NCBI RefSeq assembly: GCF_000744115.1 | Contig: NZ_JQLG01000004.1 | Span: forward strand, 1,116,001-1,180,000 | Direction: 5' to 3' | From: Carnobacterium alterfunditum DSM 5972 | GTDB taxonomy: Bacteria > Bacillota > Bacilli > Lactobacillales > Carnobacteriaceae | DNA length: 64,000 nucleotides | In this document: piece after piece, positions 1 to 64,000 of the stretch | Layout: every line of letters starts with the position of its first letter | Position numbering within the stretch: the first letter of the stretch is position 1 | Translations under genes and position numbers: made by a program | Notes under the pieces: model-generated | The model's database searches: none | What the model was told of the DNA's origin: nothing | Seen by the model: only the letters and a program-made list of their open reading frames with translations

Positions 1-1
1 A

Positions 2-256
2 GCTGAGGATTCATTGTATCATTACATTGAACATACGCTCGGATTAACGATCAGTTATGCTCAAAAAGAGATAACGGTAGATCCAATTACAGAAGAAGAT
101 AAACGCTTGATGGACTTAGAAGATGATACGCATGTTGTGGTTGTAAGAAGTGATGTCTATTTAGAAGATACGACTCTGTTTCAGCATACAGAATCTCGTC
201 ACCGCTTGGATCGTTTTCGTTTTGTTGACTTTGCCAGACGTAGGAATTCGCTCTAA
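2..256 (+). CDS. treR: Trehalose operon repressor TreR, C-terminal part (5' end outside window)
   Basis: The frame is open to the window edge, so only about the last 84 codons are seen. The visible part matches the effector-binding (UTRA) half of GntR-family regulators; its end (SRHRLDRFRFVDFARR) is typical of TreR. TreR represses trehalose uptake genes and is released by trehalose-6-phosphate. The assignment is supported by the neighbouring treP-treA operon, which has a TreR-type palindrome in its promoter. The DNA-binding HTH would lie left of the window. The TTG at 14 is only an internal codon. Family call is recognition plus context; the missing N-terminus leaves some uncertainty. Confidence 0.8.
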   Translation, partial: AEDSLYHYIEHTLGLTISYAQKEITVDPITEEDKRLMDLEDDTHVVVVRSDVYLEDTTLFQHTESRHRLDRFRFVDFARRRNSL

Positions 257-348
257 AAAAGAGTTCGGCAATGGATTAAGCCATTCTCCTACTAGAAAAA
301 CAATACTTACGCCCAAAATAGCAAACAAAAAAAACGCTCAGGTTCTAT

Positions 349-1877
349 TAAAATGGACCCTATAGAATGGACACTAAAAAAAGTGCCCTCTATAAGGTCT
401 ATTTTTGTATACTTATATAGAAAAATATAAGTATGGTTGATTTAAGATTATTCAGTCCATTAAAACCGTATTCCACAATGAATGCACTACGTGCAGAAAG
501 GAGCTGCTAAATGTCAAAGTTAACATTTACACCAAAACAAATCCAATTTTTAAAGACAAACCCATATGTAAAAAATGTATCTGAAAAAAGCATTACTTAT
601 TCCGATGAATTCAAACGCCATTTTGTTTCAGAATCGTTGGACTCAAAAACGGCTAAACAACTATTTTTTGAAGCAGGATTTGATTTGGAAATGCTTGGTG
701 AAAGCAGGATAAAAGCATTCTCTAAGAAATGGCGAAAAAGATATCGGGATAATGGCGTTTTGGCGTTGAAAGACACTCGACAGGGCCATTCAGGCGGAGT
801 TCGAAAGACAGAACTAACACCTGAGCAACAAATTGAAAAGTTACAAGCCAAAATTTCATTGTTAGAACAAGAAAATGAATTGTTAAAAAAATCAGAATGG
901 AGCGAAAGGAGGCTAGAAAAAAACGAAAAGACTAGCGAAATCTTCGCAAAAATCCATAAAATGAAAAAAGATGGTTCCTACACAGGAACGATTGTAGATG
1001 CATGTGATGTGTTGGAGGTTTCCCGTTCCGGTTACTACAATTATTTGAAGAGTTCAGACACTAGGAATGCACGAGATGAGGAAGATCAGGCTTGGAGAAC
1101 CAAAATTGAAAAAGCTTATAGTTATCGTGGTTACGAGAAAGGCTCTCGAAGCATTGTCATGTATTTCAAGAATATTCTGGGTATCACAGTCAATCGTAAA
1201 AAGGTACAGCGTTTGATGAGGAAATTTAATATTTTCTGCCCCATTCGTAAAGCGAATCCCTATAAAAGAATGGCAAAAGCTACCAAAGAACATCGCACTG
1301 TTGAAAACCAGCTGGAACGTCAATTTGATCAAGGGATAGCCCACAAAGTTCTATTAACAGATATTACTTACCTGCCTGGAGCTGATGGTTTCCTGGGTTA
1401 TTTATCAACCATTAAAGATGGTACGACGAAAGAAATTTTAGCTCATTATGTATCTGATAATCTAAAACTTGATATTTCGCTAAACACCGTAGATTCTTTA
1501 ATGAGCGCCCACGGTGCAACGTTACATAAAGATGCTTTTATCCATTCAGATCAAGGCGTACATTACACTAGCCCTAAATTTCATAAGAAGTTGATAGAGA
1601 ATCATTTAGGGCAGTCCATGTCCAGAAGAGGTAACTGTTGGGACAACGCTCCCCAAGAGTCATTCTTCGGACATTTGAAGGATGAAATGAACTATGAAAA
1701 TTGTACGAACCTAGAAGAATTGCGAGCAACTGTGAGTGATTACATTGACTATTATAATAATGAACGTGGGCAATGGAACCTAAAAAAATTGCCCCCTGTT
1801 CATTACAGGGAACAATTTTTATCAGGTATTGCATAAGGTCTCTTTTTTTTAATGTCTTTGACATAGGGTCCATTTTA
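349..1877 (+). mobile_element. IS3-family insertion sequence
   Basis: A 15-bp perfect terminal inverted repeat is visible: TAAAATGGACCCTAT at 349-363 and its reverse complement at 1863-1877. It encloses one transposase gene with about 150 bp of leader and 40 bp after the stop. Length about 1.53 kb. No clear 3-4 bp target duplication is seen (left flank ...TCTAT, right flank CATAA...), so the two flanks may have been rearranged after insertion. The right end interrupts a gene at the distal end of the tre operon. Confidence 0.85.
511..1836 (+). CDS. IS3-family transposase, single-frame
   Basis: 441 residues. The N-terminal third carries a helix-turn-helix-like region followed by a leucine-zipper stretch (about residues 108-127, IEKLQAKISLLEQENELLKK). 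The C-terminal part is an rve-type integrase core with the DDE triad in the contexts LLTDITYLPG, IHSDQGVHYTS and NAPQESFFGHLKDE. A good ribosome site (AAAGGAG) precedes ATG 511. Many IS3-family members split this protein into OrfA and OrfB joined by a -1 frameshift. Here the two parts are continuous in one frame although an A-run lies at the junction. The ORF looks intact and the element may be active. Confidence 0.92.
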   Translation: MSKLTFTPKQIQFLKTNPYVKNVSEKSITYSDEFKRHFVSESLDSKTAKQLFFEAGFDLEMLGESRIKAFSKKWRKRYRDNGVLALKDTRQGHSGGVRKTELTPEQQIEKLQAKISLLEQENELLKKSEWSERRLEKNEKTSEIFAKIHKMKKDGSYTGTIVDACDVLEVSRSGYYNYLKSSDTRNARDEEDQAWRTKIEKAYSYRGYEKGSRSIVMYFKNILGITVNRKKVQRLMRKFNIFCPIRKANPYKRMAKATKEHRTVENQLERQFDQGIAHKVLLTDITYLPGADGFLGYLSTIKDGTTKEILAHYVSDNLKLDISLNTVDSLMSAHGATLHKDAFIHSDQGVHYTSPKFHKKLIENHLGQSMSRRGNCWDNAPQESFFGHLKDEMNYENCTNLEELRATVSDYIDYYNNERGQWNLKKLPPVHYREQFLSGIA

Positions 1878-2091
1878 CATAACCCTCTGGTGTCATTCCT
1901 TTTTTAGGCATCATTTTCACTGCATATGACAAGGAATAAAGGATTTCAATATTCTTTTTGAATGGTTCACTATTTGGATTACCACTGCCTTCTATTGTAA
2001 AAAATTTCATTTCTGGAACTTCAATAATAGCTGGTTGTTTTTTTGGTAAATAGAGTTCCTTTGAGTGTTTTCTCCATTCAAATTTACTCAC
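1878..2091 (-). pseudogene. GyrI-like small-molecule-binding protein, truncated by the IS
   Basis: About 71 native residues remain, starting at GTG 2091, whose GTGA overlaps the treA stop by 4 nt, so this was the third gene of the tre transcript. The sequence resembles the N-terminal part of GyrI-like effector-binding proteins (roughly 200 residues when complete). The reading frame runs into the IS end at 1877 and stops within it after a few foreign codons. The rest is not found on the other side of the IS (257-348), so a deletion or rearrangement accompanied the insertion. Family assignment is moderate. Confidence 0.6.
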
Positions 2092-3770
2092 AATTTATCC
2101 GTTTCCTTTTTGTCATCTGCTTCAAAATGAAAAGCAATGGTTTCGTAAGGCCCTAATTCCAATTTAGCTGTTAATGCTTTCTTTTCTCCATTACCAATAA
2201 GATAAGAACTAGATCTAGCTAAAAATTCTTCTGGAATCTCAATGATTACGGATTCTGGATAGAAATGATTAAGGACTAATAATTGTTCTCCTTCATGTTC
2301 TCTTACATAGCCATAAACGCTTGGATGTTCCATTAGGATCCCACGATAATTCCCTTCAGAAATGACTAGCATCTCTTTCCTTAACTGAATCAATTTTTTA
2401 TAGAAGTTAAAAATGGTTCCTTCTTTACGCTCTTTTGCTACATTGATCTCATGGTAGTTTTCAGCTACTTTTATCCAAGGTTCTCCAGTTGTAAAACCAG
2501 CATTCCTTTCGGCTATCCATTGCATCGGTGTTCGGCTGTTATCTCGCGATTTTTCTTTAATGATTTCCATGATTTCTTCATGTGGCAGACCATTAGCTTG
2601 TAGTTCTTTATAAGCATTTTGGGTCTCTACATCTACATAATCTGTAATCTCTTGAAATTCCGGATTCTTCATACCAATTTCTTCTCCTTGATAAACATAA
2701 GGGGTTCCACGCAGCAAATGGATCGTCTGAGCTAACATCTTAGAAGAAGCTTCAAAGTAATTGACAGGGTCTCCAAAGCGGTTTATTGCACGCGGTTGGT
2801 CATGATTGCTCCAGAATAATGCATTCCATCCATTCCCTTTAGACATTCCTTCTTGCCAATTATTAAGTAATTCTTTTAATTCCATGAAATCAAATGGCAT
2901 CTTGCTCCATTTTTCTCCATCTAGATAATCGACTTTCAAATGATGGAAACTAAAAACCATCGATAATTCTTGTTTTTCAGGATTGGAATAAGCAATCCCA
3001 TTTTCAATAGTCGTTGAAGACATTTCTCCAACAGTCATCATATTTGGTTGTTTTCCAAAAGTTTTTTGATTCATTTCATGAATAAATTCATGTGCTATTG
3101 GTCGATCAGTATATAACGATTTTCCTACGCCATCTGCTGCATCAACAAGTTCTTCCTCCTTGCCAACTACATTGATCACATCAAATCGGAATCCTTTTAC
3201 ACCTTTATCTATCCAAAAATTAACCACATTAAATACTTCATCTCTTACTTCAGGATTACGCCAATTTAAATCTGCTTGCGAAACATCATATAGATGCAAA
3301 TATTCCTTTCCAGTATCCGCAAAAGGAGCCCACGCTGGGCCTCCAAATTTTGAGACCCAGTTCGTAGGATGACTTCCATCTGCTTTAGGTTCACGTAGTA
3401 TATAGTAATCTTGGTATTTTTTTTCACCCTTTAAAGCTCGTTGAAACCATTCATGATCAATTGATGTGTGATTTAAAACCATATCTAACATAATTTCCAA
3501 TTTGTATTCCGTGGTTACATCAATGAGCTCCTCAAAATCTTCCATCGTTCCAAATAATGGATCGATTTCTACATAATTAGCGATATCATAGCCATTATCT
3601 TTTTGTGGAGAAATGAAGAAGGGATTGATCCATAGTACATCAACACCTAAATCTGCTAAATAAGGCACTTTTTCAATGATTCCTTTTAAATCCCCTACTC
3701 CATCTCCATTGGAATCCTTAAAAGATTTTGGGTAAATTTGATACACGACTTTCTCATGAAAGGTACTCAT
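2088..3770 (-). CDS. treA: Alpha,alpha-phosphotrehalase (trehalose-6-phosphate hydrolase)
   Basis: 560 residues. Cleaves trehalose-6-phosphate, the product of PTS import, to glucose and glucose-6-phosphate in the cytoplasm. It is a GH13 enzyme: the N-terminus (KVVYQIYPKSFKDSNGDG) opens the (beta/alpha)8 barrel; the catalytic nucleophile is D197 in GFRFDVIN, the acid/base is E249 in MTVGEM, and the third acid is D324 in SNHDQPR. No signal peptide. The gene lies 20 bp after treP and shares its promoter. Related oligo-1,6-glucosidases have the same fold; the treP neighbour and TreR operator decide for TreA. Confidence 0.93.
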   Translation of the reverse strand: MSTFHEKVVYQIYPKSFKDSNGDGVGDLKGIIEKVPYLADLGVDVLWINPFFISPQKDNGYDIANYVEIDPLFGTMEDFEELIDVTTEYKLEIMLDMVLNHTSIDHEWFQRALKGEKKYQDYYILREPKADGSHPTNWVSKFGGPAWAPFADTGKEYLHLYDVSQADLNWRNPEVRDEVFNVVNFWIDKGVKGFRFDVINVVGKEEELVDAADGVGKSLYTDRPIAHEFIHEMNQKTFGKQPNMMTVGEMSSTTIENGIAYSNPEKQELSMVFSFHHLKVDYLDGEKWSKMPFDFMELKELLNNWQEGMSKGNGWNALFWSNHDQPRAINRFGDPVNYFEASSKMLAQTIHLLRGTPYVYQGEEIGMKNPEFQEITDYVDVETQNAYKELQANGLPHEEIMEIIKEKSRDNSRTPMQWIAERNAGFTTGEPWIKVAENYHEINVAKERKEGTIFNFYKKLIQLRKEMLVISEGNYRGILMEHPSVYGYVREHEGEQLLVLNHFYPESVIIEIPEEFLARSSSYLIGNGEKKALTAKLELGPYETIAFHFEADDKKETDKL

Positions 3771-3790
3771 TCTATTCCTACTTTCTAAAT

Positions 3791-5254
3791 TTATTTCCCT
3801 AATTCTGGTTGTATAACTTCTGCTTCTACTTGATCTGATTTATTTAAAATATTGTATTTACGGAAAACGATCGTCAATGCAAACGGTACTACTATTGCAA
3901 TCACCATACTAATTGCAAAGATACCCCAGTATTGATTTTGAATGGAAAGAATTCCCGGAAGTCCACCTACACCAATTGAATTAGCTGTTACGTTAAAAAT
4001 AGTTGATACTAATCCTGCAAGACCTGAACCGATCATAGCAGCCACAAATGGGTAGATATATTTGATGTTGATCCCGAACATAGCTGGTTCTGTTACACCT
4101 AAGTAACATGAAATAGCTGCTGGAATAGAGATTTGTTCTTCTTTCTCGTTTCCACGGTGCAAATAAATGATAGCTAACACTGCAGAACCTTGAGCAATAT
4201 TTGATAAAGCGATCATTGGCCATAAATTAGTTCCTTGGAAATCTGCAATCAATTGTAGATCGATCGCATTCGTCATGTGGTGCAATCCAGTGATTACTAG
4301 TGGTGAGTAGAAGAAACCGAATAATGCTCCAAATAACCAGTTAAATGAGCTTCCTAATCCTGCATACACAATACTAGAGACCCATCCTCCAATGATCCAA
4401 CCAATTGGTCCTAAAACAGTATGAGCAATCAAAACAGTTGGAACTAAAGCAAAGAATGGTACAAAAATCATTGAAATCGATTGTGGGATAACTTTACGCA
4501 ACCACAATTCTAGATAAGCTAGTAAAAATCCAGCTAACATAGCAGGAATAACTTGCGCTTGGTAGCCGATCATATCAATCGTAAAATAACCAAAATCCCA
4601 AACTGGAACTTCTGCTGCTGCTGTTCCAGCAACGGCGTACGCGTTCAATAATTGAGGGGATACGAGCGTGATACCTAAAACAATACCTAAAATTTGAGTT
4701 GTTCCCATTTTCTTAGCAACACTCCAAGTGATACCTACTGGTAAGAAGTGGAAAATAGCTTCACCGATCAACCATAAGAAACTATTCGCACCAGCCCAGA
4801 ATTGAGAAACTTCAACGATTGTTTGGCCGTCAAGCCAACCCATTGGGACAGCTTCTAAAATATTACGGAACCCTAAAATTAAACCTCCGACAATAATTGC
4901 TGGAATAATCGGTGTGAAAATTTCTGCTAAAACAGACATTGCACGTTGCACAGGGTTTTGATTTTGTTTACTTGCTGCTTTCACTTCATCTTTAGATACG
5001 CCTTCTTTACCGGATATTTTAGAAAATTCATTGTAGAATGTAGCAACATCATTCCCAATAATAACTTGATACTGACCGGCTTGAGTAAATGTTCCTTTAA
5101 CTACAGGGATATCCTCAATTTTTTTGCTATCTGCTTTTGCAGGATCATTTAATACGAAACGCATGCGAGTGGCACAGTGAGTGACTGCAGAAATATTATC
5201 GGGACCTCCGATATCTTCTAAAAGCTGCTTTGCATCTTGTGTGTAATCTGCCAT
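3791..5254 (-). CDS. treP: PTS trehalose-specific transporter EIIBC
   Basis: 487 residues from the ATG at 5254, chosen because AGGAGG sits seven bases upstream; the longer reading frame to 5335 has no ribosome site and runs over the operator. Residues about 1-75 are the EIIB domain, with the phospho-accepting Cys27 in VTHCATRMRF. The rest is the membrane EIIC domain with multiple hydrophobic segments and the glucose-family GITE-like part (LGVTEPAMFGIN). No EIIA domain is fused, so a separate EIIA must serve it; the orphan EIIA at 33.0 kb is a candidate. Imports trehalose as trehalose-6-phosphate. Confidence 0.92.
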   Translation of the reverse strand: MADYTQDAKQLLEDIGGPDNISAVTHCATRMRFVLNDPAKADSKKIEDIPVVKGTFTQAGQYQVIIGNDVATFYNEFSKISGKEGVSKDEVKAASKQNQNPVQRAMSVLAEIFTPIIPAIIVGGLILGFRNILEAVPMGWLDGQTIVEVSQFWAGANSFLWLIGEAIFHFLPVGITWSVAKKMGTTQILGIVLGITLVSPQLLNAYAVAGTAAAEVPVWDFGYFTIDMIGYQAQVIPAMLAGFLLAYLELWLRKVIPQSISMIFVPFFALVPTVLIAHTVLGPIGWIIGGWVSSIVYAGLGSSFNWLFGALFGFFYSPLVITGLHHMTNAIDLQLIADFQGTNLWPMIALSNIAQGSAVLAIIYLHRGNEKEEQISIPAAISCYLGVTEPAMFGINIKYIYPFVAAMIGSGLAGLVSTIFNVTANSIGVGGLPGILSIQNQYWGIFAISMVIAIVVPFALTIVFRKYNILNKSDQVEAEVIQPELGK

Positions 5255-5290
5255 TTTCTTTCCTCCTAAGAATAATTTTATAATTGCAAC

Positions 5291-5344
5291 TTGTATATAC
5301 AAGTACAATGTAACCTTTTTCATTAGTAATTGCAAGCGTTTTAT
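5291..5344 (-). promoter_or_regulatory. tre promoter with TreR operator and cre site
   Basis: On the minus strand TTGCAA and TACATT are separated by 17 bp (-35 and -10). Just downstream, 5291-5302 is the perfect palindrome TTGTATATACAA, the known TreR operator core. Overlapping the -35 (5330-5344) is a catabolite-responsive element, TTGCAAGCGTTTTAT, with one mismatch to WTGNAANCGNWNNCW. This predicts induction by trehalose and repression by CcpA in rich sugar. Confidence 0.85.
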
Positions 5345-5376
5345 CTATATTTTTTTCAACTTATGGATCTATATAA

Positions 5377-5418
5377 AAAAGCTGGTATAAGAATCTTAAG
5401 ATTCTTATACCAGCTTTT
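5377..5418. terminator. 42-bp perfect palindrome, probable bidirectional terminator
   Basis: Uninterrupted 21-bp arms centred between 5397 and 5398 (core GAATCTTAAGATTC), with A and T runs at the ends. It lies just upstream of the tre promoter. No gene now ends here, so it may insulate tre from rightward neighbours or be left from a lost gene. Confidence 0.6.
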
Positions 5419-5434
5419 AATTTAGCGATTTAAT

Positions 5435-5740
5435 TAGGATGTGTTTTAAAACTAATGACTCTTCTTATTTTTGGGCTAATTGACAAAGATATGGGGTGAT
5501 TAAAATCAGAATCGAACAACAAGAACGACCTAAGGAGTCTAGGAGTCAAATAAAATAGTCCACTATTTTGAGTTACTCGAACTAGCACTCGTTCCCGCTA
5601 CTCAAATGCACGTTGGGTGCTCAGTTACTCGAACTAACGCTCGTTCACGCTACTCAAATGCACGTTGGGTGCTCAGTTACTCGAACTAGCACTCGTTCCC
5701 GCTACTTGCTCTTAACAAGATAGTTTTAAAACATGCCCTA
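5435..5740. repeat. Minisatellite-bearing element with inverted ends, short copy
   Basis: The ends TAGGATGTGTTTTAAAACTA (5435) and the reverse complement of TAGGGCATGTTTTAAAACTA (ending 5740) form near-identical inverted repeats. The interior holds a 52-bp unit repeated at 5571, 5623 and 5675 (third copy partial), each with a near-palindrome of the type GAACNAGNGCTNGTTC. The same element, with about seven units and in the opposite orientation, is at 61555-62158. No open frame of note. Non-coding, MITE-like by layout. Confidence 0.75.
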
Positions 5741-5853
5741 GTCATACTATTCAACAATACTATAAGAAACTTTTGATGTTACTTGGTAACAGGATTATTT
5801 CTTATCAGCCTATCAGACTTTTGGCTTAGTAACCATCTTTGACTAATCGTAAG

Positions 5854-5885
5854 AAAGAGGTTGGGACATAAGTCCAAACCTCTTT
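5854..5885. repeat. Hairpin repeat GAGGTTGGGAC...
   Basis: AAAGAGGTTGGGAC and its near-complement GTCCAAACCTCTTT surround a four-base loop. This hairpin type recurs in intergenic regions of many Lactobacillales; a partial relative (GAGGCTGGGATATAA) follows gyrA near 18161. It may act as a weak terminator. Confidence 0.5.
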
Positions 5886-5996
5886 GCCTATCCAACCATT
5901 GATCCCAAAGATACTTCTAAAAGTAACCTCGCCGGTAGAAAAATGTAAAAATCATAGAAAAAACAGATCAATCATTTTTTATGATTCAGATATATA

Positions 5997-6256
5997 GGGT
6001 CTATCATTTTTCGTGTTCATAGATCAGTTTGATCATTCACACGAAATTTCAGACGGAATAGGAGTTGCTTGTAGCCATGTGAAGTATTCAATGTGAATTA
6101 TAAAACTTTAATGCTTTAGCGATTAAGCTTTGTTTGAGGCTTGAAAGCCTGGAAGACAAAAGGCTTCATGGCAGTACCATAGCTCTACACAAGCAAATCC
6201 GTTCATTCCAGAAGAAATTTCTTTTAGAATACCAATATTTTTTTTAGACGATCGAT
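5997..6256 (-). repeat. ISL3-end palindromic element, copy A
   Basis: About 257 bp. It contains the family arms: the right-hand AGAAATTTCTTCTGGAAT type arm and a complementary ACGGAATAGGAGTTGCTTG arm, about 150 bp apart. It begins GGGTCTATCATTTTT, like the end of copy D. AT-rich 8-bp repeats (GATATATA) flank it and could be a target duplication, but they are low complexity. The right boundary is uncertain by a few bases. Confidence 0.65.
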
Positions 6257-6261
6257 ATATA

Positions 6262-6294
6262 TAGAACAAAAAAAGAATCTTTTCTTGTTCTCAG
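6262..6294 (-). terminator. Terminator after jag
   Basis: On the minus strand GAACAAGAAAAG pairs with CTTTTTTTGTTC, giving a hairpin with a U-rich arm about 65 bp after the jag stop. It ends the rpmH-jag transcript. Confidence 0.55.
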
Positions 6295-6359
6295 CTAGTT
6301 ATGACCTAGCCATTTTTTTACTTGATTACTAAATTCGTTAGAGTACAGACTAAATACTT

Positions 6360-7148
6360 TTATTTTAATTCAACTACTAAGTAGCGATGAGGTTCGGTTC
6401 CTTCAGAATGAGTAGCAACAGCGTCATCTTTGCTCAAATAAAAATGAATTTGTTTTCTTTCAGAAGCAGGCATTGGTTCTAAGAATACAGGTTGCTTTGT
6501 ACGACGGACTTTCGCAGCAGTCCGCTCTGCTAGTTCTCTCAAAGCATCTTCTCTGCGTTCACGATAGTCTCCAACATTTACAACAGCATTAAATTTTGTT
6601 TTAGCATGATGGTGTAGCAAAACTTGAGCTAACGATTGTAAAGCATTTAGTACTTTACCATGTTTGCCAATGACCAAACCTGCTTTTTCTGTTTCAATAT
6701 GAAAAACAACTTGTTTTTTAGTTTCTTCTATTATCACTGTACTAGAAATACCCATTTTCTGGATAATTTCTTGCAGGTAATCTGCCACCATTTTAATAGC
6801 TTCTTCATCATTTCTTTTTGTGTCAGTTTCTTTAGAAAGTTCCTCTTCTTCTGAAATGGTTGTTTCTGCCAAAACAGGAGCCTTCTCATTTACAAGGTCA
6901 ATTGAAGCTGATGATGATTTTACTGTTTTAACTTCAGCAGAAGATTCTTTAAAAAAATCTTTAGCATTATTTTCAGCTGCAATTTTTGTAACAGTTACGA
7001 TTGCATCTTTCTTTCCAATTTTAAAAATACCTTTTCTACCTTGATCTATTATTTCAATAGAAGCTTCTTCTTTAGCGATTCCCAGTTCCTTTAATGCTTT
7101 TTGGATAGCTTCATCTACCGTTTCAGCTTGAGCTGTATACTTATTCAT
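6360..7148 (-). CDS. jag: RNA-binding protein Jag/KhpB (EloR)
   Basis: 262 residues. Residues 1-52 are the Jag_N domain; a charged, low-complexity linker follows (about 53-115); then a KH domain with the GKHGK loop (VIGKHGKVLNALQSL) and a C-terminal R3H domain (ERTAAKVRRTKQP). In streptococci KhpB pairs with KhpA to bind RNA and control cell elongation. A GGAGG site lies eight bases before the ATG. It is the last gene of the rpmH-rnpA-yidC-jag run. In many relatives mnmE and mnmG follow; here there are only repeats and then the tre operon. Confidence 0.95.
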   Translation of the reverse strand: MNKYTAQAETVDEAIQKALKELGIAKEEASIEIIDQGRKGIFKIGKKDAIVTVTKIAAENNAKDFFKESSAEVKTVKSSSASIDLVNEKAPVLAETTISEEEELSKETDTKRNDEEAIKMVADYLQEIIQKMGISSTVIIEETKKQVVFHIETEKAGLVIGKHGKVLNALQSLAQVLLHHHAKTKFNAVVNVGDYRERREDALRELAERTAAKVRRTKQPVFLEPMPASERKQIHFYLSKDDAVATHSEGTEPHRYLVVELK

Positions 7149-7192
7149 ATACCTACCTCCATTCTAAACACTTTTGATTCATCGAACCTATC

Positions 7193-8020
7193 TTATTTTT
7201 TTCTTTTCTTAGGTTTTAAAGCTTTTTCAAGAGCACGTCGGCGATCCCGTTCAATTTGGCTCTTTTCTTCACGCACTTTTTTAATTTTAAAAGGATTATT
7301 CAATAATAATGTTTGTCCCACAGAAAATGCATTTCCTACGACCCAGTACAGCGATAATGCACTTGGCAATGTAATCCCCATAAATAAAATCAATGCAGGC
7401 ATCATATACAGCATAGTCGTTGTTGTCGGATTGGGCTCTAATTGACTCATGGTTGATAGCTTAGTTGTTGCATACGTCAATATAGCAGCTAGTACAGGTA
7501 GAACAAAGTATGGATCTGGTGCTCCTAAATTCATCCATAAAAAGTTTCCTGTTTTCAAAACTTCTGTACGGCTGATAGCTTGGTACATAGCAATCAACAC
7601 CGGCATTTGAATAAGCAATGGCAAACACCCAGCTACAGGATTAACACCTGCTTCTGCGTATAATTTAGACGTTTCTTCTTTTAATTTATTTTGTGTATCT
7701 GGATCCTTAGAAGCGTACTTTGTTTGTAATTTTTTTAACTGTGGTTGCATCTCTGACATTTTTTGAGTACTTTTTGTTTGGTGGTGCATGACAGGTAACA
7801 GAACCAATCGAATGATCAATGTAAAAATAATTATTCCTGCCCCGAAACTTCCACCAAATAAATCAGCTAACCAGATGATGATACGGGAGAAGTTAAAAAC
7901 AATGTATTTATCCCAAATCCCTGTGCTTTGTTCTGTGATGGGTGAAGTGCCACAACCCACCAAAACGACTGCTAAAAAAACAGTCCCTAATAAAAGAAGT
8001 AATCGCTTACGTTTGTTCAC
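7193..8020 (-). CDS. yidC: Membrane protein insertase YidC/OxaA, lipoprotein type
   Basis: 275 residues. A type II signal peptide ends in the lipobox LVGC with Cys23, so the mature protein is lipid-anchored, as in Gram-positive YidC1 (SpoIIIJ). The 60KD_IMP core follows with about five membrane segments, including a re-entrant stretch rich in Pro-Met (PVAGCLPLLIQMPVLIAMYQ). The C-terminus is a strongly basic tail (KKVREEKSQ...KPKKRKK) expected to contact the ribosome. It inserts and folds membrane proteins with or without Sec. It lies between rnpA and jag in the conserved order. Confidence 0.95.
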   Translation of the reverse strand: MNKRKRLLLLLGTVFLAVVLVGCGTSPITEQSTGIWDKYIVFNFSRIIIWLADLFGGSFGAGIIIFTLIIRLVLLPVMHHQTKSTQKMSEMQPQLKKLQTKYASKDPDTQNKLKEETSKLYAEAGVNPVAGCLPLLIQMPVLIAMYQAISRTEVLKTGNFLWMNLGAPDPYFVLPVLAAILTYATTKLSTMSQLEPNPTTTTMLYMMPALILFMGITLPSALSLYWVVGNAFSVGQTLLLNNPFKIKKVREEKSQIERDRRRALEKALKPKKRKK

Positions 8021-8049
8021 GTCCTGTCCTCCACTCTAATAAGTAAAAA

Positions 8050-8388
8050 CTATCTTAATAATTTTGCAAGCTTTAAAACATGCGTCAAACTTTTTTTTGT
8101 TTCCTTCATCGTCATATCTGCTATCGGTTTACGAGCAATAACAATGAAATCATTTTCTGCTTTTAGCTGCGGTTTTAACTCAGTTAAACTTTGTCGAATT
8201 CTTCTTTTGACATTATTCCGCATGACCGCGTTACCTATTTTTTTACCAACAGATATTCCTACACGAAAATGTGGCTGGTCTTTTTTATCTAGCACATAAA
8301 TGACAAATTGACGATTTGCTGTTGATCTGCCATTGTGAAAAACTTTTTGAAATTCTGCTTCTTTTTTGACACGATAGGTTTTTCTCAT
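8050..8388 (-). CDS. rnpA: Ribonuclease P protein component
   Basis: 112 residues, normal for RnpA. Basic protein that binds the RNase P RNA and aids 5' maturation of tRNA precursors. The family RNR signature is present as [16 protein letters not shown]. The gene follows rpmH by about 155 bp, and that gap contains a terminator and an inverted repeat, so some transcripts probably stop before it. Order and sequence agree. Confidence 0.96.
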
Positions 8389-8453
8389 TAAAATAACCTC
8401 TCATCTCTTATTAAATTAATAAAAATACCGTTCCATTTAATTGAATAAGGAAT

Positions 8454-8499
8454 AAATTACCCAGTAATCATTTAAAGAAAAACGACTACTGAGTAATTT
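8454..8499 (-). repeat. Inverted repeat in the rpmH-rnpA gap
   Basis: Arms AAATTACCCAGTAATC (8454) and GACTACTGAGTAATTT (ending 8499) pair over about 14 of 16 positions around a 14-base loop. It lies 65-111 bp before the rnpA start and could be a second attenuator or an RNA-processing site. Function is inferred only. Confidence 0.45.
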
Positions 8500-8512
8500 T
8501 TATTCCAATCCT

Positions 8513-8544
8513 AAAAAAAAAGACCACTGAAACGTTCAGTGATC
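8513..8544 (-). terminator. Terminator directly after rpmH
   Basis: On the minus strand GATCACTGAAC pairs with GTTTCAGTGGTC and is followed by nine T. It begins at the rpmH stop. It likely allows partial read-through into rnpA, setting a high L34 to RnpA ratio. Confidence 0.75.
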
Positions 8545-8678
8545 TATGCTGATAATACTTTTCTTCCTTTACGACGTCTGCTTTGTAATACATTACGTCC
8601 ACTTTTAGTACTCATGCGTTTACGGAAACCATGTACTTTTTGACGTTTACGCTTTTTGGGTTGGTAAGTTCTTTTCAT
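8544..8678 (-). CDS. rpmH: Ribosomal protein L34
   Basis: 44 residues, read directly from the bases: it begins [18 protein letters not shown] and ends in an Arg/Lys-rich tail ([11 protein letters not shown]). The normal L34 length is 44-46. A strong AGGAGGTG site precedes the ATG at 8678. L34 is part of the large ribosomal subunit. Its gene classically sits next to oriC, diverging from dnaA, exactly as here. Confidence 0.97.
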
Positions 8679-8749
8679 GCGTGATACACCTCCTGTGAAA
8701 ACTATCTCTCATTATTGTTTCTTACATTATCCAAAGACAGTCTAAAATT

Positions 8750-8779
8750 ATTATAACGAAGAAAAAATAGTCTTGTCAA
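8750..8779 (-). promoter_or_regulatory. rpmH promoter
   Basis: Consensus TTGACA (8774-8779 on the minus strand) and TATAAT (8750-8755) are 18 bp apart, about 70 bp before the rpmH start. This is among the best promoter matches in the window, fitting a ribosomal protein gene. Confidence 0.8.
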
Positions 8780-8937
8780 ACGTATTACCCCTATTTTTAT
8801 TCATTCACTTATGTATGATAGCATATTTTCACTTATTATGAAACAATCTTTTGCAAATTCTTTTTACACAGCATCATTCTTTTCTTTTTTATTAAGACTT
8901 ACTAAGAATTCCTGCCTTTTTTTTATTTAAAATAAAG

Positions 8938-9247
8938 ATATCCACAAGGGTATAAAGTTATGCACACGCCTGGGGAATAGTTTTTTCAGGCTTTTGTTAT
9001 CCTCAAGTTATCACCTGGTTATCCACAAATGAACACGGTGTGCAAAAACGTTATCCACTCCTCCTTTAAAAATGTGCATAACTCTGTTTTAGGCTGGTGC
9101 GTCAGTTTAACTCAGTTGATAGTTATCCACAAAAATCCAGATTTAGTTGTTATTAAATAAAGTTATCCACTGCTGTTTTTCGCCTGTGTATAACTTTATT
9201 TACAGGCAGTGTATAATTTTTCTTTTAAAAAAACTACTTGTGGAAAA
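8938..9247. other. oriC, upstream DnaA-box cluster
   Basis: Between rpmH and dnaA there are perfect DnaA boxes TTATCCACA at 9019-9027 and 9123-9131. Close variants lie at 8938 (ATATCCACA), 8958 (TTATGCACA), 8997 (TTATCCTCA), 9051 and 9163 (TTATCCACT), and inverted at 9073 (TGTGCATAA) and 9185 (TGTGTATAA). This matches the upstream (incA/incB-like) half of a Bacillus-type bipartite origin. The same boxes probably autoregulate dnaA. Confidence 0.9.
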
Positions 9248-9301
9248 CTTTTTAAAAAAGTGCTAAACTGACATAGACACATTTTATAAGGAGGTTCTCT
9301 T

Positions 9302-10639
9302 TTGGACGATCTACAAACACTATGGAATTTTTTAAAAGAAAAATTTAAAGAATCGCTATCCAAAGTTAGCTACGATACGTGGATAGAAAGTGCTAGTCCA
9401 ATACGTATCACAGATAACAACATTATTATTGAAGTCCCTTCTTCTTTGCATAAAGAATATTGGGAAAATAACTTAGCTACCCGAATCGTTGAAAATATTT
9501 ATGAATACTCCAGTCGAGAAATTTCTCCGTTATTTGTTATTAAAAATGAGCAAGAAACATCTACACTTGCCAATAATAATCTTCGTAATGAAGTTCCTAA
9601 AAAAAACTGGTTTAAAAAAGATATTCAATTAAATACAAAGTATACTTTTGATACCTTTGTTATAGGTAAAGGAAATCAAATGGCTCATGCTGCTGCTTTA
9701 GTCGTTGCCGAAGAACCTGGAACAATCTATAATCCCTTATTTTTCTATGGTGGAGTTGGACTTGGAAAAACCCATTTGATGCATGCTATAGGTCACCAAA
9801 TGTTGCTGCTGAATCCTGATGCACGGGTAAAATATGTCAGTAGTGAAACATTTGCAAATGACTTTATAAATTCCATTCAAAATAAAACACAAGAAAAATT
9901 TAGGAATGAATATCGCAGTGTTGACTTGCTTTTAGTAGATGATATTCAGTTTTTTGCAGATAAAGAAGGAACTCAAGAAGAATTTTTCCATACATTTAAT
10001 GCCTTATATGATGACCGAAAACAAATCGTATTGACGAGTGATCGTTTGCCAAACGAAATTCCTAAACTGCAAGAACGGTTGGTCTCAAGATTCGCATGGG
10101 GATTATCAGTAGACATTACGCCTCCAGATTTAGAGACGCGGATTGCGATCCTAAGAAAAAAAGCCAATGCTGAACGGTTAGAAATTCCAGGCGACACTTT
10201 AAGTTATATAGCTGGTCAAATTGATTCAAATATTAGAGAATTAGAAGGTGCGTTGGTTCGTGTTCAAGCTTATGCAGCTATTGAAAGTCGTGATATTACT
10301 ACTAGTTTGGCTGCGGATGCATTGAAAAGTATGTTACCTTCAGCAAAACCAACGACACTTACTATTCTTGATGTTCAACATGCTGTCAGCAAATATTATC
10401 AATTATCGATCGCTGATCTTAAAGGTAAAAAGCGTATTAAATCAATTGTTTTACCAAGACAAATCGCCATGTATTTATCTCGTGAACTTACATCAAATTC
10501 GTTACCTAAAATCGGTGCTGAATTTGGCGGGAAAGATCATACAACAGTTATTCATGCTTATGAAAAAATCGTTCATGCTTTAACAAAGGATGAACAGTTA
10601 AAACAAGAAATAACCGATTTAAAGAAAAAATTAATGTAG
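9302..10639 (+). CDS. dnaA: Chromosomal replication initiator DnaA
   Basis: 445 residues, starting at TTG 9302 nine bases after AAGGAGG. Domain I (about 1-80) begins with the usual [15 protein letters not shown] short linker follows. The AAA+ domain has Walker [10 protein letters not shown] (about residue 150) and Walker [10 protein letters not shown]. The C-terminal domain IV carries the DnaA-box recognition signature [11 protein letters not shown]. DnaA binds the boxes on both sides of its own gene and opens the origin. An unusual start codon is common in this gene. Fully intact. Confidence 0.98.
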
Positions 10640-10654
10640 CTTTTTATTTTACAC

Positions 10655-10776
10655 ATGTGTATAACTAATAGAGTTATCCTTTTTTTATCAACAGGTTATC
10701 CACATGTGTAAAACCATTTAAATAAAAAGATCATCATTGTTTTCCACAGTATCCACAAGCCCTACTACTATTACTA
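10655..10776. other. oriC, unwinding region with DnaA boxes and DnaA-trios
   Basis: Boxes lie at 10655 (TGTGTATAA, inverted), 10696-10704 (TTATCCACA), 10740 (TTTTCCACA) and 10749 (GTATCCACA). Immediately after the last box comes a short GC stretch and then CTACTACTATTACTA at 10762-10776. This is the arrangement of the basal unwinding system of Bacillus subtilis, where repeated trinucleotides (DnaA-trios) guide DnaA onto single strands. The unwinding site is therefore predicted just right of 10760. Confidence 0.85.
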
Positions 10777-10821
10777 AAAGAACTTATAACATAAATTAAA
10801 CTATCTCTGGAGGTAAAATTA

Positions 10822-11964
10822 ATGAAATTTACAATAAAACGAAGTGCCTTTTTAAAAAGCCTAGCTGATGTTCAGCGTGCAATTTCTTCTAGAACAACCA
10901 TTCCAATATTGACTGGATTAAAAATCATTGCAAATGATGAAGGGTTAACCTTAACTGGTAGTGATTCAGATATTTCGATCGAAGCTTTTATTCCTATTTC
11001 AGAAGAAGAAAATCTTTTAACGATTGAAAAAACTGGTGGAATTGTTTTACAAGCACGCTTTTTTAGTGAAATCGTAAAAAAACTACCTGAAGAAACGATG
11101 ACGATTGAAATACTAGATCATTTTCAAGCATTGATTACTTCAGCAACAGCTTCATTTACTATTAACGGCTTAGATCCAAATAATTACCCTCATTTGCCGA
11201 TCATTGATACGTCAGAGTCATTTACCTTACCGGTAAATTTATTTAAACAAGTTATTGGACAAACGGTTATTGCTATTTCAACGCATGAGAGCCGTCCAAT
11301 ATTAACAGGTGTGAATATTGTGATTGAAAACGGCAAATTTTTAGCCGTTGCTACAGATAGTCATCGTTTAAGTCAACGTGTGATTCCTATTGAAATGAAT
11401 GATGAACAAGCATCTAAAAAATACAATATTATTATTCCAGGTAAGAGTTTGATTGAATTATCTCGTACGTTAGATGAAACATCAGACACTATTGAAATGA
11501 TGATCACTGAAAACCAAGTTTTATTTAAATCAGAAAACATGTATTTTTATTCTCGCTTACTTGAAGGGTATTATCCTGATACCAAGCGTTTGATTCCTGA
11601 TAATTCTTCAACAGAGATCAGTTTCAATGCTAGTGCTTTATTGGGTTCTATTGAACGGGCTTCTTTACTTTCACATGAAGGAAAAAATAACGTTGTTAAA
11701 ATCACTATCAATCCTGATTTAATTGAAATTTCAGGTAATTCACCTGATGTTGGTAATGTTAAAGAAGAATTAGATTATCTGTCCGTTGAAGGAGAGCCGA
11801 TCGAACTTTCATTTAACCCTGATTATATGAAAGACGCATTGAGAACTTTTGGCCAAACGGATATAAAAATTAAATTCACCTCTCCAGTCCGTCCTTTTAT
11901 CTTGGTTCCAAGTGAAAATGGACAAGATTTTATTCAATTGATCACTCCTGTTCGAACTTTTTAA
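10822..11964 (+). CDS. dnaN: DNA polymerase III beta subunit (sliding clamp)
   Basis: 380 residues, three repeated clamp domains, normal length. The N-terminus MKFTIKRSAFLKSLADVQRAIS and the C-terminus FIQLITPVRTF are typical. Two clamps form a ring that tethers polymerase to DNA. GGAGG lies nine bases before ATG 10822. It follows dnaA after the origin unwinding region and has its own terminator. No anomalies. Confidence 0.98.
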   Translation: MKFTIKRSAFLKSLADVQRAISSRTTIPILTGLKIIANDEGLTLTGSDSDISIEAFIPISEEENLLTIEKTGGIVLQARFFSEIVKKLPEETMTIEILDHFQALITSATASFTINGLDPNNYPHLPIIDTSESFTLPVNLFKQVIGQTVIAISTHESRPILTGVNIVIENGKFLAVATDSHRLSQRVIPIEMNDEQASKKYNIIIPGKSLIELSRTLDETSDTIEMMITENQVLFKSENMYFYSRLLEGYYPDTKRLIPDNSSTEISFNASALLGSIERASLLSHEGKNNVVKITINPDLIEISGNSPDVGNVKEELDYLSVEGEPIELSFNPDYMKDALRTFGQTDIKIKFTSPVRPFILVPSENGQDFIQLITPVRTF

Positions 11965-11977
11965 AGATCAAACAGTT

Positions 11978-12018
11978 AAAAACCACTTTTCATGCAATTG
12001 AAAAGTGGTTTTTTTTTA
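11978..12018 (+). terminator. Terminator after dnaN
   Basis: AACCACTTTTC and GAAAAGTGGTT form a hairpin followed by eight T. It separates dnaN from the yaaA transcript. Confidence 0.85.
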
Positions 12019-12129
12019 TTGTGCTTCAAATCAGCATGATATTTTCGTTTTAAGCAATTATGGAAGCTTTAAGGTCTTTTTTTATCTTTTAGCTAAAATC
12101 GATAATAGTAGGGTTATTTTTAGATTCAG

Positions 12130-12158
12130 TTGTATTATTGGCTAAAAGATAGTATAAT
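12130..12158 (+). promoter_or_regulatory. yaaA-recF-gyrBA promoter
   Basis: TTGTAT and TATAAT with a 17-bp spacer. Downstream (12181-12203) the leader has a 10-bp perfect hairpin, ATGCGTGGAT/ATCCACGCAT, which may stabilise or attenuate the message. Confidence 0.65.
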
Positions 12159-12229
12159 AAGAAGAATAAGCAGCAGTGTGATGCGTGGATTATATCCACG
12201 CATATTTTAATGAAAAGTAGGTGAAAAAG

Positions 12230-12480
12230 ATGAAAAAAACAATTAAAATCAATCGTGAATTTATTACATTAGGACAACTTTTAAAACATGTAAATATTAT
12301 TAGCAGCGGCGGAATGGCTAAATGGTACTTGGCTGAACACACAGTACTTGTCGATACTGAAATTGAAAATCGTAGAGGTAAAAAACTTTATCCTGGTTCA
12401 GTCGTTGAAATACCAAATGAAGGAACTTATTTTATCCAATCAGAAGAGGCTTCTACTGAATCAATTGAGGACAAAAAATA

Positions 12481-12481
<1 letters not shown>
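12230..12481 (+). CDS. yaaA: S4-domain protein YaaA
   Basis: 83 residues from ATG 12230; the GTG nine bases earlier lies in the ribosome site (AGTAGGTG), so the ATG is preferred. A short RNA-binding S4-like protein always found between dnaN and recF in Firmicutes; it contains the conserved GGMAKWYLAEHTVLVD stretch. Its precise role is not established; a link to ribosome assembly has been proposed. Its stop shares one base with the recF start (TAATG), so translation is coupled. Confidence 0.93.
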
Positions 12482-15542
<3,061 letters not shown>

Positions 15543-15565
15543 TCCAATTAGGAGGACAATAAAAA

Positions 15566-18145
15566 ATGGCTGAAGAATTTAAAGAAAATATAAAAAATAT
15601 TGAATTAAGCCATGAAATGCGCACGTCATTCCTTGATTATGCAATGAGTGTTATTGTAGCGCGCGCATTGCCTGATGTACGAGATGGTTTAAAACCAGTA
15701 CATCGTCGTATTTTATATGGTATGAGCGAATTAGGTGTAACACCGGATAAATCTCACAAAAAATCAGCACGTATCGTTGGGGATGTTATGGGTAAATACC
15801 ATCCTCATGGAGATAGTGCGATTTATGAATCAATGGTTCGGATGGCACAAACTTGGAGCTACCGTTATCCGTTAGTCGATGGTCACGGAAACTTTGGGTC
15901 AGTGGATGGCGATGGAGCTGCAGCAATGCGTTATACTGAAGCTAGGATGACAAAAATGGCATTAGAAATGCTGCGCGATATCAATAAAGATACGATTGAT
16001 TACCATGACAATTACGATGGATCAGAACGTGAACCAGATGTTTTACCGGCTCGCTTTCCAAATCTACTCGTAAATGGAGTTACAGGGATTGCTGTTGGTA
16101 TGGCCACTAATATCCCACCCCACAACTTATCTGAGGTTATCTCGGCATTGCACATTTTAATGAATGATCCAGATGCAACAACTGCTGATTTAATGGAAGC
16201 TATACCTGGTCCTGATTTTCCAACTGGTGGATTAGTAATGGGTAAATCTGGTATCAGAAAAGCCTATGAAACAGGTAAAGGTTCGATTATGGTTCGAGCT
16301 AAAGTTGAAATCGAAATACAAAAAAATGGCAAAGAACGCATTATCGTGCATGAACTGCCTTACATGGTAAATAAAGCAAGATTAGTGGAACGTATCGCTG
16401 ACTTGGCTAGAGACAAACGAATTGAAGGCATAACCGATTTAGCCGATGAATCCGACCGAGACGGTATGCGCGTTGTAATCGACGTTAGACGCGATGTTAG
16501 CGCAAGTGTAGTCTTGAATAATTTATATAAATTAACGTCCCTTCAAACATCATTTGGTTTTAACATGCTAGCTATTGTTAATGGTGTTCCGAAAGTATTA
16601 AGTTTAAAATCCATTCTTGAAGAATATTTAAAACATCAAGAAGTTGTCATTCGTAGAAGAACAGCTTACGATAAACGCAAGGCTGAAGCGCGGGCACACA
16701 TCTTAGAAGGTTTAAGAATTGCTTTAGATCATATTGATGAAATCATTCGCCTTATCCGTGGTTCAAAAACGGGAGATATCGCTAAAACGGCTTTGATTGA
16801 AACATATGGTTTATCAGAGAAACAAGCCCAAGCTATTTTAGATATGCGAATGGTTCGATTAACTGGTTTAGAGCGTGATAAAATCGAATCAGAATATACC
16901 GAATTGATGGCTTTGATTGCAGATATGGCTGATATTTTAGCTAAACCGGAACGGATACACACGATTATTGAAACAGAGCTTCTTGAAGTACAAGAAAAAT
17001 TTGGGGATGCTCGACGTACAGAGTTATTAGTAGGAGAAGTTCTAAGTCTTGAAGATGAAGATTTGATCGAAGAGGAAGACATTGTTATTACTTTGACAAG
17101 CAAAGGATATATCAAACGTCTTCCAAGTTCTGAATTCAAATCGCAAAGACGTGGTGGACGCGGCATACAAGGAATGGGAGTTCATGATGATGATTTCATT
17201 GAAACTTTGGTCTCTTGTTCAACGCATGATACATTGTTGTTCTTTACGAATAACGGTAAAGTTTACCGTTCGAAAGGATACGAAATTCCGGAGTATGGCC
17301 GTACAGCTAAAGGAATTCCAGTCATTAACTTGTTAGGTATCGACTCTGGAGAAACCGTCCAAGCTGTCATAAATGTTAGAGGAGAGTCTGAAGAAGGACT
17401 TTATCTGTTCTTTACAACTCGCCTTGGAACAGTTAAAAGAACGGATGTAAAAGCCTTTTCTAATATCCGAAGTAATGGCCTAAAAGCTATTGTATTAAAA
17501 GAAAATGACGAATTGATGTCTGTTTCTGTAACCAAAGGAGACCAGAATATCATTATTGGAACACATTTGGGTTACGCTGTAAGCTTCCATGAAAATGATG
17601 TTCGAAATATGGGTAGAACTGCTGGTGGTGTTCGTGGTATCCGATTAAGAGAAAATGATTATGTTATCGGAGTAGACCTGTTAAAAGAGGATTCTGAAGT
17701 TCTGATCATTACAGAAAAAGGATACGGTAAACGAACTAAAGCAAGCGAATATGCTATTAAAGGCCGTGGCGGAAAAGGAATCAAAACAGCTAATATTACA
17801 AGTAAAAATGGTAACTTAGCTGGTTTAACAACCGTCAGAGGTGATGAAGATATTATGTTGATAACAAATACGGGTGTTATTATTCGTTTTAGTGTTTCAG
17901 CAGTATCACAAACGGGTCGTGCAACATTAGGTGTACGCGTTATTCGAGTAGCTGAAGATGTAAAAGTTTCAACTATGGCAAAAGTAGATGCAAAAGTCAT
18001 AGATGATGAAATAGATGAAGCAGGGATTGTTTCTGAATTACCAGCTACCGAAGATAAGGCATTAAATGAATCAAGCCAAGAAGTTGAAAGTGTCGATGAT
18101 TCTGAGAATGATGCAGAAGAAGGCACCGACTCAACAGAAGAATAA
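15566..18145 (+). CDS. gyrA: DNA gyrase subunit A
   Basis: 859 residues. Cleaves and rejoins DNA; the catalytic Tyr is Y123 in [10 protein letters not shown]. The quinolone-resistance region ([10 protein letters not shown]) keeps Ser84 and Glu88, the susceptible form. The C-terminal beta-pinwheel has the GyrA box QRRGGRG. The last roughly 50 residues form an acidic tail (rich in E, D, S) that is longer than in some relatives. A GGAGG site precedes the ATG. It ends the recF-gyr operon, and its terminator has been hit by an ISL3 element. Confidence 0.98.
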
Positions 18146-18194
18146 AAAATTATCAAAAAGAGGCTGGGATATAAACTAGCTGAGAATAAGAAAT

Positions 18195-18236
18195 AGGGAC
18201 TGTTTATCAGGAAACTGATACACAGTCCCTTTTTTT
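18195..18236 (+). terminator. Terminator after gyrA
   Basis: AGGGACTGT and ACAGTCCCT form a hairpin with a seven-T tail. The T tail plus G (18230-18237) is the left target duplication of the ISL3 element, so the element landed exactly in the terminator and preserved it. Confidence 0.85.
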
Positions 18237-18343
18237 GGGCTCTACGTCAAATGGTGTGGATGAGCTAAATTTAGTTGGAAATAACGTCTTGTTTAAGCAG
18301 CGTGAGAGAATCTTCTCGCGCTGCTTTTTTTTGCTCTGATTTG

Positions 18344-19303
18344 TCAAATTAAGCTAGACAAAATATCTTCACTCATGTAACTCAAAAATACTTCCAATGG
18401 TGTTTGATACTTCAATGATTTTCTTGGAATATTATTTCTCTTGTCTGCAACGGAGGAAACAAACGATTGGTCGACTTGATTAAAGTCCATTTCTTTTGGT
18501 AAGCCATCTTTTCGTAGCAAACCATTCGAATTTTCATTCAAAGCGCGTTGTGAAGGTGTTCCAGGATCTGCGAAATAAATAGCAACATCATGTTGGTTGC
18601 ATATTGATTTCCAGTTAGAAAATTCTTTTCCACAATCAAACGTTATGGAGTGGAATAAATTTCTTGGAATGACTTGAAACCAGCGATTCATAGCTAGTTC
18701 AATATCACTGGCCTTGCGTCCCTTGGGTTTCAAGGTAATAATGACTTTCGACAAACGTTCCACTAACGTTATGACCGCACTTTTATGTTGGACACCTACA
18801 ATGGTGTCGCCTTCTATATGGCCAAATTCTTTATTGAATTGAGGGTAGTCTTTCTCTCTTTCTGCGATATTCCGCTTGAAAGCTTGTTTTCCTCGACGTT
18901 CTTTATGACCATTTGGCTTTCTTTTACCCTTCATTGGGAGTGTCGTTTCATCAAAGATTTTTTCTTTGAATTGGCGGTAAAGGGTACGGACAGAACACTT
19001 AATGGGCTCTTCCGCCCGACCGATAATGACATCAGGAGTCCAACCTTGAGCGACTTTATCTTTAATGTAGGCCTGTTGTTGCTTTGGGAGAACGATTCTG
19101 TGACGCCCACAATGTTTTTTATTTTCCTTATACTGTTGGTAATACTCAAGGGCCGTATGGCCTTCTTTTAAGAAGTTAATGACGGCATAAATGGGTGTAC
19201 GAGTTCGGTTTAAATAGATGGCTATTTTGGCAACTGAGATATTTTGGTGGTAATAAGATTCTATCATCACTAGCTCATCCGTGGTAAGATGTGTGTAGGT
19301 CAT
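18344..19303 (-). CDS. IS30-family transposase
   Basis: 319 residues. An N-terminal HTH_38-type region (TYTHLTTDELVMIESYYHQN...SVAKIAIYLNRTRTPI) is followed by a DDE core with EGDTIVGV, ITFDCGKEFSNW and NENSNGLLRKDG. Intact, so the copy may be active. Its stop lies at the IS boundary. A diverged paralogue is at 63130. The C-terminal end (LSSLI) is a few residues different from the usual IS30 end but not truncated in an obvious way. Confidence 0.93.
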   Translation of the reverse strand: MTYTHLTTDELVMIESYYHQNISVAKIAIYLNRTRTPIYAVINFLKEGHTALEYYQQYKENKKHCGRHRIVLPKQQQAYIKDKVAQGWTPDVIIGRAEEPIKCSVRTLYRQFKEKIFDETTLPMKGKRKPNGHKERRGKQAFKRNIAEREKDYPQFNKEFGHIEGDTIVGVQHKSAVITLVERLSKVIITLKPKGRKASDIELAMNRWFQVIPRNLFHSITFDCGKEFSNWKSICNQHDVAIYFADPGTPSQRALNENSNGLLRKDGLPKEMDFNQVDQSFVSSVADKRNNIPRKSLKYQTPLEVFLSYMSEDILSSLI

Positions 19304-19387
19304 TCGTGATCACTCCTATGTCTTCTTTTGTCGGAAATACATTTTGAGTGTACCACGAATGGCTTTTTTATTTGTCTAGCTTAATTT
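18346..19387 (-). mobile_element. IS30-family insertion sequence inside the ISL3 element
   Basis: Terminal inverted repeat AAATTAAGCTAGACAAA at 18346-18362 and its complement at 19371-19387. Length about 1.04 kb, one transposase gene. It was inserted at the stop codon of the ISL3 transposase: the TAA now reads one base of the IS, while joining the flanks would give TAG or similar. Nesting order is thus ISL3 first, IS30 second. Confidence 0.88.
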
Positions 19388-20679
19388 TACAATCGGCGTG
19401 CTTTAAAACTAATCAAAATACGACATCTAAAGTTCTGAAAATTCCGATAACCATAAGCAACCCGTTTGATGACTTTTATTTTATTGATTGACCCTTCTAA
19501 AGCACCGTTAGAATAGGGATACATAAAAGTATGTTTTATCCTAGGCAAGTGTTTACGCAGGGTTTTAAGGGCAGTCTGCATAAAAGGAGATAACTCTTTA
19601 GGAGAAGCCTTAAGTACAAGGTTTTTAAACCCTTTATAGTCATTTTTTTTAGAATAATAAAGAAGATTTTGATACAAATCATACGTCGCTTTAAGAGTCT
19701 CGTCGAGCGTAAGTAGGTAGTCGATGATTTCTGTATTCGGTAAAGGTTTTTTAAAGAGTCGTTGATAGCGGTAATCCTTAAAATTTAAGTCGTCTGAATC
19801 CTTTAACAGGAGTTGCCAGTACCTTTTAAATTTTCTGTAATTCTTTAAATCTTCTGAATTAGAGGTATGGAATTGTTTCATTGTTTGAACTCTGGTTTGA
19901 TTCAACGAGCGTGATATCAACTGAACGATATGGAAACGGTCAATGATCACTTTAGCATTAGGAAAGAGATCTTTAACTAATGTAAAGTAGGCCGCGTTCA
20001 TGTCTACGACAATCGTTTTTACGTTCATCCTCGTCTTATAGGGATAGCGAAGAAAGTGACGGCGTAAAGCTAGTAGCAGCCGAGTTGGCAAGATATCGAT
20101 TGGTTCATGTGTGTCTGCATTCGAATAAATAAAGCTCATTTTTCCTTCGACGTTTTTAACGGATTGAAATTCATCGAAAGAGAGGTGTTGCGGCAAGGAT
20201 TTGAAGGTATTTTTAACAGACTGATTGAGTTGTTTCAAGACTCTGTCTACAGTGGTAGGAGAAACAAAATGCCGTTTAGACAGGTCTTTTATAGAAATAG
20301 TGTCGGCTAATTCAACCGCGATAGACTGTTTGACCCGTTTAGCGATGAAGCAACCTTCTTCAATTTCAGGAGAACGTGCAACAAAGGTAACACCGCATGC
20401 TCTACAAAGAAACCGCTGCTTCTTTAATCGAATAGACGTTGCATAATGAGTCGAACTGACCCATTTAACCCTAGAGGTTAAATACCCATTCTTTACAATA
20501 GAGTAGGCGTGGTTCTTCATCCCACAACACTCACAGTGAGTGGGTTTGTACGTTAAAGTGGCATAGAAAACTTTTGATCTGAACCCTTTGATTCGTTTCT
20601 CCTCGCAAAATTTTTCATCAAAAAAGATATTTTTATCTTTTAAATCAAGTGCAGTTCGGATACAATTATTATGAGACAT
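19387..20679 (-). CDS. ISL3-family transposase
   Basis: 430 residues, the family's usual length. N-terminal zinc-ribbon with CxxC pairs (HCECCGMKNH and RFLCRACGVTF), then an HTH, then the DDE_Tnp_ISL3 core (DEFQSVKNVEGKMSFIY, VVDMNAAYFTLVKDLFPNA, SNGALEGSINKIKVIKR). Starts at ATG 20679 after AGGAAA. Its last codon abuts the nested IS30, which supplies part of the stop codon, so the protein appears complete. It could act in trans on the short elements with similar ends in this window. Confidence 0.93.
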   Translation of the reverse strand: MSHNNCIRTALDLKDKNIFFDEKFCEEKRIKGFRSKVFYATLTYKPTHCECCGMKNHAYSIVKNGYLTSRVKWVSSTHYATSIRLKKQRFLCRACGVTFVARSPEIEEGCFIAKRVKQSIAVELADTISIKDLSKRHFVSPTTVDRVLKQLNQSVKNTFKSLPQHLSFDEFQSVKNVEGKMSFIYSNADTHEPIDILPTRLLLALRRHFLRYPYKTRMNVKTIVVDMNAAYFTLVKDLFPNAKVIIDRFHIVQLISRSLNQTRVQTMKQFHTSNSEDLKNYRKFKRYWQLLLKDSDDLNFKDYRYQRLFKKPLPNTEIIDYLLTLDETLKATYDLYQNLLYYSKKNDYKGFKNLVLKASPKELSPFMQTALKTLRKHLPRIKHTFMYPYSNGALEGSINKIKVIKRVAYGYRNFQNFRCRILISFKARRL

Positions 20680-20820
20680 ATGAATTTTCCTTTCTAGTGG
20701 GTTGTCGTGACTTTATTCTAACTGGAAAATTCATTTGTTTCTATTTTTTTATAAAAAAATAGGTGCGAATGAATTTCTTCATCCACACCAAAAATTATAC
20801 AGCCTTTTTTTGTTATATCC

Positions 20821-21024
20821 ATCGATTGTCTGAAAAATGGTGTTGGTGTTCTAAAAGAAATTTCTTCTGGAATAACGGATTTGCTTGTGGAGAGCCATGG
20901 AAGCGCCTGGAGCCTTTGGTCTTCCAGGCTTGAATTCTTTACATGGCTACAAGCAACTCCTATTCCGTCAGAAATTTAAAGTGAGTAGTCAAACGGATCT
21001 ATGAATATCAAAAATTATAGTCTC
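20821..21024 (+). repeat. ISL3-end palindromic element, copy B (short form)
   Basis: Starts ATCGATTGTCTGAAAAATGG. It has both arms (GAAATTTCTTCTGGAATAAC and CAACTCCTATTCCGTCAG) but lacks the inner AATCGCTAAAGCG hairpin of copies A, C, D and E. It ends with a CAAAAATTATAG motif. It lies 16 bp from the ISL3 right end and head-to-tail with copy C. Confidence 0.65.
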
Positions 21025-21026
21025 AT

Positions 21027-21284
21027 ATCGATTGTTTAAAAAAAGTGTTGGTGTTCAAAAAGAAATTTCTTCTGGAATAACGGATTTGCTTGTGGAGAGC
21101 CATGGAAGCGCCTGAAGCCTTTGGTCTTCCAGGCTTTCAATCCTCAAATAGAGCTTAATCGCTAAAGCGTTAAAGCTCTATAATTCGCATTGAATTCTCT
21201 ACATGGCTACAAGCAACTCCTATTCCTTCAGAAATTCCAGGTAAGTGATCAAATTGATCTATAACTTTTTGATAAAAAAAGTTA
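21027..21284 (+). repeat. ISL3-end palindromic element, copy C
   Basis: Begins ATCGATTGTTTAAAAAAAGT, then carries the left arm, an inner hairpin (GCTTAATCGCTAAAGCG region), and the right arm. The right end is degenerate, so its boundary is approximate. Same orientation as copy B. Together B and C fill most of the space upstream of the rpsF promoter. Confidence 0.65.
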
Positions 21285-21374
21285 AAGGTATTACAGTCAA
21301 TCGCATGCTCATTTTGGATTTTATAATTGTGATCAAACCGAATTTTTTTAAATATTTAAAACGCAATTCAGGTA

Positions 21375-21466
21375 TTGATGTTCATAATAAAACATGCTAT
21401 ACTGAACGGACGTGAGTAATCTAATGAATATTCAATAGGTTACTCTCCTTGCTCTGTAAAAAGAGC
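21375..21466 (+). promoter_or_regulatory. rpsF-ssb-rpsR promoter and structured leader
   Basis: TTGATG (21375) and TATACT (21398) with a 17-bp spacer. The leader then holds two hairpins: GAGTAATC with GGTTACTC (about 21413-21445), and GCTCT with AGAGC (about 21451-21466). Firmicutes S6 operons often have an autoregulatory S6:S18 leader. Whether this is one is an inference; I did not match its consensus. Confidence 0.6.
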
Positions 21467-21494
21467 CAAAGTCCATAAGGAGGTGACAGTCAAG

Positions 21495-21794
21495 ATGAGT
21501 AAAGCAGCAAAATACGAAATTTTATACATTATCCGTCCAAACATCGATGAAGCTGAAAAAACAGCTTTAGTTGAACGCTTTGACACTATTTTAAAAGATA
21601 ATGGTGCTGAAATCACTGAATCTAAAGACTGGTCGAAACGTCGTTTTGCTTACGAAATTAAAGATTTCCACGAAGGAATCTATCATATCGTAAAACTTAC
21701 TGCTAATGATGCAGCTGCAATTAACGAATTCGATCGTTTATCTAAAATCAGTTCTGATATTCTGCGTCATATGACAACTAGAGAAGAAGACTAA
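21495..21794 (+). CDS. rpsF: Ribosomal protein S6
   Basis: 99 residues from ATG 21495; AAGGAGGTGA lies eight bases upstream, and the GTG start at 21483 would be inside it. Begins [20 protein letters not shown] with the [11 protein letters not shown] motif of S6. Component of the small ribosomal subunit; with S18 it forms a heterodimer. First gene of rpsF-ssb-rpsR. Confidence 0.97.
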
Positions 21795-21802
21795 GCAAAA
21801 AA

Positions 21803-21818
21803 TGTTTCACATGAAACA
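21803..21818. promoter_or_regulatory. parS-like site 1
   Basis: TGTTTCACATGAAACA matches the bacterial parS consensus TGTTTCACGTGAAACA with one change. It sits in a longer palindrome with A and T flanks between rpsF and ssb, and might also act as a weak hairpin. Predicted ParB binding site. Confidence 0.75.
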
Positions 21819-21842
21819 TTTTTATCGGAAGGAGTGGGCAAT

Positions 21843-22361
21843 GTGATTAACAATGTTGTTTTAGTTGGAAGATTAACAAAAGATGCTGATTTAAGATACA
21901 CTTCAAATGGCACAGCAGTAGCAACATTTTCATTGGCTGTAAACAGACCGTTTACAAACCAAAAAGGTGAAAGAGATGCTGATTTTATTAACTGTGTAAT
22001 TTGGAGAAAAAGTGCTGAATCATTTGCAAATTTCACTAGAAAAGGTGCATTAGTAGGTGTGGAAGGCCGTATCCAAACACGTTCTTATGATAATCAACAA
22101 GGGCAACGTGTGTATGTTACAGAAGTAGTTGTTGAAACGTTCTCATTATTAGAATCAAAAGCTAAAAGCGATGAACGTAAAGACCAAAGTGATTCTCAAT
22201 CTGGATCTCATGGTTCTCAACAAAAAACTTATAACAATACACAAAGTAACTCACAAGACGCTGCTCCCCGTAACCAACAATATCAAAACTTTGGAAACTC
22301 TGATCCTTTTGAGAAGAGTGGACAGCCAATTGATATTTCAGATGATGATTTACCATTCTAA
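21843..22361 (+). CDS. ssb: Single-stranded DNA-binding protein
   Basis: 172 residues from GTG 21843 (AAGGAG upstream), giving the standard [20 protein letters not shown] start rather than the longer GTG 21834 form. An OB-fold occupies residues 1-110; a Gln/Ser/Asn-rich flexible linker follows; the acidic tip DISDDDLPF at the C-terminus docks repair and replication partners. Sits between S6 and S18 genes as in most Firmicutes. Confidence 0.97.
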
Positions 22362-22391
22362 AATGAATGGGAAATAAAGGAGGAAAATGAA

Positions 22392-22631
22392 ATGGCTCAA
22401 CAACGTAGAGGCGGCAAAAAACGCCGTAAAGTTGATTTCTTTGCAGCAAACCATATCGAACATGTGGACTATAAAGATGTTGATCTTTTAAAACGTTTTA
22501 TCTCTGAAAGAGGTAGAATTTTACCGCGTCGTGTTACTGGAACATACGCAAAAAATCAACGTAAATTAACTAAAGCAATTAAACGTGCTCGTATTATGGG
22601 ATTATTACCTTTCGTAACTGACGAACAATAA
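22392..22631 (+). CDS. rpsR: Ribosomal protein S18
   Basis: 79 residues, normal. Small basic protein ([17 protein letters not shown]) with the motif [19 protein letters not shown]. Binds next to S6 in the 30S platform. GGAGG lies seven bases before ATG. Last gene of the operon, followed at once by a terminator. Confidence 0.98.
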
Positions 22632-22638
22632 AAAAAAT

Positions 22639-22673
22639 GAAAGGAGTTGAGGCAAATGTCTCAGCTCCTTTTT
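22639..22673 (+). terminator. Terminator after rpsR
   Basis: AAGGAGTTGAG and CTCAGCTCCTT form an 11-bp stem (one G-T pair) ending in T. Confidence 0.8.
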
Positions 22674-22837
22674 AATTTACATATGGAGATGCACTTGGGA
22701 AGGACACTCTAGAAAAACTAACTCGTTGATATCAATATAGTGAAATCATCCTTAATGAAAATTTAAAGGAGCGTTTGTTTTTTTAGTTGCTTTGAAAAGT
22801 GTAAATGTTTTTATATGAGAAAAAGAGTTCAACTAAA

Positions 22838-22881
22838 AGTTTCACGTGAAACTTTTAGTTGGATTTGTTTCATGTGAAACA
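22838..22881. promoter_or_regulatory. parS-like sites 2 and 3
   Basis: AGTTTCACGTGAAACT at 22838-22853 keeps the parS core and lies inside a 30-bp perfect palindrome (22831-22860). TGTTTCATGTGAAACA at 22866-22881 differs from consensus by one base. Both sit just upstream of the gdpP -35 box. With site 1 they make three sites within 1.1 kb, about 13 kb from oriC. Confidence 0.78.
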
Positions 22882-22883
22882 AG

Positions 22884-22912
22884 TTGTCTACTTGGGTAAC
22901 AAGTGGTAAAAT
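22884..22912 (+). promoter_or_regulatory. gdpP promoter
   Basis: TTGTCT and TAAAAT with a 17-bp spacer, starting 2 bp after parS-like site 3, so ParB occupancy could affect it. Confidence 0.55.
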
Positions 22913-22958
22913 AGTAAATGAACTTTAAACAGGAAAGAGATGGAAAAAGGAGTCTGTT

Positions 22959-24959
22959 ATGAATAAGAAACTATCTCAAGAAAAACTTCCGGAATTCTTA
23001 AACGATAAAAAAATACAAATTATTATAACGATTATAGCGACATTGCAATTAGGTACAATCATTCTGGGATTCTTCGCTAATTTTGGAATTGGTTTAGCAT
23101 TATTGGTTATTTTTATAGTAGTATTATTTTTATTGTATGATTTGTTAAAAAAATTGACAATTGAAAATAAAAAATATATTTCTGATTTAGCCTTTCGAAT
23201 TAAACGAGGGGAACAAGAAGCGCTTATAAAAATGCCAATTGGGATCCTGTTATTTAATGAAAACTTACAATTGCAGTGGATCAACCCCTATCTTCAATCA
23301 CACTTGGGTTATCAAGAAGTTTTAGGTAAGCAATTAGAAGATGTTGATAGTGAATTAGCCGCATTGGTTAAAGAAAGTCAAGATTCTGGTTTGAAAACAG
23401 CTAAGTGGGGCGATAAATTTTTCCAAATTATTATTCAGAAGGATATAAAAGTTGTATACCTTATGGACATCACAGAATACGCTATCATCCAATCAAAATA
23501 TGAGGATGAAAAGATAGTTGTTGGAAATATTTTTGTTGATAATCATGATGAAATTACTCAAGGGATGACGGATCGGAACATATCTAATTTAGATAATTTT
23601 ATAACAACGCAACTATCAAATTGGGCAAAATTACATCATGTATACTTAAAGCGGATCACTGAAGATCGTTTTATTGTTATGATGCATTATAACTCTTTAG
23701 AAAAGATGGAAGAAGAGAAATTCAGTATCATCGATCAAATTAGGGAAAGAACATCAAAACAAAATTTCCCTTTAACAATAAGTATGGGTATTGCCTATGG
23801 ATCTGAGGATTTAAGTGAATTATCTAAATTAGCTCAAAGTAACTTGGATTTAGCTTTAGGCAGAGGTGGAGACCAAGTTGTTGTCAAGGGCTATGATATT
23901 GAACCACGTTATTATGGTGGAAAAACAAACCCAATGGAAAAAAGAACGCGTGTTCGTTCCAGGATGATCAGTCAGGCACTTCAGGAACTAATAAAGCAAT
24001 CTGACCAAATTTTTATTATGGGACATAAGTATCCTGATTTAGATGCTATAGGCTCTTCTTTAGGAATTAGAAGAATTGCTGAAATGAATAATAAAGAAGC
24101 ATGGGTCATTGTGAATCCAGAAGAGTTTAGTAAAGATATATCCAAATTAATGAAGGAAGTTGAAAAAGATAATCAAATTAGCCGCTATATTATAACTCCG
24201 TCAGTTGCAGAACAAATGATTACGGTCAATAGTTTAGTTGTACTAGTTGATTTCCATCGTCCTTCTATGGGGATAGCACCGGACCTGATTTCACGGACGA
24301 ATAAAGTAGTAGTTATTGATCATCATCGTCGTGGAGAAGGATTTCCAAACAATCCTGCTTTAGTTTATATTGAACCTTATGCGTCATCTTCAGCTGAATT
24401 GATCACTGAGCTGTTTGAATACCAATCAGAAGAAGCAGACCCAATCAATAAAATTGAAGCTACTGCTTTATTAGGTGGAATTGTTGTAGATACAAATAGT
24501 TTTTCTCTTAGAACAGGATCTCGTACGTTTGATGCGGCGAGCTATTTAAGATCTTGCGGTGCTGATGCCGTTATGATCCAGCGATTATTGAAAGAAGATA
24601 CAGAAACATATCTTCTTCGTAGCCACTTGATCGAAACGATTGAATTTATCACTGAGAATATAGCAGTTGCGATTGGTGAAGAAGGCAGTATTTATGATAC
24701 AGTAGTAGCAGCCCAAACGGCAGATACGATGCTTTCGATGTCCAATGTAGACGCAGCATTTGTTATAACGAAGCGGTCTGATAAAAAAATTGGTATCAGT
24801 GCTCGTAGTTTGGGTGAAATCAACGTACAGGTCATTATGGAACAACTCGGTGGCGGCGGACATTTATCCAATGCAGCTACACAGTTAGAAGACATAACGA
24901 TAAAAGAAGCAAAAGAATGGCTTCGAGATGTTATTGTAAAGAGTGAAGAGGAGGAATAA
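22959..24959 (+). CDS. gdpP: Cyclic-di-AMP phosphodiesterase GdpP
   Basis: 666 residues. Two membrane helices (about 17-62) are followed by a PAS-like domain, a degenerate GGDEF domain ([14 protein letters not shown]), and the catalytic DHH/DHHA1 domains with [23 protein letters not shown] and the C-terminal [11 protein letters not shown]. Degrades c-di-AMP, the second messenger controlling potassium and osmolyte balance and cell-wall stress. The ORF starts at ATG after AAAAGGAG. It precedes rplI by 4 bp, the usual order. Confidence 0.96.
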
Positions 24960-24963
24960 AATT

Positions 24964-25419
24964 ATGAAAGTCATATTTTTAGCAGATGTAAAAGGTAAAG
25001 GCAAAAAAGGCGATATAAAGAACGTTGCAGATGGATATGCGCATAACTTCTTATTAAAAAACAATCTGGCTAAAGAAGCTACATCAGCTAGTGTAAGTGA
25101 ATTAAAAGGAAAAATAAAAGCTGATGAAAAGAAAGAAGAAGAAATCTTACAAGAATCTAAAATGGTAAAAGAATTTCTTGAAAAAGAAGAAAATGCAATT
25201 GAAATTAAATCAAAAGCTGCTGATGATGGGCGTTTATTTGGATCTGTCACAACTAAACAAATAGCTGCTGCGGCTGAAAAACAATTAAATATTAAACTAG
25301 ATAAACGTAAAATTGAGTTGCCGGTTCCTATTAGAAGCTTAGCATCAATGAAAATCGATGTGAAGATCCACCCGGAAGTGGTCGCTACTATAACGGTCAG
25401 AGTATTACCAGAAGATTAA
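24964..25419 (+). CDS. rplI: Ribosomal protein L9
   Basis: 151 residues from ATG 24964 (GAGGAGG overlaps the gdpP end); longer in-frame starts lie inside gdpP. Begins [19 protein letters not shown], the diagnostic L9 N-domain, with a central helix ([15 protein letters not shown]) and a C-domain binding 23S rRNA. Co-transcribed with gdpP and followed by a strong terminator. Confidence 0.98.
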
Positions 25420-25435
25420 ATTAGTATGAAAAGTA

Positions 25436-25476
25436 AAACATTTGGCTCCGTAGTATAAGAGCCAAATGTTTTTTTA
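25436..25476 (+). terminator. Terminator after rplI
   Basis: AACATTTGGCTC and GAGCCAAATGTT form a perfect 12-bp stem with a T tail. Confidence 0.88.
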
Positions 25477-25614
25477 TTTAGATCCATCAGAAAGGAACGA
25501 GCGTTCTTTTTGATGGATTGTATTTCTTATATTTTTAAGGTAGAATAATAGAATTGAATCCAATTAGTTTAAGGAAAATAATCGTAGTATTGATAGTGAA
25601 AGGGAGAGGATCTA

Positions 25615-26997
25615 TTGGCACAAGAAGCTTTTCAAGACCGCTTACCGCCGCAGAGTATAGAAGCTGAACAAGCTGTATTAGGTTCCATATTTTTAGACCC
25701 GGATACTGTTGTTGGTGCTTTAGAATTTATCGAGTCAAAAGATTTTTATCGTCGTGGACATCAATTGATTTTTCAATCAATGTTAGAACTAAATGGTCAT
25801 AACGAAGCTATTGATATCGTTACGGTAACCAATGCATTAGAATCTAGAAATCAGTTAGAAGATGTCGGTGGAATGGCCTACTTAGCCGAACTGGCTGTTT
25901 CTGTTCCAACGGCTGCTAATATGGAGTATTATGCAAAAATAGTAGAACAAAAAGCTATTTTAAGAAATTTGATCCATACAGCAACAGATATTGTTACCAG
26001 AGGATATGAAGAAGGAGACGAGCTTGCAACGATTTTAGACGAGGCAGAGCGCAGTATCCTAGAAGTATCTGAAAGACGTAATAGGAGTGGTTTTTTAGCC
26101 ATTTCAGATGTGTTAAATAGCTCTATTGCTCAAATAGATCAGCTTTATCAAAATAATGAGGAAATTACTGGTTTGCCGACTGGTTACCAAGCATTAGATA
26201 AAATGACAGCTGGCCTCCAAAAAGAAGAGCTGATTATTTTAGCTGCTCGTCCAGCAGTAGGGAAAACAGCATTTGCTTTAAATATTGCTCAAAATATTGG
26301 AACTAAGACGGATGAAACAGTTGCTATTTTCAGCTTAGAAATGGGTGCTGAATCGCTTGTCAATCGTATGCTTTGTGCGGAAGGCAGTATTGATGCCGGT
26401 CATTTAAGAACTGGAACATTATCAGAAGAAGAATGGCAAAGTCTGATCGTAGCTATGGGCAGTCTGTCAAAAGCCAATATTTATATTGATGATACACCTG
26501 GAATCAGGATCGCTGAAATCCGTGCTAAATGTCGCCGACTAAAACAAGAAAAAGGAAATCTTGGTTTAGTTTTAATTGATTACCTGCAGTTGATTGAAGG
26601 AACTGGGCGTGAAAGCAGACAACAAGAAGTTTCTGAAATTTCTCGTCAACTAAAAAAATTAGCGAAAGAACTAAAAGTACCTGTGATTGCATTGTCTCAA
26701 TTATCTCGTGGTGTTGAACAACGTCAAGATAAACGTCCAGTATTAAGCGATATTCGTGAATCTGGTTCTATTGAACAAGATGCTGATATAGTAGCTTTTT
26801 TGTACCGTGATGATTATTATGATCGTGAAGGCGGCGAAGAAGACGACGATCATGAACCAGGCGAAGATAATGTGATAGAAGTTATTATTGAAAAAAACAG
26901 AAGTGGTGCAAGGGGTACAGTTAAACTTTTATTTATAAAAGAATACAATAAATTTTCTTCGTTAAGCTATTATCCAGATGATCTGGCTCAACGTTAA
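25615..26997 (+). CDS. dnaB: Replicative DNA helicase DnaB (DnaC in Bacillus naming)
   Basis: 460 residues, start TTG 25615 after GGGAGAGGA. N-terminal domain (PPQSIEAEQAVLGSIFLD) and RecA-like C-terminal domain with Walker A AARPAVGKTA (residue about 207) and the DnaB motif QLSRGVEQRQDKRP...DIRESGSIEQDAD. Unwinds DNA ahead of the fork as a hexamer. A small acidic insert (EGGEEDDDHEPGED) before the last strands is normal for Firmicutes. No intein. Confidence 0.97.
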   Translation: MAQEAFQDRLPPQSIEAEQAVLGSIFLDPDTVVGALEFIESKDFYRRGHQLIFQSMLELNGHNEAIDIVTVTNALESRNQLEDVGGMAYLAELAVSVPTAANMEYYAKIVEQKAILRNLIHTATDIVTRGYEEGDELATILDEAERSILEVSERRNRSGFLAISDVLNSSIAQIDQLYQNNEEITGLPTGYQALDKMTAGLQKEELIILAARPAVGKTAFALNIAQNIGTKTDETVAIFSLEMGAESLVNRMLCAEGSIDAGHLRTGTLSEEEWQSLIVAMGSLSKANIYIDDTPGIRIAEIRAKCRRLKQEKGNLGLVLIDYLQLIEGTGRESRQQEVSEISRQLKKLAKELKVPVIALSQLSRGVEQRQDKRPVLSDIRESGSIEQDADIVAFLYRDDYYDREGGEEDDDHEPGEDNVIEVIIEKNRSGARGTVKLLFIKEYNKFSSLSYYPDDLAQR

Positions 26998-27081
26998 AAA
27001 AGACTAATACGGACTATTGATGTGATCCAAAAAAGTTAGATGAGTTCATAAAAATCTGATTTTTAGGATACTGAACAATAG

Positions 27082-27176
27082 ATTGTTCGTATATTGTCTT
27101 TTTTTTTGATTTTTTATAAAAAAATGTTCGTCTATTTCTGATTTTTTAGTTAAAATAAAATGAAATATTCGTTTAT
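27082..27176. promoter_or_regulatory. Three PurBox-like repeats upstream of purA
   Basis: ATTGTTCGTATAT (27082), AATGTTCGTCTAT (27123) and AATATTCGTTTAT (27164) lie about 41 bp apart in one orientation. Each matches the inverted PurBox AWWGTTCGGWWWT at 11-12 of 13 positions. They suggest control of purA by PurR or a related regulator. Computed by eye. Confidence 0.5.
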
Positions 27177-27179
27177 TTG

Positions 27180-27208
27180 TTGAAACAATAAACATTTACT
27201 GATAGAAT
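27180..27208 (+). promoter_or_regulatory. purA promoter
   Basis: TTGAAA and TAGAAT with a 17-bp spacer, immediately after the third PurBox-like repeat and about 40 bp before the start codon. Confidence 0.55.
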
Positions 27209-27250
27209 TAATAAGTATTTGGGTAAAAAAAAAAGTAATGAGGTGTTCAT

Positions 27251-28543
27251 GTGTCTTCAGTAGTAGTAGTAGGTACACAGTGGGGCGATGAAGGAAAAGG
27301 TAAAATCACAGATTTTTTAAGTGAAAATGCTGAAGTAATTGCACGTTATCAAGGTGGCGATAATGCCGGACATACGATTCAATTTGATGGTGAAACGTAT
27401 AAATTACATTTAATTCCATCGGGTATTTTTTATAAAGACAAAATCAGTGTCATTGGAAATGGTGTTGTTGTAAATCCTAAAGCGCTTATTAAAGAGTTAG
27501 CTTATTTAAATGAAAGAGGAATAACAACAGATAATTTGCGTATATCTGATCGAGCACATGTTATTTTACCGTATCATATTCAATTAGATCAATTGCAAGA
27601 AGATTCTAAAGGCGATCAAAAAATCGGAACAACAATCAAAGGTATTGGCCCAGCTTACATGGATAAAGCAGCTCGTATCGGTATCCGAATGGCTGACCTA
27701 TTAGATAAAGATATTTTTGAAGAACGTTTACGTATCAATCTAGAAGAAAAAAATCGTAGTTTTGTAAAAATGTATGATTCTACAGCAATTGAATTTGAAG
27801 ATATTTTTGAAGAATATTACCAATATGGACAACAAATCAAACAGTATGTTTGCGATACTTCAGTAGTCTTAAATGATGCTTTAGACGATGGCAAACGTGT
27901 ATTATTTGAAGGGGCTCAAGGGGTTATGTTGGATATTGACCAAGGTACATATCCATTTGTTACTTCTTCTAACCCAGTGGCTGGTGGAGTGACCATCGGT
28001 AGTGGTGTTGGTCCTTCAAAAATCGATAAAGTAGTCGGAGTATGTAAAGCTTATACTTCACGTGTGGGAGATGGTCCATTCCCAACTGAATTATTTGATG
28101 AAGTAGGACAAAAAATCCGTGAAATCGGTCGTGAATACGGTACGGTTACTGGACGTCCGCGTCGTATTGGTTGGTTTGATACTGTAGTGATGCGTCATTC
28201 AAAACGAGTATCTGGTATTACGAATCTTTCTTTGAATTCAATCGACGTTTTAAGTGGATTAGAAACGGTTAAAATTTGTACTGCTTACGAACGCAATGGA
28301 GAAGAAATTTTATATTACCCAGCAAGCTTGAAAGAGTTAGCTGAATGTACGCCAATCTATGAAGAATTACCAGGTTGGAGCGAAGATATCACAGCATGCC
28401 GTACTTTAGCAGAGCTTCCTGAAAATGCAAGAAATTATGTACACCGTATTTCTGAATTAGTCGGCGTCCGTATTTCAACATTCTCAGTTGGACCTGACCG
28501 TGAACAAACAAATATTTTAGAAAGTGTTTGGGCACAAATTTAA
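27251..28543 (+). CDS. purA: Adenylosuccinate synthetase
   Basis: 430 residues, GTG start at 27251 seven bases after GAGGTG. Joins IMP and aspartate using GTP, the first step to AMP. GTP-binding loop [16 protein letters not shown] at the N-terminus, GGDNAGHTI with the catalytic His, and [12 protein letters not shown] and [12 protein letters not shown] motifs later. Single-gene transcript with its own terminator. Confidence 0.98.
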
Positions 28544-28556
28544 TAAGTGATCGATT

Positions 28557-28598
28557 GACCAAACAAAAGATTTCCTTTTGTTTGGTTAATTTTTTTTG
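28557..28598 (+). terminator. Terminator after purA
   Basis: ACCAAACAAAAG and CTTTTGTTTGGT make a perfect 12-bp stem followed by a T run. Confidence 0.88.
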
Positions 28599-28686
28599 CA
28601 TGATAAGCTTTAGAAGAACAATATACTTTTTAATTTTTCACCTAAAAGTATAAAAATGTGTTAAAATGTATCTTGTAAGAAAAAAA

Positions 28687-28759
<73 letters not shown>

Positions 28760-28776
28760 TTGGGTGCCAAACCCAC

Positions 28777-28837
28777 GAGACGGACAAATGTTGGTGCGAA
28801 AGCATTTTGAAAACATTTGTTGCGTCTCTTTTTTTTG
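28777..28837 (+). terminator. Terminator after tRNA-Lys
   Basis: GAGACG...CAAATGTT pairs with AACATTTG...CGTCTC around a loop, followed by eight T. Confidence 0.8.
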
Positions 28838-29171
28838 GAATACGACTTAGTTAAAAACCAACGATCGACACCTTAAATAAAATGAAAAATCTAGATGGTA
28901 CCTACATTTTACAGCCCAGCATTGCAGTAGTCTGCTTGATCAGCAGTTGTAAAATAAATTTTTTATTTGATAAAAATACAACTTATGTCAGTATAGATAT
29001 TATTTTTTATTGACTAGTCACCTAAATATAAGTAATGGAAACGTTCAATAAATGATATAAAATAATAAATTTTTTTTATTTGCTAAATATAGCAATCATC
29101 AGCCGTTTGTAAAAAAAAGAGAAGAGCTGTAAACTGAACACGAAGAATAAAATACATGAGGAGTGAAGTGA
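28838..29171. other. Intergenic region before zupT
   Basis: No gene seen. ATTTTACA at about 28909 and TGTAAAAT at about 28946 flank an inner hairpin (CTGCTTGATCAGCAG) and a T-rich tail follows, so a structured leader or terminator is possible. I could not match a known riboswitch. Confidence 0.4.
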
Positions 29172-29987
29172 TTGATTGATTTTTTTAGTTCATTAAGCCC
29201 GGTAGTACAAACGCTACTAGCATCGTTCTTTACGTGGGGAATGACCGCTTTAGGAGCATCTTTGGTGTTCACTACCAAGAAGGTCAACCAGAAATTAATG
29301 GATGGTATGCTTGGTTTTGCCGGTGGTGTAATGATCGCTGCCAGTTTCTGGTCACTTTTAGCGCCAGCTATCTCAATGGCTGAAAGCGGTCCGGTACCGG
29401 GATGGATACCTGCTGCTGTCGGTTTTATGTTAGGTGGTATCTTTTTATGGAGTGCAGATAATGTCTTGCCCCATCTAAGTCCTAGTATGCCCCCATCGGA
29501 AGCTGAAGGGGTTCATCCTCTAGAGAGAAAACGCAGTACATTATTGGTTTTAGCAATCACGATGCATAATATACCTGAAGGACTAGCCGTTGGGGTTGCC
29601 TTTGGATCGGTTGCAACAGGTAATCCTGAAGCGTCTATTGCCGGAGCGCTTGCTTTAGCGATTGGTATGGGAATTCAAAATTTCCCAGAAGGAACATCTG
29701 TTTCAATGCCTTTAAGACGAGATGGCATGTCCAGGGCTAAAAGTTTTTACTATGGTCAACTTTCGGGAGCAGTTGAACCGATCGCTGCTCTAATAGGGGT
29801 ATTAGCGGTTACTGTAATGGAACCCTTGCTTCCATATGCTTTAAGCTTTGCAGCTGGAGCCATGATCTTTGTTGTTGCCGAAGAAGTTATACCGGGTTCA
29901 CAAGAAAATGGCAATAGAGATTTAGCGTCTATGTGGTTAATGATCGGTTTTACGATCATGATGATCTTAGATGTAGCTCTTGGATAA
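29172..29987 (+). CDS. zupT: ZIP-family divalent metal transporter
   Basis: 271 residues, start TTG 29172 after GAGGAGTGA. About eight membrane segments. The two metal-binding helices are clear: MHNIPEGLAVGVAFG (HNxPEG) and QNFPEGTSVSMPL. Imports zinc or other divalent metals into the cytoplasm. The His-rich cytoplasmic loop is reduced to a short stretch (LPHLSPSMPPSEAEGVHP). Single-gene unit with its own terminator. Metal specificity cannot be read from sequence; zupT is used for the family. Confidence 0.87.
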   Translation: MIDFFSSLSPVVQTLLASFFTWGMTALGASLVFTTKKVNQKLMDGMLGFAGGVMIAASFWSLLAPAISMAESGPVPGWIPAAVGFMLGGIFLWSADNVLPHLSPSMPPSEAEGVHPLERKRSTLLVLAITMHNIPEGLAVGVAFGSVATGNPEASIAGALALAIGMGIQNFPEGTSVSMPLRRDGMSRAKSFYYGQLSGAVEPIAALIGVLAVTVMEPLLPYALSFAAGAMIFVVAEEVIPGSQENGNRDLASMWLMIGFTIMMILDVALG

Positions 29988-30009
29988 AAAAATCAATTAG
30001 ATGCACAAA

Positions 30010-30046
30010 AAAGGAACGCAACATTAAACTGTTGCGTTCCTTTTTA
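30010..30046 (+). terminator. Terminator after zupT
   Basis: AAGGAACGCAAC and GTTGCGTTCCTT form a perfect stem with a T tail. Confidence 0.88.
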
Positions 30047-30229
30047 TTTGGCGTATTAGTTTTAATTTCTGCGTTCCATAAAAGGGCTATTTCTTTTTAT
30101 TATTCTTTCTAAACAAAAGATGGTAAAATTATTTAAATCGCACTAAAAATCCAGATTTTAAAAAGCATAAAACTAGACTGTTAAAAAATAATGAATGATA
30201 GTAGTTAGTTTTAGAAGGGATGAATAGGA

Positions 30230-31711
30230 ATGTTTAAAAATGGGGTAATGATGCAGTATTTTGAATGGCATTTAGAAGATGATGGTAATCATTGGAAAAG
30301 ATTAAAAGATGACGCAAAACACTTAAGAGAAATCGGAGTGACTAGTGTGTGGATTCCACCATGTTTTAAGGGTACAGGGACACAAGACAATGGATATGGC
30401 ATCTATGATTTATACGATTTAGGAGAATTTGATCAAAAAGGTACTGTACGTACGAAGTATGGCACCAAAGAAGAATTGATCGAAGCCATCGATGAGCTGC
30501 ATAAATATGAGATACAAGTCTATGCTGACGTGGTTTTAAATCATAAAGCTGGTGCAGATAAAACGGAACGATTTAAAGTAATTGAAGTAGATCCAGATGA
30601 TCGCAATCAACCGATCAGTGACCCCTATGAAATTGAAGGATGGACCGAGTTTACTTTTCCTGGTAGAAAAGGAAAATATTCTGATTTTCAATGGCATTGG
30701 CATCATTTTTCTGGAACAGATTACAATCAAGAAAATGAAAAAAAAGCTATTTATCGTATTGAAGGTCAAAATAAAGGCTGGGCAGATAATGCAACTGTAG
30801 ATGATGAATATGGGAATTACGACTACTTGATGTATGCTGATATCGATTATAGCCATCCTGATGTCATTGAAGAAATAAAAAAATGGGCAAATTGGTTCAT
30901 TGAAGAAACAGGAATAGATGGATTCAGGCTAGATGCAGTTAAACACATAAACGAAAAATTCATTTACGAGTTACGTGAAAGTATTGAAGCTAATTTTGGG
31001 AAACAGTTCTTTATCGTTGGAGAATATTGGGATCAAGATTATGCAAGTTTAAATAGTTATTTGGACAGTCAAGACTACAAGTTAGATTTATTTGATGTTG
31101 GTTTACATCATCAACTGGAACAAGCTTCAAAGCAGGGCAATGGATTTGATTTAAGACAATTATTTGACCGGACATTAATAAAAGAGCATCCTATGCATGC
31201 GGTGACGTTTGTGGATAATCATGACTCACAACCGGATCAATCGCTTGAATCATTTTTAGAGCCATGGTTTAAACCTATAGCTTATGGCATCATCTTATTA
31301 ATGGAACAAGGCTATCCTGTTTTATTTTATGGTGATTATTATGGTATTAAAGGAGATGACCCAATCGAGCCCCAACGAGAAGTGATCGATAAATTATTGT
31401 ATCTTAAAAAGAACTTTGCTTATGGAGTTCAAACGGATTATTTTGATCACGAAAATTGCATTGGTTGGACTCGTTCAGGAAATGAAGAGCATCCAAAAGG
31501 GTGTGCTGTAGTTATTTCCAATAGTGAAGCTGGATATAAGGATATGTTTGTAGGTAAAGAAAAAAGCGGACTTGTATACGAAGACTATTTGGGCAATTGT
31601 ACAGAGACGGTAACCATTGATGAAGCAGGCAATGGACATTTTATCGTTGAAGCAGGCTCTTTGTCAGTATGGATCGAAAGAGAAGAACAAACGGTAAAAT
31701 CAGCAGTATGA
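30230..31711 (+). CDS. amyA: Cytoplasmic alpha-amylase (GH13)
   Basis: 493 residues. No signal peptide, so it acts in the cytoplasm, probably on glycogen or imported maltodextrins. N-terminus MFKNGVMMQYFEWHLEDDG is typical of GH13_5 enzymes such as AmyA of E. coli and Bacillus AmyS. Conserved regions: ADVVLNHKAGAD, the nucleophile Asp in GFRLDAVKHI, the acid Glu in FIVGEYWD, and the third Asp in FVDNHDSQP. GGGATGA lies just upstream; start ATG 30230. Monocistronic. Confidence 0.93.
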   Translation: MFKNGVMMQYFEWHLEDDGNHWKRLKDDAKHLREIGVTSVWIPPCFKGTGTQDNGYGIYDLYDLGEFDQKGTVRTKYGTKEELIEAIDELHKYEIQVYADVVLNHKAGADKTERFKVIEVDPDDRNQPISDPYEIEGWTEFTFPGRKGKYSDFQWHWHHFSGTDYNQENEKKAIYRIEGQNKGWADNATVDDEYGNYDYLMYADIDYSHPDVIEEIKKWANWFIEETGIDGFRLDAVKHINEKFIYELRESIEANFGKQFFIVGEYWDQDYASLNSYLDSQDYKLDLFDVGLHHQLEQASKQGNGFDLRQLFDRTLIKEHPMHAVTFVDNHDSQPDQSLESFLEPWFKPIAYGIILLMEQGYPVLFYGDYYGIKGDDPIEPQREVIDKLLYLKKNFAYGVQTDYFDHENCIGWTRSGNEEHPKGCAVVISNSEAGYKDMFVGKEKSGLVYEDYLGNCTETVTIDEAGNGHFIVEAGSLSVWIEREEQTVKSAV

Positions 31712-31763
31712 AGCAATCAGAGGTATGCTTTTTGTAATAAACCTTAGCATGATCGTTTGACGA

Positions 31764-31804
31764 CAAAAAAATAGGCTAGGGACAAATTGTCCCTAGCCTA
31801 TTTA
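31764..31804. terminator. Bidirectional terminator
   Basis: AAATAGGCTAGGGAC and GTCCCTAGCCTATTT, a 15-bp perfect stem with A and T runs, serves the amylase gene and the opposing YtxH gene. Confidence 0.88.
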
Positions 31805-31809
31805 AGTGT

Positions 31810-32193
31810 TTATAATTGTCCGCGTCTATCTTCAACAGATAAATCAGGAGCATCAGATAGATCTTCAACTACAGATATTGGTGGAACTTCTACCGTATCG
31901 GTAACTTCTGAGTCCTCAATTGTTTCAGAAGGTATGTTTAGATCAGCCGCAATATCTTCGATAGTAGCAGCTAATTCAGGATCAGTATAGCTGATCTCTT
32001 CTTCAACTTCTTTGTAGCTTTGTTTTACTTCTTCGGTAAAACTGTTTACTTGGTCCATTGCTTGATCTTTTAAATCGTTTGCTTGAATTTTTAAATCTTT
32101 GCGTAATTCTTTTCCTGATTTAGGAGCGAGTAGTAAAGCAGTAACTGCAGCAGCAGCGCCTACGAATAAAGTTCTAGTAAAGCTATTAGCCAT
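31810..32193 (-). CDS. YtxH-domain protein
   Basis: 127 residues. An N-terminal membrane segment with the YtxH signature (FVGAAAAVTALLLAPKSGKELRKDL) is followed by a helical, charged cytoplasmic region and an acidic Asp/Ser/Thr-rich tail. Function unknown; YtxH proteins often pair with DUF948 proteins and respond to envelope stress. It lies 36 bp after the DUF948 gene and is probably co-transcribed. The tail is longer than in the minimal family. Confidence 0.85.
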   Translation of the reverse strand: MANSFTRTLFVGAAAAVTALLLAPKSGKELRKDLKIQANDLKDQAMDQVNSFTEEVKQSYKEVEEEISYTDPELAATIEDIAADLNIPSETIEDSEVTDTVEVPPISVVEDLSDAPDLSVEDRRGQL

Positions 32194-32229
32194 AATGTAA
32201 GTCCTCTTTTCTAAGTTGGTTTAATTTAG

Positions 32230-32682
32230 TTAAATGAAAAACGTTTTTTTGTTCTTTTTTTTTCTGTTTTGGTACATCTTTAAAGCTGTTTTTCCTACTT
32301 TTGTTATTCGAGGAGGAGTATCAGGTGCTTTTTTGTTCGAGCTAGAGAAAAGTTGTGAAACGGCTTTAGTACTATTTTGTTTTAAATCGTTGATCGATTC
32401 TCCAAATAAAGCTGTTGTCTGAGTAAATTCAGAAAGATAAGCTTGTTTAACAGCTACATCTTTTGCCATGCCATCTACTCGAGTGGTCATTTGATCCACC
32501 GTACTTTTTATAGCATCTGCTTCTTTTGTGAAATGATTTATTTGATCTTGAACAGTAGTTTGATTTGAATTCATTTCTTTCACTAAACTTCCTACTTTTT
32601 TACCCATGAGTACCCCGACAGTGATCAAAGCAACTAAGGCCAAAACCATGATACCAATAGCTATGATAAATTCGATTGCCAT
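32230..32682 (-). CDS. DUF948-domain protein
   Basis: 150 residues. One N-terminal membrane helix (IEFIIAIGIMVLALVALITVGVLMG), then a predicted coiled coil (residues about 35-110; TVQDQINHFTKEADAIKSTV), then a basic C-terminus (MYQNRKKKNKKTFFI). No enzyme motif. Forms a two-gene unit with the YtxH gene, a pairing seen across Firmicutes. Role not established. Confidence 0.85.
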   Translation of the reverse strand: MAIEFIIAIGIMVLALVALITVGVLMGKKVGSLVKEMNSNQTTVQDQINHFTKEADAIKSTVDQMTTRVDGMAKDVAVKQAYLSEFTQTTALFGESINDLKQNSTKAVSQLFSSSNKKAPDTPPRITKVGKTALKMYQNRKKKNKKTFFI

Positions 32683-33024
32683 TTTAGCTTTTACGCTCCT
32701 TTCATTAAGATAGGTTTAACAAATAGGTTTAACTGAATACGAAAGCAGGTAAATCACCTATTTAATTTATCAATGAATAATTCATTCACCTTTATTTTCT
32801 ATAGAATACCATTAATAATAGGAATATCCAAATAAAATGAAATCGCATTAATATGAAAATTACAACAGCAGAAAAAAATTAGATTTAGATAAGCAGCTAT
32901 AATTTTTGTTTTTTTATAAAAGATAGTCAAAAGGAGTAGAATCCGGTACAATTAAAGATAAAATAAAGAGTAGATGGATTTTGATGATTAATAAAAAAGA
33001 GTTAAAAATTGGAGGATTATTGGA

Positions 33025-33543
33025 ATGAGCTCATCTTCAAGTCAAGAAGTACAAAAAGAAATAGTAGTGAGGAAAAAAGCACTGTTGGTAGCCGTAACGG
33101 ATGGCAGTATAATACCTATAGAAGAAGTGCCTGATCTGGTTTTTTCTGAAAAAATGATTGGAGAAGGTTTTGCTATGATTCCGACTTCAGATGTAGTCTA
33201 TGCACCCATTGGTGGAAAATTGTTTCAAGTAGCCGATGCTTTACATGCATTTGAAATCCGTACAGAAGACGGATTAGAAGTTTTAGTTCATGTTGGGTTA
33301 GATACAGTAACGCTAAACGGAGCAGGCTTTAAAACCAATTTAAAAAAAGGCATGGTAGTAAAACAAGGAGAACCTTTAGTGGAATTTGATAAAGAATACC
33401 TTATCAGTCGAGGTTGTCGACTATTTATTCCTGTCGTCGTCATAAATGGGGGAAATGAAAATTATCGATATGTTTTCAAACCAAATAACGAAGTCGAAGC
33501 TCAAGCCAAAAAAACGATTGCTTTAACGATTGAAGGATATTAA
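33025..33543 (+). CDS. PTS glucose-family EIIA component
   Basis: 172 residues, free-standing EIIA(Glc)-type protein. The two active-site histidines are H74 (DALHAFEIRT) and H89 (VLVHVGLDTV), the latter accepting phosphate from HPr. It can pass phosphate to EIIBC proteins lacking an EIIA, such as TreP here (an inference). GGAGG precedes ATG 33025. A possible promoter (TAGTCA, 17 bp, TACAAT) lies about 70 bp upstream. The rest of the 340-bp gap to the divergent DUF948 gene shows nothing definite. Soluble, cytoplasmic. Confidence 0.9.
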   Translation: MSSSSSQEVQKEIVVRKKALLVAVTDGSIIPIEEVPDLVFSEKMIGEGFAMIPTSDVVYAPIGGKLFQVADALHAFEIRTEDGLEVLVHVGLDTVTLNGAGFKTNLKKGMVVKQGEPLVEFDKEYLISRGCRLFIPVVVINGGNENYRYVFKPNNEVEAQAKKTIALTIEGY

Positions 33544-33603
33544 AAACCACATCTGTATTTTTCTCTAAATTAAGAGACTATATCAAACCCTTAATGTTGT
33601 TTT

Positions 33604-33632
33604 TTGCACTCTCATCTTATGTTCGGTATAAT
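33604..33632 (+). promoter_or_regulatory. wal operon promoter
   Basis: TTGCAC and TATAAT with a 17-bp spacer, about 110 bp upstream of walR. Confidence 0.75.
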
Positions 33633-33744
33633 GTAAGGTAGGACTGTGTGTCAATCTATATATAGTAAAATAGACTAAAAATCAAACTCAATTAAAAAGT
33701 TGAAGCAAGTTGATTAAAAAAAGAAACTCTAAGGAGGTCTCATT

Positions 33745-34452
33745 TTGAAAAAAATATTGGTAGTTGATGATGAGAAACCAATTTCAGATATCGTCAAATT
33801 TAATTTAACAAAAGAAGGCTATGAAGTATTCACAGCATATGATGGAGAAGAAGCGTTAGAAAAAGTAGAAGAGGTCTTACCAGATCTTATTATTTTAGAT
33901 TTAATGCTGCCAAAAAAAGATGGACTAGAAGTTTGTCGAGAAGTACGTAAAAATCATGATATGCCTATTATCATGGTCACAGCAAAAGATTCAGAAATTG
34001 ATAAAGTTCTTGGCTTGGAGTTAGGTGCTGACGACTATGTGACAAAACCTTTTTCAAATAGAGAGCTGGCAGCACGTGTGAAAGCAAACTTAAGACGACA
34101 TGATAATGCGAAAACACTAGTTGTTGAAGAAGTTGAAACGAATGATATTGAAGTAGGAGCCTTGACGGTCCACCCAGATGCTTATATTGTTTCTAAAAGG
34201 GGAGCAACAATTGAATTGACGCACCGTGAATTTGAATTACTGCACTATTTAGCTAAACATTTAGGTCAAGTTATGACTAGAGAACATCTACTGCAGACTG
34301 TATGGGGCTATGATTACTTTGGTGATGTAAGGACAGTAGACGTAACGGTTAGAAGATTAAGAGAAAAAATAGAAGATAACCCAAGTCACCCAACATGGCT
34401 TGTTACAAGACGTGGAGTGGGCTACTATTTAAGAAATCCTGAACAGGAGTAA
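33745..34452 (+). CDS. walR: Response regulator WalR (YycF)
   Basis: 235 residues. Receiver domain with acidic pocket D8-D9, phospho-acceptor D52 (LIILDLMLP) and K101 ([10 protein letters not shown]); C-terminal winged-helix OmpR-type DNA-binding domain ([15 protein letters not shown]). With WalK it controls cell-wall hydrolase genes and is essential in most Firmicutes. Start is TTG 33745 after AAGGAGG. First gene of walR-walK-yycH-yycI. Confidence 0.97.
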
Positions 34453-34458
34453 TATTTC

Positions 34459-36303
34459 ATGAAGAAAAAAATCGCTTTTTTTCAATCTATTGATTTCAAA
34501 ATAATTTTTGTTTTTATTGTGCTGCTATTAGTTGCATTAGAATTGATTGGAACTTATTTTGTTAGGCAATTAGAAACTCAATTGGTCACTAATTTCCAAG
34601 AAGAAAAAGGGCTTCAAGTTGGATTTTTAGATAACACGATCCAACCCATTTTGTTAGATGATGAAACAACAAAAGATAGCCAAGAGATTTCAACATTGAT
34701 TGAAGATTTTTCTGGAAATGGTATTTTAGAAGTTCAGGTTATCGATGCTCAACATTATGTATTAGGAACAAGTAATAGTACACAACAAAATATTGTTGGC
34801 AGTAAAACGAATGAAAAAGATGTCCATCAGGCTTTATTACTTGGGAATACAGTTACAAGCCAATATAAAGACCAAACGACCAACGACCGAATCTGGAAGT
34901 TGGTTTCTCCTATTATTGCAAGCGATGGGTCAAATGAAATACTTGGAGTAATAGCGTTAACAACCAATATCGAGAGTGTCTATGAACAAATAAGTGAAAT
35001 AACCCTTATTTTCCTTAATTCTTCTTTAGTAGCAGTAGCACTAACGGTTATTTTAGCGTTATTTATTTCCCGGGCAATAACAAAACCCATTACTGAAATG
35101 ACGCAACAAACGATTCAGATGGCTGACGGAGATTACTCAGGACAAGTTAAAGTGTATAGCAAAGATGAATTAGGTGTTTTGTCTACAGCAATCAATGATC
35201 TGTCGACGAAAGTTGAAGAAGCACAAGAAACAACTGAATCTGAACGAAGACGTCTAAATAGTGTGTTGACTCATATGACAGATGGCGTTATAGCAACAGA
35301 TCGAAGAGGGATCATTGTTATTATTAATGATAAAGCAATGGAAATGCTGAATATTTCCCAGGAAATGGCACTAGGTGTTTCAATCTTAAAAGTATTGAAA
35401 ATAGATAAGGAATATACCTTGCGTAAATTACTGGAAAATGAAGATGTGATCTCATTAGACTTCTCAACTGAAGAGATGTTGGTTACTCTCAGAGGTGAAT
35501 TCACTCTTATTCAAAGAGAGACTGGCTTTATCAGTGGTATCGTATGTGTGCTACATGATGTAACGAAACAAGAGAAAATTGATAATGAACGGAAAGAATT
35601 TGTTTCTAATGTATCACATGAATTAAGAACACCTTTGACAAGTATGAGAAGTTATTTAGAAGCATTGCTAGATGGTGCTTGGAAAGATCCAGAAATTGCT
35701 CCACAATTTTTACAAGTAACACAAGAAGAGACCGATCGCATGATCCGTATGATCAAGGATTTATTAGATCTGTCACGTATGGATTCTAATAAAGAAACAT
35801 TAGATTTAGAATACCTCAATGTAAACGAATTGTTTGATCATGTTATCAGACGCTTTGAAATGATGATAAAGTCTTCTGATAAGTCTAAGAAAAATTTTTC
35901 TATCAAAAGAGAATTTACGAAAAGTAAATTATGGGTAGAGGTCGATGCAGATAAAATGATCCAAGTTTTAGACAATATCATGAACAATGCTATTAAATAT
36001 TCCCCAGATGGGGGAACGATCACATGTGGGCTTAATGAAACAAATGATAGTGTGATTTTTAGCATAAGTGATGAAGGTCTTGGTATACCAAAAAGAGATT
36101 TAGCAAATGTATTTGACCGTTTCTTTAGAGTCGATAAAGCGCGGGCCCGTTCTATGGGCGGAACCGGATTAGGTTTAGCAATATCTAAAGAAGTCGTTCA
36201 AAAACATAAAGGTAAAATATGGGTTGAAAGCACGGAAGGAAAAGGAACAACTTTTTATATCTCATTGCCTTATCTTCCGTATCAGGAGGATGATTGGGAA
36301 TGA
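34459..36303 (+). CDS. walK: Sensor histidine kinase WalK (YycG)
   Basis: 614 residues. Two membrane helices (about 14-34 and 182-204) bracket an extracellular PAS-like domain; HAMP (RAITKPITEMTQQTIQMADGDY region), cytoplasmic PAS (270-370), dimerisation helix with phospho-acceptor H387 in NVSHELRTPLTS, and HATPase (NNAIKYSP, DEGLGIPKRD, GGTGLGLAISK). Full domain set as in low-GC Firmicutes with extracellular sensor. Six bp after walR; overlaps yycH by four bases. Confidence 0.97.
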   Translation: MKKKIAFFQSIDFKIIFVFIVLLLVALELIGTYFVRQLETQLVTNFQEEKGLQVGFLDNTIQPILLDDETTKDSQEISTLIEDFSGNGILEVQVIDAQHYVLGTSNSTQQNIVGSKTNEKDVHQALLLGNTVTSQYKDQTTNDRIWKLVSPIIASDGSNEILGVIALTTNIESVYEQISEITLIFLNSSLVAVALTVILALFISRAITKPITEMTQQTIQMADGDYSGQVKVYSKDELGVLSTAINDLSTKVEEAQETTESERRRLNSVLTHMTDGVIATDRRGIIVIINDKAMEMLNISQEMALGVSILKVLKIDKEYTLRKLLENEDVISLDFSTEEMLVTLRGEFTLIQRETGFISGIVCVLHDVTKQEKIDNERKEFVSNVSHELRTPLTSMRSYLEALLDGAWKDPEIAPQFLQVTQEETDRMIRMIKDLLDLSRMDSNKETLDLEYLNVNELFDHVIRRFEMMIKSSDKSKKNFSIKREFTKSKLWVEVDADKMIQVLDNIMNNAIKYSPDGGTITCGLNETNDSVIFSISDEGLGIPKRDLANVFDRFFRVDKARARSMGGTGLGLAISKEVVQKHKGKIWVESTEGKGTTFYISLPYLPYQEDDWE

Positions 36304-37604
36304 AAAAAAATGTGATTTTAAATATTTTTTTAGTATCTCTTATTACGTTAAGTCTTTTTTTAACTTTTATTATTTGGACTATGCCTAGTCAATTTAATGA
36401 AGAGACGAACACAAGTCAGGGAACGACCTCTTCTGTTTCAATTGAGCGAAAGATATCTGAAGTATTTGGACCGGTTCAAATAGCGCTCCATAAAAATGAA
36501 GCGATAAATATCTTTACTCAAACTGATGTAGTAAATTCTTTGACTAAAGAAATGGCTAGTTGGAAAGTAGACACTTTAGATGAACCTATTGAATTAACCA
36601 ATGAAGAATATAAAGAAAGATTAAGTGAATCCAATGCATTAGAGATGATTTTTGTAGAAAATATTTCTTTTGGTATATTTGCGGATAGATTTAATGATCT
36701 TGCAGGAGAGTATCAGGACCGTGCATTTAATCGTATATTCTTTTTAGAAAATGACTCAAATCAAATATATTTTTACAATACTCATTCGAAATTGTTTTAT
36801 AGCGAATCGATTGAAGGAATCAATCAGAAAAAGATAAATGAGGTATTGAGTGCTGACAGTGCAAAATCTTATTTGGCAACAGCTATTCTTGAAGAAGGTA
36901 AGCAAATTTATACGTCAATAGAGGAAATTGAGTTGCCCTATTTAAGTTATTTGGTTGAGAGACAAGCAAATCAATTATTTATTGAAGGTTTATTCGACGA
37001 TACTTCAGAAGTTAGAGAAAATAGTGATAATTCTGATAATATTGTTAGTTATAACGATTACGTTAGTGAATTACAAATCAACGAAGACACCGATATTTTA
37101 ACTTATTATAGAAATCGGAACACTGAAAATAAATTATCGATTACCGAAACCCTAAGATCAAGTTACAATCAAATGATCCAATACGAAAATTGGGCTTCTG
37201 CGGTCCACTATTTTGGCTATAATGATTCAACAAGAGAAGTCACTTATCGTCGTTATATTGAAGGTTTTCCTGTATTCAGTGATGGCTCTGATTACGGAAC
37301 TACACATATTACAGTTGTTGAAGATGGTTTATCACGATTACAAGTTCCTTTAGTCATTGCACAAACGCCGATTTCCGATGTTGAAGAACGAAAAACACTT
37401 CAGAGTGGAGTAAGTATCTTGGATGCTTTAGTAGAATATGGCTACGATAGTGCAGATATTGATGATATAAAAGTTGGCTATACGTGGACAAATAGCACGG
37501 AATCAGACCGTGTTATCAATTTAGAACCTAACTGGTATGTCAATATTGACGGCACTTGGGAAATTGCACAGAGCCTGCTTCTAAATGAAGAAGGAGGCCA
37601 ATAA
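36300..37604 (+). CDS. yycH: WalK regulator YycH
   Basis: 434 residues from ATG 36300, which overlaps the walK stop (ATGA) and follows AGGAGG. One N-terminal membrane helix (VILNIFLVSLITLSLFLTFIIW) anchors an extracellular domain. YycH and YycI form a membrane complex with WalK that modulates its activity, negatively in Bacillus. Sequence divergence in this family is high; the call rests on topology, length and the conserved position. Confidence 0.92.
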   Translation: MKKNVILNIFLVSLITLSLFLTFIIWTMPSQFNEETNTSQGTTSSVSIERKISEVFGPVQIALHKNEAINIFTQTDVVNSLTKEMASWKVDTLDEPIELTNEEYKERLSESNALEMIFVENISFGIFADRFNDLAGEYQDRAFNRIFFLENDSNQIYFYNTHSKLFYSESIEGINQKKINEVLSADSAKSYLATAILEEGKQIYTSIEEIELPYLSYLVERQANQLFIEGLFDDTSEVRENSDNSDNIVSYNDYVSELQINEDTDILTYYRNRNTENKLSITETLRSSYNQMIQYENWASAVHYFGYNDSTREVTYRRYIEGFPVFSDGSDYGTTHITVVEDGLSRLQVPLVIAQTPISDVEERKTLQSGVSILDALVEYGYDSADIDDIKVGYTWTNSTESDRVINLEPNWYVNIDGTWEIAQSLLLNEEGGQ

Positions 37605-37605
37605 G

Positions 37606-38463
37606 ATGGATTTTAAACGGATTCAAATTATTTTTATTATTACTTTTCTTTTTTTAAATACATTTTTAATTTTCACGTATTTCGACAAAAATAAAAGTTA
37701 TTATACTAGCAGTTCAAATCAAGAAATTGATTTTATTGAAGAAATGGAAAATGAGAATATTCAGTTACCAAATTTTTCGGAAATTGAAAATAAAGTTCCT
37801 TATGTTCAAGCTGAAACCAATAATTTACTGGAAGATAATGTTGATCAATTAAAAAATCGTTCTGGGACAGTCGAAGAAGATGGCTCGCTTTATAGTAGTT
37901 TGCTTTCTAATCCGTTGGCTTTATCAGAAGAGATGGAAATAACAGAGGAAGATATTAAATTATTAGATGAATTTGTAATAAGTGATCAAGTTTTATTTGG
38001 TAAAAATTACCGGTACTTTAGTTACAATTCAGCTGATCAAAAAATAAAGTATACCCAAATTGCGAATAATATCCCGATTGCAGATGGCACATCGGAGATC
38101 GTATTTCATTTAAATAATAAGAAACAGGTCATTTCCTATGACCAAACGTTTGCAGGTCCTGTTACGGTTCAAGGAGAAAGCCGAAAATTGATTACAGATA
38201 AAAATGCGGTTGAGATTTTATACCAAAATGATGAAATACCAGCAAGTGCGACGGTTAAAAAACCAGTATTAACTTATTCTAAAACGCTCTTGTTAGAAAA
38301 ACTAAGTATGTATGCACCGGTATGGTATGTTGAAGTTACAAATAGTGGAACAATAGAGTATAAACGAGTAGATGCTCTCAGTGGCAGTATTATTCGCTCT
38401 AATATGAATGAAGAAGCAACTATTAAAGAAGCCGTTGTAGAGGAAGAGATAAAGACTAACTAG
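37606..38463 (+). CDS. yycI: WalK regulator YycI
   Basis: 285 residues from ATG 37606, one base after the yycH stop, with GAAGGAGG inside the yycH end. An N-terminal membrane helix (IQIIFIITFLFLNTFLIFTYF) and an extracellular YycI domain (KLSMYAPVWYVEV near the end). Acts with YycH on WalK. The operon normally goes on to walJ; here a 256-bp repeat element and a terminator intervene. Confidence 0.92.
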   Translation: MDFKRIQIIFIITFLFLNTFLIFTYFDKNKSYYTSSSNQEIDFIEEMENENIQLPNFSEIENKVPYVQAETNNLLEDNVDQLKNRSGTVEEDGSLYSSLLSNPLALSEEMEITEEDIKLLDEFVISDQVLFGKNYRYFSYNSADQKIKYTQIANNIPIADGTSEIVFHLNNKKQVISYDQTFAGPVTVQGESRKLITDKNAVEILYQNDEIPASATVKKPVLTYSKTLLLEKLSMYAPVWYVEVTNSGTIEYKRVDALSGSIIRSNMNEEATIKEAVVEEEIKTN

Positions 38464-38528
38464 GACTTCTGATCATGTCAGCAACCAAAGAATTTTTTGT
38501 AGTTATGTTATAGTTAGACTCAAAGTAA

Positions 38529-38784
38529 GGCTCTAGGTCAAATGGTGTAGATGCTTCCAAATAAAATTTCTTCTGGAATAGACGTAGTTGCTTGTGAAGC
38601 TATGGGAACGTCTGTAAGCCTGTAGTCTTACAGATTTTCAAGCTTCAAATAAACCGTAATCGCTGAAGCGTTAACGGTTTATAATTCTCATTGAATCCTA
38701 TGCATAGCTACAAGCAACTCTATTCCTCCATAAATTTTGGGTGAGTAATTTAATTTATTTAGCAACACTAAAAATGATAGACCC
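38529..38784 (+). repeat. ISL3-end palindromic element, copy D
   Basis: Starts GGCTCTAGGTCAAATGGTGT, ends CACTAAAAATGATAGACCC. Flanked by CAAAGTAA (38521-38528) and TAAAGTAA (38785-38792): an 8-bp target duplication with one change. Inside are complementary arms (AATTTCTTCTGGAATAG... and GCAACTCTATTCCTCCATAA) and a hairpin AAACCGT...ACGGTTT. No gene. Confidence 0.8.
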
Positions 38785-38841
38785 TAAAGTAAGAGGTACA
38801 GGTGGCAGCTTGAAGTTAAACCTTTTACTTTGGGTCTTTTT
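38780..38841 (+). terminator. Terminator between yycI and walJ
   Basis: GACCCTAAAGTAA pairs with TTACTTTGGGTC over a long loop, followed by five T. The first bases of the left arm come from the end of repeat copy D, so insertion may have extended or created this hairpin. Confidence 0.6.
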
Positions 38842-38910
38842 GCGTTGTGAAAACTTGAATTTAAATAAGTTTGATGTAAAATGATAAAGGTAATAGAGGA
38901 GGATTTTTAG

Positions 38911-39723
38911 ATGATATCCAAAGAAAACAACGGTTTAAAGGTCAGTATTCTTGCTAGTGGAAGTTCTGGAAATGTTACTTATATAGAATCTGAAAAAAAG
39001 AAACTATTAGTAGACAGTGGATTAAGTGGGAAAAAAATAACAGAATTATTAAAAAAAGTAGATCGCGATATTGCTGATTTAGATGGTATTTTAGTAACAC
39101 ATGAACACCGAGATCATGTACATGGAGTTGGTGTGTTAGCTAGGAAATATCATTTAGATGTTTATGCAAATGAACAAACTTGGGAAGCTATGTCACCTAT
39201 TATTGGTACGATCAAAACAGAACAAAAATACTTGTTTGAAATGGGCAAAACAATGACTATTGGGGATATAGATATTGAAAGCTTTGGCGTTTCACATGAT
39301 GCGATCGCTCCTCAATTTTATAGTTTTCATAAGAATAATAAGCGTTTTGTGATGTTAACGGATACGGGCTATGTTAGTGATCGTATGAGAGGCATTGTTT
39401 CGAATGCAGATGCTTACCTATTTGAGAGCAACCATGATCTTGAGATGCTGCGTATGGGCAATTACCCATGGCATTTAAAGCAACGTATCTTGGGAGATAA
39501 GGGGCATCTTTCAAATGAAGATGGTGCATTAGCTTTAGCTGAAATTATAGGAGATGCTACTAAAAGAGTGTATTTGGGTCATTTAAGTAAAGATAATAAT
39601 TTAAAAGAATTGGCTCATATGACTGCTGTGAGTATTTTAAAGGAAAAAGAAACTGGAGTAGAGGATAAATTTTTAGTATTTGATACTGATCCGGTTGCAC
39701 CGACTTCTCTATTTGTTGTTTAA
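38911..39723 (+). CDS. walJ: MBL-fold hydrolase WalJ (YycJ)
   Basis: 270 residues. Metallo-beta-lactamase fold with the metal motif THEHRDHVHG, plus LASGSSGN at the N-terminus and LTDTGYVSD. Related proteins are 5'-3' exonucleases or phosphodiesterases; WalJ is linked to DNA replication and cell-wall regulation, with the exact substrate unclear. GGAGG lies before ATG 38911. A likely promoter (TTGAAT, 16 bp, TAAAAT) lies upstream, compensating for separation from the wal operon by the element and terminator. Confidence 0.93.
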   Translation: MISKENNGLKVSILASGSSGNVTYIESEKKKLLVDSGLSGKKITELLKKVDRDIADLDGILVTHEHRDHVHGVGVLARKYHLDVYANEQTWEAMSPIIGTIKTEQKYLFEMGKTMTIGDIDIESFGVSHDAIAPQFYSFHKNNKRFVMLTDTGYVSDRMRGIVSNADAYLFESNHDLEMLRMGNYPWHLKQRILGDKGHLSNEDGALALAEIIGDATKRVYLGHLSKDNNLKELAHMTAVSILKEKETGVEDKFLVFDTDPVAPTSLFVV

Positions 39724-39733
39724 TAAAAAAATG

Positions 39734-39778
39734 GATCGCTCATGATTTTACTACATTCATGAGCGGTTCAATTTTTTT
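39734..39778 (+). terminator. Terminator after walJ
   Basis: GATCGCTCATGA and TCATGAGCGGTTC form a stem around an 11-base loop, then a T run. Confidence 0.8.
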
Positions 39779-39917
39779 CTAATGCGTTAATGATCACTTA
39801 AAGAAAGTTTAGTGTTAAACTTATATAATAAATTATATAAATATCCCAAAAATTTCATATAAAATTCAAATATAAAAATTACAATAGAGCTATAAAAAAA
39901 TACTAGGGGTGAATGCA

Positions 39918-41228
39918 ATGAGTGATGAAAATCAAACCAATCAACCGGTTGAGGAAAAAGCAGAAACGAAAGCAGACGATCAAAAAAAAATCAGAGCTTC
40001 AAATACTGAACCTTCCCCGAAAAAAAGCAAAAAAAATGGCTCATTGAGAGGTAGCATTATTGGAGGACTGATCGGTGGTTTGATCGTAGCAGCATTAGGT
40101 GGAGGATACTTGTTAGCTACTGATGATAGTATCAATAGTGATACAGGCACAGGTATGGTTGATGAAAATACTGGTGAAGTCATCACTACGAAAGTTAGTG
40201 TAGATGTAACTTCTGACGTGACAGAAGCTGTCGAAAAAGTTGAAGATTCAGTTGTTTCAGTTGTTAATATGCAATCACAAGCTTCTGAAGGATTTGGTGA
40301 TGCATTTGAGACCAAGGAAAGCTTACAAGAAGAAGGCAGCTTAGAGACTGCTGGTGAAGGTAGTGGCGTTATCTATAAAAAGGACGATGATACTGCCTAT
40401 ATCGTAACCAATAATCATGTTATCGATGGTTCAGATGCAATTGAAGTTATTTTAAAAGATGGCACAAAAGTTGAAGCTGAACTAATTGGAACAGATATTT
40501 GGACCGATTTAGCCGTATTGTCAATTTCTGCTGAAAATATAACAACAGTTGCTACTTTTGGTGATTCGGAAGTATTAAGGGTCGGTGAACCAGCAATTGC
40601 AATTGGTTCTCCACTAGGTACAAACTTTGCTTCTTCGGTAACGCAAGGGATTATTTCCGCAAAAAATCGCAGTGTTGAAACAGATATAACCGGTGATGGT
40701 GTTGTGGATTGGGAAGTAACAGCTATTCAAACCGATGCAGCAATCAATCCAGGTAATTCTGGCGGAGCGCTGATCAATATAGCTGGACAAGTCATAGGAA
40801 TCAACTCAATGAAGATTTCTAGTGATACGGTTGAAGGAATGGGTTTTGCGATTCCTAGTAATGATGTAGTAAGCATCATTAATCAATTGGAGGCAAATGG
40901 AGAAGTTGTTCGTCCAGTGTTAGGTGTCAATTTATTGGATCTAACAGAAATATCCGAACAACAACAAGAATCGATATTGAACTTACCAGAAGAAGTTACT
41001 TCTGGTATTGTAGTAGCTGAAGTTGAACCCGATTCAGCAGCTGAAGTTGGCGGTCTAGAGCAATATGATGTCATTGTAAAATTTAATGGTGTAGAGGTTA
41101 CAGATTCAATATCCTTGCGTAAAGAAATTTATGCTGCAGAACTTGGAAAAGAAATTGAAGTCGAATATTATCATGATGGTGAACTACAAAAAACAACTGT
41201 TACGATGACTGCTGAAATCGATTTATAA
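39918..41228 (+). CDS. htrA: Serine protease HtrA (DegP-like)
   Basis: 436 residues from ATG 39918 (AGGGGTG upstream; GTG 39909 is too close). A charged cytoplasmic N-terminus, one membrane helix (about 46-67, IIGGLIGGLIVAALGGGYLL), then an extracellular trypsin-like domain with triad H167 (TNNHVIDG), D197 (WTDLAVL) and S281 (NPGNSGGAL), and one PDZ domain. Membrane-anchored quality-control protease, the usual neighbour of walJ and rlmH in Lactobacillales. Confidence 0.96.
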   Translation: MSDENQTNQPVEEKAETKADDQKKIRASNTEPSPKKSKKNGSLRGSIIGGLIGGLIVAALGGGYLLATDDSINSDTGTGMVDENTGEVITTKVSVDVTSDVTEAVEKVEDSVVSVVNMQSQASEGFGDAFETKESLQEEGSLETAGEGSGVIYKKDDDTAYIVTNNHVIDGSDAIEVILKDGTKVEAELIGTDIWTDLAVLSISAENITTVATFGDSEVLRVGEPAIAIGSPLGTNFASSVTQGIISAKNRSVETDITGDGVVDWEVTAIQTDAAINPGNSGGALINIAGQVIGINSMKISSDTVEGMGFAIPSNDVVSIINQLEANGEVVRPVLGVNLLDLTEISEQQQESILNLPEEVTSGIVVAEVEPDSAAEVGGLEQYDVIVKFNGVEVTDSISLRKEIYAAELGKEIEVEYYHDGELQKTTVTMTAEIDL

Positions 41229-41229
41229 T

Positions 41230-41484
41230 GGTTCTAGGTTAGATGGTGTGGATACTTCAAAATGAAATTTCTTCTGGAATGAACGGGTTTGCTTGTGGAG
41301 CCATGGGAAAGCTTGAAGCCTAAAAAGAAGTCTTCAAGCTTCAGACAAAACGTAATCGCTGAAGCGTTAACGTTTTAACATTCTCATTGAATCCGTTACA
41401 CTGCTACAAGCAACCCTAGTCCTACAGAAATTATGGATGAGTCTTTTAATTAATTTATTCATCCATACCAAAAATTATACAGCC
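41230..41484 (+). repeat. ISL3-end palindromic element, copy E
   Basis: Starts GGTTCTAGGTTAGATGGTGT directly after the htrA stop and ends CATACCAAAAATTATACAGCC, nearly the same as the right end of the ISL3 element. Contains the two arms and the inner AAACGTAATCGCTGAAGCG hairpin. No clear target duplication. Confidence 0.78.
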
Positions 41485-41575
41485 AAATTATAGACCCATT
41501 ATAATAGAATAGTAAGCAACATTTTGTTAAAACACTTTTAAATTAAACCAATTTAAAAGTGTTTTTTTGGTTTTT

Positions 41576-41913
41576 TGTGGATAATTAGAATGAAAAAGTT
41601 TTGAACATTGTGGATAAGTGCTGTAAAATAATACAGACGGGTATGTGGAGGCTGAAAAAGTTATCCACAAAACGGAGGGGGTGTTGTGGATGGATGAAAT
41701 TTTAGCTTGCCAAGAGCATATAGAAGAAGCTCTAGATGACGCGGTTTATGGTGGTTTTGAAATGCCGGTACTAGACCAATTATTGCTTGTTGATAACTTG
41801 AAACAAAAATGTGGTTATTGCGAGAAGGATGCAATATATGTAGTGTCGAACAAACATTCTACCACTAGATAATGATGTGGAGTTGTGGACATGTGGATAA
41901 CTTTTGTGGATAA
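41576..41913. promoter_or_regulatory. Cluster of five perfect DnaA boxes
   Basis: TGTGGATAA at 41576, 41609, 41892 and 41905, and TTATCCACA at 41661, all exact 9-mers within 338 bp; a sixth partial (TGTGGATGG) is at 41684. They flank and overlap the CxxH/CxxC gene. This density matches oriC itself. Possible roles: DnaA titration, or DnaA control of the rlmH transcript. Confidence 0.8.
41690..41872 (+). CDS. CxxH/CxxC protein (BA_5709-like)
   Basis: 60 residues from ATG 41690, with GGAGGGGG upstream; the longer frame from 41645 runs through a DnaA box and lacks a site. Contains CQEHIEEALD (CxxH) and CGYCEKDAIYVVSN (CxxC), the two metal-like motifs that define this small family, which is usually found next to rlmH. 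Function unknown; zinc binding is likely. Sits amid the DnaA-box cluster. Confidence 0.85.
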   Translation: MDEILACQEHIEEALDDAVYGGFEMPVLDQLLLVDNLKQKCGYCEKDAIYVVSNKHSTTR

Positions 41914-41938
41914 CCTGTGATTATAGGAGGATAACTTT

Positions 41939-42418
41939 TTGAACATTAAAATAATAACTGTGGGTAAACTAAAAGAAAAATATTTAAAAATGGGGATCGC
42001 CGAATATGCTAAAAGATTATCTGCTTATTGTAAAATGGAATTAATTGAAGTTCCAGATGAAAAAGCACCTGAGAAATTAAGCGAAGCTGAGATGATCCAA
42101 GTAAAAGAAAAAGAAGGCGAACGCATCTTAGCAAAGATCCCAGATCAAGCATACGTATTTGCACTAGCTATTGAAGGCAAACAAAGAACTTCAGAGGCGT
42201 TTGCGAAAGAAATTGAACAATTAGGCGTTCAAGGTAAAAGCACGATTGTTTTTGTCATAGGTGGATCATTAGGTTTAAGTGATGCAGTAATGAAAAGAAG
42301 CAATACACCCATCTCATTTGGAAAAATGACGCTTCCTCATCAATTGATGCGTTTAGTTTTAATCGAGCAAATCTATCGTGGATTTAAAATTGTCCGGAAT
42401 GAACCGTACCATAAATAA
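41939..42418 (+). CDS. rlmH: 23S rRNA pseudouridine-1915 N3-methyltransferase RlmH
   Basis: 159 residues, start TTG 41939 after AGGAGG. SPOUT-family methyltransferase that modifies Psi1915 in helix 69 using S-adenosylmethionine. Conserved [13 protein letters not shown] and the C-terminal [14 protein letters not shown]. In staphylococci the 3' end of this gene (orfX) is the SCC integration site; here the last codons begin a direct repeat that recurs at 48417. Confidence 0.97.
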
Positions 42419-42429
42419 ATGAGGTTTTT
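42410..42429. other. Putative attachment-site repeat at rlmH (left)
   Basis: CATAAATAAATGAGGTTTTT starts in the His codon of the rlmH end and runs past its stop. The identical 20-mer is at 48417-48436. A 12-bp inverted repeat TTTTTTGGAAAT (42425) / ATTTCCAAAAAA (42490) begins inside it. Pattern resembles SCC-type att sites. Confidence 0.65.
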
Positions 42430-42879
42430 TGGAAATAAAAGCTTAAATTAATGCTGTTATCTTTAATGACTCTAAAGAAAGTCATGATCATTTCCAAAAA
42501 AAATACTTAACTATATCATAATTAATCAAACGAATCCGTCATAAGATACAAGAATATGTATAGTGGATTTTTTATATAAAAAAATAATAATAAGCTATCC
42601 TGGATAATTCATACTATTGTTTGAATCTTATAAAAACCGCTTAACGGCAGGCTTTATTAATTACGCCGTTTTCACCTGTTAAGTGACAACTAAGTGAGCA
42701 AACAAAGTAATTCCAAAAGACAGGAAGATTCGCTATACTTGAATTCTCCTAAAATAAATAAAAAAATATCATGCTCACAAAACAAACCTGAAATTATAAA
42801 GCACATAGAACTTTTTTGAATAAGCCAATTTTGGATCGAATTTGATAAGTAAGGTGAAAAATAAAAAGGAGAATAAATT
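42430..42879. other. Non-coding left end of the rlmH island
   Basis: No credible gene. Besides the inverted repeat ending at 42501, there is an AACGGCAGGC...GCCGTT hairpin-like stretch near 42650. The start of the ABC transporter message has AAAAGGAG just before 42880. Confidence 0.45.
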
Positions 42880-43812
42880 ATGAAACCGATTATTGAAGTG
42901 AAGAACTATACTAAAAAATATGGAGATTTTACAGCAGTAGATGATGTCTCGTTTGAAGTAGAAGAAGGCAGTATATTTGCCTTTCTGGGACCAAATGGAG
43001 CGGGAAAAAGTACAACGATCAATACATTATGTACGATGATGGAAAAAACAGCTGGAACATTGTTGATCGACGGAAAAGATGTCTCAACCGAAAAAGATGC
43101 CGTACGTGAAGCAATTGGAGTAGTTTTCCAATCGCAAACATTAGATGAAAAAATGACGGTGAATGAGAATTTGAAGATGCACTGTGTTTTTTATGGGGTA
43201 CCCAAACGGGAAGTCAAGGATCGAATCAATTTTGTGTTGGACCTTGTTGATCTACTCGATTGGCAGAATAAAAGTGTGTCTAGTCTTTCGGGCGGAATGA
43301 AACGACGAGTGGAAATAGCCCGCGCGTTGTTGCATTATCCAAAAGTTTTATTTTTAGATGAACCAACAAGCGGCCTGGATCCGCAAACGCGAAATAGGAT
43401 GTGGGAATACATTACTAGACTACAAAAAGAAAAAAAAATCACTATCTTTCTGACAACACATTATATGGATGAAGCAGAAATTTGTGATCACGTAGCCATT
43501 ATGGACAATGGAAAAATAATAGTAAACGATACACCCGAAAACTTGAAACGCCTTTACACGAAAGATAAAGCCATCGTAAAAGTGAGTAATCCGGATGTTT
43601 TTGAAACAGCATTGAAAAGGGATTACTACACGTACAAAAAAGAAAAAGAAACTTTTTATATCGATATCGATATAGATACTGTTCAACATTTTCTGCAGTT
43701 TATCGAACAGTTCAAAAATGAATTAAAAGATCTGGAAATCAAAAAAGGGACACTGAATGACGTCTTCTTAGAAATCACAGGTAAAGAAATTAGAGAGGAT
43801 GCCACAGAATGA
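42880..43812 (+). CDS. ABC exporter ATP-binding protein (DrrA-like)
   Basis: 310 residues. Walker A GPNGAGKST (about residue 38), Q-loop VFQSQTLDEKMT, signature LSGGMKRRVEIARAL, Walker B VLFLDEPTSGLD and H-loop TTHYMDEAE. The C-terminal DUF4162-type region is present. Belongs to the daunorubicin-resistance/ABC-2 group that exports drugs, lipids or antibiotics. Overlaps the permease gene by four bases. Substrate unknown; the island context with oleate hydratase makes a fatty acid or toxic lipid conceivable. Confidence 0.92.
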   Translation: MKPIIEVKNYTKKYGDFTAVDDVSFEVEEGSIFAFLGPNGAGKSTTINTLCTMMEKTAGTLLIDGKDVSTEKDAVREAIGVVFQSQTLDEKMTVNENLKMHCVFYGVPKREVKDRINFVLDLVDLLDWQNKSVSSLSGGMKRRVEIARALLHYPKVLFLDEPTSGLDPQTRNRMWEYITRLQKEKKITIFLTTHYMDEAEICDHVAIMDNGKIIVNDTPENLKRLYTKDKAIVKVSNPDVFETALKRDYYTYKKEKETFYIDIDIDTVQHFLQFIEQFKNELKDLEIKKGTLNDVFLEITGKEIREDATE

Positions 43813-44633
43813 GAACAATTACTGCACTATGGCTCAGAAACATCAGAGGATTCGTTCGTGATCGAGTCAAACTCATCACGTCATTAGTCATTCCCTTTTT
43901 TTTCCTTTATGTTTTCAAGTCTATTTTTAAAACAGATCAAGTAGAAGATCCAACCGCTTTCTTACTTGCAGGGATCATTGTAGCAACGGTATTCCAAACT
44001 TCTTTGAATATTGCGACCTCGACGATCGATGATACTGTTTCAGGTTATATGAAAGAAATCTTAGTGAGTCCGACCAGTCGTTTTCAAGTAGCCTTGGGAC
44101 AAATTTTATCAGCGGCTACAATAGCGACCACACAAGGGATTTTGATACTGATACTCGGTTTCTTTACTGGCTTGAGCTTTGACCATTGGTATACCCTCAT
44201 TTATGTCTTATTGGCCTTGATGCTAGTCGGGCTGGTTTTTTCAGGATTAGGCTTATTCTTAGCTTCAATGGTCAAAAGCTCTTCCACTTTTCAAGTCGTA
44301 CAACAAGCCGTCGTCCTTCCGTTTACTTTCTTATCCGGAGCGTATATCCCTCTTGCCTTTTTACCTGACGTTCTTCGATTTATTGCGTATTTCAATCCCA
44401 TGACCTATACGACAGCTTTCTTTAGAACCATCATGCTAGAAAAAGGTGGATTGACACAAACAGAATGGGTGGAACTGGGTTTGGCCTTTGATCTGAATGG
44501 CTTCATAGTAACACCTTGGATGAGTGGGATCATCATTACAGCTTTTGGCACGTTATTCTTATTCCTGGCGACGAACTCCTTTGTTCGAGCAGACTTCAAT
44601 AAGATATCGCGTAGTCCATTAGGTGGAAGATAA
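43809..44633 (+). CDS. ABC-2 type exporter permease
   Basis: 274 residues, about six membrane helices, ABC-2 family with the conserved LSGAYIPLAFLPDVLRFIAYFNPMTY segment before the last helices. Starts within the ATPase stop (ATGA overlap) and forms the transporter with it. The base composition appears richer in G and C than the flanking genes, consistent with transfer. No terminator is obvious; 296 bp without a recognised gene follow before the oleate hydratase gene. Confidence 0.9.
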   Translation: MRTITALWLRNIRGFVRDRVKLITSLVIPFFFLYVFKSIFKTDQVEDPTAFLLAGIIVATVFQTSLNIATSTIDDTVSGYMKEILVSPTSRFQVALGQILSAATIATTQGILILILGFFTGLSFDHWYTLIYVLLALMLVGLVFSGLGLFLASMVKSSSTFQVVQQAVVLPFTFLSGAYIPLAFLPDVLRFIAYFNPMTYTTAFFRTIMLEKGGLTQTEWVELGLAFDLNGFIVTPWMSGIIITAFGTLFLFLATNSFVRADFNKISRSPLGGR

Positions 44634-44929
44634 AGAGAAAATTTTTTTCTAAATGACACATTTCACTATTATTTCCCCATAATGAATTGTAGTAAAGCTT
44701 TGTCGATGAATTTTTAGACCGACTCCTCCTGAGGGAAATGTTAAATATGATAGCTTTCATCAAATGTACGAATTATTCAGGTTTTAATAATTTATCAAAA
44801 CCCTACACAAATTAACTGCTTTGTTGCATTTCTTCACAATTGACCTTTTTTGATAATTTACTCCATCATTTTAAAGTCCTATTATTTAGGTAGATTCAAC
44901 TTATCAAATAAAAGGAGGACAAATTGATT

Positions 44930-46633
44930 ATGGGAAATTATGAAAGAATTAACACATTAAAACCAGAAGGAATTGAAAATAAAAAAGCCTATTTAATTGG
45001 TGGAGGTATCGCTTCATTAGCTGCTGCTGAATACTTGATCCGTGATGGTCATATGGATGGTAAAAACATTACTATTATAGAACAAGATAGTATTTTAGGT
45101 GGTGCTTTAGACGGTTCTGGAAATGCAGAGGATGGATATGTTGCCCGTGGCGGAAGAGAAATGGAAGAACATTATGAATGTGTATGGGATTTATTTGGAG
45201 CAGTACCATCTTTAGAGGATCCTAAAAGGACTGTTTTAGATGAATTTAGAGAATTAAATATTGCTGATCCTAACTATTCTAATTGTCGTGCAATTGCTAA
45301 TCGTGGAGAAAAACTTGATTTTTCAACTCTTGGATTAGATGACATTCATGTTAAACAACTTACTAAGTTATTTCTTGCAACAGAAGATTCTTTAGGTGCA
45401 GCTACTGTTGAACAATTTTTCGATGATTCATTCTTAGAAACGGATATGTGGTTATATTGGAGAAGTATGTTTGCATTTGAGACTTGGCACAGTGTTGTAG
45501 AAATGAAACGTTATATGCATCGCTTTATGCATTTAATGCCAGGAATGAGCAAAATGGAAAAATTAGTATTTACTAAATATAATCAATACGATTCTATGAT
45601 TCTTCCACTTAAAAAATCGTTAGAATCACAAGGTATACTATTTGACTTAAATACACAAGTAACTGATTTAGATATGAATATAACCAATGATAAAAAAACA
45701 GTTACAGGAATTCACGTAACTCGTGATGGTAAAAAAGAAGAAATTATCAAAACTACTGAAAATGATTTAGTATTCTTTACCAATGGATCTATGACTGAAA
45801 ATACCACACTTGGAAATATGGATAAAGCACCTGAATTAGATAGAAGTGAGGGCGGTTGCTGGAATCTATGGAAAAAAATAGCTAAAAAAGATGCTTTATT
45901 CGGAAAACCCGAAGTATTCTGTAGCGATATTGATAAAAGTAAATGGGAATCATATACAATAACTTCTAAAGGTCCTAAAATGAGAGAACTTATTGAGAAA
46001 TTTGCTGAACGTCAAATAGCTCCACATAAAAATGTGACTGGAGGAATAATAACGGTTAAAGACTCAAACTGGTTATTAAGTGTCACTGTTAATAGACAAC
46101 CTCAATTTATTGATCAACCCGATGATGTAATAGTACTTTGGGCATACGGTTTATTCCCTGATAAAAAAGGAGATTTCATTGAAAAGAAAATGAGTGACTG
46201 TACAGGTATAGAATTATTACAAGAACTTTTATATCATTTAGGTATTGATGAAAATGATATGCATGAATATATTGATACATCCATTGTGATTCCTGCCATG
46301 ATGCCTTATATCACAAGTCAATTTATGCCTCGTGTAAAAGGAGATAGACCACAAGTTGTGCCTGAAGGTAGTACGAATCTTGCATTTTTAGGTCAATTTG
46401 CAGAGATTAAAGGTGATTGTGTATTTACTGTTGAATATTCTGTTCGTTCCGCTATGATGGCTGTATATACTTTACTTGGACTTGAAAAAAATCCACCTGA
46501 AATATATCCTGGTCAATATGATATACGTGTCGTGGCTAATGCAGCTAAAGCCATGTATAGTGGAAGACCGTTACCAGCTGAATCTATCATTAAAAAATTA
46601 TTAAGCAACACATCTTTAGAAGGGTTAATATAA
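44930..46633 (+). CDS. ohyA: Oleate hydratase (myosin-cross-reactive antigen family)
   Basis: 567 residues from ATG 44930; TTG 44924 is equally placed relative to AAGGAGG. FAD-binding fold at the N-terminus (AYLIGGGIASLAAAEYLIRDG) and the flavin loop with RGGREMEEHYECVWDL containing the catalytic Glu region. Adds water to the cis-9 double bond of unsaturated fatty acids giving 10-hydroxy acids, a detoxification of antimicrobial host or food lipids. Ends close to a terminator shared with the convergent TetR gene, which may regulate it. Confidence 0.93.
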   Translation: MGNYERINTLKPEGIENKKAYLIGGGIASLAAAEYLIRDGHMDGKNITIIEQDSILGGALDGSGNAEDGYVARGGREMEEHYECVWDLFGAVPSLEDPKRTVLDEFRELNIADPNYSNCRAIANRGEKLDFSTLGLDDIHVKQLTKLFLATEDSLGAATVEQFFDDSFLETDMWLYWRSMFAFETWHSVVEMKRYMHRFMHLMPGMSKMEKLVFTKYNQYDSMILPLKKSLESQGILFDLNTQVTDLDMNITNDKKTVTGIHVTRDGKKEEIIKTTENDLVFFTNGSMTENTTLGNMDKAPELDRSEGGCWNLWKKIAKKDALFGKPEVFCSDIDKSKWESYTITSKGPKMRELIEKFAERQIAPHKNVTGGIITVKDSNWLLSVTVNRQPQFIDQPDDVIVLWAYGLFPDKKGDFIEKKMSDCTGIELLQELLYHLGIDENDMHEYIDTSIVIPAMMPYITSQFMPRVKGDRPQVVPEGSTNLAFLGQFAEIKGDCVFTVEYSVRSAMMAVYTLLGLEKNPPEIYPGQYDIRVVANAAKAMYSGRPLPAESIIKKLLSNTSLEGLI

Positions 46634-46655
46634 ATATCTATTGTAATTAAGATAT

Positions 46656-46697
46656 AAAAAATAGGGAAGTCAAATTAAATTTGACTTCCCTATTTTT
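46656..46697. terminator. Bidirectional terminator
   Basis: AAAAATAGGGAAGTCAAA and TTTGACTTCCCTATTTTT form a near-perfect stem serving oleate hydratase and the TetR gene. Confidence 0.88.
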
Positions 46698-47241
46698 CAT
46701 ATTTTAATAATGCTCTATAGATTTCTCCACTAATTATTTTGTCAAGATTATTAACAATGCCTTCAATGTCTTCGACCATATTATTTTTTATCCAATCAAT
46801 TATTACCCCTACCAAAGCGATTTTATAGAAATTAGCTACATATCGTTTATCTTTATCTGATACATTTAAATCCTTTGCAAGCTCATTTACAACTTCTAAA
46901 ATAATGGTAAATGATTCGTTATATAAATGATTCTCTAAAATATCTCTATCTATAGAATTATAAGTGTTTAATACCACTTTTTTATTCTCATACAAATAAT
47001 TGAATATTTCTAAAAACCCTTTTTGCCAGGATGAACATGTTTTATTTTCACCAAGCATTTCTGTAAGTTCAGTTTTAAAAATCCATTCTAATAGATCATA
47101 TATATCATTAAAATGATAATATAACGTTCGCCTATTTAATCCGCATTCGTTAACAATATCGTTAACTGTAATTTTCGCTAGTGGTATAGTTTGCATTTGT
47201 TTTTTTAGTGACTCAGCCAATGCGTTTTTAGTAATCTCCAT
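46690..47241 (-). CDS. TetR-family transcriptional regulator
   Basis: 183 residues from ATG 47241; GTG 47253 directly abuts the GGGAG site, so ATG is preferred. HTH TVNDIVNECGLNRRTLYYHFNDIYDLL at residues about 25-50; the C-terminal half resembles the DhaS-like TetR_C_8 group. Convergent with oleate hydratase. Likely senses a small hydrophobic ligand and controls the hydratase or ABC exporter (inference). Very AT-rich compared with neighbours. Confidence 0.88.
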   Translation of the reverse strand: MEITKNALAESLKKQMQTIPLAKITVNDIVNECGLNRRTLYYHFNDIYDLLEWIFKTELTEMLGENKTCSSWQKGFLEIFNYLYENKKVVLNTYNSIDRDILENHLYNESFTIILEVVNELAKDLNVSDKDKRYVANFYKIALVGVIIDWIKNNMVEDIEGIVNNLDKIISGEIYRALLKYEK

Positions 47242-47293
47242 TATCTGTTTCACTCCCTATATCATCAATCTACCTTAATATTTTTTTATCTTC

Positions 47294-47342
47294 CATCATA
47301 CAACTAGTAGCGTATCGCCAAAAAGCTACTAGTTGTATGATG
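47294..47342. repeat. Perfect 18-bp inverted repeat with 13-bp loop
   Basis: CATCATACAACTAGTAGC and its exact complement around GTATCGCCAAAAA. No T tail, so not a standard terminator. It lies in the island between TetR and the broken HTH gene. Confidence 0.75.
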
Positions 47343-47391
47343 GGTAACTCTATCGTAACTTGCGTAGCTGGTAATGTCTAAGCTAGGCAGC

Positions 47392-47607
47392 TCACGAGAC
47401 AATGTAACTAAAATCATAATATATATCAAAGTATTCTTTTCTTATCTTTTTTCTTGCATCAACAAGTTTAACAGTTTCAAGAGGAATTGACCAATTTCAA
47501 TCAATTTTTATTGAACCTTCAATTCTTGCATTCCGACGTAACACTCGTATTCTTCTATCATTTATTCCCCATTGTTCACTTACTTCTTTTATGCGTATAT
47601 CCTCCAT
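47392..47607 (-). pseudogene. Small HTH DNA-binding protein, broken by an internal stop
   Basis: Read from ATG 47607: MEDIRIKEVSEQWGINDRRI..., a MerR/excisionase-like winged helix often encoded next to Fic or restriction genes. The frame has TGA at 47497-47499 and then continues sensibly (NWSIPLETVKLVDARKKI) to TGA at 47392. Full length would be about 70 residues. AGGTGATGTCT precedes it. A neighbouring short + strand frame (47624-47737) may be another relic. Confidence 0.65.
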
Positions 47608-47779
47608 AGACATCACCTCAAGAATGTGGGGAAATCACCCGAAATTAGAGACGCACGGGATTGAAGCATTGAGAAATTATTTGAATGAAATGGGAGTCTA
47701 TCAGACAAAAGGATTCGGTACTTACGAGACGATTTAAGATATTTGTTGATCAGTTAAATGCGGATAATGAGAAGAAATA

Positions 47780-47822
47780 AAAAAAATGTAAGCATATTGG
47801 CAACAACCAATATGCTTACATT
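47780..47822. terminator. Bidirectional terminator
   Basis: AATGTAAGCATATTGG and CCAATATGCTTACATT form a 16-bp perfect stem with A and T flanks, downstream of the VOC gene. Confidence 0.85.
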
Positions 47823-47838
47823 AAAATGAGTAAAAAAA

Positions 47839-48219
47839 TTATTTTGTGCGCTTTACTTCAATCCGATAACCATCAGGATCTGTCACAAAGAAATAAGAAG
47901 GTGTACCACCTGAAAGTCCTCTTAAATCACCTGTTTCGTAAGCAGAAGCTTTACAAACTCCATGCATTTTTTCTAAGTCACTGACAGTCACACCTAAATG
48001 ACTGAAGCCATTTCCTACATTATAAGGCTCAGCATTGTAGTTGTAAGTGAGTTCAATTTGGACAGAAGAACCAGGAGAATTCAAATAAACTAAATCAAAT
48101 TTATTTTCAGGGAATTCTCTGCGGCTGGCAACTTCAAAATCGAATAAGTTAGTGTAAAAGTCTAAAGTAGCCTCAAGATCTCTGACACGCAAGCAAATCT
48201 CAACAAGTTGTTGGTTCAT
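47839..48219 (-). CDS. VOC-family (glyoxalase/bleomycin-resistance fold) protein
   Basis: 126 residues from ATG 48219 (GGAGG upstream; TTG 48237 lies in the ribosome site). Two beta-alpha-beta-beta-beta units: ICLRVRDLEATLDFYTNLF and GFSHLGVTVSDLEKMHGVC. Ends FFVTDPDGYRIEVKR. A possible metal set of Glu/His residues is present (QIELTY, FSHLGV, RIEV), as in lactoylglutathione lyase GloA. The reaction cannot be settled from sequence. Last gene before the right att-like repeat. Confidence 0.85.
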   Translation of the reverse strand: MNQQLVEICLRVRDLEATLDFYTNLFDFEVASRREFPENKFDLVYLNSPGSSVQIELTYNYNAEPYNVGNGFSHLGVTVSDLEKMHGVCKASAYETGDLRGLSGGTPSYFFVTDPDGYRIEVKRTK

Positions 48220-48416
48220 AATAATATCATCCTCCAATAGTTTCTTATGTTATTCTAGCATGAAAAGGTCATATAGGCACGCCCGTCTTATCTTCTATAG
48301 TGCTTTCTGATACCCCAATAGGCAAAAAGCACAGAGCTTCTTAAAGGAGTTGAGGGATCCGTATCATAACTACTGATATAAAAACCTGGAGCTACAAACG
48401 ATACAGAGGACCACAA

Positions 48417-48436
48417 CATAAATAAATGAGGTTTTT
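48417..48436. other. Putative attachment-site repeat (right)
   Basis: Identical 20-mer to 42410-42429. The preceding bases (GGACCACAA) weakly resemble the rlmH end (GAACCGTAC). Followed by an inverted repeat AATTATTA...TAATAATT. Confidence 0.6.
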
Positions 48437-49142
48437 AATTATTAGAGAAAAACTCAATAAGAGTAATAATTTCTAAAAAAATTTCAAAAGAGGATGGGTT
48501 ACAAACGTAACAATTTGATTTTTATTAAAACATATTCTAGTATAAATTGAGGCTGAATCTATTTTTGTAGAAAAATGCGGCCAAGTGTGCAGATTAGTAT
48601 GGAATTTTGGAGAAAAAAAGCTTTAATACTTTTACTCAATTGATTAGAAAAAGTAAATGTTGGGGAGTAGTAGAGGCATTTGTATAATTATTAGCACTAT
48701 CAACGCTAACCTCCAACTGATGGTTTAAGGTTCATCGTATTAAAATTCATTGTTGTAAATGCAAATTTCCTATATTAAAATGCTGCTAAATGGGTACGCG
48801 TTTTCGTCTTAAGCGGCCAGCCTTGGCCAGCTATCGTGGTGATCTGTTTTTGAAAGGTTTATTTCATGTAATAGCTCACCTTTGTTTAAAATCGTAGAAA
48901 CAATGACTTTCTTACTGGTGCCAAGTTCGTCTAACACCACTGTTGACCTAATCACTGGATCAAAAAATGACGTGATGTGTATTTGTCAAAGTAGCATGTC
49001 TGGAATGTCCTCCGTCAAACAGTGTTGCTTCATATAACTGTTGTCAATTGTCATCATAGAGCTTAAGGCGGTGGGAAAAGTGAATATGTGAAGATGCGTT
49101 AGATATGAAAGGGCATCTAAATTTGGTATCATCAATGAATGC
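48437..49142. other. Non-coding relic region right of the island
   Basis: No intact gene. On the minus strand 48809-48968 reads a plausible protein end (…DPVIRSTVVLDELGTSKK… to …HDSWPRLAA, stop), and a frame shifted by one continues it rightward (ATLFDGGHSRHATL), so this is a frameshifted remnant of an unrecognised gene. Confidence 0.45.
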
Positions 49143-49188
49143 AAATCCAATCGCATAAAGCAATAACTTCGAAGGATTGGATTTTTTT
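49143..49188 (+). terminator. Hairpin with T tail upstream of the SDR gene
   Basis: AAATCCAATC and GATTGGATTT around a 21-base loop, then T. No intact upstream gene, so it belonged to a lost one. Confidence 0.55.
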
Positions 49189-49230
49189 GCTTTTCAATTT
49201 AAATAATGAGGGAAAGAAAGGTGAAGTGGT

Positions 49231-49848
49231 ATGAAAATTATTGTTTTTGGCGCAACAGGTGGTGTAGGTCAATCAGTCGTGAAGCAGGCGGTGGAGAGAG
49301 GTTTTGAAGTCACGGCATTTGTACGGACGCCGGCAAAGCTGAAAGTCACCCATGACAATTTAACAGTTGTCGAAGGAGATGCGTTCAACCCTGGAGAAGT
49401 TTCAGCAGCCATTGCGGGCCATGATGCCGCCGTGTCATGCTTGGCCTCCAATCAGGGAATGAACAAATCGACCGATCTTCAAGAGATGGTAAAAAATATT
49501 ACAGCAGGTATGCAGAAGTATGGTGTGAAACGGATCGTCTACACGGCATCTGCCGGAATTGATAAAGAATTGCCAGGCATCAGTGGGAAATTGATGATGC
49601 GCGTGCTGAAAAATGCGCTGATAGACCACCGGGCAGCTGTTGATATAATTGAAGCGCATGGACTGAACTACACGATTGTCAGGCCTATGGGATTGACCAA
49701 TGATTCCTTTACAGGCGAATACAGAGAGTCTCTGACAGCTGTGCCCGAAAAATCAAAGACAATTCCACGTGCGGACGTTGCTCATTTTATCTTAAAAACG
49801 CTAATTGATGCGCAATATGAAAATACTTCTATTGGGATTGCTACTTAA
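49231..49848 (+). CDS. NAD(P)-binding oxidoreductase, NmrA/atypical SDR type
   Basis: 205 residues. Rossmann fold with GATGGVGQSVV at the N-terminus, RIVYTASAGIDKE and YTIVRPMGLTND later. Resembles YwnB-like proteins of Bacillus; substrate unknown. AAAGAAAGGTGAAGTGGT precedes ATG 49231. Its codons are clearly richer in G and C (GCC, GCG, CTG, CGG) than neighbouring genes, which suggests recent transfer. Monocistronic. Confidence 0.85.
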   Translation: MKIIVFGATGGVGQSVVKQAVERGFEVTAFVRTPAKLKVTHDNLTVVEGDAFNPGEVSAAIAGHDAAVSCLASNQGMNKSTDLQEMVKNITAGMQKYGVKRIVYTASAGIDKELPGISGKLMMRVLKNALIDHRAAVDIIEAHGLNYTIVRPMGLTNDSFTGEYRESLTAVPEKSKTIPRADVAHFILKTLIDAQYENTSIGIAT

Positions 49849-49907
49849 AACATCGTAAACTGTCCTATATCCTCAGTCTTTATCCCAAATTTTTCTATAA
49901 ATATAAG

Positions 49908-49946
49908 AGTGTCCAAGGCAAATTGGCTTGGATGCTTTTTATTTTT
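49908..49946 (+). terminator. Terminator after the SDR gene
   Basis: GTGTCCAAG and CTTGGATGC form a stem with a T-rich tail. The rest of the gap to 50215 has no gene. Confidence 0.65.
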
Positions 49947-50214
49947 GCACACACCTTGTTGTTTACTAGCTCGAAATTGATAATATAAGTTATAAGGCTA
50001 TAAAATAATAACGCTCTCGTACGTTTCATATGATGATGTTATTGCACCACATATTTTTACTTTTTAAATTTGATTTCTTTGGATAAAGATAAGCAGATAG
50101 AAATATTTCGCTTGAAATAAGTGTTTTTTGCTGCCTAGATCATTAAAATTGACGTGGAATTTAGGAGTGGTACTCTTATGGGTAAAATATGAGAAAGAAT
50201 GAAAGGAGAACGAT

Positions 50215-50703
50215 ATGAGAACTGATAAAGGATTTAAAGTAAATGCAGGTGAGGCCAGATTTGGAGAACATTTCAAAATGAAAGGCGTTACACTGAACCA
50301 ATTAGATATAAAAATCTCCGAGGCTGACACTGAAAATGATTTAGCAGTGTTTGAGCAAACCGGACTTACTCCAAATGGAGGACCGCCTTTGCACATCCAC
50401 CCTTTTCAAGACGAATGGTTTTATGTAATAGAAGGAGAATATCTATTTCAAGTTGGTGATTTCAAATATCAAATGAAATCAGGGGACACTATTTTCCTTC
50501 CAAGAAATGTGCAACATGCTTTCTTGCAGCTGACAGAAAAAGGAAAGATGTTAGTTTCTTATTTGCCAGCAGGAAAAATGGAAGCATTTTTTAAGGTTAC
50601 AGACAAGTGGACTTCTCCCCCGACAAAAGAAGAGATTGCAAAAGTATTTGCAGACCATGATATGAAAGTGGTTGGAGCACCATTGAAAGCTCCATCTAGT
50701 TAA
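50215..50703 (+). CDS. Cupin-domain protein
   Basis: 162 residues. Single cupin barrel: motif 1 PPLHIHPFQDEWFYVIEGEYLF (His, His, Glu) and motif 2 around GDTIFLPRNVQHAFLQL. It likely binds a metal ion. No recognised enzymatic assignment; related proteins include quercetin-dioxygenase-like and sugar-binding cupins. AAAGGAG lies before ATG 50215. Stands alone between relic regions. Confidence 0.85.
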   Translation: MRTDKGFKVNAGEARFGEHFKMKGVTLNQLDIKISEADTENDLAVFEQTGLTPNGGPPLHIHPFQDEWFYVIEGEYLFQVGDFKYQMKSGDTIFLPRNVQHAFLQLTEKGKMLVSYLPAGKMEAFFKVTDKWTSPPTKEEIAKVFADHDMKVVGAPLKAPSS

Positions 50704-51075
50704 TTATGGCGCCGCTACAGATAAAGTTCGTGGTGGAAATTTAAATATTATATTAAGACCAGATAACCATCATTTACTTTCTTTAGCACATGCACCTAGT
50801 TTGCACCATTAGGGTCCTAGCTACAAAAATTACAATTTGGACATGTTAAGGCAAGCGAAATAAAGCAAGACATGGCAAAAGATCAGGTGTCTGGATGGAT
50901 GTTTAAACAAGGCTATGATATTCGAGCCTTCACAGCCCAGTTGATCCTAATTTTAAATTACAGTCTTTCTTTTTAACTCTGATTTATATAGCATTTAATC
51001 AAAGCGCTATAAATAAACTAAACCAATATATGATTAAGGGAGCCAACAGCAGATATAAATGCTGTTGGCTCCTTC
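50704..51075 (+). pseudogene. Decayed gene fragments
   Basis: Plus-strand frames without starts: ATDKVRGGNLNIILRPD... ending at a TAG near 50810; then DQVSGWMFKQGYDIRAFTAQ (from 50881), which needs a frameshift to continue as DPNFKLQSFFLTLIYIAFNQ. A hairpin GGGAGCCAACAGCA/TGCTGTTGGCTCC closes it near 51037-51072. I do not recognise the parents. 51076-51313 holds no gene. Confidence 0.45.
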
Positions 51076-51313
51076 CTCCCAAGTCCATTCGCTTTATTCA
51101 AAAATTTTTCAAAATCTTTTAGTACAAGATCAAAGCAGTGAAGGAGAACCTATAAAAAGTAATGCATTAAAAAAATTAGAATTATATTAAAAACCTCACT
51201 TAGATATAACACGGAAGACCGTACTTCAAATAGATAAACAAGTTAAAATTTGGGCAAATGGTGTATAAGTAGTATGATAAGGTTACTAATAAAAAATTAA
51301 GAGGAGTGTTACG

Positions 51314-52102
51314 ATGACGGAATATGAATTACCAAAAGTGTGGCAGTGGGAAGAAGAGAATTCAAAAAAAGTTGGCAATCGTCCAACAGTTGGCAGTCGG
51401 TTTGAACAGAAATTACCAGTCAGAGAGGCTCCGTTCCAACTCTATTCATTAGGAACACCGAACGGCATTAAAGTCGCAATCATGTTCGAAGAACTAAAAG
51501 AATTAGGTGTAGAGGGCGCAGATTATGACTTGTACACTATTAATATTGGAGAAGGCGATCAATTTGGTTCGGATTTCGTCGAGATCAATCCTAACTCTAA
51601 AATTCCAGCCCTTGTTGACCAAAGTCAAAGTCCTCGTTTGGAAATTTTCGAATCAGGTTCGATTCTGCTTTACTTAGCGGAGAAATTTAACCAACTGATT
51701 CCGACAGATATCCACGGTCGGACCGAAACGCTTAATTGGTTATTCTGGCAAATGGGAGCAGGTCCATATGTTGGTGGAGGATTTGGTCACTTTTTCGCTT
51801 ATGCTCCAGAGCCTATGAAATACCCGATTGATCGCTTCACGATGGAAACGAAACGTCAATTAGACTTACTTGATAAAGCTTTAGCACAGCGTCCTTATAT
51901 AGCTGGTGATGCCTATACTATCGCAGATATTGCCATATGGTCTTGGTACGGTCTTTTAGCTTTAGGAAAACTATATAAAGGATCTTATGAATTTTTAAAC
52001 TTGGAGGAATACCCTCATCTCTTGGAGTGGTCTCACCGTATTGCAGAACGACCAGGCGTTCAAAAAGGTCTAGCAGCGGAGTATAAACCGCTTGGGGAAT
52101 AG
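51314..52102 (+). CDS. yghU: YghU-like glutathione S-transferase family protein
   Basis: 262 residues, the family length. GST N-terminal thioredoxin-like domain (FQLYSLGTPNGIKVAIMFEEL ... NPNSKIPALVD ... ESGSILLYLAEKF) and an all-helical C-domain. The N-terminal extension before the fold (about 40 residues) is typical of YghU/YfcG disulfide-bond oxidoreductases. Cytoplasmic thiol-disulfide chemistry. AAGAGGAGTG lies before ATG 51314. Whether the host makes glutathione is not visible here. Confidence 0.9.
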   Translation: MTEYELPKVWQWEEENSKKVGNRPTVGSRFEQKLPVREAPFQLYSLGTPNGIKVAIMFEELKELGVEGADYDLYTINIGEGDQFGSDFVEINPNSKIPALVDQSQSPRLEIFESGSILLYLAEKFNQLIPTDIHGRTETLNWLFWQMGAGPYVGGGFGHFFAYAPEPMKYPIDRFTMETKRQLDLLDKALAQRPYIAGDAYTIADIAIWSWYGLLALGKLYKGSYEFLNLEEYPHLLEWSHRIAERPGVQKGLAAEYKPLGE

Positions 52103-52261
52103 TTCAAGAAAACAATGATTTGAAGTTTTTGCGCTTCATAACATAGAACTAAAAACTGATTTAGACATATTATGAAGAACTTTGTCATAATTGATGATAA
52201 AAATTATGGTAATAGTAATTAAAGGGAAAATAAGCTTATGGAATAATGAGGAGCAAAAGAC

Positions 52262-52897
52262 ATGGTGAATTATGAGAAAAAGCCTAAAATGTTACACCTC
52301 ATTCTTTTAGCGTGGATCGCCGTTGCCTATATTTTGTCGGCTATCGATCCCTTTGATCGCTTAGCCTGGTTTGGTCAGATGACTTCAGCAGTTCTATTCG
52401 TGCTTTTACTCGTTGCTATGTATCATCGTTTCCGTTTTAGTACATTCGCCTATCTAATGGTATTTTTGCATGTCTTGTTATTACTATACGGTGCTCACTA
52501 TACGTATTCCCATAATCCCTTATTCAATTATTTTCAAGAGCAGTTTGATTGGCAACGCAATTACTTCGATCGTGTGGGGCATTTTGCCCAAGGATTTGTA
52601 CCGGCTTTTTTGCTCAAAGAATTTTTTGTTCGTGGGGGCTATGTAAAAAAGGGGAAGGTTCTGTGGTTGATCGTAATCCTGTCTTGCCTCGGCTTAAGCG
52701 CAGCCTATGAGCTGAGTGAGTTTGCTCTTGTTAAAATATTGGATGTACCCGCTGATTTTGTTATGGGGACACAAGGAGACTATTTTGACAGCCATTGGGA
52801 TATGCTGTGGGCATTGATTGGTGCAAGTACAGCTACTATTATTTTTGGATCATTTCACGACAAACAGATGGCAAAGATGGAAAAGCACATTGATTAA
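52262..52897 (+). CDS. DUF2238 (YjdF-like) membrane protein
   Basis: 211 residues with about six membrane segments. Contains YDRVGHFAQGFVPAFLLKEFF, LSAAYELSEFALV and QGDYFDSHWDMLWALIGA, the conserved blocks of DUF2238. Function unknown. GAGGAG precedes ATG 52262. Single gene between YghU and AlkD. Confidence 0.87.
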   Translation: MVNYEKKPKMLHLILLAWIAVAYILSAIDPFDRLAWFGQMTSAVLFVLLLVAMYHRFRFSTFAYLMVFLHVLLLLYGAHYTYSHNPLFNYFQEQFDWQRNYFDRVGHFAQGFVPAFLLKEFFVRGGYVKKGKVLWLIVILSCLGLSAAYELSEFALVKILDVPADFVMGTQGDYFDSHWDMLWALIGASTATIIFGSFHDKQMAKMEKHID

Positions 52898-53003
52898 GGA
52901 GTATATCAAAAAAAGTAAGATGGTTGCCGAATCTCTCTTTTGAAACGGCAATCTATTTGTGTAACGAGGAATAAGAAATGAAAAAAGTTTGAGGTGGTAG
53001 GAT

Positions 53004-53729
53004 ATGTCTAACATAATAGAACAGGTAAGGCATGAACTAATCAATAATTCAGACGCAACGACAAAGGAAAGTGGCAAAAGATTTTTTAAGGAAGAAGTAA
53101 GACAGTATGGTGTAAAAACTGGGGTAGTCTCGAAGATTTCCAAAGAGGCCTTTAAAAGCATCGAAAAGCTTCCAAAACAAGAAATAATTGAGTTATGTGA
53201 AGAACTGTGGAGTTCTGGAATAATGGAGGAATCTTTTGTTGCTTGTAATTGGTCGTATGCAATCAAGAAACAGTATACTGAAGAGGATCTTCTTGTGTTT
53301 GAAAGATGGGTAAATGAATATGTGACCAACTGGGCATCTTGTGATACGTTATGCAACCACACTATTGGAACATTCTTGGAAATGTATCCATTGTCCATTG
53401 AACAATTAAAAGATTGGACGAAATCCCAAAATAGATGGGTAAGGCGGGCGGCAGCTGTATCACTTATAGTACCAGCCAAAAAGGGTCTATTTAAAAAGGA
53501 TATATTTGAAATTGCAGATAGTTTGTTGTTGGATACGGATGATTTAGTGCAAAAAGGGTATGGGTGGCTGCTGAAGTCTTTATGCACCAAGTATGAAGAT
53601 GATGTATACCAGTACGTTTTAAGCAAGAGGGATATAATGCCTAGAACTGCCTTAAGGTATGCCATAGAAAAAATGCCAAAGCCAATGAAGCAGGAAGCAA
53701 TGATAAGAGAGAAGAAGACGAATAGATAG
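53004..53729 (+). CDS. DNA alkylation repair protein, AlkD-like (1)
   Basis: 241 residues of HEAT-like helical repeats typical of AlkC/AlkD glycosylases, e.g. WSYAIKKQYTEEDLLVFERWV, NWASCDTLCNHTIG and NRWVRRAAAVSLIVPAKKG. These proteins excise 3- and 7-alkylated purines by capturing flipped-out bases; the Trp/Asp pocket residues (NWASCD, WVRR) are present. GAGGTGG site and ATG 53004. Followed 19 bp later by a tRNA-deacylase gene, likely co-transcribed. A second, different family member is at 57710. A 271-codon open frame on the other strand is a shadow. Confidence 0.9.
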   Translation: MSNIIEQVRHELINNSDATTKESGKRFFKEEVRQYGVKTGVVSKISKEAFKSIEKLPKQEIIELCEELWSSGIMEESFVACNWSYAIKKQYTEEDLLVFERWVNEYVTNWASCDTLCNHTIGTFLEMYPLSIEQLKDWTKSQNRWVRRAAAVSLIVPAKKGLFKKDIFEIADSLLLDTDDLVQKGYGWLLKSLCTKYEDDVYQYVLSKRDIMPRTALRYAIEKMPKPMKQEAMIREKKTNR

Positions 53730-53748
53730 CGTAGGAGGAGTAATAAAG

Positions 53749-54228
53749 ATGATGATAAATCTCGAAGAATTTTTAAGAGAACATTCCATTTACTTTGAAC
53801 TGTATGAGCATGATCCTATTTATACAAATGAAGATGCTGTGACAATGAAAGAAGAAAAAGGATTTACGGGCACAGAGACCAAAGCACTATTTCTGAAAGG
53901 CAAATCTGGGAAGTACTATTCATTCGTGACCTTCACGACGAAACGCACCGATTTCAAACGATTAAAGCAAGTTGTAGGTGAAAAAGTAGCCGTTGTTAAA
54001 CAAGATGAAATGGAAGCTGTAACGAGTCAAAAATCAGGTGCAGTAACACCTCTAGGATATGAAAGTTCCGTTGCGATGATAGTAGATGAGGAGTTATTTA
54101 AACAAGAAAAACTCGTTTTTGCTCCCGCAAGACCAGATCAAACGATGGTAATCTTAGCTGAAGATTTGAGAGAAATCATCAGCTTACTTGAAAACAAATT
54201 ATTTATTTATAGTGAAGAGGATCAGTGA
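53749..54228 (+). CDS. YbaK/ProX-type aminoacyl-tRNA deacylase
   Basis: 159 residues, YbaK fold. N-terminus NLEEFLREHSIYFELYEHDP and the conserved ETKALFLKGKSGKYYSFVTF and GAVTPLGYE motifs identify a PrdX/ProXp-like trans-editing protein. It hydrolyses mis-charged tRNA, commonly Ala-tRNA(Pro). Two tandem ATG codons at 53749 and 53752 after AGGAGGAG; the first is given. Substrate amino acid is inferred from the family. Confidence 0.88.
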   Translation: MMINLEEFLREHSIYFELYEHDPIYTNEDAVTMKEEKGFTGTETKALFLKGKSGKYYSFVTFTTKRTDFKRLKQVVGEKVAVVKQDEMEAVTSQKSGAVTPLGYESSVAMIVDEELFKQEKLVFAPARPDQTMVILAEDLREIISLLENKLFIYSEEDQ

Positions 54229-54334
54229 TGAATAGTCACTTAATAAAAGCTTTTTCGAATACTGAATTCAAACCAGCCAAAAAGTGAACCGTGTTATTTA
54301 TAAAAAATATACCGTAGTTTGAAAAGGAGTCAGA

Positions 54335-55246
54335 ATGTTTTATTTATCGTTAGCCATTATATGCAGTGCATCTATTGCTCTTATTTTTAAGTATACAGAA
54401 AATGCGGAGGCAAACAGATATGTCATAACAAGTGCCAACTACTTTATCGCATTTGCTATTAGTCTTTTTATGATTTTTTCTAGAGGATTATTATCTGGTG
54501 TGACTCGTGAGGTATCTTTTGCAAAGGATTTTTCACTACTATTCAGTAATAATGACCATATTTTATCTCCCTATTCAAGTATTCTATGGGGATTGATCGT
54601 TGGAGGAATATTTGGATCCTTCTTTTTTCTTTCATTTATATATTATCAAAAAAGTATCAAGGAAAATGGTGTAGGAATTTCAGGTACGATTGCTAAACTA
54701 GGCATATTGATCCCAATGATTTTTTCAATCGTTATATGGAAAGAGTTTCCTTCTAGCATTCAATGGGTTGGAATCGTACTATCCTTAGTCTCTATAGTAA
54801 TTGTAAATTTATCACAGAAGTCTATCGAAAAATTTGATTTTAAACCTGCTATCATTTTATTATTTATCTTTGGTGGTATGGCAGAGTTCTCAAATAAGTT
54901 TTATCAAAAATATGCATTGAATGAATACAAAGACGTTTTCCTTTTTGCACTATTCTTTGTGGCATTCTTAATAAGTATTTTCTATACGTTTAAAGAAAAA
55001 AGTGCAATAACGAAAAAGGATATACTAACTGGCTTTGTAGTAGGTATACCCAACTTATTTTCTTCCTATTTTTTGATCCTTGCATTAGCTACTTTGAAAA
55101 CCTCTGTAGTATTTCCAATTTATAGTGCAGGAAGTATCGTGCTGATCAATATAGGTGGATTTTTACTATTTAAAGAAAAAATTGCTCGAAAAAACAAAGT
55201 AGCTATTATTTTGACTATCATCGCTCTTGTGCTCATTAATCTATAA
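54335..55246 (+). CDS. EamA/DMT-family transporter
   Basis: 303 residues, about ten membrane helices in two halves with similar layout, a drug/metabolite transporter pattern (FGSFFFLSFIYYQKSIKENGVGISGTIAKLG and later SYFLILALATLKTSVVFPIYSAGSIVLINIGGFLLFKEKI). Substrate unknown. AAAAGGAG precedes ATG 54335. Convergent with fabV; they share a bidirectional terminator. Confidence 0.85.
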   Translation: MFYLSLAIICSASIALIFKYTENAEANRYVITSANYFIAFAISLFMIFSRGLLSGVTREVSFAKDFSLLFSNNDHILSPYSSILWGLIVGGIFGSFFFLSFIYYQKSIKENGVGISGTIAKLGILIPMIFSIVIWKEFPSSIQWVGIVLSLVSIVIVNLSQKSIEKFDFKPAIILLFIFGGMAEFSNKFYQKYALNEYKDVFLFALFFVAFLISIFYTFKEKSAITKKDILTGFVVGIPNLFSSYFLILALATLKTSVVFPIYSAGSIVLINIGGFLLFKEKIARKNKVAIILTIIALVLINL

Positions 55247-55311
55247 GTTCATAAAATTGATGGATATTGTTTCATAGCCTAGCTACTCAATACGGATTTA
55301 TTTTCATCACT

Positions 55312-55367
55312 AAAAAAGACGGTGCTCATCAATGGGTTACAAGCCCATGATAAACGCCGTCTTTTTG
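55312..55367. terminator. Bidirectional terminator
   Basis: AAAAAAGACGG ... CCGTCTTTTT outer stem and ATCAATGGG/CCCATGAT inner stem, between the EamA gene and fabV. Confidence 0.8.
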
Positions 55368-55383
55368 TGTGTTCCTTATAAAA

Positions 55384-56580
55384 TTAAAGGGTTAACTCTT
55401 TTAATTCTTCTATAGTAACGTCTCGATCAACATAACCATCCACCATAAAGCCACTTAAATTTGAAAACTCTTTATAAAAGATGTCATAAGCTGTCAGATC
55501 AGAATTGAAATTTTCTTCATTTAATTGTGAGATGAGTTCCTTTGTTTTGGCCTGAGTGTCACTGTCAAGTTCCCAGTTATCAGGTCTAAGGCGACCCACT
55601 GCATCGTATTCAGGCTTGTTGCCATAAATCATTTCGCGATAAATACGGTCTTGATGCATGATTGGTGTTTCGTGTGTGCCTTTATCTGACATCACTTTGT
55701 AAAGACCGATACAATAAACAGGGAAAAAAGGAATAACTGAACTTGCTTTAGTCGTAACTGCAGTAGCGACTACAATCTGAGCTTTGCCGTTAATATCAGC
55801 TAGTAACTCATTGATGTTCTGCGCTTTTTCATCGCAATCTGCTTTAGCGCGACCTAGTGTACCACCACCATAGTAAGAATGATTCAGTTCTGTTCCTAAA
55901 TAAGAATAATTAGTCGTTAAAACGCCATCAACTAGTACATCTGCTTCTTTTAGTGCTTTCATCCATAGTTCCCAATCTTCTCCACCCATTACTTTTACAG
56001 TATTAGCGATTTCCTGATCAGTTGCGGGTTCTAGTGTTTCAGTATAGAAAGTCTGATTTTGCATATTAATATGAGGGCCAACCACTGGCTCTCCAATGGC
56101 TTTAATGGAAGAAGTGTATGTTTCCCCAGTTTCGGGATCGGTTCTTCGTCCACTTGCCAGACTGTAAACGACTAAGTCAACTTTGCCACCAAATTCGCTC
56201 TTTATATAATCGATAACTTCTTGCTTACTTTCATGGCTGAAGGCGTCTTGAACAAAGTTTTTAGCGATCAAACCTTCTTTTTCAGCGGCTTCTCGAAAAG
56301 CAATATTGTTGTACCAGCCAGCTGTACCTAGATTCTTTTCGTTCTTTGGTCCTTTTTCAAAAGAAACACCGATCGTATCTGCTCCCGTACCGAAAGCTAG
56401 ACTGATTCTGGTGGCTAGACCGTAGCTTGATGATGCACCAATGATCAATACCTTTTTTGGACCTTGATAAGCTCCTTTATTTTTCACATAGTCGATTTGA
56501 TTCAATACTTCTTGTTTGCATCCAAGTGGATTTACACCTAGGGCTACATTACCCCGTATATTTTGTTTGAATTCCAACAT
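55384..56580 (-). CDS. fabV: Trans-2-enoyl-ACP/CoA reductase FabV
   Basis: 398 residues. Reduces the last double bond in fatty-acid elongation with NADH. Nucleotide-binding VLIIGASSSYGLATRIS and YSLASGRRTDPETG; the active-site Tyr-x8-Lys motif is in YYGGGTLGRAK. FabV enzymes are insensitive to triclosan and related inhibitors, unlike FabI. Single gene, ATG at 56580. Functionally it links to lipid metabolism elsewhere in the window but lies outside the island. Confidence 0.95.
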   Translation of the reverse strand: MLEFKQNIRGNVALGVNPLGCKQEVLNQIDYVKNKGAYQGPKKVLIIGASSSYGLATRISLAFGTGADTIGVSFEKGPKNEKNLGTAGWYNNIAFREAAEKEGLIAKNFVQDAFSHESKQEVIDYIKSEFGGKVDLVVYSLASGRRTDPETGETYTSSIKAIGEPVVGPHINMQNQTFYTETLEPATDQEIANTVKVMGGEDWELWMKALKEADVLVDGVLTTNYSYLGTELNHSYYGGGTLGRAKADCDEKAQNINELLADINGKAQIVVATAVTTKASSVIPFFPVYCIGLYKVMSDKGTHETPIMHQDRIYREMIYGNKPEYDAVGRLRPDNWELDSDTQAKTKELISQLNEENFNSDLTAYDIFYKEFSNLSGFMVDGYVDRDVTIEELKELTL

Positions 56581-56948
56581 CCTTTATTTCCCCCTATTTA
56601 AACGTCATAGGAATATAATATCAGAAAAAGCATCCCAGGAGAAATTACTTATCAAAATTTCAACTCAAAGCTAATTCCCAGTGTCTACTAATCAATAGGC
56701 AAAACTGAATGACTGTTAAACGGAACAGAGAGAGCTTTTAACAATGAGAGACAACAACAATTTTGATTGCATGGTTATGAAGGACAAATACATAAGATTC
56801 GTATCGTACTATTAAAATTAAAAAGCTTTGGTGTAGATTAGTGATAGGGCAGCTGCTAGAATAATAACAGTTTCTGGTATAATTGATAATATATTAAAAA
56901 TCCTATGTCAAATATAGCTACTAAAATTCAAAGTGAGGAGACAGATAT
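56581..56948. other. Intergenic region, divergent promoters
   Basis: No gene. A TATAAT near 56877 could serve the hydrolase gene. Nothing else found. Confidence 0.4.
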
Positions 56949-57650
56949 ATGAACATTCATCCAATAAAAGCATTTTCTGATAATTATATTTGGATTATTG
57001 AAGAAGGTACAGAGGCAGTGGTCGTTGATCCAGGAGAAGCTGGACGTGTGATAGATTACTTAGAGGAAAAGCAACTTCATTTAAATTCCATTCTCTTGAC
57101 CCATAATCACGATGATCATATCGGTGGGGTTCAGGAAATTTCAGCAAAATACCCAGGTATTGCAATCTATGGGCCGAAAGAAACAGAACACATAGCTGAC
57201 CATATTGTTCATGAGGGTAATTCCTTTAATTTGTTAGACCAAAATTTCCAAGTTTTAAAAACGGGTGGTCATACCCATGGACATATCAGCTTCTTAACGG
57301 AAGGTGCACTTTTTTGCGGAGACGCTTTATTCTCAGCTGGCTGCGGTCGAGTGTTTACAAAAGATTACCGAGCTCAATATAGTGCCTTACAAAAATTCAA
57401 ACGATTAAACGATGAGATACAAGTCTACGCAGCTCATGAATATACGCAAACCAATTTACGTTTTGCACACTCTGTGCAGCCGGATAACACGGTCATTTCT
57501 GAAGCTTTGACTGAAGTTAATGATTTGCGTGCAAAAGGACATCCGACTTTGCCAACAACGATTGGCAGGGAGAAAAAAATCAATCTCTTTCTGCAAGCGG
57601 AGAAGTTAGAAGATTTTAAAGCGTTGCGTAACGCTCGTGATGAGTTCTAA
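56949..57650 (+). CDS. gloB: Glyoxalase II-like metallo-hydrolase
   Basis: 233 residues. Metallo-beta-lactamase fold with LLTHNHDDHIGGV (HxHxDH), GGHTHGHISF, GDALFSAGCGRVF and the C-terminal AHEYTQTNLRFAHSV, the pattern of hydroxyacylglutathione hydrolase (binuclear metal). Hydrolyses lactoylglutathione or another thioester. AGTGAGGAGAC before ATG 56949. The YghU-like protein nearby also belongs to thiol chemistry. Gene symbol by family only. Confidence 0.88.
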   Translation: MNIHPIKAFSDNYIWIIEEGTEAVVVDPGEAGRVIDYLEEKQLHLNSILLTHNHDDHIGGVQEISAKYPGIAIYGPKETEHIADHIVHEGNSFNLLDQNFQVLKTGGHTHGHISFLTEGALFCGDALFSAGCGRVFTKDYRAQYSALQKFKRLNDEIQVYAAHEYTQTNLRFAHSVQPDNTVISEALTEVNDLRAKGHPTLPTTIGREKKINLFLQAEKLEDFKALRNARDEF

Positions 57651-57709
57651 GTATTCTTTTAAATCTTGATATTAGAGCATTTGCTAAATTAAGTGAGGAG
57701 ACAAAAACG

Positions 57710-58417
57710 ATGGACTTTGAAGCAGTTATGCAGGAGCTTGAAGCTTTAAGCAAGCCAAGAATGAAGAAAATATACCTATCTAATGGTGCACATGAGCCGC
57801 TTTTTGGTGTAACCACAGGTGAAATGAAACCTATGTCAAAGAAAATAAAAAAAAATCAGCCTTTAGCTGAAGAGCTTTATGCTACAGGAAACTATGATGC
57901 CATGTATTTTGCAGGTATCATTGCAGATCCAAAAGTTATGACCGAGTCGGATTTTGATCGTTGGATGGATGCAGCTTATTTTTATATGCTGTCTGATTTC
58001 GTAGTAGCCGTAACACTATCAGAGTCAGACATTGCACAAGAAGTTGCTGATAAATGGATCGCAAGTGGCCAAGAATTGAGAATGTCAGCGGGTTGGAGCT
58101 GTTATTGTTGGCTTTTAGGAAATCGTCCAGATACTGAATTCTCTAAAAGTAAGATCCTTAATATGCTCGATACCGTTAAAAAAACGATTCATGATTCACC
58201 AGAACGAGCCAAAGCTTCCATGAATAATTTCGTATCCACTGTTGGGATTTCATTTTCACCTCTGAATGAGCAAGCAATGGATGCCGCAAAGGAAATAGGT
58301 ACAGTGGAAGTCAAGCGAGATAATAAAAAAAGCAGTACCTTGAATGCTTACGTTAGTATTCAAAAACAAGTAGACAAAGGAAGAATAGGCTTTAAACGTA
58401 AATATGTGAGATGTTAA
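57710..58417 (+). CDS. DNA alkylation repair protein, AlkD-like (2)
   Basis: 235 residues, HEAT-repeat fold of the DNA alkylation repair family (MDFEAVMQELEALSKPRMKKIYLSNGAHEPLFGV start is characteristic of one subgroup). WSCYCWLLGNRPDTEFSK and FVSTVGISFSPLNEQA lie in the second half. It is not a close copy of the 53004 protein, so the two are separate subfamilies. AGTGAGGAG before ATG 57710. Followed 29 bp later by a hydrolase gene. Confidence 0.88.
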   Translation: MDFEAVMQELEALSKPRMKKIYLSNGAHEPLFGVTTGEMKPMSKKIKKNQPLAEELYATGNYDAMYFAGIIADPKVMTESDFDRWMDAAYFYMLSDFVVAVTLSESDIAQEVADKWIASGQELRMSAGWSCYCWLLGNRPDTEFSKSKILNMLDTVKKTIHDSPERAKASMNNFVSTVGISFSPLNEQAMDAAKEIGTVEVKRDNKKSSTLNAYVSIQKQVDKGRIGFKRKYVRC

Positions 58418-58446
58418 AGGAGCTTCACATAGGAGGTTTATAAAAA

Positions 58447-59316
58447 ATGTGGATACAAGAGCATAAGTATATCAAAACGAATGGAATTAAACTGCATGTT
58501 GTCCAACAGGGTCCTCAAGAAGGACAATTAGTTATTCTACTACATGGATTCCCCGAATTTTGGTATGGGTGGAGCAAGCAAATGTCTGACCTAGCAAATC
58601 AAGGATTTCGAGTATGGGCCCCAGATCAAAGAGGCTACAATCTAAGTGACAAACCTAAAAAAACAAGTGATTACCGAATAGATCATTTAACAGCAGATAT
58701 TGCTGGTTTGATCAAAGCATCCGGGAAAGAAAAAGTGATACTAATAGGTCATGACTGGGGAGGAATCGTGGCTTGGAGAGTAGCGAGGGAATACCCTGAA
58801 TTGCTGAACAAGTTGATCGTACTCAATGCTCCGCATGAAATGGCCATGAGTAAACAACTCTTCCAACATCCGTTACAAATTCTGAAAAGTTCATACATTG
58901 CTTTCTTCCAAATAAGAGGAGTACCGGAAAGATTATTTGGCATGTCTAATTGGAAAATTATGAAAAAAGCATTAGTGAGCAGCAGCCAGGAGGGAACATT
59001 CAGTAAAGAAGATTTTCGGGCGTACCGGACTGCTTGGTCTCAACCGGGTGCTATGCGTTCAATGATCAATTGGTATCGTGCGTTGGTAATGAATCCGATC
59101 AATTCAGCTGTTCCGTCTAGTGTTTTAGTTCCAACTTTTTTGATTTGGGGAGCTAAAGATCAATTTTTAGGACATGAACTAGCTAGTAGAAGTCTTGAAT
59201 TCTGTGAGAATGGCCAAGGAGTATTGCTTGGGGAAGCTACACACTGGGTGCATCATGAAGAACCCGAACAAGTCAATAAATTGATTATTGATTTTATTCG
59301 TGAAGGGTATTACTAG
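58447..59316 (+). CDS. Alpha/beta hydrolase, epoxide-hydrolase-like
   Basis: 289 residues. Oxyanion motif HGFPEFWYGW, nucleophile D103 in GHDWGGIVAW, and the late histidine in ATHWVHHEEP form the set seen in epoxide hydrolases and haloalkane dehalogenases (Asp nucleophile, not Ser). Substrate unknown. AGGAGG lies before ATG 58447. Probably an operon with the AlkD-like gene. Confidence 0.88.
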   Translation: MWIQEHKYIKTNGIKLHVVQQGPQEGQLVILLHGFPEFWYGWSKQMSDLANQGFRVWAPDQRGYNLSDKPKKTSDYRIDHLTADIAGLIKASGKEKVILIGHDWGGIVAWRVAREYPELLNKLIVLNAPHEMAMSKQLFQHPLQILKSSYIAFFQIRGVPERLFGMSNWKIMKKALVSSSQEGTFSKEDFRAYRTAWSQPGAMRSMINWYRALVMNPINSAVPSSVLVPTFLIWGAKDQFLGHELASRSLEFCENGQGVLLGEATHWVHHEEPEQVNKLIIDFIREGYY

Positions 59317-59440
59317 GGCAGTATAAATTGCTGAAAATCCATATAGTATATTGGTATAATCGGAAAAATCACTTGGAGCTAGAAAGACGTAAGTCAGTTG
59401 TCTGTTATATTATATAAAAATTTTCCATAGGAGATCAGCT

Positions 59441-59995
59441 ATGAATTTAAAAAATGACATTGAACAATACATCCCTTATGACCTCCAAGAGGCTAAGGAA
59501 CAAGAAGTGATGTTAAAGTATTTGAGTAATTTTGATAACTTACTGACTCGTGAAAATGAATTTGCGCATCTTACAGCTTCAGCTTGGATCGTTAATCCTG
59601 AACGTACAAAGGTCTTGATGGCGTATCATAATATTTATCAATCGTGGTCTTGGATCGGTGGGCATGCAGATGGCAATGCAGACTTATTAGAAGTGGCTCT
59701 GAAAGAAACAACAGAAGAAACCGGTTTAGTAAGTATTGCTCCCATCATGAAAGATATATACTCATTAGAAATATTAGGTGTTCCCAGCCATATAAAAAAA
59801 GGCAATCCAATTGCAACACATCTGCATTTGAACGTGACTTATTTGATCGAAGCGAATGAAACTGAAGAAACAACGGTTAAAACGGATGAAAATAGTGCGA
59901 TAAAATGGATGGAATTAACGGAAGCAGTTGAAGCTTGTACTGAGCCGGAGATGAAAGTCGTTTACAAAAAACTGAATGACAAATTAAAAAGCTGA
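59441..59995 (+). CDS. NUDIX hydrolase
   Basis: 184 residues. Nudix box GGHADGNADLLEVALKETTEETG matches Gx5Ex7REUxEExGU except Lys in place of the Arg. N-terminal region (about 1-45) precedes the fold. Cleaves a nucleoside diphosphate linked to another moiety; actual substrate unknown. ATAGGAG before ATG 59441. Confidence 0.88.
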   Translation: MNLKNDIEQYIPYDLQEAKEQEVMLKYLSNFDNLLTRENEFAHLTASAWIVNPERTKVLMAYHNIYQSWSWIGGHADGNADLLEVALKETTEETGLVSIAPIMKDIYSLEILGVPSHIKKGNPIATHLHLNVTYLIEANETEETTVKTDENSAIKWMELTEAVEACTEPEMKVVYKKLNDKLKS

Positions 59996-60053
59996 GTAAC
60001 CATTTCTTCTATTTAAGTAATAAATAGAAGAAATGCTACCCAGCTTTTTTTTA
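59991..60053. terminator. Bidirectional terminator
   Basis: GCTGAGTAACCATTTCTTC with its complement GAAGAAATGCTACCCAGC, long stem with one bulge and a T run, between the NUDIX and permease genes. Confidence 0.85.
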
Positions 60054-60061
60054 TTTTGTAT

Positions 60062-61336
60062 TTAGTCTTCGCTTGATTCATTCATTAAGCCGGCTCTTTC
60101 AAATAAGTAAAAGGCTACGCTTAAAACGATTCCGACTACACTCGCAAGAATCATCCCTTTTAGTTGAATTCCCGCAAAGTTTACTGTTAGTCCGCTTAAA
60201 CCAGAGACAAGAACGATAGAAGTTAAAATCAGATTTTTTGATTTGCCATAATCTACTTTAGATTCAACTAGTAAACGTAGACCGCTTGTTCCGATCATTC
60301 CGTAAAGCAAGAAGGTTACTCCACCGATCACATTTCCTGGAATCGTCGAGATAAACGCTGCTAAAGGTCCAATGAAAGCCATACAGATTGAGAAAATGGC
60401 CGCTCCAGCAATTACACGTACGCTATATACACGTGTGATCGCCATGACACCAATGTTTTCTCCATAAGTTGTTGTAGGGACCCCACCAATCAGACCAGAT
60501 AAAGCAGTACCCAAATTGTCCGCGAATAAAGAGCGATGTAAACCAGGGTCTTTTATCAAATCATGACCGACAACATTTGAAGTGACGACTTGATGTCCGA
60601 TGTGTTCAGAAGTTAAGACAAGAAGAACCGGCAACATTGTTAGTATGGCATTCACATCGAATTTTGCCCATTGAAAATGAGGCATGGTGAACAATGAGGC
60701 TTCCATTAAAGGTGTGAAATCGACCATTCCAAAGGCTGCAGCAGAGATATAACCAACAACGATTGAAATTAAAATTGGGATCGTGGATAAAAATCCTTTA
60801 AACAGTACCGAACCTAAAATCGCTACACCTAAAGTGATGGAAAAGACGATGAAGTCCTGTGTTGCGGCAGTATCGGTCATTAAGTTGGCACCTATCGAAC
60901 CGCCTTGGACGGTATTACTTGCTAGCTCCAATCCAATCAAAGCAACGACAGCACCCATTGCAGCTGGTGGAAGAACGATGTTGATCCATGCTGTACCTAC
61001 ACGTCTGATAAATAAGGCTAAAAGACAGCCAATGATCCCTAATACAACGAATCCTCCTTGAGCATAAGCAAATCCTTGGTTCGCAATAATAATACTTGCA
61101 GGTCCAATGAAGGCAAAACTTGAACCAAGATAAGCAGGAGCTTTTCCTTTAGTAATAAGAATAAATAATAATGTAGAAATTCCATTCATTAACAAAACAA
61201 TACTAGGGTTAATACCAAAGATGATGGGCACTAATACCGAAGCTCCAAACATAGCAAATGTATGTTGCAAACTTAACGGAATGAGTAATTTCATAGGGAC
61301 CTTTTCATCTATTTGAATAATTTTTTTGCTTGACAT
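60062..61336 (-). CDS. pyrP: Uracil permease
   Basis: 424 residues, nucleobase-cation symporter-2 family with about 12-14 membrane helices (IPLSLQHTFAMFGASVLVPII, GLIGGVPTTTYGENIGVMAITR). Imports uracil. AGGAGG before ATG 61336. The leader carries a PyrR-type attenuator (next entry), which fixes uracil rather than xanthine as the substrate. Confidence 0.93.
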   Translation of the reverse strand: MSSKKIIQIDEKVPMKLLIPLSLQHTFAMFGASVLVPIIFGINPSIVLLMNGISTLLFILITKGKAPAYLGSSFAFIGPASIIIANQGFAYAQGGFVVLGIIGCLLALFIRRVGTAWINIVLPPAAMGAVVALIGLELASNTVQGGSIGANLMTDTAATQDFIVFSITLGVAILGSVLFKGFLSTIPILISIVVGYISAAAFGMVDFTPLMEASLFTMPHFQWAKFDVNAILTMLPVLLVLTSEHIGHQVVTSNVVGHDLIKDPGLHRSLFADNLGTALSGLIGGVPTTTYGENIGVMAITRVYSVRVIAGAAIFSICMAFIGPLAAFISTIPGNVIGGVTFLLYGMIGTSGLRLLVESKVDYGKSKNLILTSIVLVSGLSGLTVNFAGIQLKGMILASVVGIVLSVAFYLFERAGLMNESSED

Positions 61337-61362
61337 GTACGATTCCTCCTATTTTTGGGCAC

Positions 61363-61454
61363 AAAAAATGCCCTCTTTGAATGGTGTATTCGCAAAAGGA
61401 CCTCAGGTATCGTATCATAAATTGACTTGTTACCCTTTTTAATCTCTCTGGATT
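61363..61454 (-). promoter_or_regulatory. PyrR-dependent attenuator
   Basis: On the minus strand, AATCCAGAGAGATT (61441-61454) matches the PyrR binding loop (ARUCCNGNGAGGYU) at all but one position. It is followed by a terminator hairpin, GTCCTTTTG with CAAAGAGGGC, and a T6 tail (61363-61402). High UMP would favour termination before the permease gene. Confidence 0.75.
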
Positions 61455-61554
61455 AAATTAAAAGGACTTCGCTTTGATTTATTCTAGCAGTAAATAATAG
61501 AAATTACAACAAACTATTAATAAATAATTAGATTATCCAAGTGTAGTTTATTGA

Positions 61555-62158
61555 TAGGGTGTATTTTAAAACTATCTTGTTAAGAGAAAAATGGCCGCTA
61601 CTGCTACTGTTTCTAAAATAAACCGATTTGACAGTGAAAAAGGGAAAGAAAGTCGCTACTCAAAGTAGACTATCATTTGAGTCTGTGGAACGAGCGCTAG
61701 TTCGAGTAACTGAGAGTCATTTTTCCATTTGAGTCTGTGGAACGAGCGCTAGTTCGAATAACTGAGAGTTGATTTTCTATTTGAGTATCCGCAACGAGCG
61801 TTAGTTCGAGTAACTGAGAGTTGATTTTCTATCTGAGTATCCGTAACGAGCGTTAGTTCGAGTAACTGAGAGTTGATTTTCTATTTGAGAAGCCGTAACA
61901 AGCGCTAGTTCGAGTAACTGAGAGTCGTTTTTCCATTTGAGAAGCCGTAACGAGTGTTAGTTCGAGTAACTGAGAGTCGTTTTTCCATTTGAGAAGCCGT
62001 AACAAGCGTTAGTTCGAGTAACTCAAAATAGAGAACTATTCTATTTGACTCCATGACTCATTAAGTCGTTCTTATTATTCGATTCTGATCTTAATCACCC
62101 CTTATCTTTCTCAGTTAGCCCAAAATCAGAATAGTCATTAGTTTTAAAGCACATCCTA
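61555..62158. repeat. Minisatellite-bearing element with inverted ends, long copy
   Basis: Same element as 5435-5740 in the opposite orientation: TAGGGTGTATTTTAAAACTA at 61555, and the far end (…GTTTTAAAGCACATCCTA) at 62158. The 52-bp unit, starting at 61677 and 61729, repeats about seven times, with TTGAGAAGCCGTAAC and TTGAGTATCCG variants. The flank (62090-62158) is nearly identical to the first copy's left part. Confidence 0.78.
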
Positions 62159-62375
62159 TTTACTGTAACTTCTTATCTTGGTAAATTAATTCTATTTGTA
62201 TGGATCAGAATAGATTCCAATACCTGTAACTATTGGTTTAATAGAGTCTCATGTATACTATTAATGAATAGAAAAGGTAACCAGAGACGTGTATTCGAAT
62301 AAGCGATTATTAGAAAGAGCGAAAGATTCTTTTCTCTTTTTCCGTAAGTGATTGCATCTAAAGGAGGGGAATAGT

Positions 62376-63047
62376 GTGGAACAACCGACAAATCAAACAG
62401 GTTCAAATTGGCAACGGACAACTGTTTTATTTCTAAGTAGTCAAACAATCTCATTGTTTGGGTCTTCACTAGTCCAGTACGCAATTACGTGGTACCTTAC
62501 TTTGAGAGAGCAATCAGGTGTGATCATGATGCTATCTGTCGTTTTTGGATTTCTGCCGACCTTCTTCTTGTCACCTTTTGCTGGAGTGTGGGCGGATCGC
62601 TACGATCGTAAAAAACTTATTATTCTTTCAGATGCGGTCATTGCTATTTCAACCTTACTTTTGATTTTGTTATTTTTAAGCGGGGAAGGTTCAATATGGG
62701 CCTTATTGATTGCTTCAGCTATTCGAGCTTTAGGTGCGGGAATTCAGACCCCAGCGGTTAGTGCGGTATTACCTCAAATAGTACCAAAAGATAAATTGAC
62801 TAAAGTTAATGGATTCAATGGAAGTATTCAAGCCCTTACGATGTTAGCTTCACCGATGGCAAGTGGAGCATTATTAAACTTTGCTTCACTTGAAATTATT
62901 TTCTTTATTGATGTTATTACAGCAATAGCGGCTATTATTATCTTAGCCTTTTTCTTGAAAATCCCTTCTCACAATAAGGCTACACAAGTTCAAGAAAATT
63001 CTTATTTAACTGACCTTAAATTGGGTTTTATGTATCGTGGATTGTAA
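62376..63047 (+). pseudogene. MFS transporter, cut by IS30
   Basis: About 223 residues from GTG 62376 (AAGGAGGGG upstream). N-terminal six-helix half of a major facilitator (WADRYDRKKLIILSDAVIAI, with the GxWADRYDRK loop, and IRALGAGIQTPAVSAVLPQ). A full protein has about 400 residues. The frame ends at TAA made with the IS30 end at 63046. The rest may continue beyond the IS outside the window. Confidence 0.85.
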
Positions 63048-64000
63048 GATTAAGCTATACAAATAAAAAAGCCATTCGTGATACACTCTAATTGTATTTC
63101 CAACCATAGAAAACAAGGAGTGATCACAAATGACCTATACCCATATTACCATGGATGAACTAGTGATGATAGAAGCTTATTACCATCAAGGTATTCCAGT
63201 TGCTAAAATAGCTGCTTACTTGAATCGTACTCGAACACCGATTAATAATGTTATCAGGTTCTTCAGAGCAGGACATACAGCTTTCGAGTATTACCTACGG
63301 TATAAGAAAAACAAGAAGCAGTGTGGACGCGAAAAAGTTGTTTTACCAGAAGAACAACATCTTTATATCAAGGAAAAAGTAGCTGAAGGCTGGACGCCTG
63401 ATGTCATTATTGGCCGTAAAGAAATGACAATAGACTGTTCCGTACGAACACTTTATAGACAATTTAAAGAAAAAACATTCGATGAAGCTACCCTTCCAAT
63501 GAAAGGGAAAAGAAAGCCTAACGGACATCAAGAACGTAGAGGTAGACAAGCTTATAAACGAAATATCTCTGAAAGAATAATAGATTATCCAACATTTAAA
63601 GAAGAATTTGGTCATATCGAAGGAGATACCATTGTAGGTGTCCGCCACAAAAGTGCGGTCATTACTCTAGTAGAGATTTTATCGAAAGCTATCATTACCT
63701 TAAAGCCCAAAGGGCGTAAAGCCTGCGACATTGAGAGTGCTATGAATCAATGGTTCCAATCCATACCAAAAAAATTATTCAAATCCATTACTTTTGATTG
63801 CGGTAAGGAGTTCTCCAACTGGAAATCTTTGTGCAACCAGCATGATGTCGCTATCTACTTCGCTGACCCTGGAACGCCTTCACAACGAGCTTTAAACGAG
63901 AATTCTAATGGGCTTCTTCGAAAAGATGGATTGCCAAAAGAAATGGATTTCAACGAAGTTGATCAGGCTTTCGTATCGTCTGTTGCACACAAACGGAATA
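63046..64000 (+). mobile_element. IS30-family insertion sequence, left part
   Basis: Left end AAGATTAAGCTATACAAATA, similar to the other IS30 end (AAATTAAGCTAGACAAATA) in the window. The right end is outside the window. Confidence 0.85.
63130..64000 (+). CDS. IS30-family transposase (3' end outside window)
   Basis: At least 290 residues from ATG 63130, open to the window end. Starts MTYTHITMDELVMIEAYYHQ; contains the acidic motifs EGDTIVGVRHKS, ITFDCGKEFSNW and NENSNGLLRKDG. It is a diverged copy of the 18344 transposase, not an identical one. Confidence 0.9.
   Translation, partial: MTYTHITMDELVMIEAYYHQGIPVAKIAAYLNRTRTPINNVIRFFRAGHTAFEYYLRYKKNKKQCGREKVVLPEEQHLYIKEKVAEGWTPDVIIGRKEMTIDCSVRTLYRQFKEKTFDEATLPMKGKRKPNGHQERRGRQAYKRNISERIIDYPTFKEEFGHIEGDTIVGVRHKSAVITLVEILSKAIITLKPKGRKACDIESAMNQWFQSIPKKLFKSITFDCGKEFSNWKSLCNQHDVAIYFADPGTPSQRALNENSNGLLRKDGLPKEMDFNEVDQAFVSSVAHKRN

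Follow-up and report, generated by a model that had tools for sequence, protein, structure and literature searches.

The stretch of DNA analysed here (the window) comprises 64,000 nt of the genome of Carnobacterium alterfunditum DSM 5972 (assembly GCF_000744115.1, contig NZ_JQLG01000004.1, positions 1,116,001 to 1,180,000 of the forward strand), and all coordinates given below are those of the window. The 3' end of rlmH (41939-42418, +; Pfam SPOUT_MTase, 1.3e-60) is the integration site at this locus. The perfect 20-bp repeat described in the initial annotation was confirmed: its first copy (42410-42429) covers the last codons and the stop codon of this gene, and the second copy (48417-48436) follows at a spacing of 6,007 bp. 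The accessory genes between the two copies are also those described there: an ABC exporter (ATPase, 42880-43812, and permease, 43809-44633; both +), an oleate hydratase (44924-46633, +), a TetR protein (46690-47253, -), an HTH reading frame with an internal stop codon (about 47420-47620, -) and a VOC gene (47839-48237, -). Inverted repeats had been reported near both ends and were found: on the left, a 12-nt repeat (TTTTTTGGAAAT from 42425 with ATTTCCAAAAAA from 42490) that may be the terminator of rlmH, and on the right, AAAAACCT at 48380 with AGGTTTTT at 48429.

The 20-mer represents one arm of a dyad attachment site of about 56 bp, and four sites of this type follow one another at the locus. 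The half-site at the rlmH end, att1 (42401-42429, +), spans the stop codon of the gene and holds the first 20-mer, while the distal dyad att2 (48380-48437, +) holds the second and has a partly decayed inner arm. A further distal dyad, att3 (51188-51245, +), has an intact inner and a decayed outer arm, and att4 (52150-52190, +) is a decayed site located after a GST gene. The array is flanked by direct repeats with the rlmH end, and the inverted repeats within the distal sites at 48380 and 51188 are partly decayed. With respect to the SCC-type core TATCATAA, att1 reads TACCATAA and att2 reads CAACATAA; both keep the C and differ nearby, and in att3 the C is not retained in an ungapped alignment. 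Both 20-mers carry an A at a position where most of the relatives' sites have a G. The sites beyond 48436, at 51189-51235 and 52150-52190, had been overlooked in the initial annotation.

These sites were assessed with a position weight matrix (PWM) built from ten sites of seven relatives, and with a second model, R2, built from ten sites of eight relatives, neither of which contains sequence of the window; a third model, R1, includes two window sites, and claims about the window therefore rest on the PWM and R2. In the searches of whole genomes with R1 and R2, 150 of about 1,500-3,800 candidates per genome were scored, so that weak sites may be missed. Among the 150 candidates scored with R2 in the C. 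alterfunditum genome (2,616,870 bases, seven contigs), the three best matches are the rlmH end, 48393-48436 and 51189-51235. The site att1 is the top match genome-wide (E 1.9e-6; 29.1 bits and E 1.1e-8 in a 15-kb stretch), att2 scores 38.8 with the PWM, compared with at most 7.1 in ten shuffled windows (R2 E 3.6e-5 genome-wide), att3 scores 30.6 (R2 E 3.0e-6 genome-wide), and att4 is recovered by R2 with an E of 0.016 genome-wide and 6e-5 in the 15-kb stretch; elsewhere in the genome, R2 yields a weak match at C4:1470648 (E 0.38). The 20-mer is not a common sequence in this genome, a possibility that the initial annotation had named as speaking against an island: exact copies are limited to these two, and relaxing the search to three mismatches adds two more, each with three mismatches. 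Two matches within three mismatches occurred in none of 100 dinucleotide-preserving shuffles of the window.

The genes between and beyond the sites form a mosaic. A short, putatively IS1380-like remnant (42593-42689) also occurs upstream of the ABC genes in the relative G004; similar copies are present on contig C3 of the C. alterfunditum genome and, next to a DDE transposase, on contig C9 of G001. The block that contains the ABC exporter (42805-44650) has a counterpart of 95.6% identity far away in the G004 genome. The adjoining module of oleate hydratase, TetR protein and broken HTH frame (44643-47627) is homologous to a block in G007, a member of another genus, with 97% identity over 2.65 kb and 88% over 0.35 kb, and the G007 copy lies about 350 kb away from rlmH of that genome. 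It is followed by the VOC cassette (47628-48367), whose left part resembles sequences of G001 and G003. Between att2 and att3 lies a second remnant (48438-51187, +) encoding an NAD(P)H-binding protein (49231-49848, +) and a cupin (50215-50703, +), the end stretch of which (50686-51187) resembles the right end of an island in G003; the GST cassette gene (51314-52102, +) precedes att4. Since the exporter block and the oleate-hydratase block occur elsewhere without att-type sites (in G004 and G007, respectively; the neighbourhoods of ABC homologues were examined in G004, G007 and G012), they may, judging from sequence, have arrived by other means. From the gene content alone, we infer that the cargo, an exporter and an oleate hydratase with a TetR regulator, may help the host to cope with fatty acids or toxic compounds.

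The locus was compared across 18 Carnobacteriaceae genomes, C. alterfunditum included; with one genome per species, no strain-level empty site was therefore seen. According to R1, sites are present downstream of rlmH in at least 12 of these 18 genomes, and 36 of the 37 R1 matches (found in 16 of the 18) are positioned at the rlmH end or up to 26 kb downstream of it, the remaining one being on a contig without rlmH. Gene order was read from 20-kb stretches at rlmH of each relative, in which genes past the ends count as absent. The order differs between relatives, while an invariant order would, in the terms of the initial annotation, have spoken against an island. The VOC gene directly adjoins rlmH, without the cargo, in G002, G004, G008 and G013, and in G004 rlmH, VOC and GST are consecutive, an arrangement resembling the empty site for which the initial annotation had proposed to search. 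A site follows VOC in the Desemzia genome G013, at the same position as att2 and with a homologous inner arm. In 6 of 11 genomes, which between them have five different left neighbours, the sequence before GST starts at or beside a site core (no clear core was seen there in the other five), and a site after GST, corresponding to att4, is also present in G007 and G017. VOC and GST are more similar across genera than the adjacent rlmH (for G008, the VOC value is that of the best-matching, distal copy), and the gene at 55384 likewise shows elevated similarity; this comparison leaves out the end of htrA, and also the genes at 52262, 52850, 53004, 54335, 57710 and 58447, these six being contained in few of the stretches from other genera. 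For VOC, identity at third codon positions is high, of which constraint may be an alternative cause.

No recombinase gene was found within 42410-48436, in agreement with the initial annotation, which had seen neither ccr nor an integrase gene there. The wider search that it proposed yielded no large serine recombinase in the whole C. alterfunditum genome: there were no matches to PF07508 (Recombinase) at E up to 0.001 and no CcrB relative at E up to 1e-60, and the single PF00239 (Resolvase) match is a 227-codon frame on contig C3. The same search was productive in a relative, C. jeotgali MS3, in which CcrA-, CcrB- and Cch1-like genes lie between two sites of the same type 17.4 kb apart (positions 1585 and 18939 of its rlmH stretch, L115). 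The best NCBIfam family of each of the three proteins is the SCCmet one, with bit scores (244, 476 and 319) below the respective equivalog cut-offs (700, 900 and 700). All seven CcrB relatives detected at E up to 1e-60 in 158 genomes of the order are located 1-19 kb downstream of rlmH; other PF07508 matches lie far from rlmH (two in G001, and in G012 and G015) or on a contig that does not carry it (one in G005, and in G009 and G013). Together with the SCC-type sites, the C. jeotgali gene set at rlmH supports the SCC-like reading that had been proposed for this locus.

We consider it very probable that the sequence following rlmH represents a composite SCC-type cassette array without a recombinase, which in staphylococcal terms would be called a pseudo-SCC. 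The features by which pseudo-SCC elements and SCC remnants are recognized are seen here, namely SCC-type sites at rlmH, their tandem arrangement, and no large serine recombinase found; ccrA/ccrB (or ccrC), which are expected in an SCC or ECC element, were not found. The initial annotation, which had proposed a non-autonomous cassette or a remnant, was thus right as to a recombinase-less SCC-type element, and it is the single 6-kb insertion that gives way to a composite: the segment 42410-48436 consists of the ABC-exporter module, the oleate-hydratase/TetR module and an older VOC cassette, and the array continues as far as about 52.2 kb. Because VOC lies next to rlmH in relatives and a site follows VOC in G013, the right-hand repeat (att2) is probably older than the cargo, whose own right-hand site seems, from the sequence, to have disappeared at the 47627/47628 junction. 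Acting in trans or in the past, large serine recombinases of the CcrA/CcrB type, such as the C. jeotgali element encodes, would have recombined a core closely resembling TATCATAA at the rlmH 3' end with the dyad site of a circular element; rounds of integration, incomplete excision and decay would have left small gene blocks separated by att1 to att4. Of these blocks, the exporter and oleate-hydratase modules would be the latest arrivals, placed between rlmH and the VOC cassette. If the array can move at all today, it would need a foreign Ccr; with no large serine recombinase detected in the genome itself, nothing points to present mobility.

The initial annotation regarded the two 20-mers as the boundaries of one non-autonomous SCC-like island acquired in a single 6-kb integration, a reading that draws on the accessory content between them and on their identity, including the A that is absent from most of the relatives' sites. 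This shared A, which would also follow from a single integration, and the partial decay of att2 and att3 count against the array model. We nevertheless hold a single island to be improbable, given that VOC adjoins rlmH without the cargo in four relatives, that G013 has its site after VOC at the equivalent position with a homologous inner arm, that the cargo falls into two blocks with separate relatives elsewhere, and that further sites follow at 51189 and 52150. Slightly less probable still is an ordinary hot spot shaped by homologous recombination in conserved flanks and by transposition, with the dyads as old scars that play no role in recent changes. The transposase-associated remnant at 42593-42689, the cargo blocks found elsewhere without att sites and the lack of a large serine recombinase in the genome would all fit such a history, and flank recombination would yield the raised cross-genus similarity of the gene at 55384; shared breakpoints at or beside the att core before GST (6 of 11 genomes) and after VOC speak against it, as does the confinement of the dyad matches found to the rlmH locus.

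That the 20-bp repeat might be a chance or regulatory duplication and no attachment site deserves mention because it overlaps a gene end, where terminator-like repeats are common, and has the 12-nt inverted repeat just downstream. We give this reading hardly any credence, considering the outcome of the 100 shuffles, the recovery of the repeat by models built from other genomes, and the presence of the same dyads at the bounds of islands in relatives. Integration of the tRNA type was rejected, the sole tRNA gene of the window being at 28687-28759. The locus had no match at megablast level among phage and plasmid records, and a 24-base att pattern was found in none of the viral contigs scanned.

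Elements of this kind are already known as staphylococcal SCC and Enterococcus ECC. In the sections of the ECC study drawn on here (PMC6222049), insertion occurs in the 3' region of rlmH at sites of about 50 bp with inverted repeats on the distal side and the core TATCATAA, of which the C is needed. As in the array, several distal sites were present (in 16 of 32 elements) and cargo genes occur elsewhere in genomes; a remnant was observed in a recipient strain. ECC elements carry ccrAB and measure 21-78 kb, whereas the Carnobacterium array consists of small blocks and no ccr was found in the whole genome; circular forms and transfer have been demonstrated for ECC. Staphylococcal SCC, pseudo-SCC and composite SCC (see also PMC6222049 and PMC10061031) share with the array the rlmH target, the core, distal dyads, tandem composites and ccr-less pieces; the array differs in the cores of att1 and att2, in having neither mec nor ccr, and in its host family. 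The Firmicutes rlmH islands with large serine recombinases covered in part of PMC10061031 likewise repeat the rlmH end at their far end and form tandem composites, and their restriction-modification cargo has counterparts in the relatives G003 and G005; unlike the array, they carry helicase and recombinase genes. Our literature searches found no published report of an SCC-type array in Carnobacterium.

Integration of SCC elements at rlmH has been studied mainly because SCCmec carries methicillin resistance. The data presented here add two genera of food and environmental lactic acid bacteria, Carnobacterium and Desemzia, to the hosts of SCC-type integration at rlmH. With sites in at least 12 of the 18 family genomes and a Ccr-like pair at rlmH in only one, recombinase-less pieces are therefore the common state there. 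A more tentative proposal, which we regard as possible but on balance doubtful, is that the rlmH end of Carnobacteriaceae functions as a gene-cassette array, in which single-gene, recombinase-less cassettes of about 1 kb or less (VOC, GST), bounded by SCC-type dyads, would be gained and lost, change their order and pass from genus to genus through the action in trans of rare elements that carry CcrAB. SCC-type recombinases would then not be confined to large islands but would keep up an integron-like system of small cassettes. Should single-gene cassettes indeed be exchanged between genera at these sites, the origin and spread of ccr-less SCC pieces would become testable in harmless bacteria. 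The right end of the VOC cassette coincides with the TATCATAA core at 48357-48367, where R2 detects a weak half-site (48357-48372; 5.9 bits, E 0.2 in the 15-kb stretch).

The two copies of the 20-mer CATAAATAAATGAGGTTTTT that the initial annotation had placed at 42410-42429 and 48417-48436 are indeed present, and no other exact copy occurs in the 2.6-Mb genome; the next two matches carry three mismatches each. The first copy lies at the rlmH end, as claimed, and spans into the rlmH stop codon, and the cargo attributed to the region between the copies is found there as well: an ABC ATPase and permease, an oleate hydratase (OhyA), a TetR protein, a VOC protein, and an HTH reading frame interrupted by an internal stop codon. 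At 47293-47343, between this frame and the TetR gene, lie two perfectly matching inverted arms of 19 nt separated by a 13-nt loop, perhaps a terminator or an operator.

By sequence comparison, the 20-mer is a single arm of a dyad. AAAAACCTCACTTAGGTATAACACGGAGAACCGTATCATAAGTAAATGAGGTTTTT-like sequences occur at the distal ends of islands in related genomes; their right arm is a copy of the rlmH end and their left arm is its inverted counterpart. A weight matrix derived from ten dyad sites of seven relatives, with the window sequence excluded, detected two dyads there, one at 48380 (38.8) and one at 51188 (30.6), scored the rlmH end at 13.1, and reached a maximum of 7.1 over ten shuffled windows. 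A second model (R2; ten sites from eight relatives, window sequence likewise excluded) serves as the independent test for the window sites, and its three best genome-wide matches are 42395-42429 (E 1.9e-6), 51189-51235 (E 3.0e-6) and 48393-48436 (E 3.6e-5); six of the seven matches with E up to 1 lie within the rlmH locus. A further R2 match at 52150-52190 (E 0.016 genome-wide, 6e-5 in a 15-kb stretch) is positioned directly after the GST gene, where two genomes of the family, G007 and G017, possess a site too.

The dyad sites belong to the rlmH locus. The R1 model, which was built with sites from several of the scored genomes and two from the window, so that its family count is descriptive only, gave 37 matches with E up to 0.001 in 16 of the 18 family genomes, 36 of them either at the rlmH end or downstream of it on its own contig, at a distance of no more than 26 kb. 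The remaining match, in G016, is on a contig without rlmH and is not placeable relative to this gene. At least one R1 site beyond the rlmH end is present in 12 of the 18 genomes (G000, the genome under study, and G001, G002, G003, G005, G006, G007, G008, G012, G013, G014, G017); G004, G009 and G015 have the rlmH half-site only, and no R1 site with E up to 0.001 was found in G010 and G011.

The 6-kb stretch between the 20-mers is, by its patchwork of similarities, a mosaic. Its ABC segment (42805-44650) shares 95.6% identity with a distant part of the same-genus genome G004, the rlmH gene of which is 91.5% identical to that of the window; homologues with 74-79% identity are found in six more genomes (G007, G009, G012, G014, G016, G017). 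Where the surrounding genes were read (G004, G007, G012), they differ from genome to genome. The OhyA-TetR-HTH module (44643-47627) matches G007, a member of another genus with an rlmH identity of 81%, at 97% over 2.65 kb and at 88% over a further 0.35 kb; the G007 copy is located about 350 kb from rlmH, and no att site above threshold was found within the 19 kb read around it. Positions 47628-47780 resemble the pre-VOC sequence of G001 and G003. A dyad stands ahead of this sequence in G003, and none was found at its start in the window, where the OhyA module ends. Both the window (42593-42689) and G004 have a short repeated sequence upstream of their ABC genes; further copies are present in the own genome (contig C3, about 28752-28841) and in G001 (contig C9, L204, 1927-2014 and 18935-19022), where the repeat adjoins a DDE transposase gene (PF13701).

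The VOC gene is old, and the site to the right of it was probably in place before the cargo arrived. VOC immediately follows rlmH in G002, G004, G008 and G013, and the post-VOC run common to G013 (Desemzia sp. RIT 804) and the window passes through CGTATCATAA (48357) and on into the inner arm CAAACGATAC of the 48380 site (att2); at the site core, the G013 sequence diverges. A counterpoint to an older right-hand site is the A common to both 20-mers, where most relatives' sites have a G: a single integration would also give the same A, and gene conversion or a later exchange at the sites could be alternatives. In G008 (Desemzia incerta, L120), two VOC copies are found downstream of rlmH (1631-2018 and 5320-5718, counted with rlmH forward), of which the distal one is closer to the window VOC (91.7% versus 87.5%).

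Exchange between genera was assessed through third-codon-position identity to the window genes. For rlmH, it amounts to 70-78% in the five same-genus genomes versus 52-57% in the five other-genus genomes with VOC in the stretch (G008, G012, G013, G014, G017); the corresponding VOC values are 76-86% and 78-84%. Codon bias could also have boosted the VOC values, yet codon bias alone would not do away with the distance effect. GST likewise exceeds rlmH in all seven other-genus genomes with GST in the stretch (58-82% versus 43-58%), although only slightly in G008 (58.4 versus 52.2). In these seven genomes the gene at 56949 reaches 49-65%. The gene at 55384 is raised as well (57-70% in six), and recombination of the flank may therefore account for part of the signal. 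As read by eye, the start of the conserved run preceding GST coincides with or adjoins a TATCATAA-like core in six of eleven genomes: G007, where the run is joined to rlmH, G012 and G017, where it is joined to VOC, and G002, G013 and G000 (the 51188 site, att3). No clear core was seen by eye before GST in the other five (G001, G004, G008, G009, G014).

Most likely, CcrA/CcrB-like recombinases join the rlmH end with a dyad on a circle; on joining, the right dyad arm would be duplicated, giving rise to the 20-mer repeat, and subsequent events and decay would most likely have left pieces without a recombinase. Carnobacterium jeotgali MS3 (G005, L115), which belongs to the window's genus and whose rlmH is the closest among the named loci compared (98% identical), carries att sites at 1585 and 18939, spaced by 17.4 kb. 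The element between them (1585-18996) encodes a BstXI-like endonuclease, a DNA methylase and proteins that match best, among NCBIfam families, SCCmet_CcrA (3e-72), SCCmet_CcrB (2e-142) and SCCmet_Cch1 (4e-95), all under the curated equivalog cut-offs. CcrB relatives with E up to 1e-60 are present in 7 of 158 genomes of the order, in each case downstream of rlmH, with the start 1.4 to 18.8 kb away from it. PF07508 is matched in six of the 18 family genomes, at rlmH in C. jeotgali alone, and nowhere in the window's whole genome; the single PF00239 match there lies in a 227-aa open frame on contig C3, which is too short for a Ccr protein.

According to PMC6222049, ECC elements use the same rlmH target, with sites of ~50 bp, inverted repeats on the distal side and the core TATCATAA; of 32 elements, 16 are reported there to have several distal sites, and a recipient strain to have a remnant. 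Islands downstream of rlmH, tandem composites included, are described for several Firmicutes in PMC10061031. Within the open-licence literature, judged on titles and abstract openings, no report on rlmH or cassette-chromosome elements in Carnobacterium was found. PADLOC identified likely defence genes between att sites downstream of rlmH in three relatives: a type I restriction-modification system and a PDC-S06-like protein in G003 (L117), SduA-like (DUF4263) and PDC-S58-like proteins in G001 (L118), and TmtA-like and kinase-like proteins in G017 (L126).
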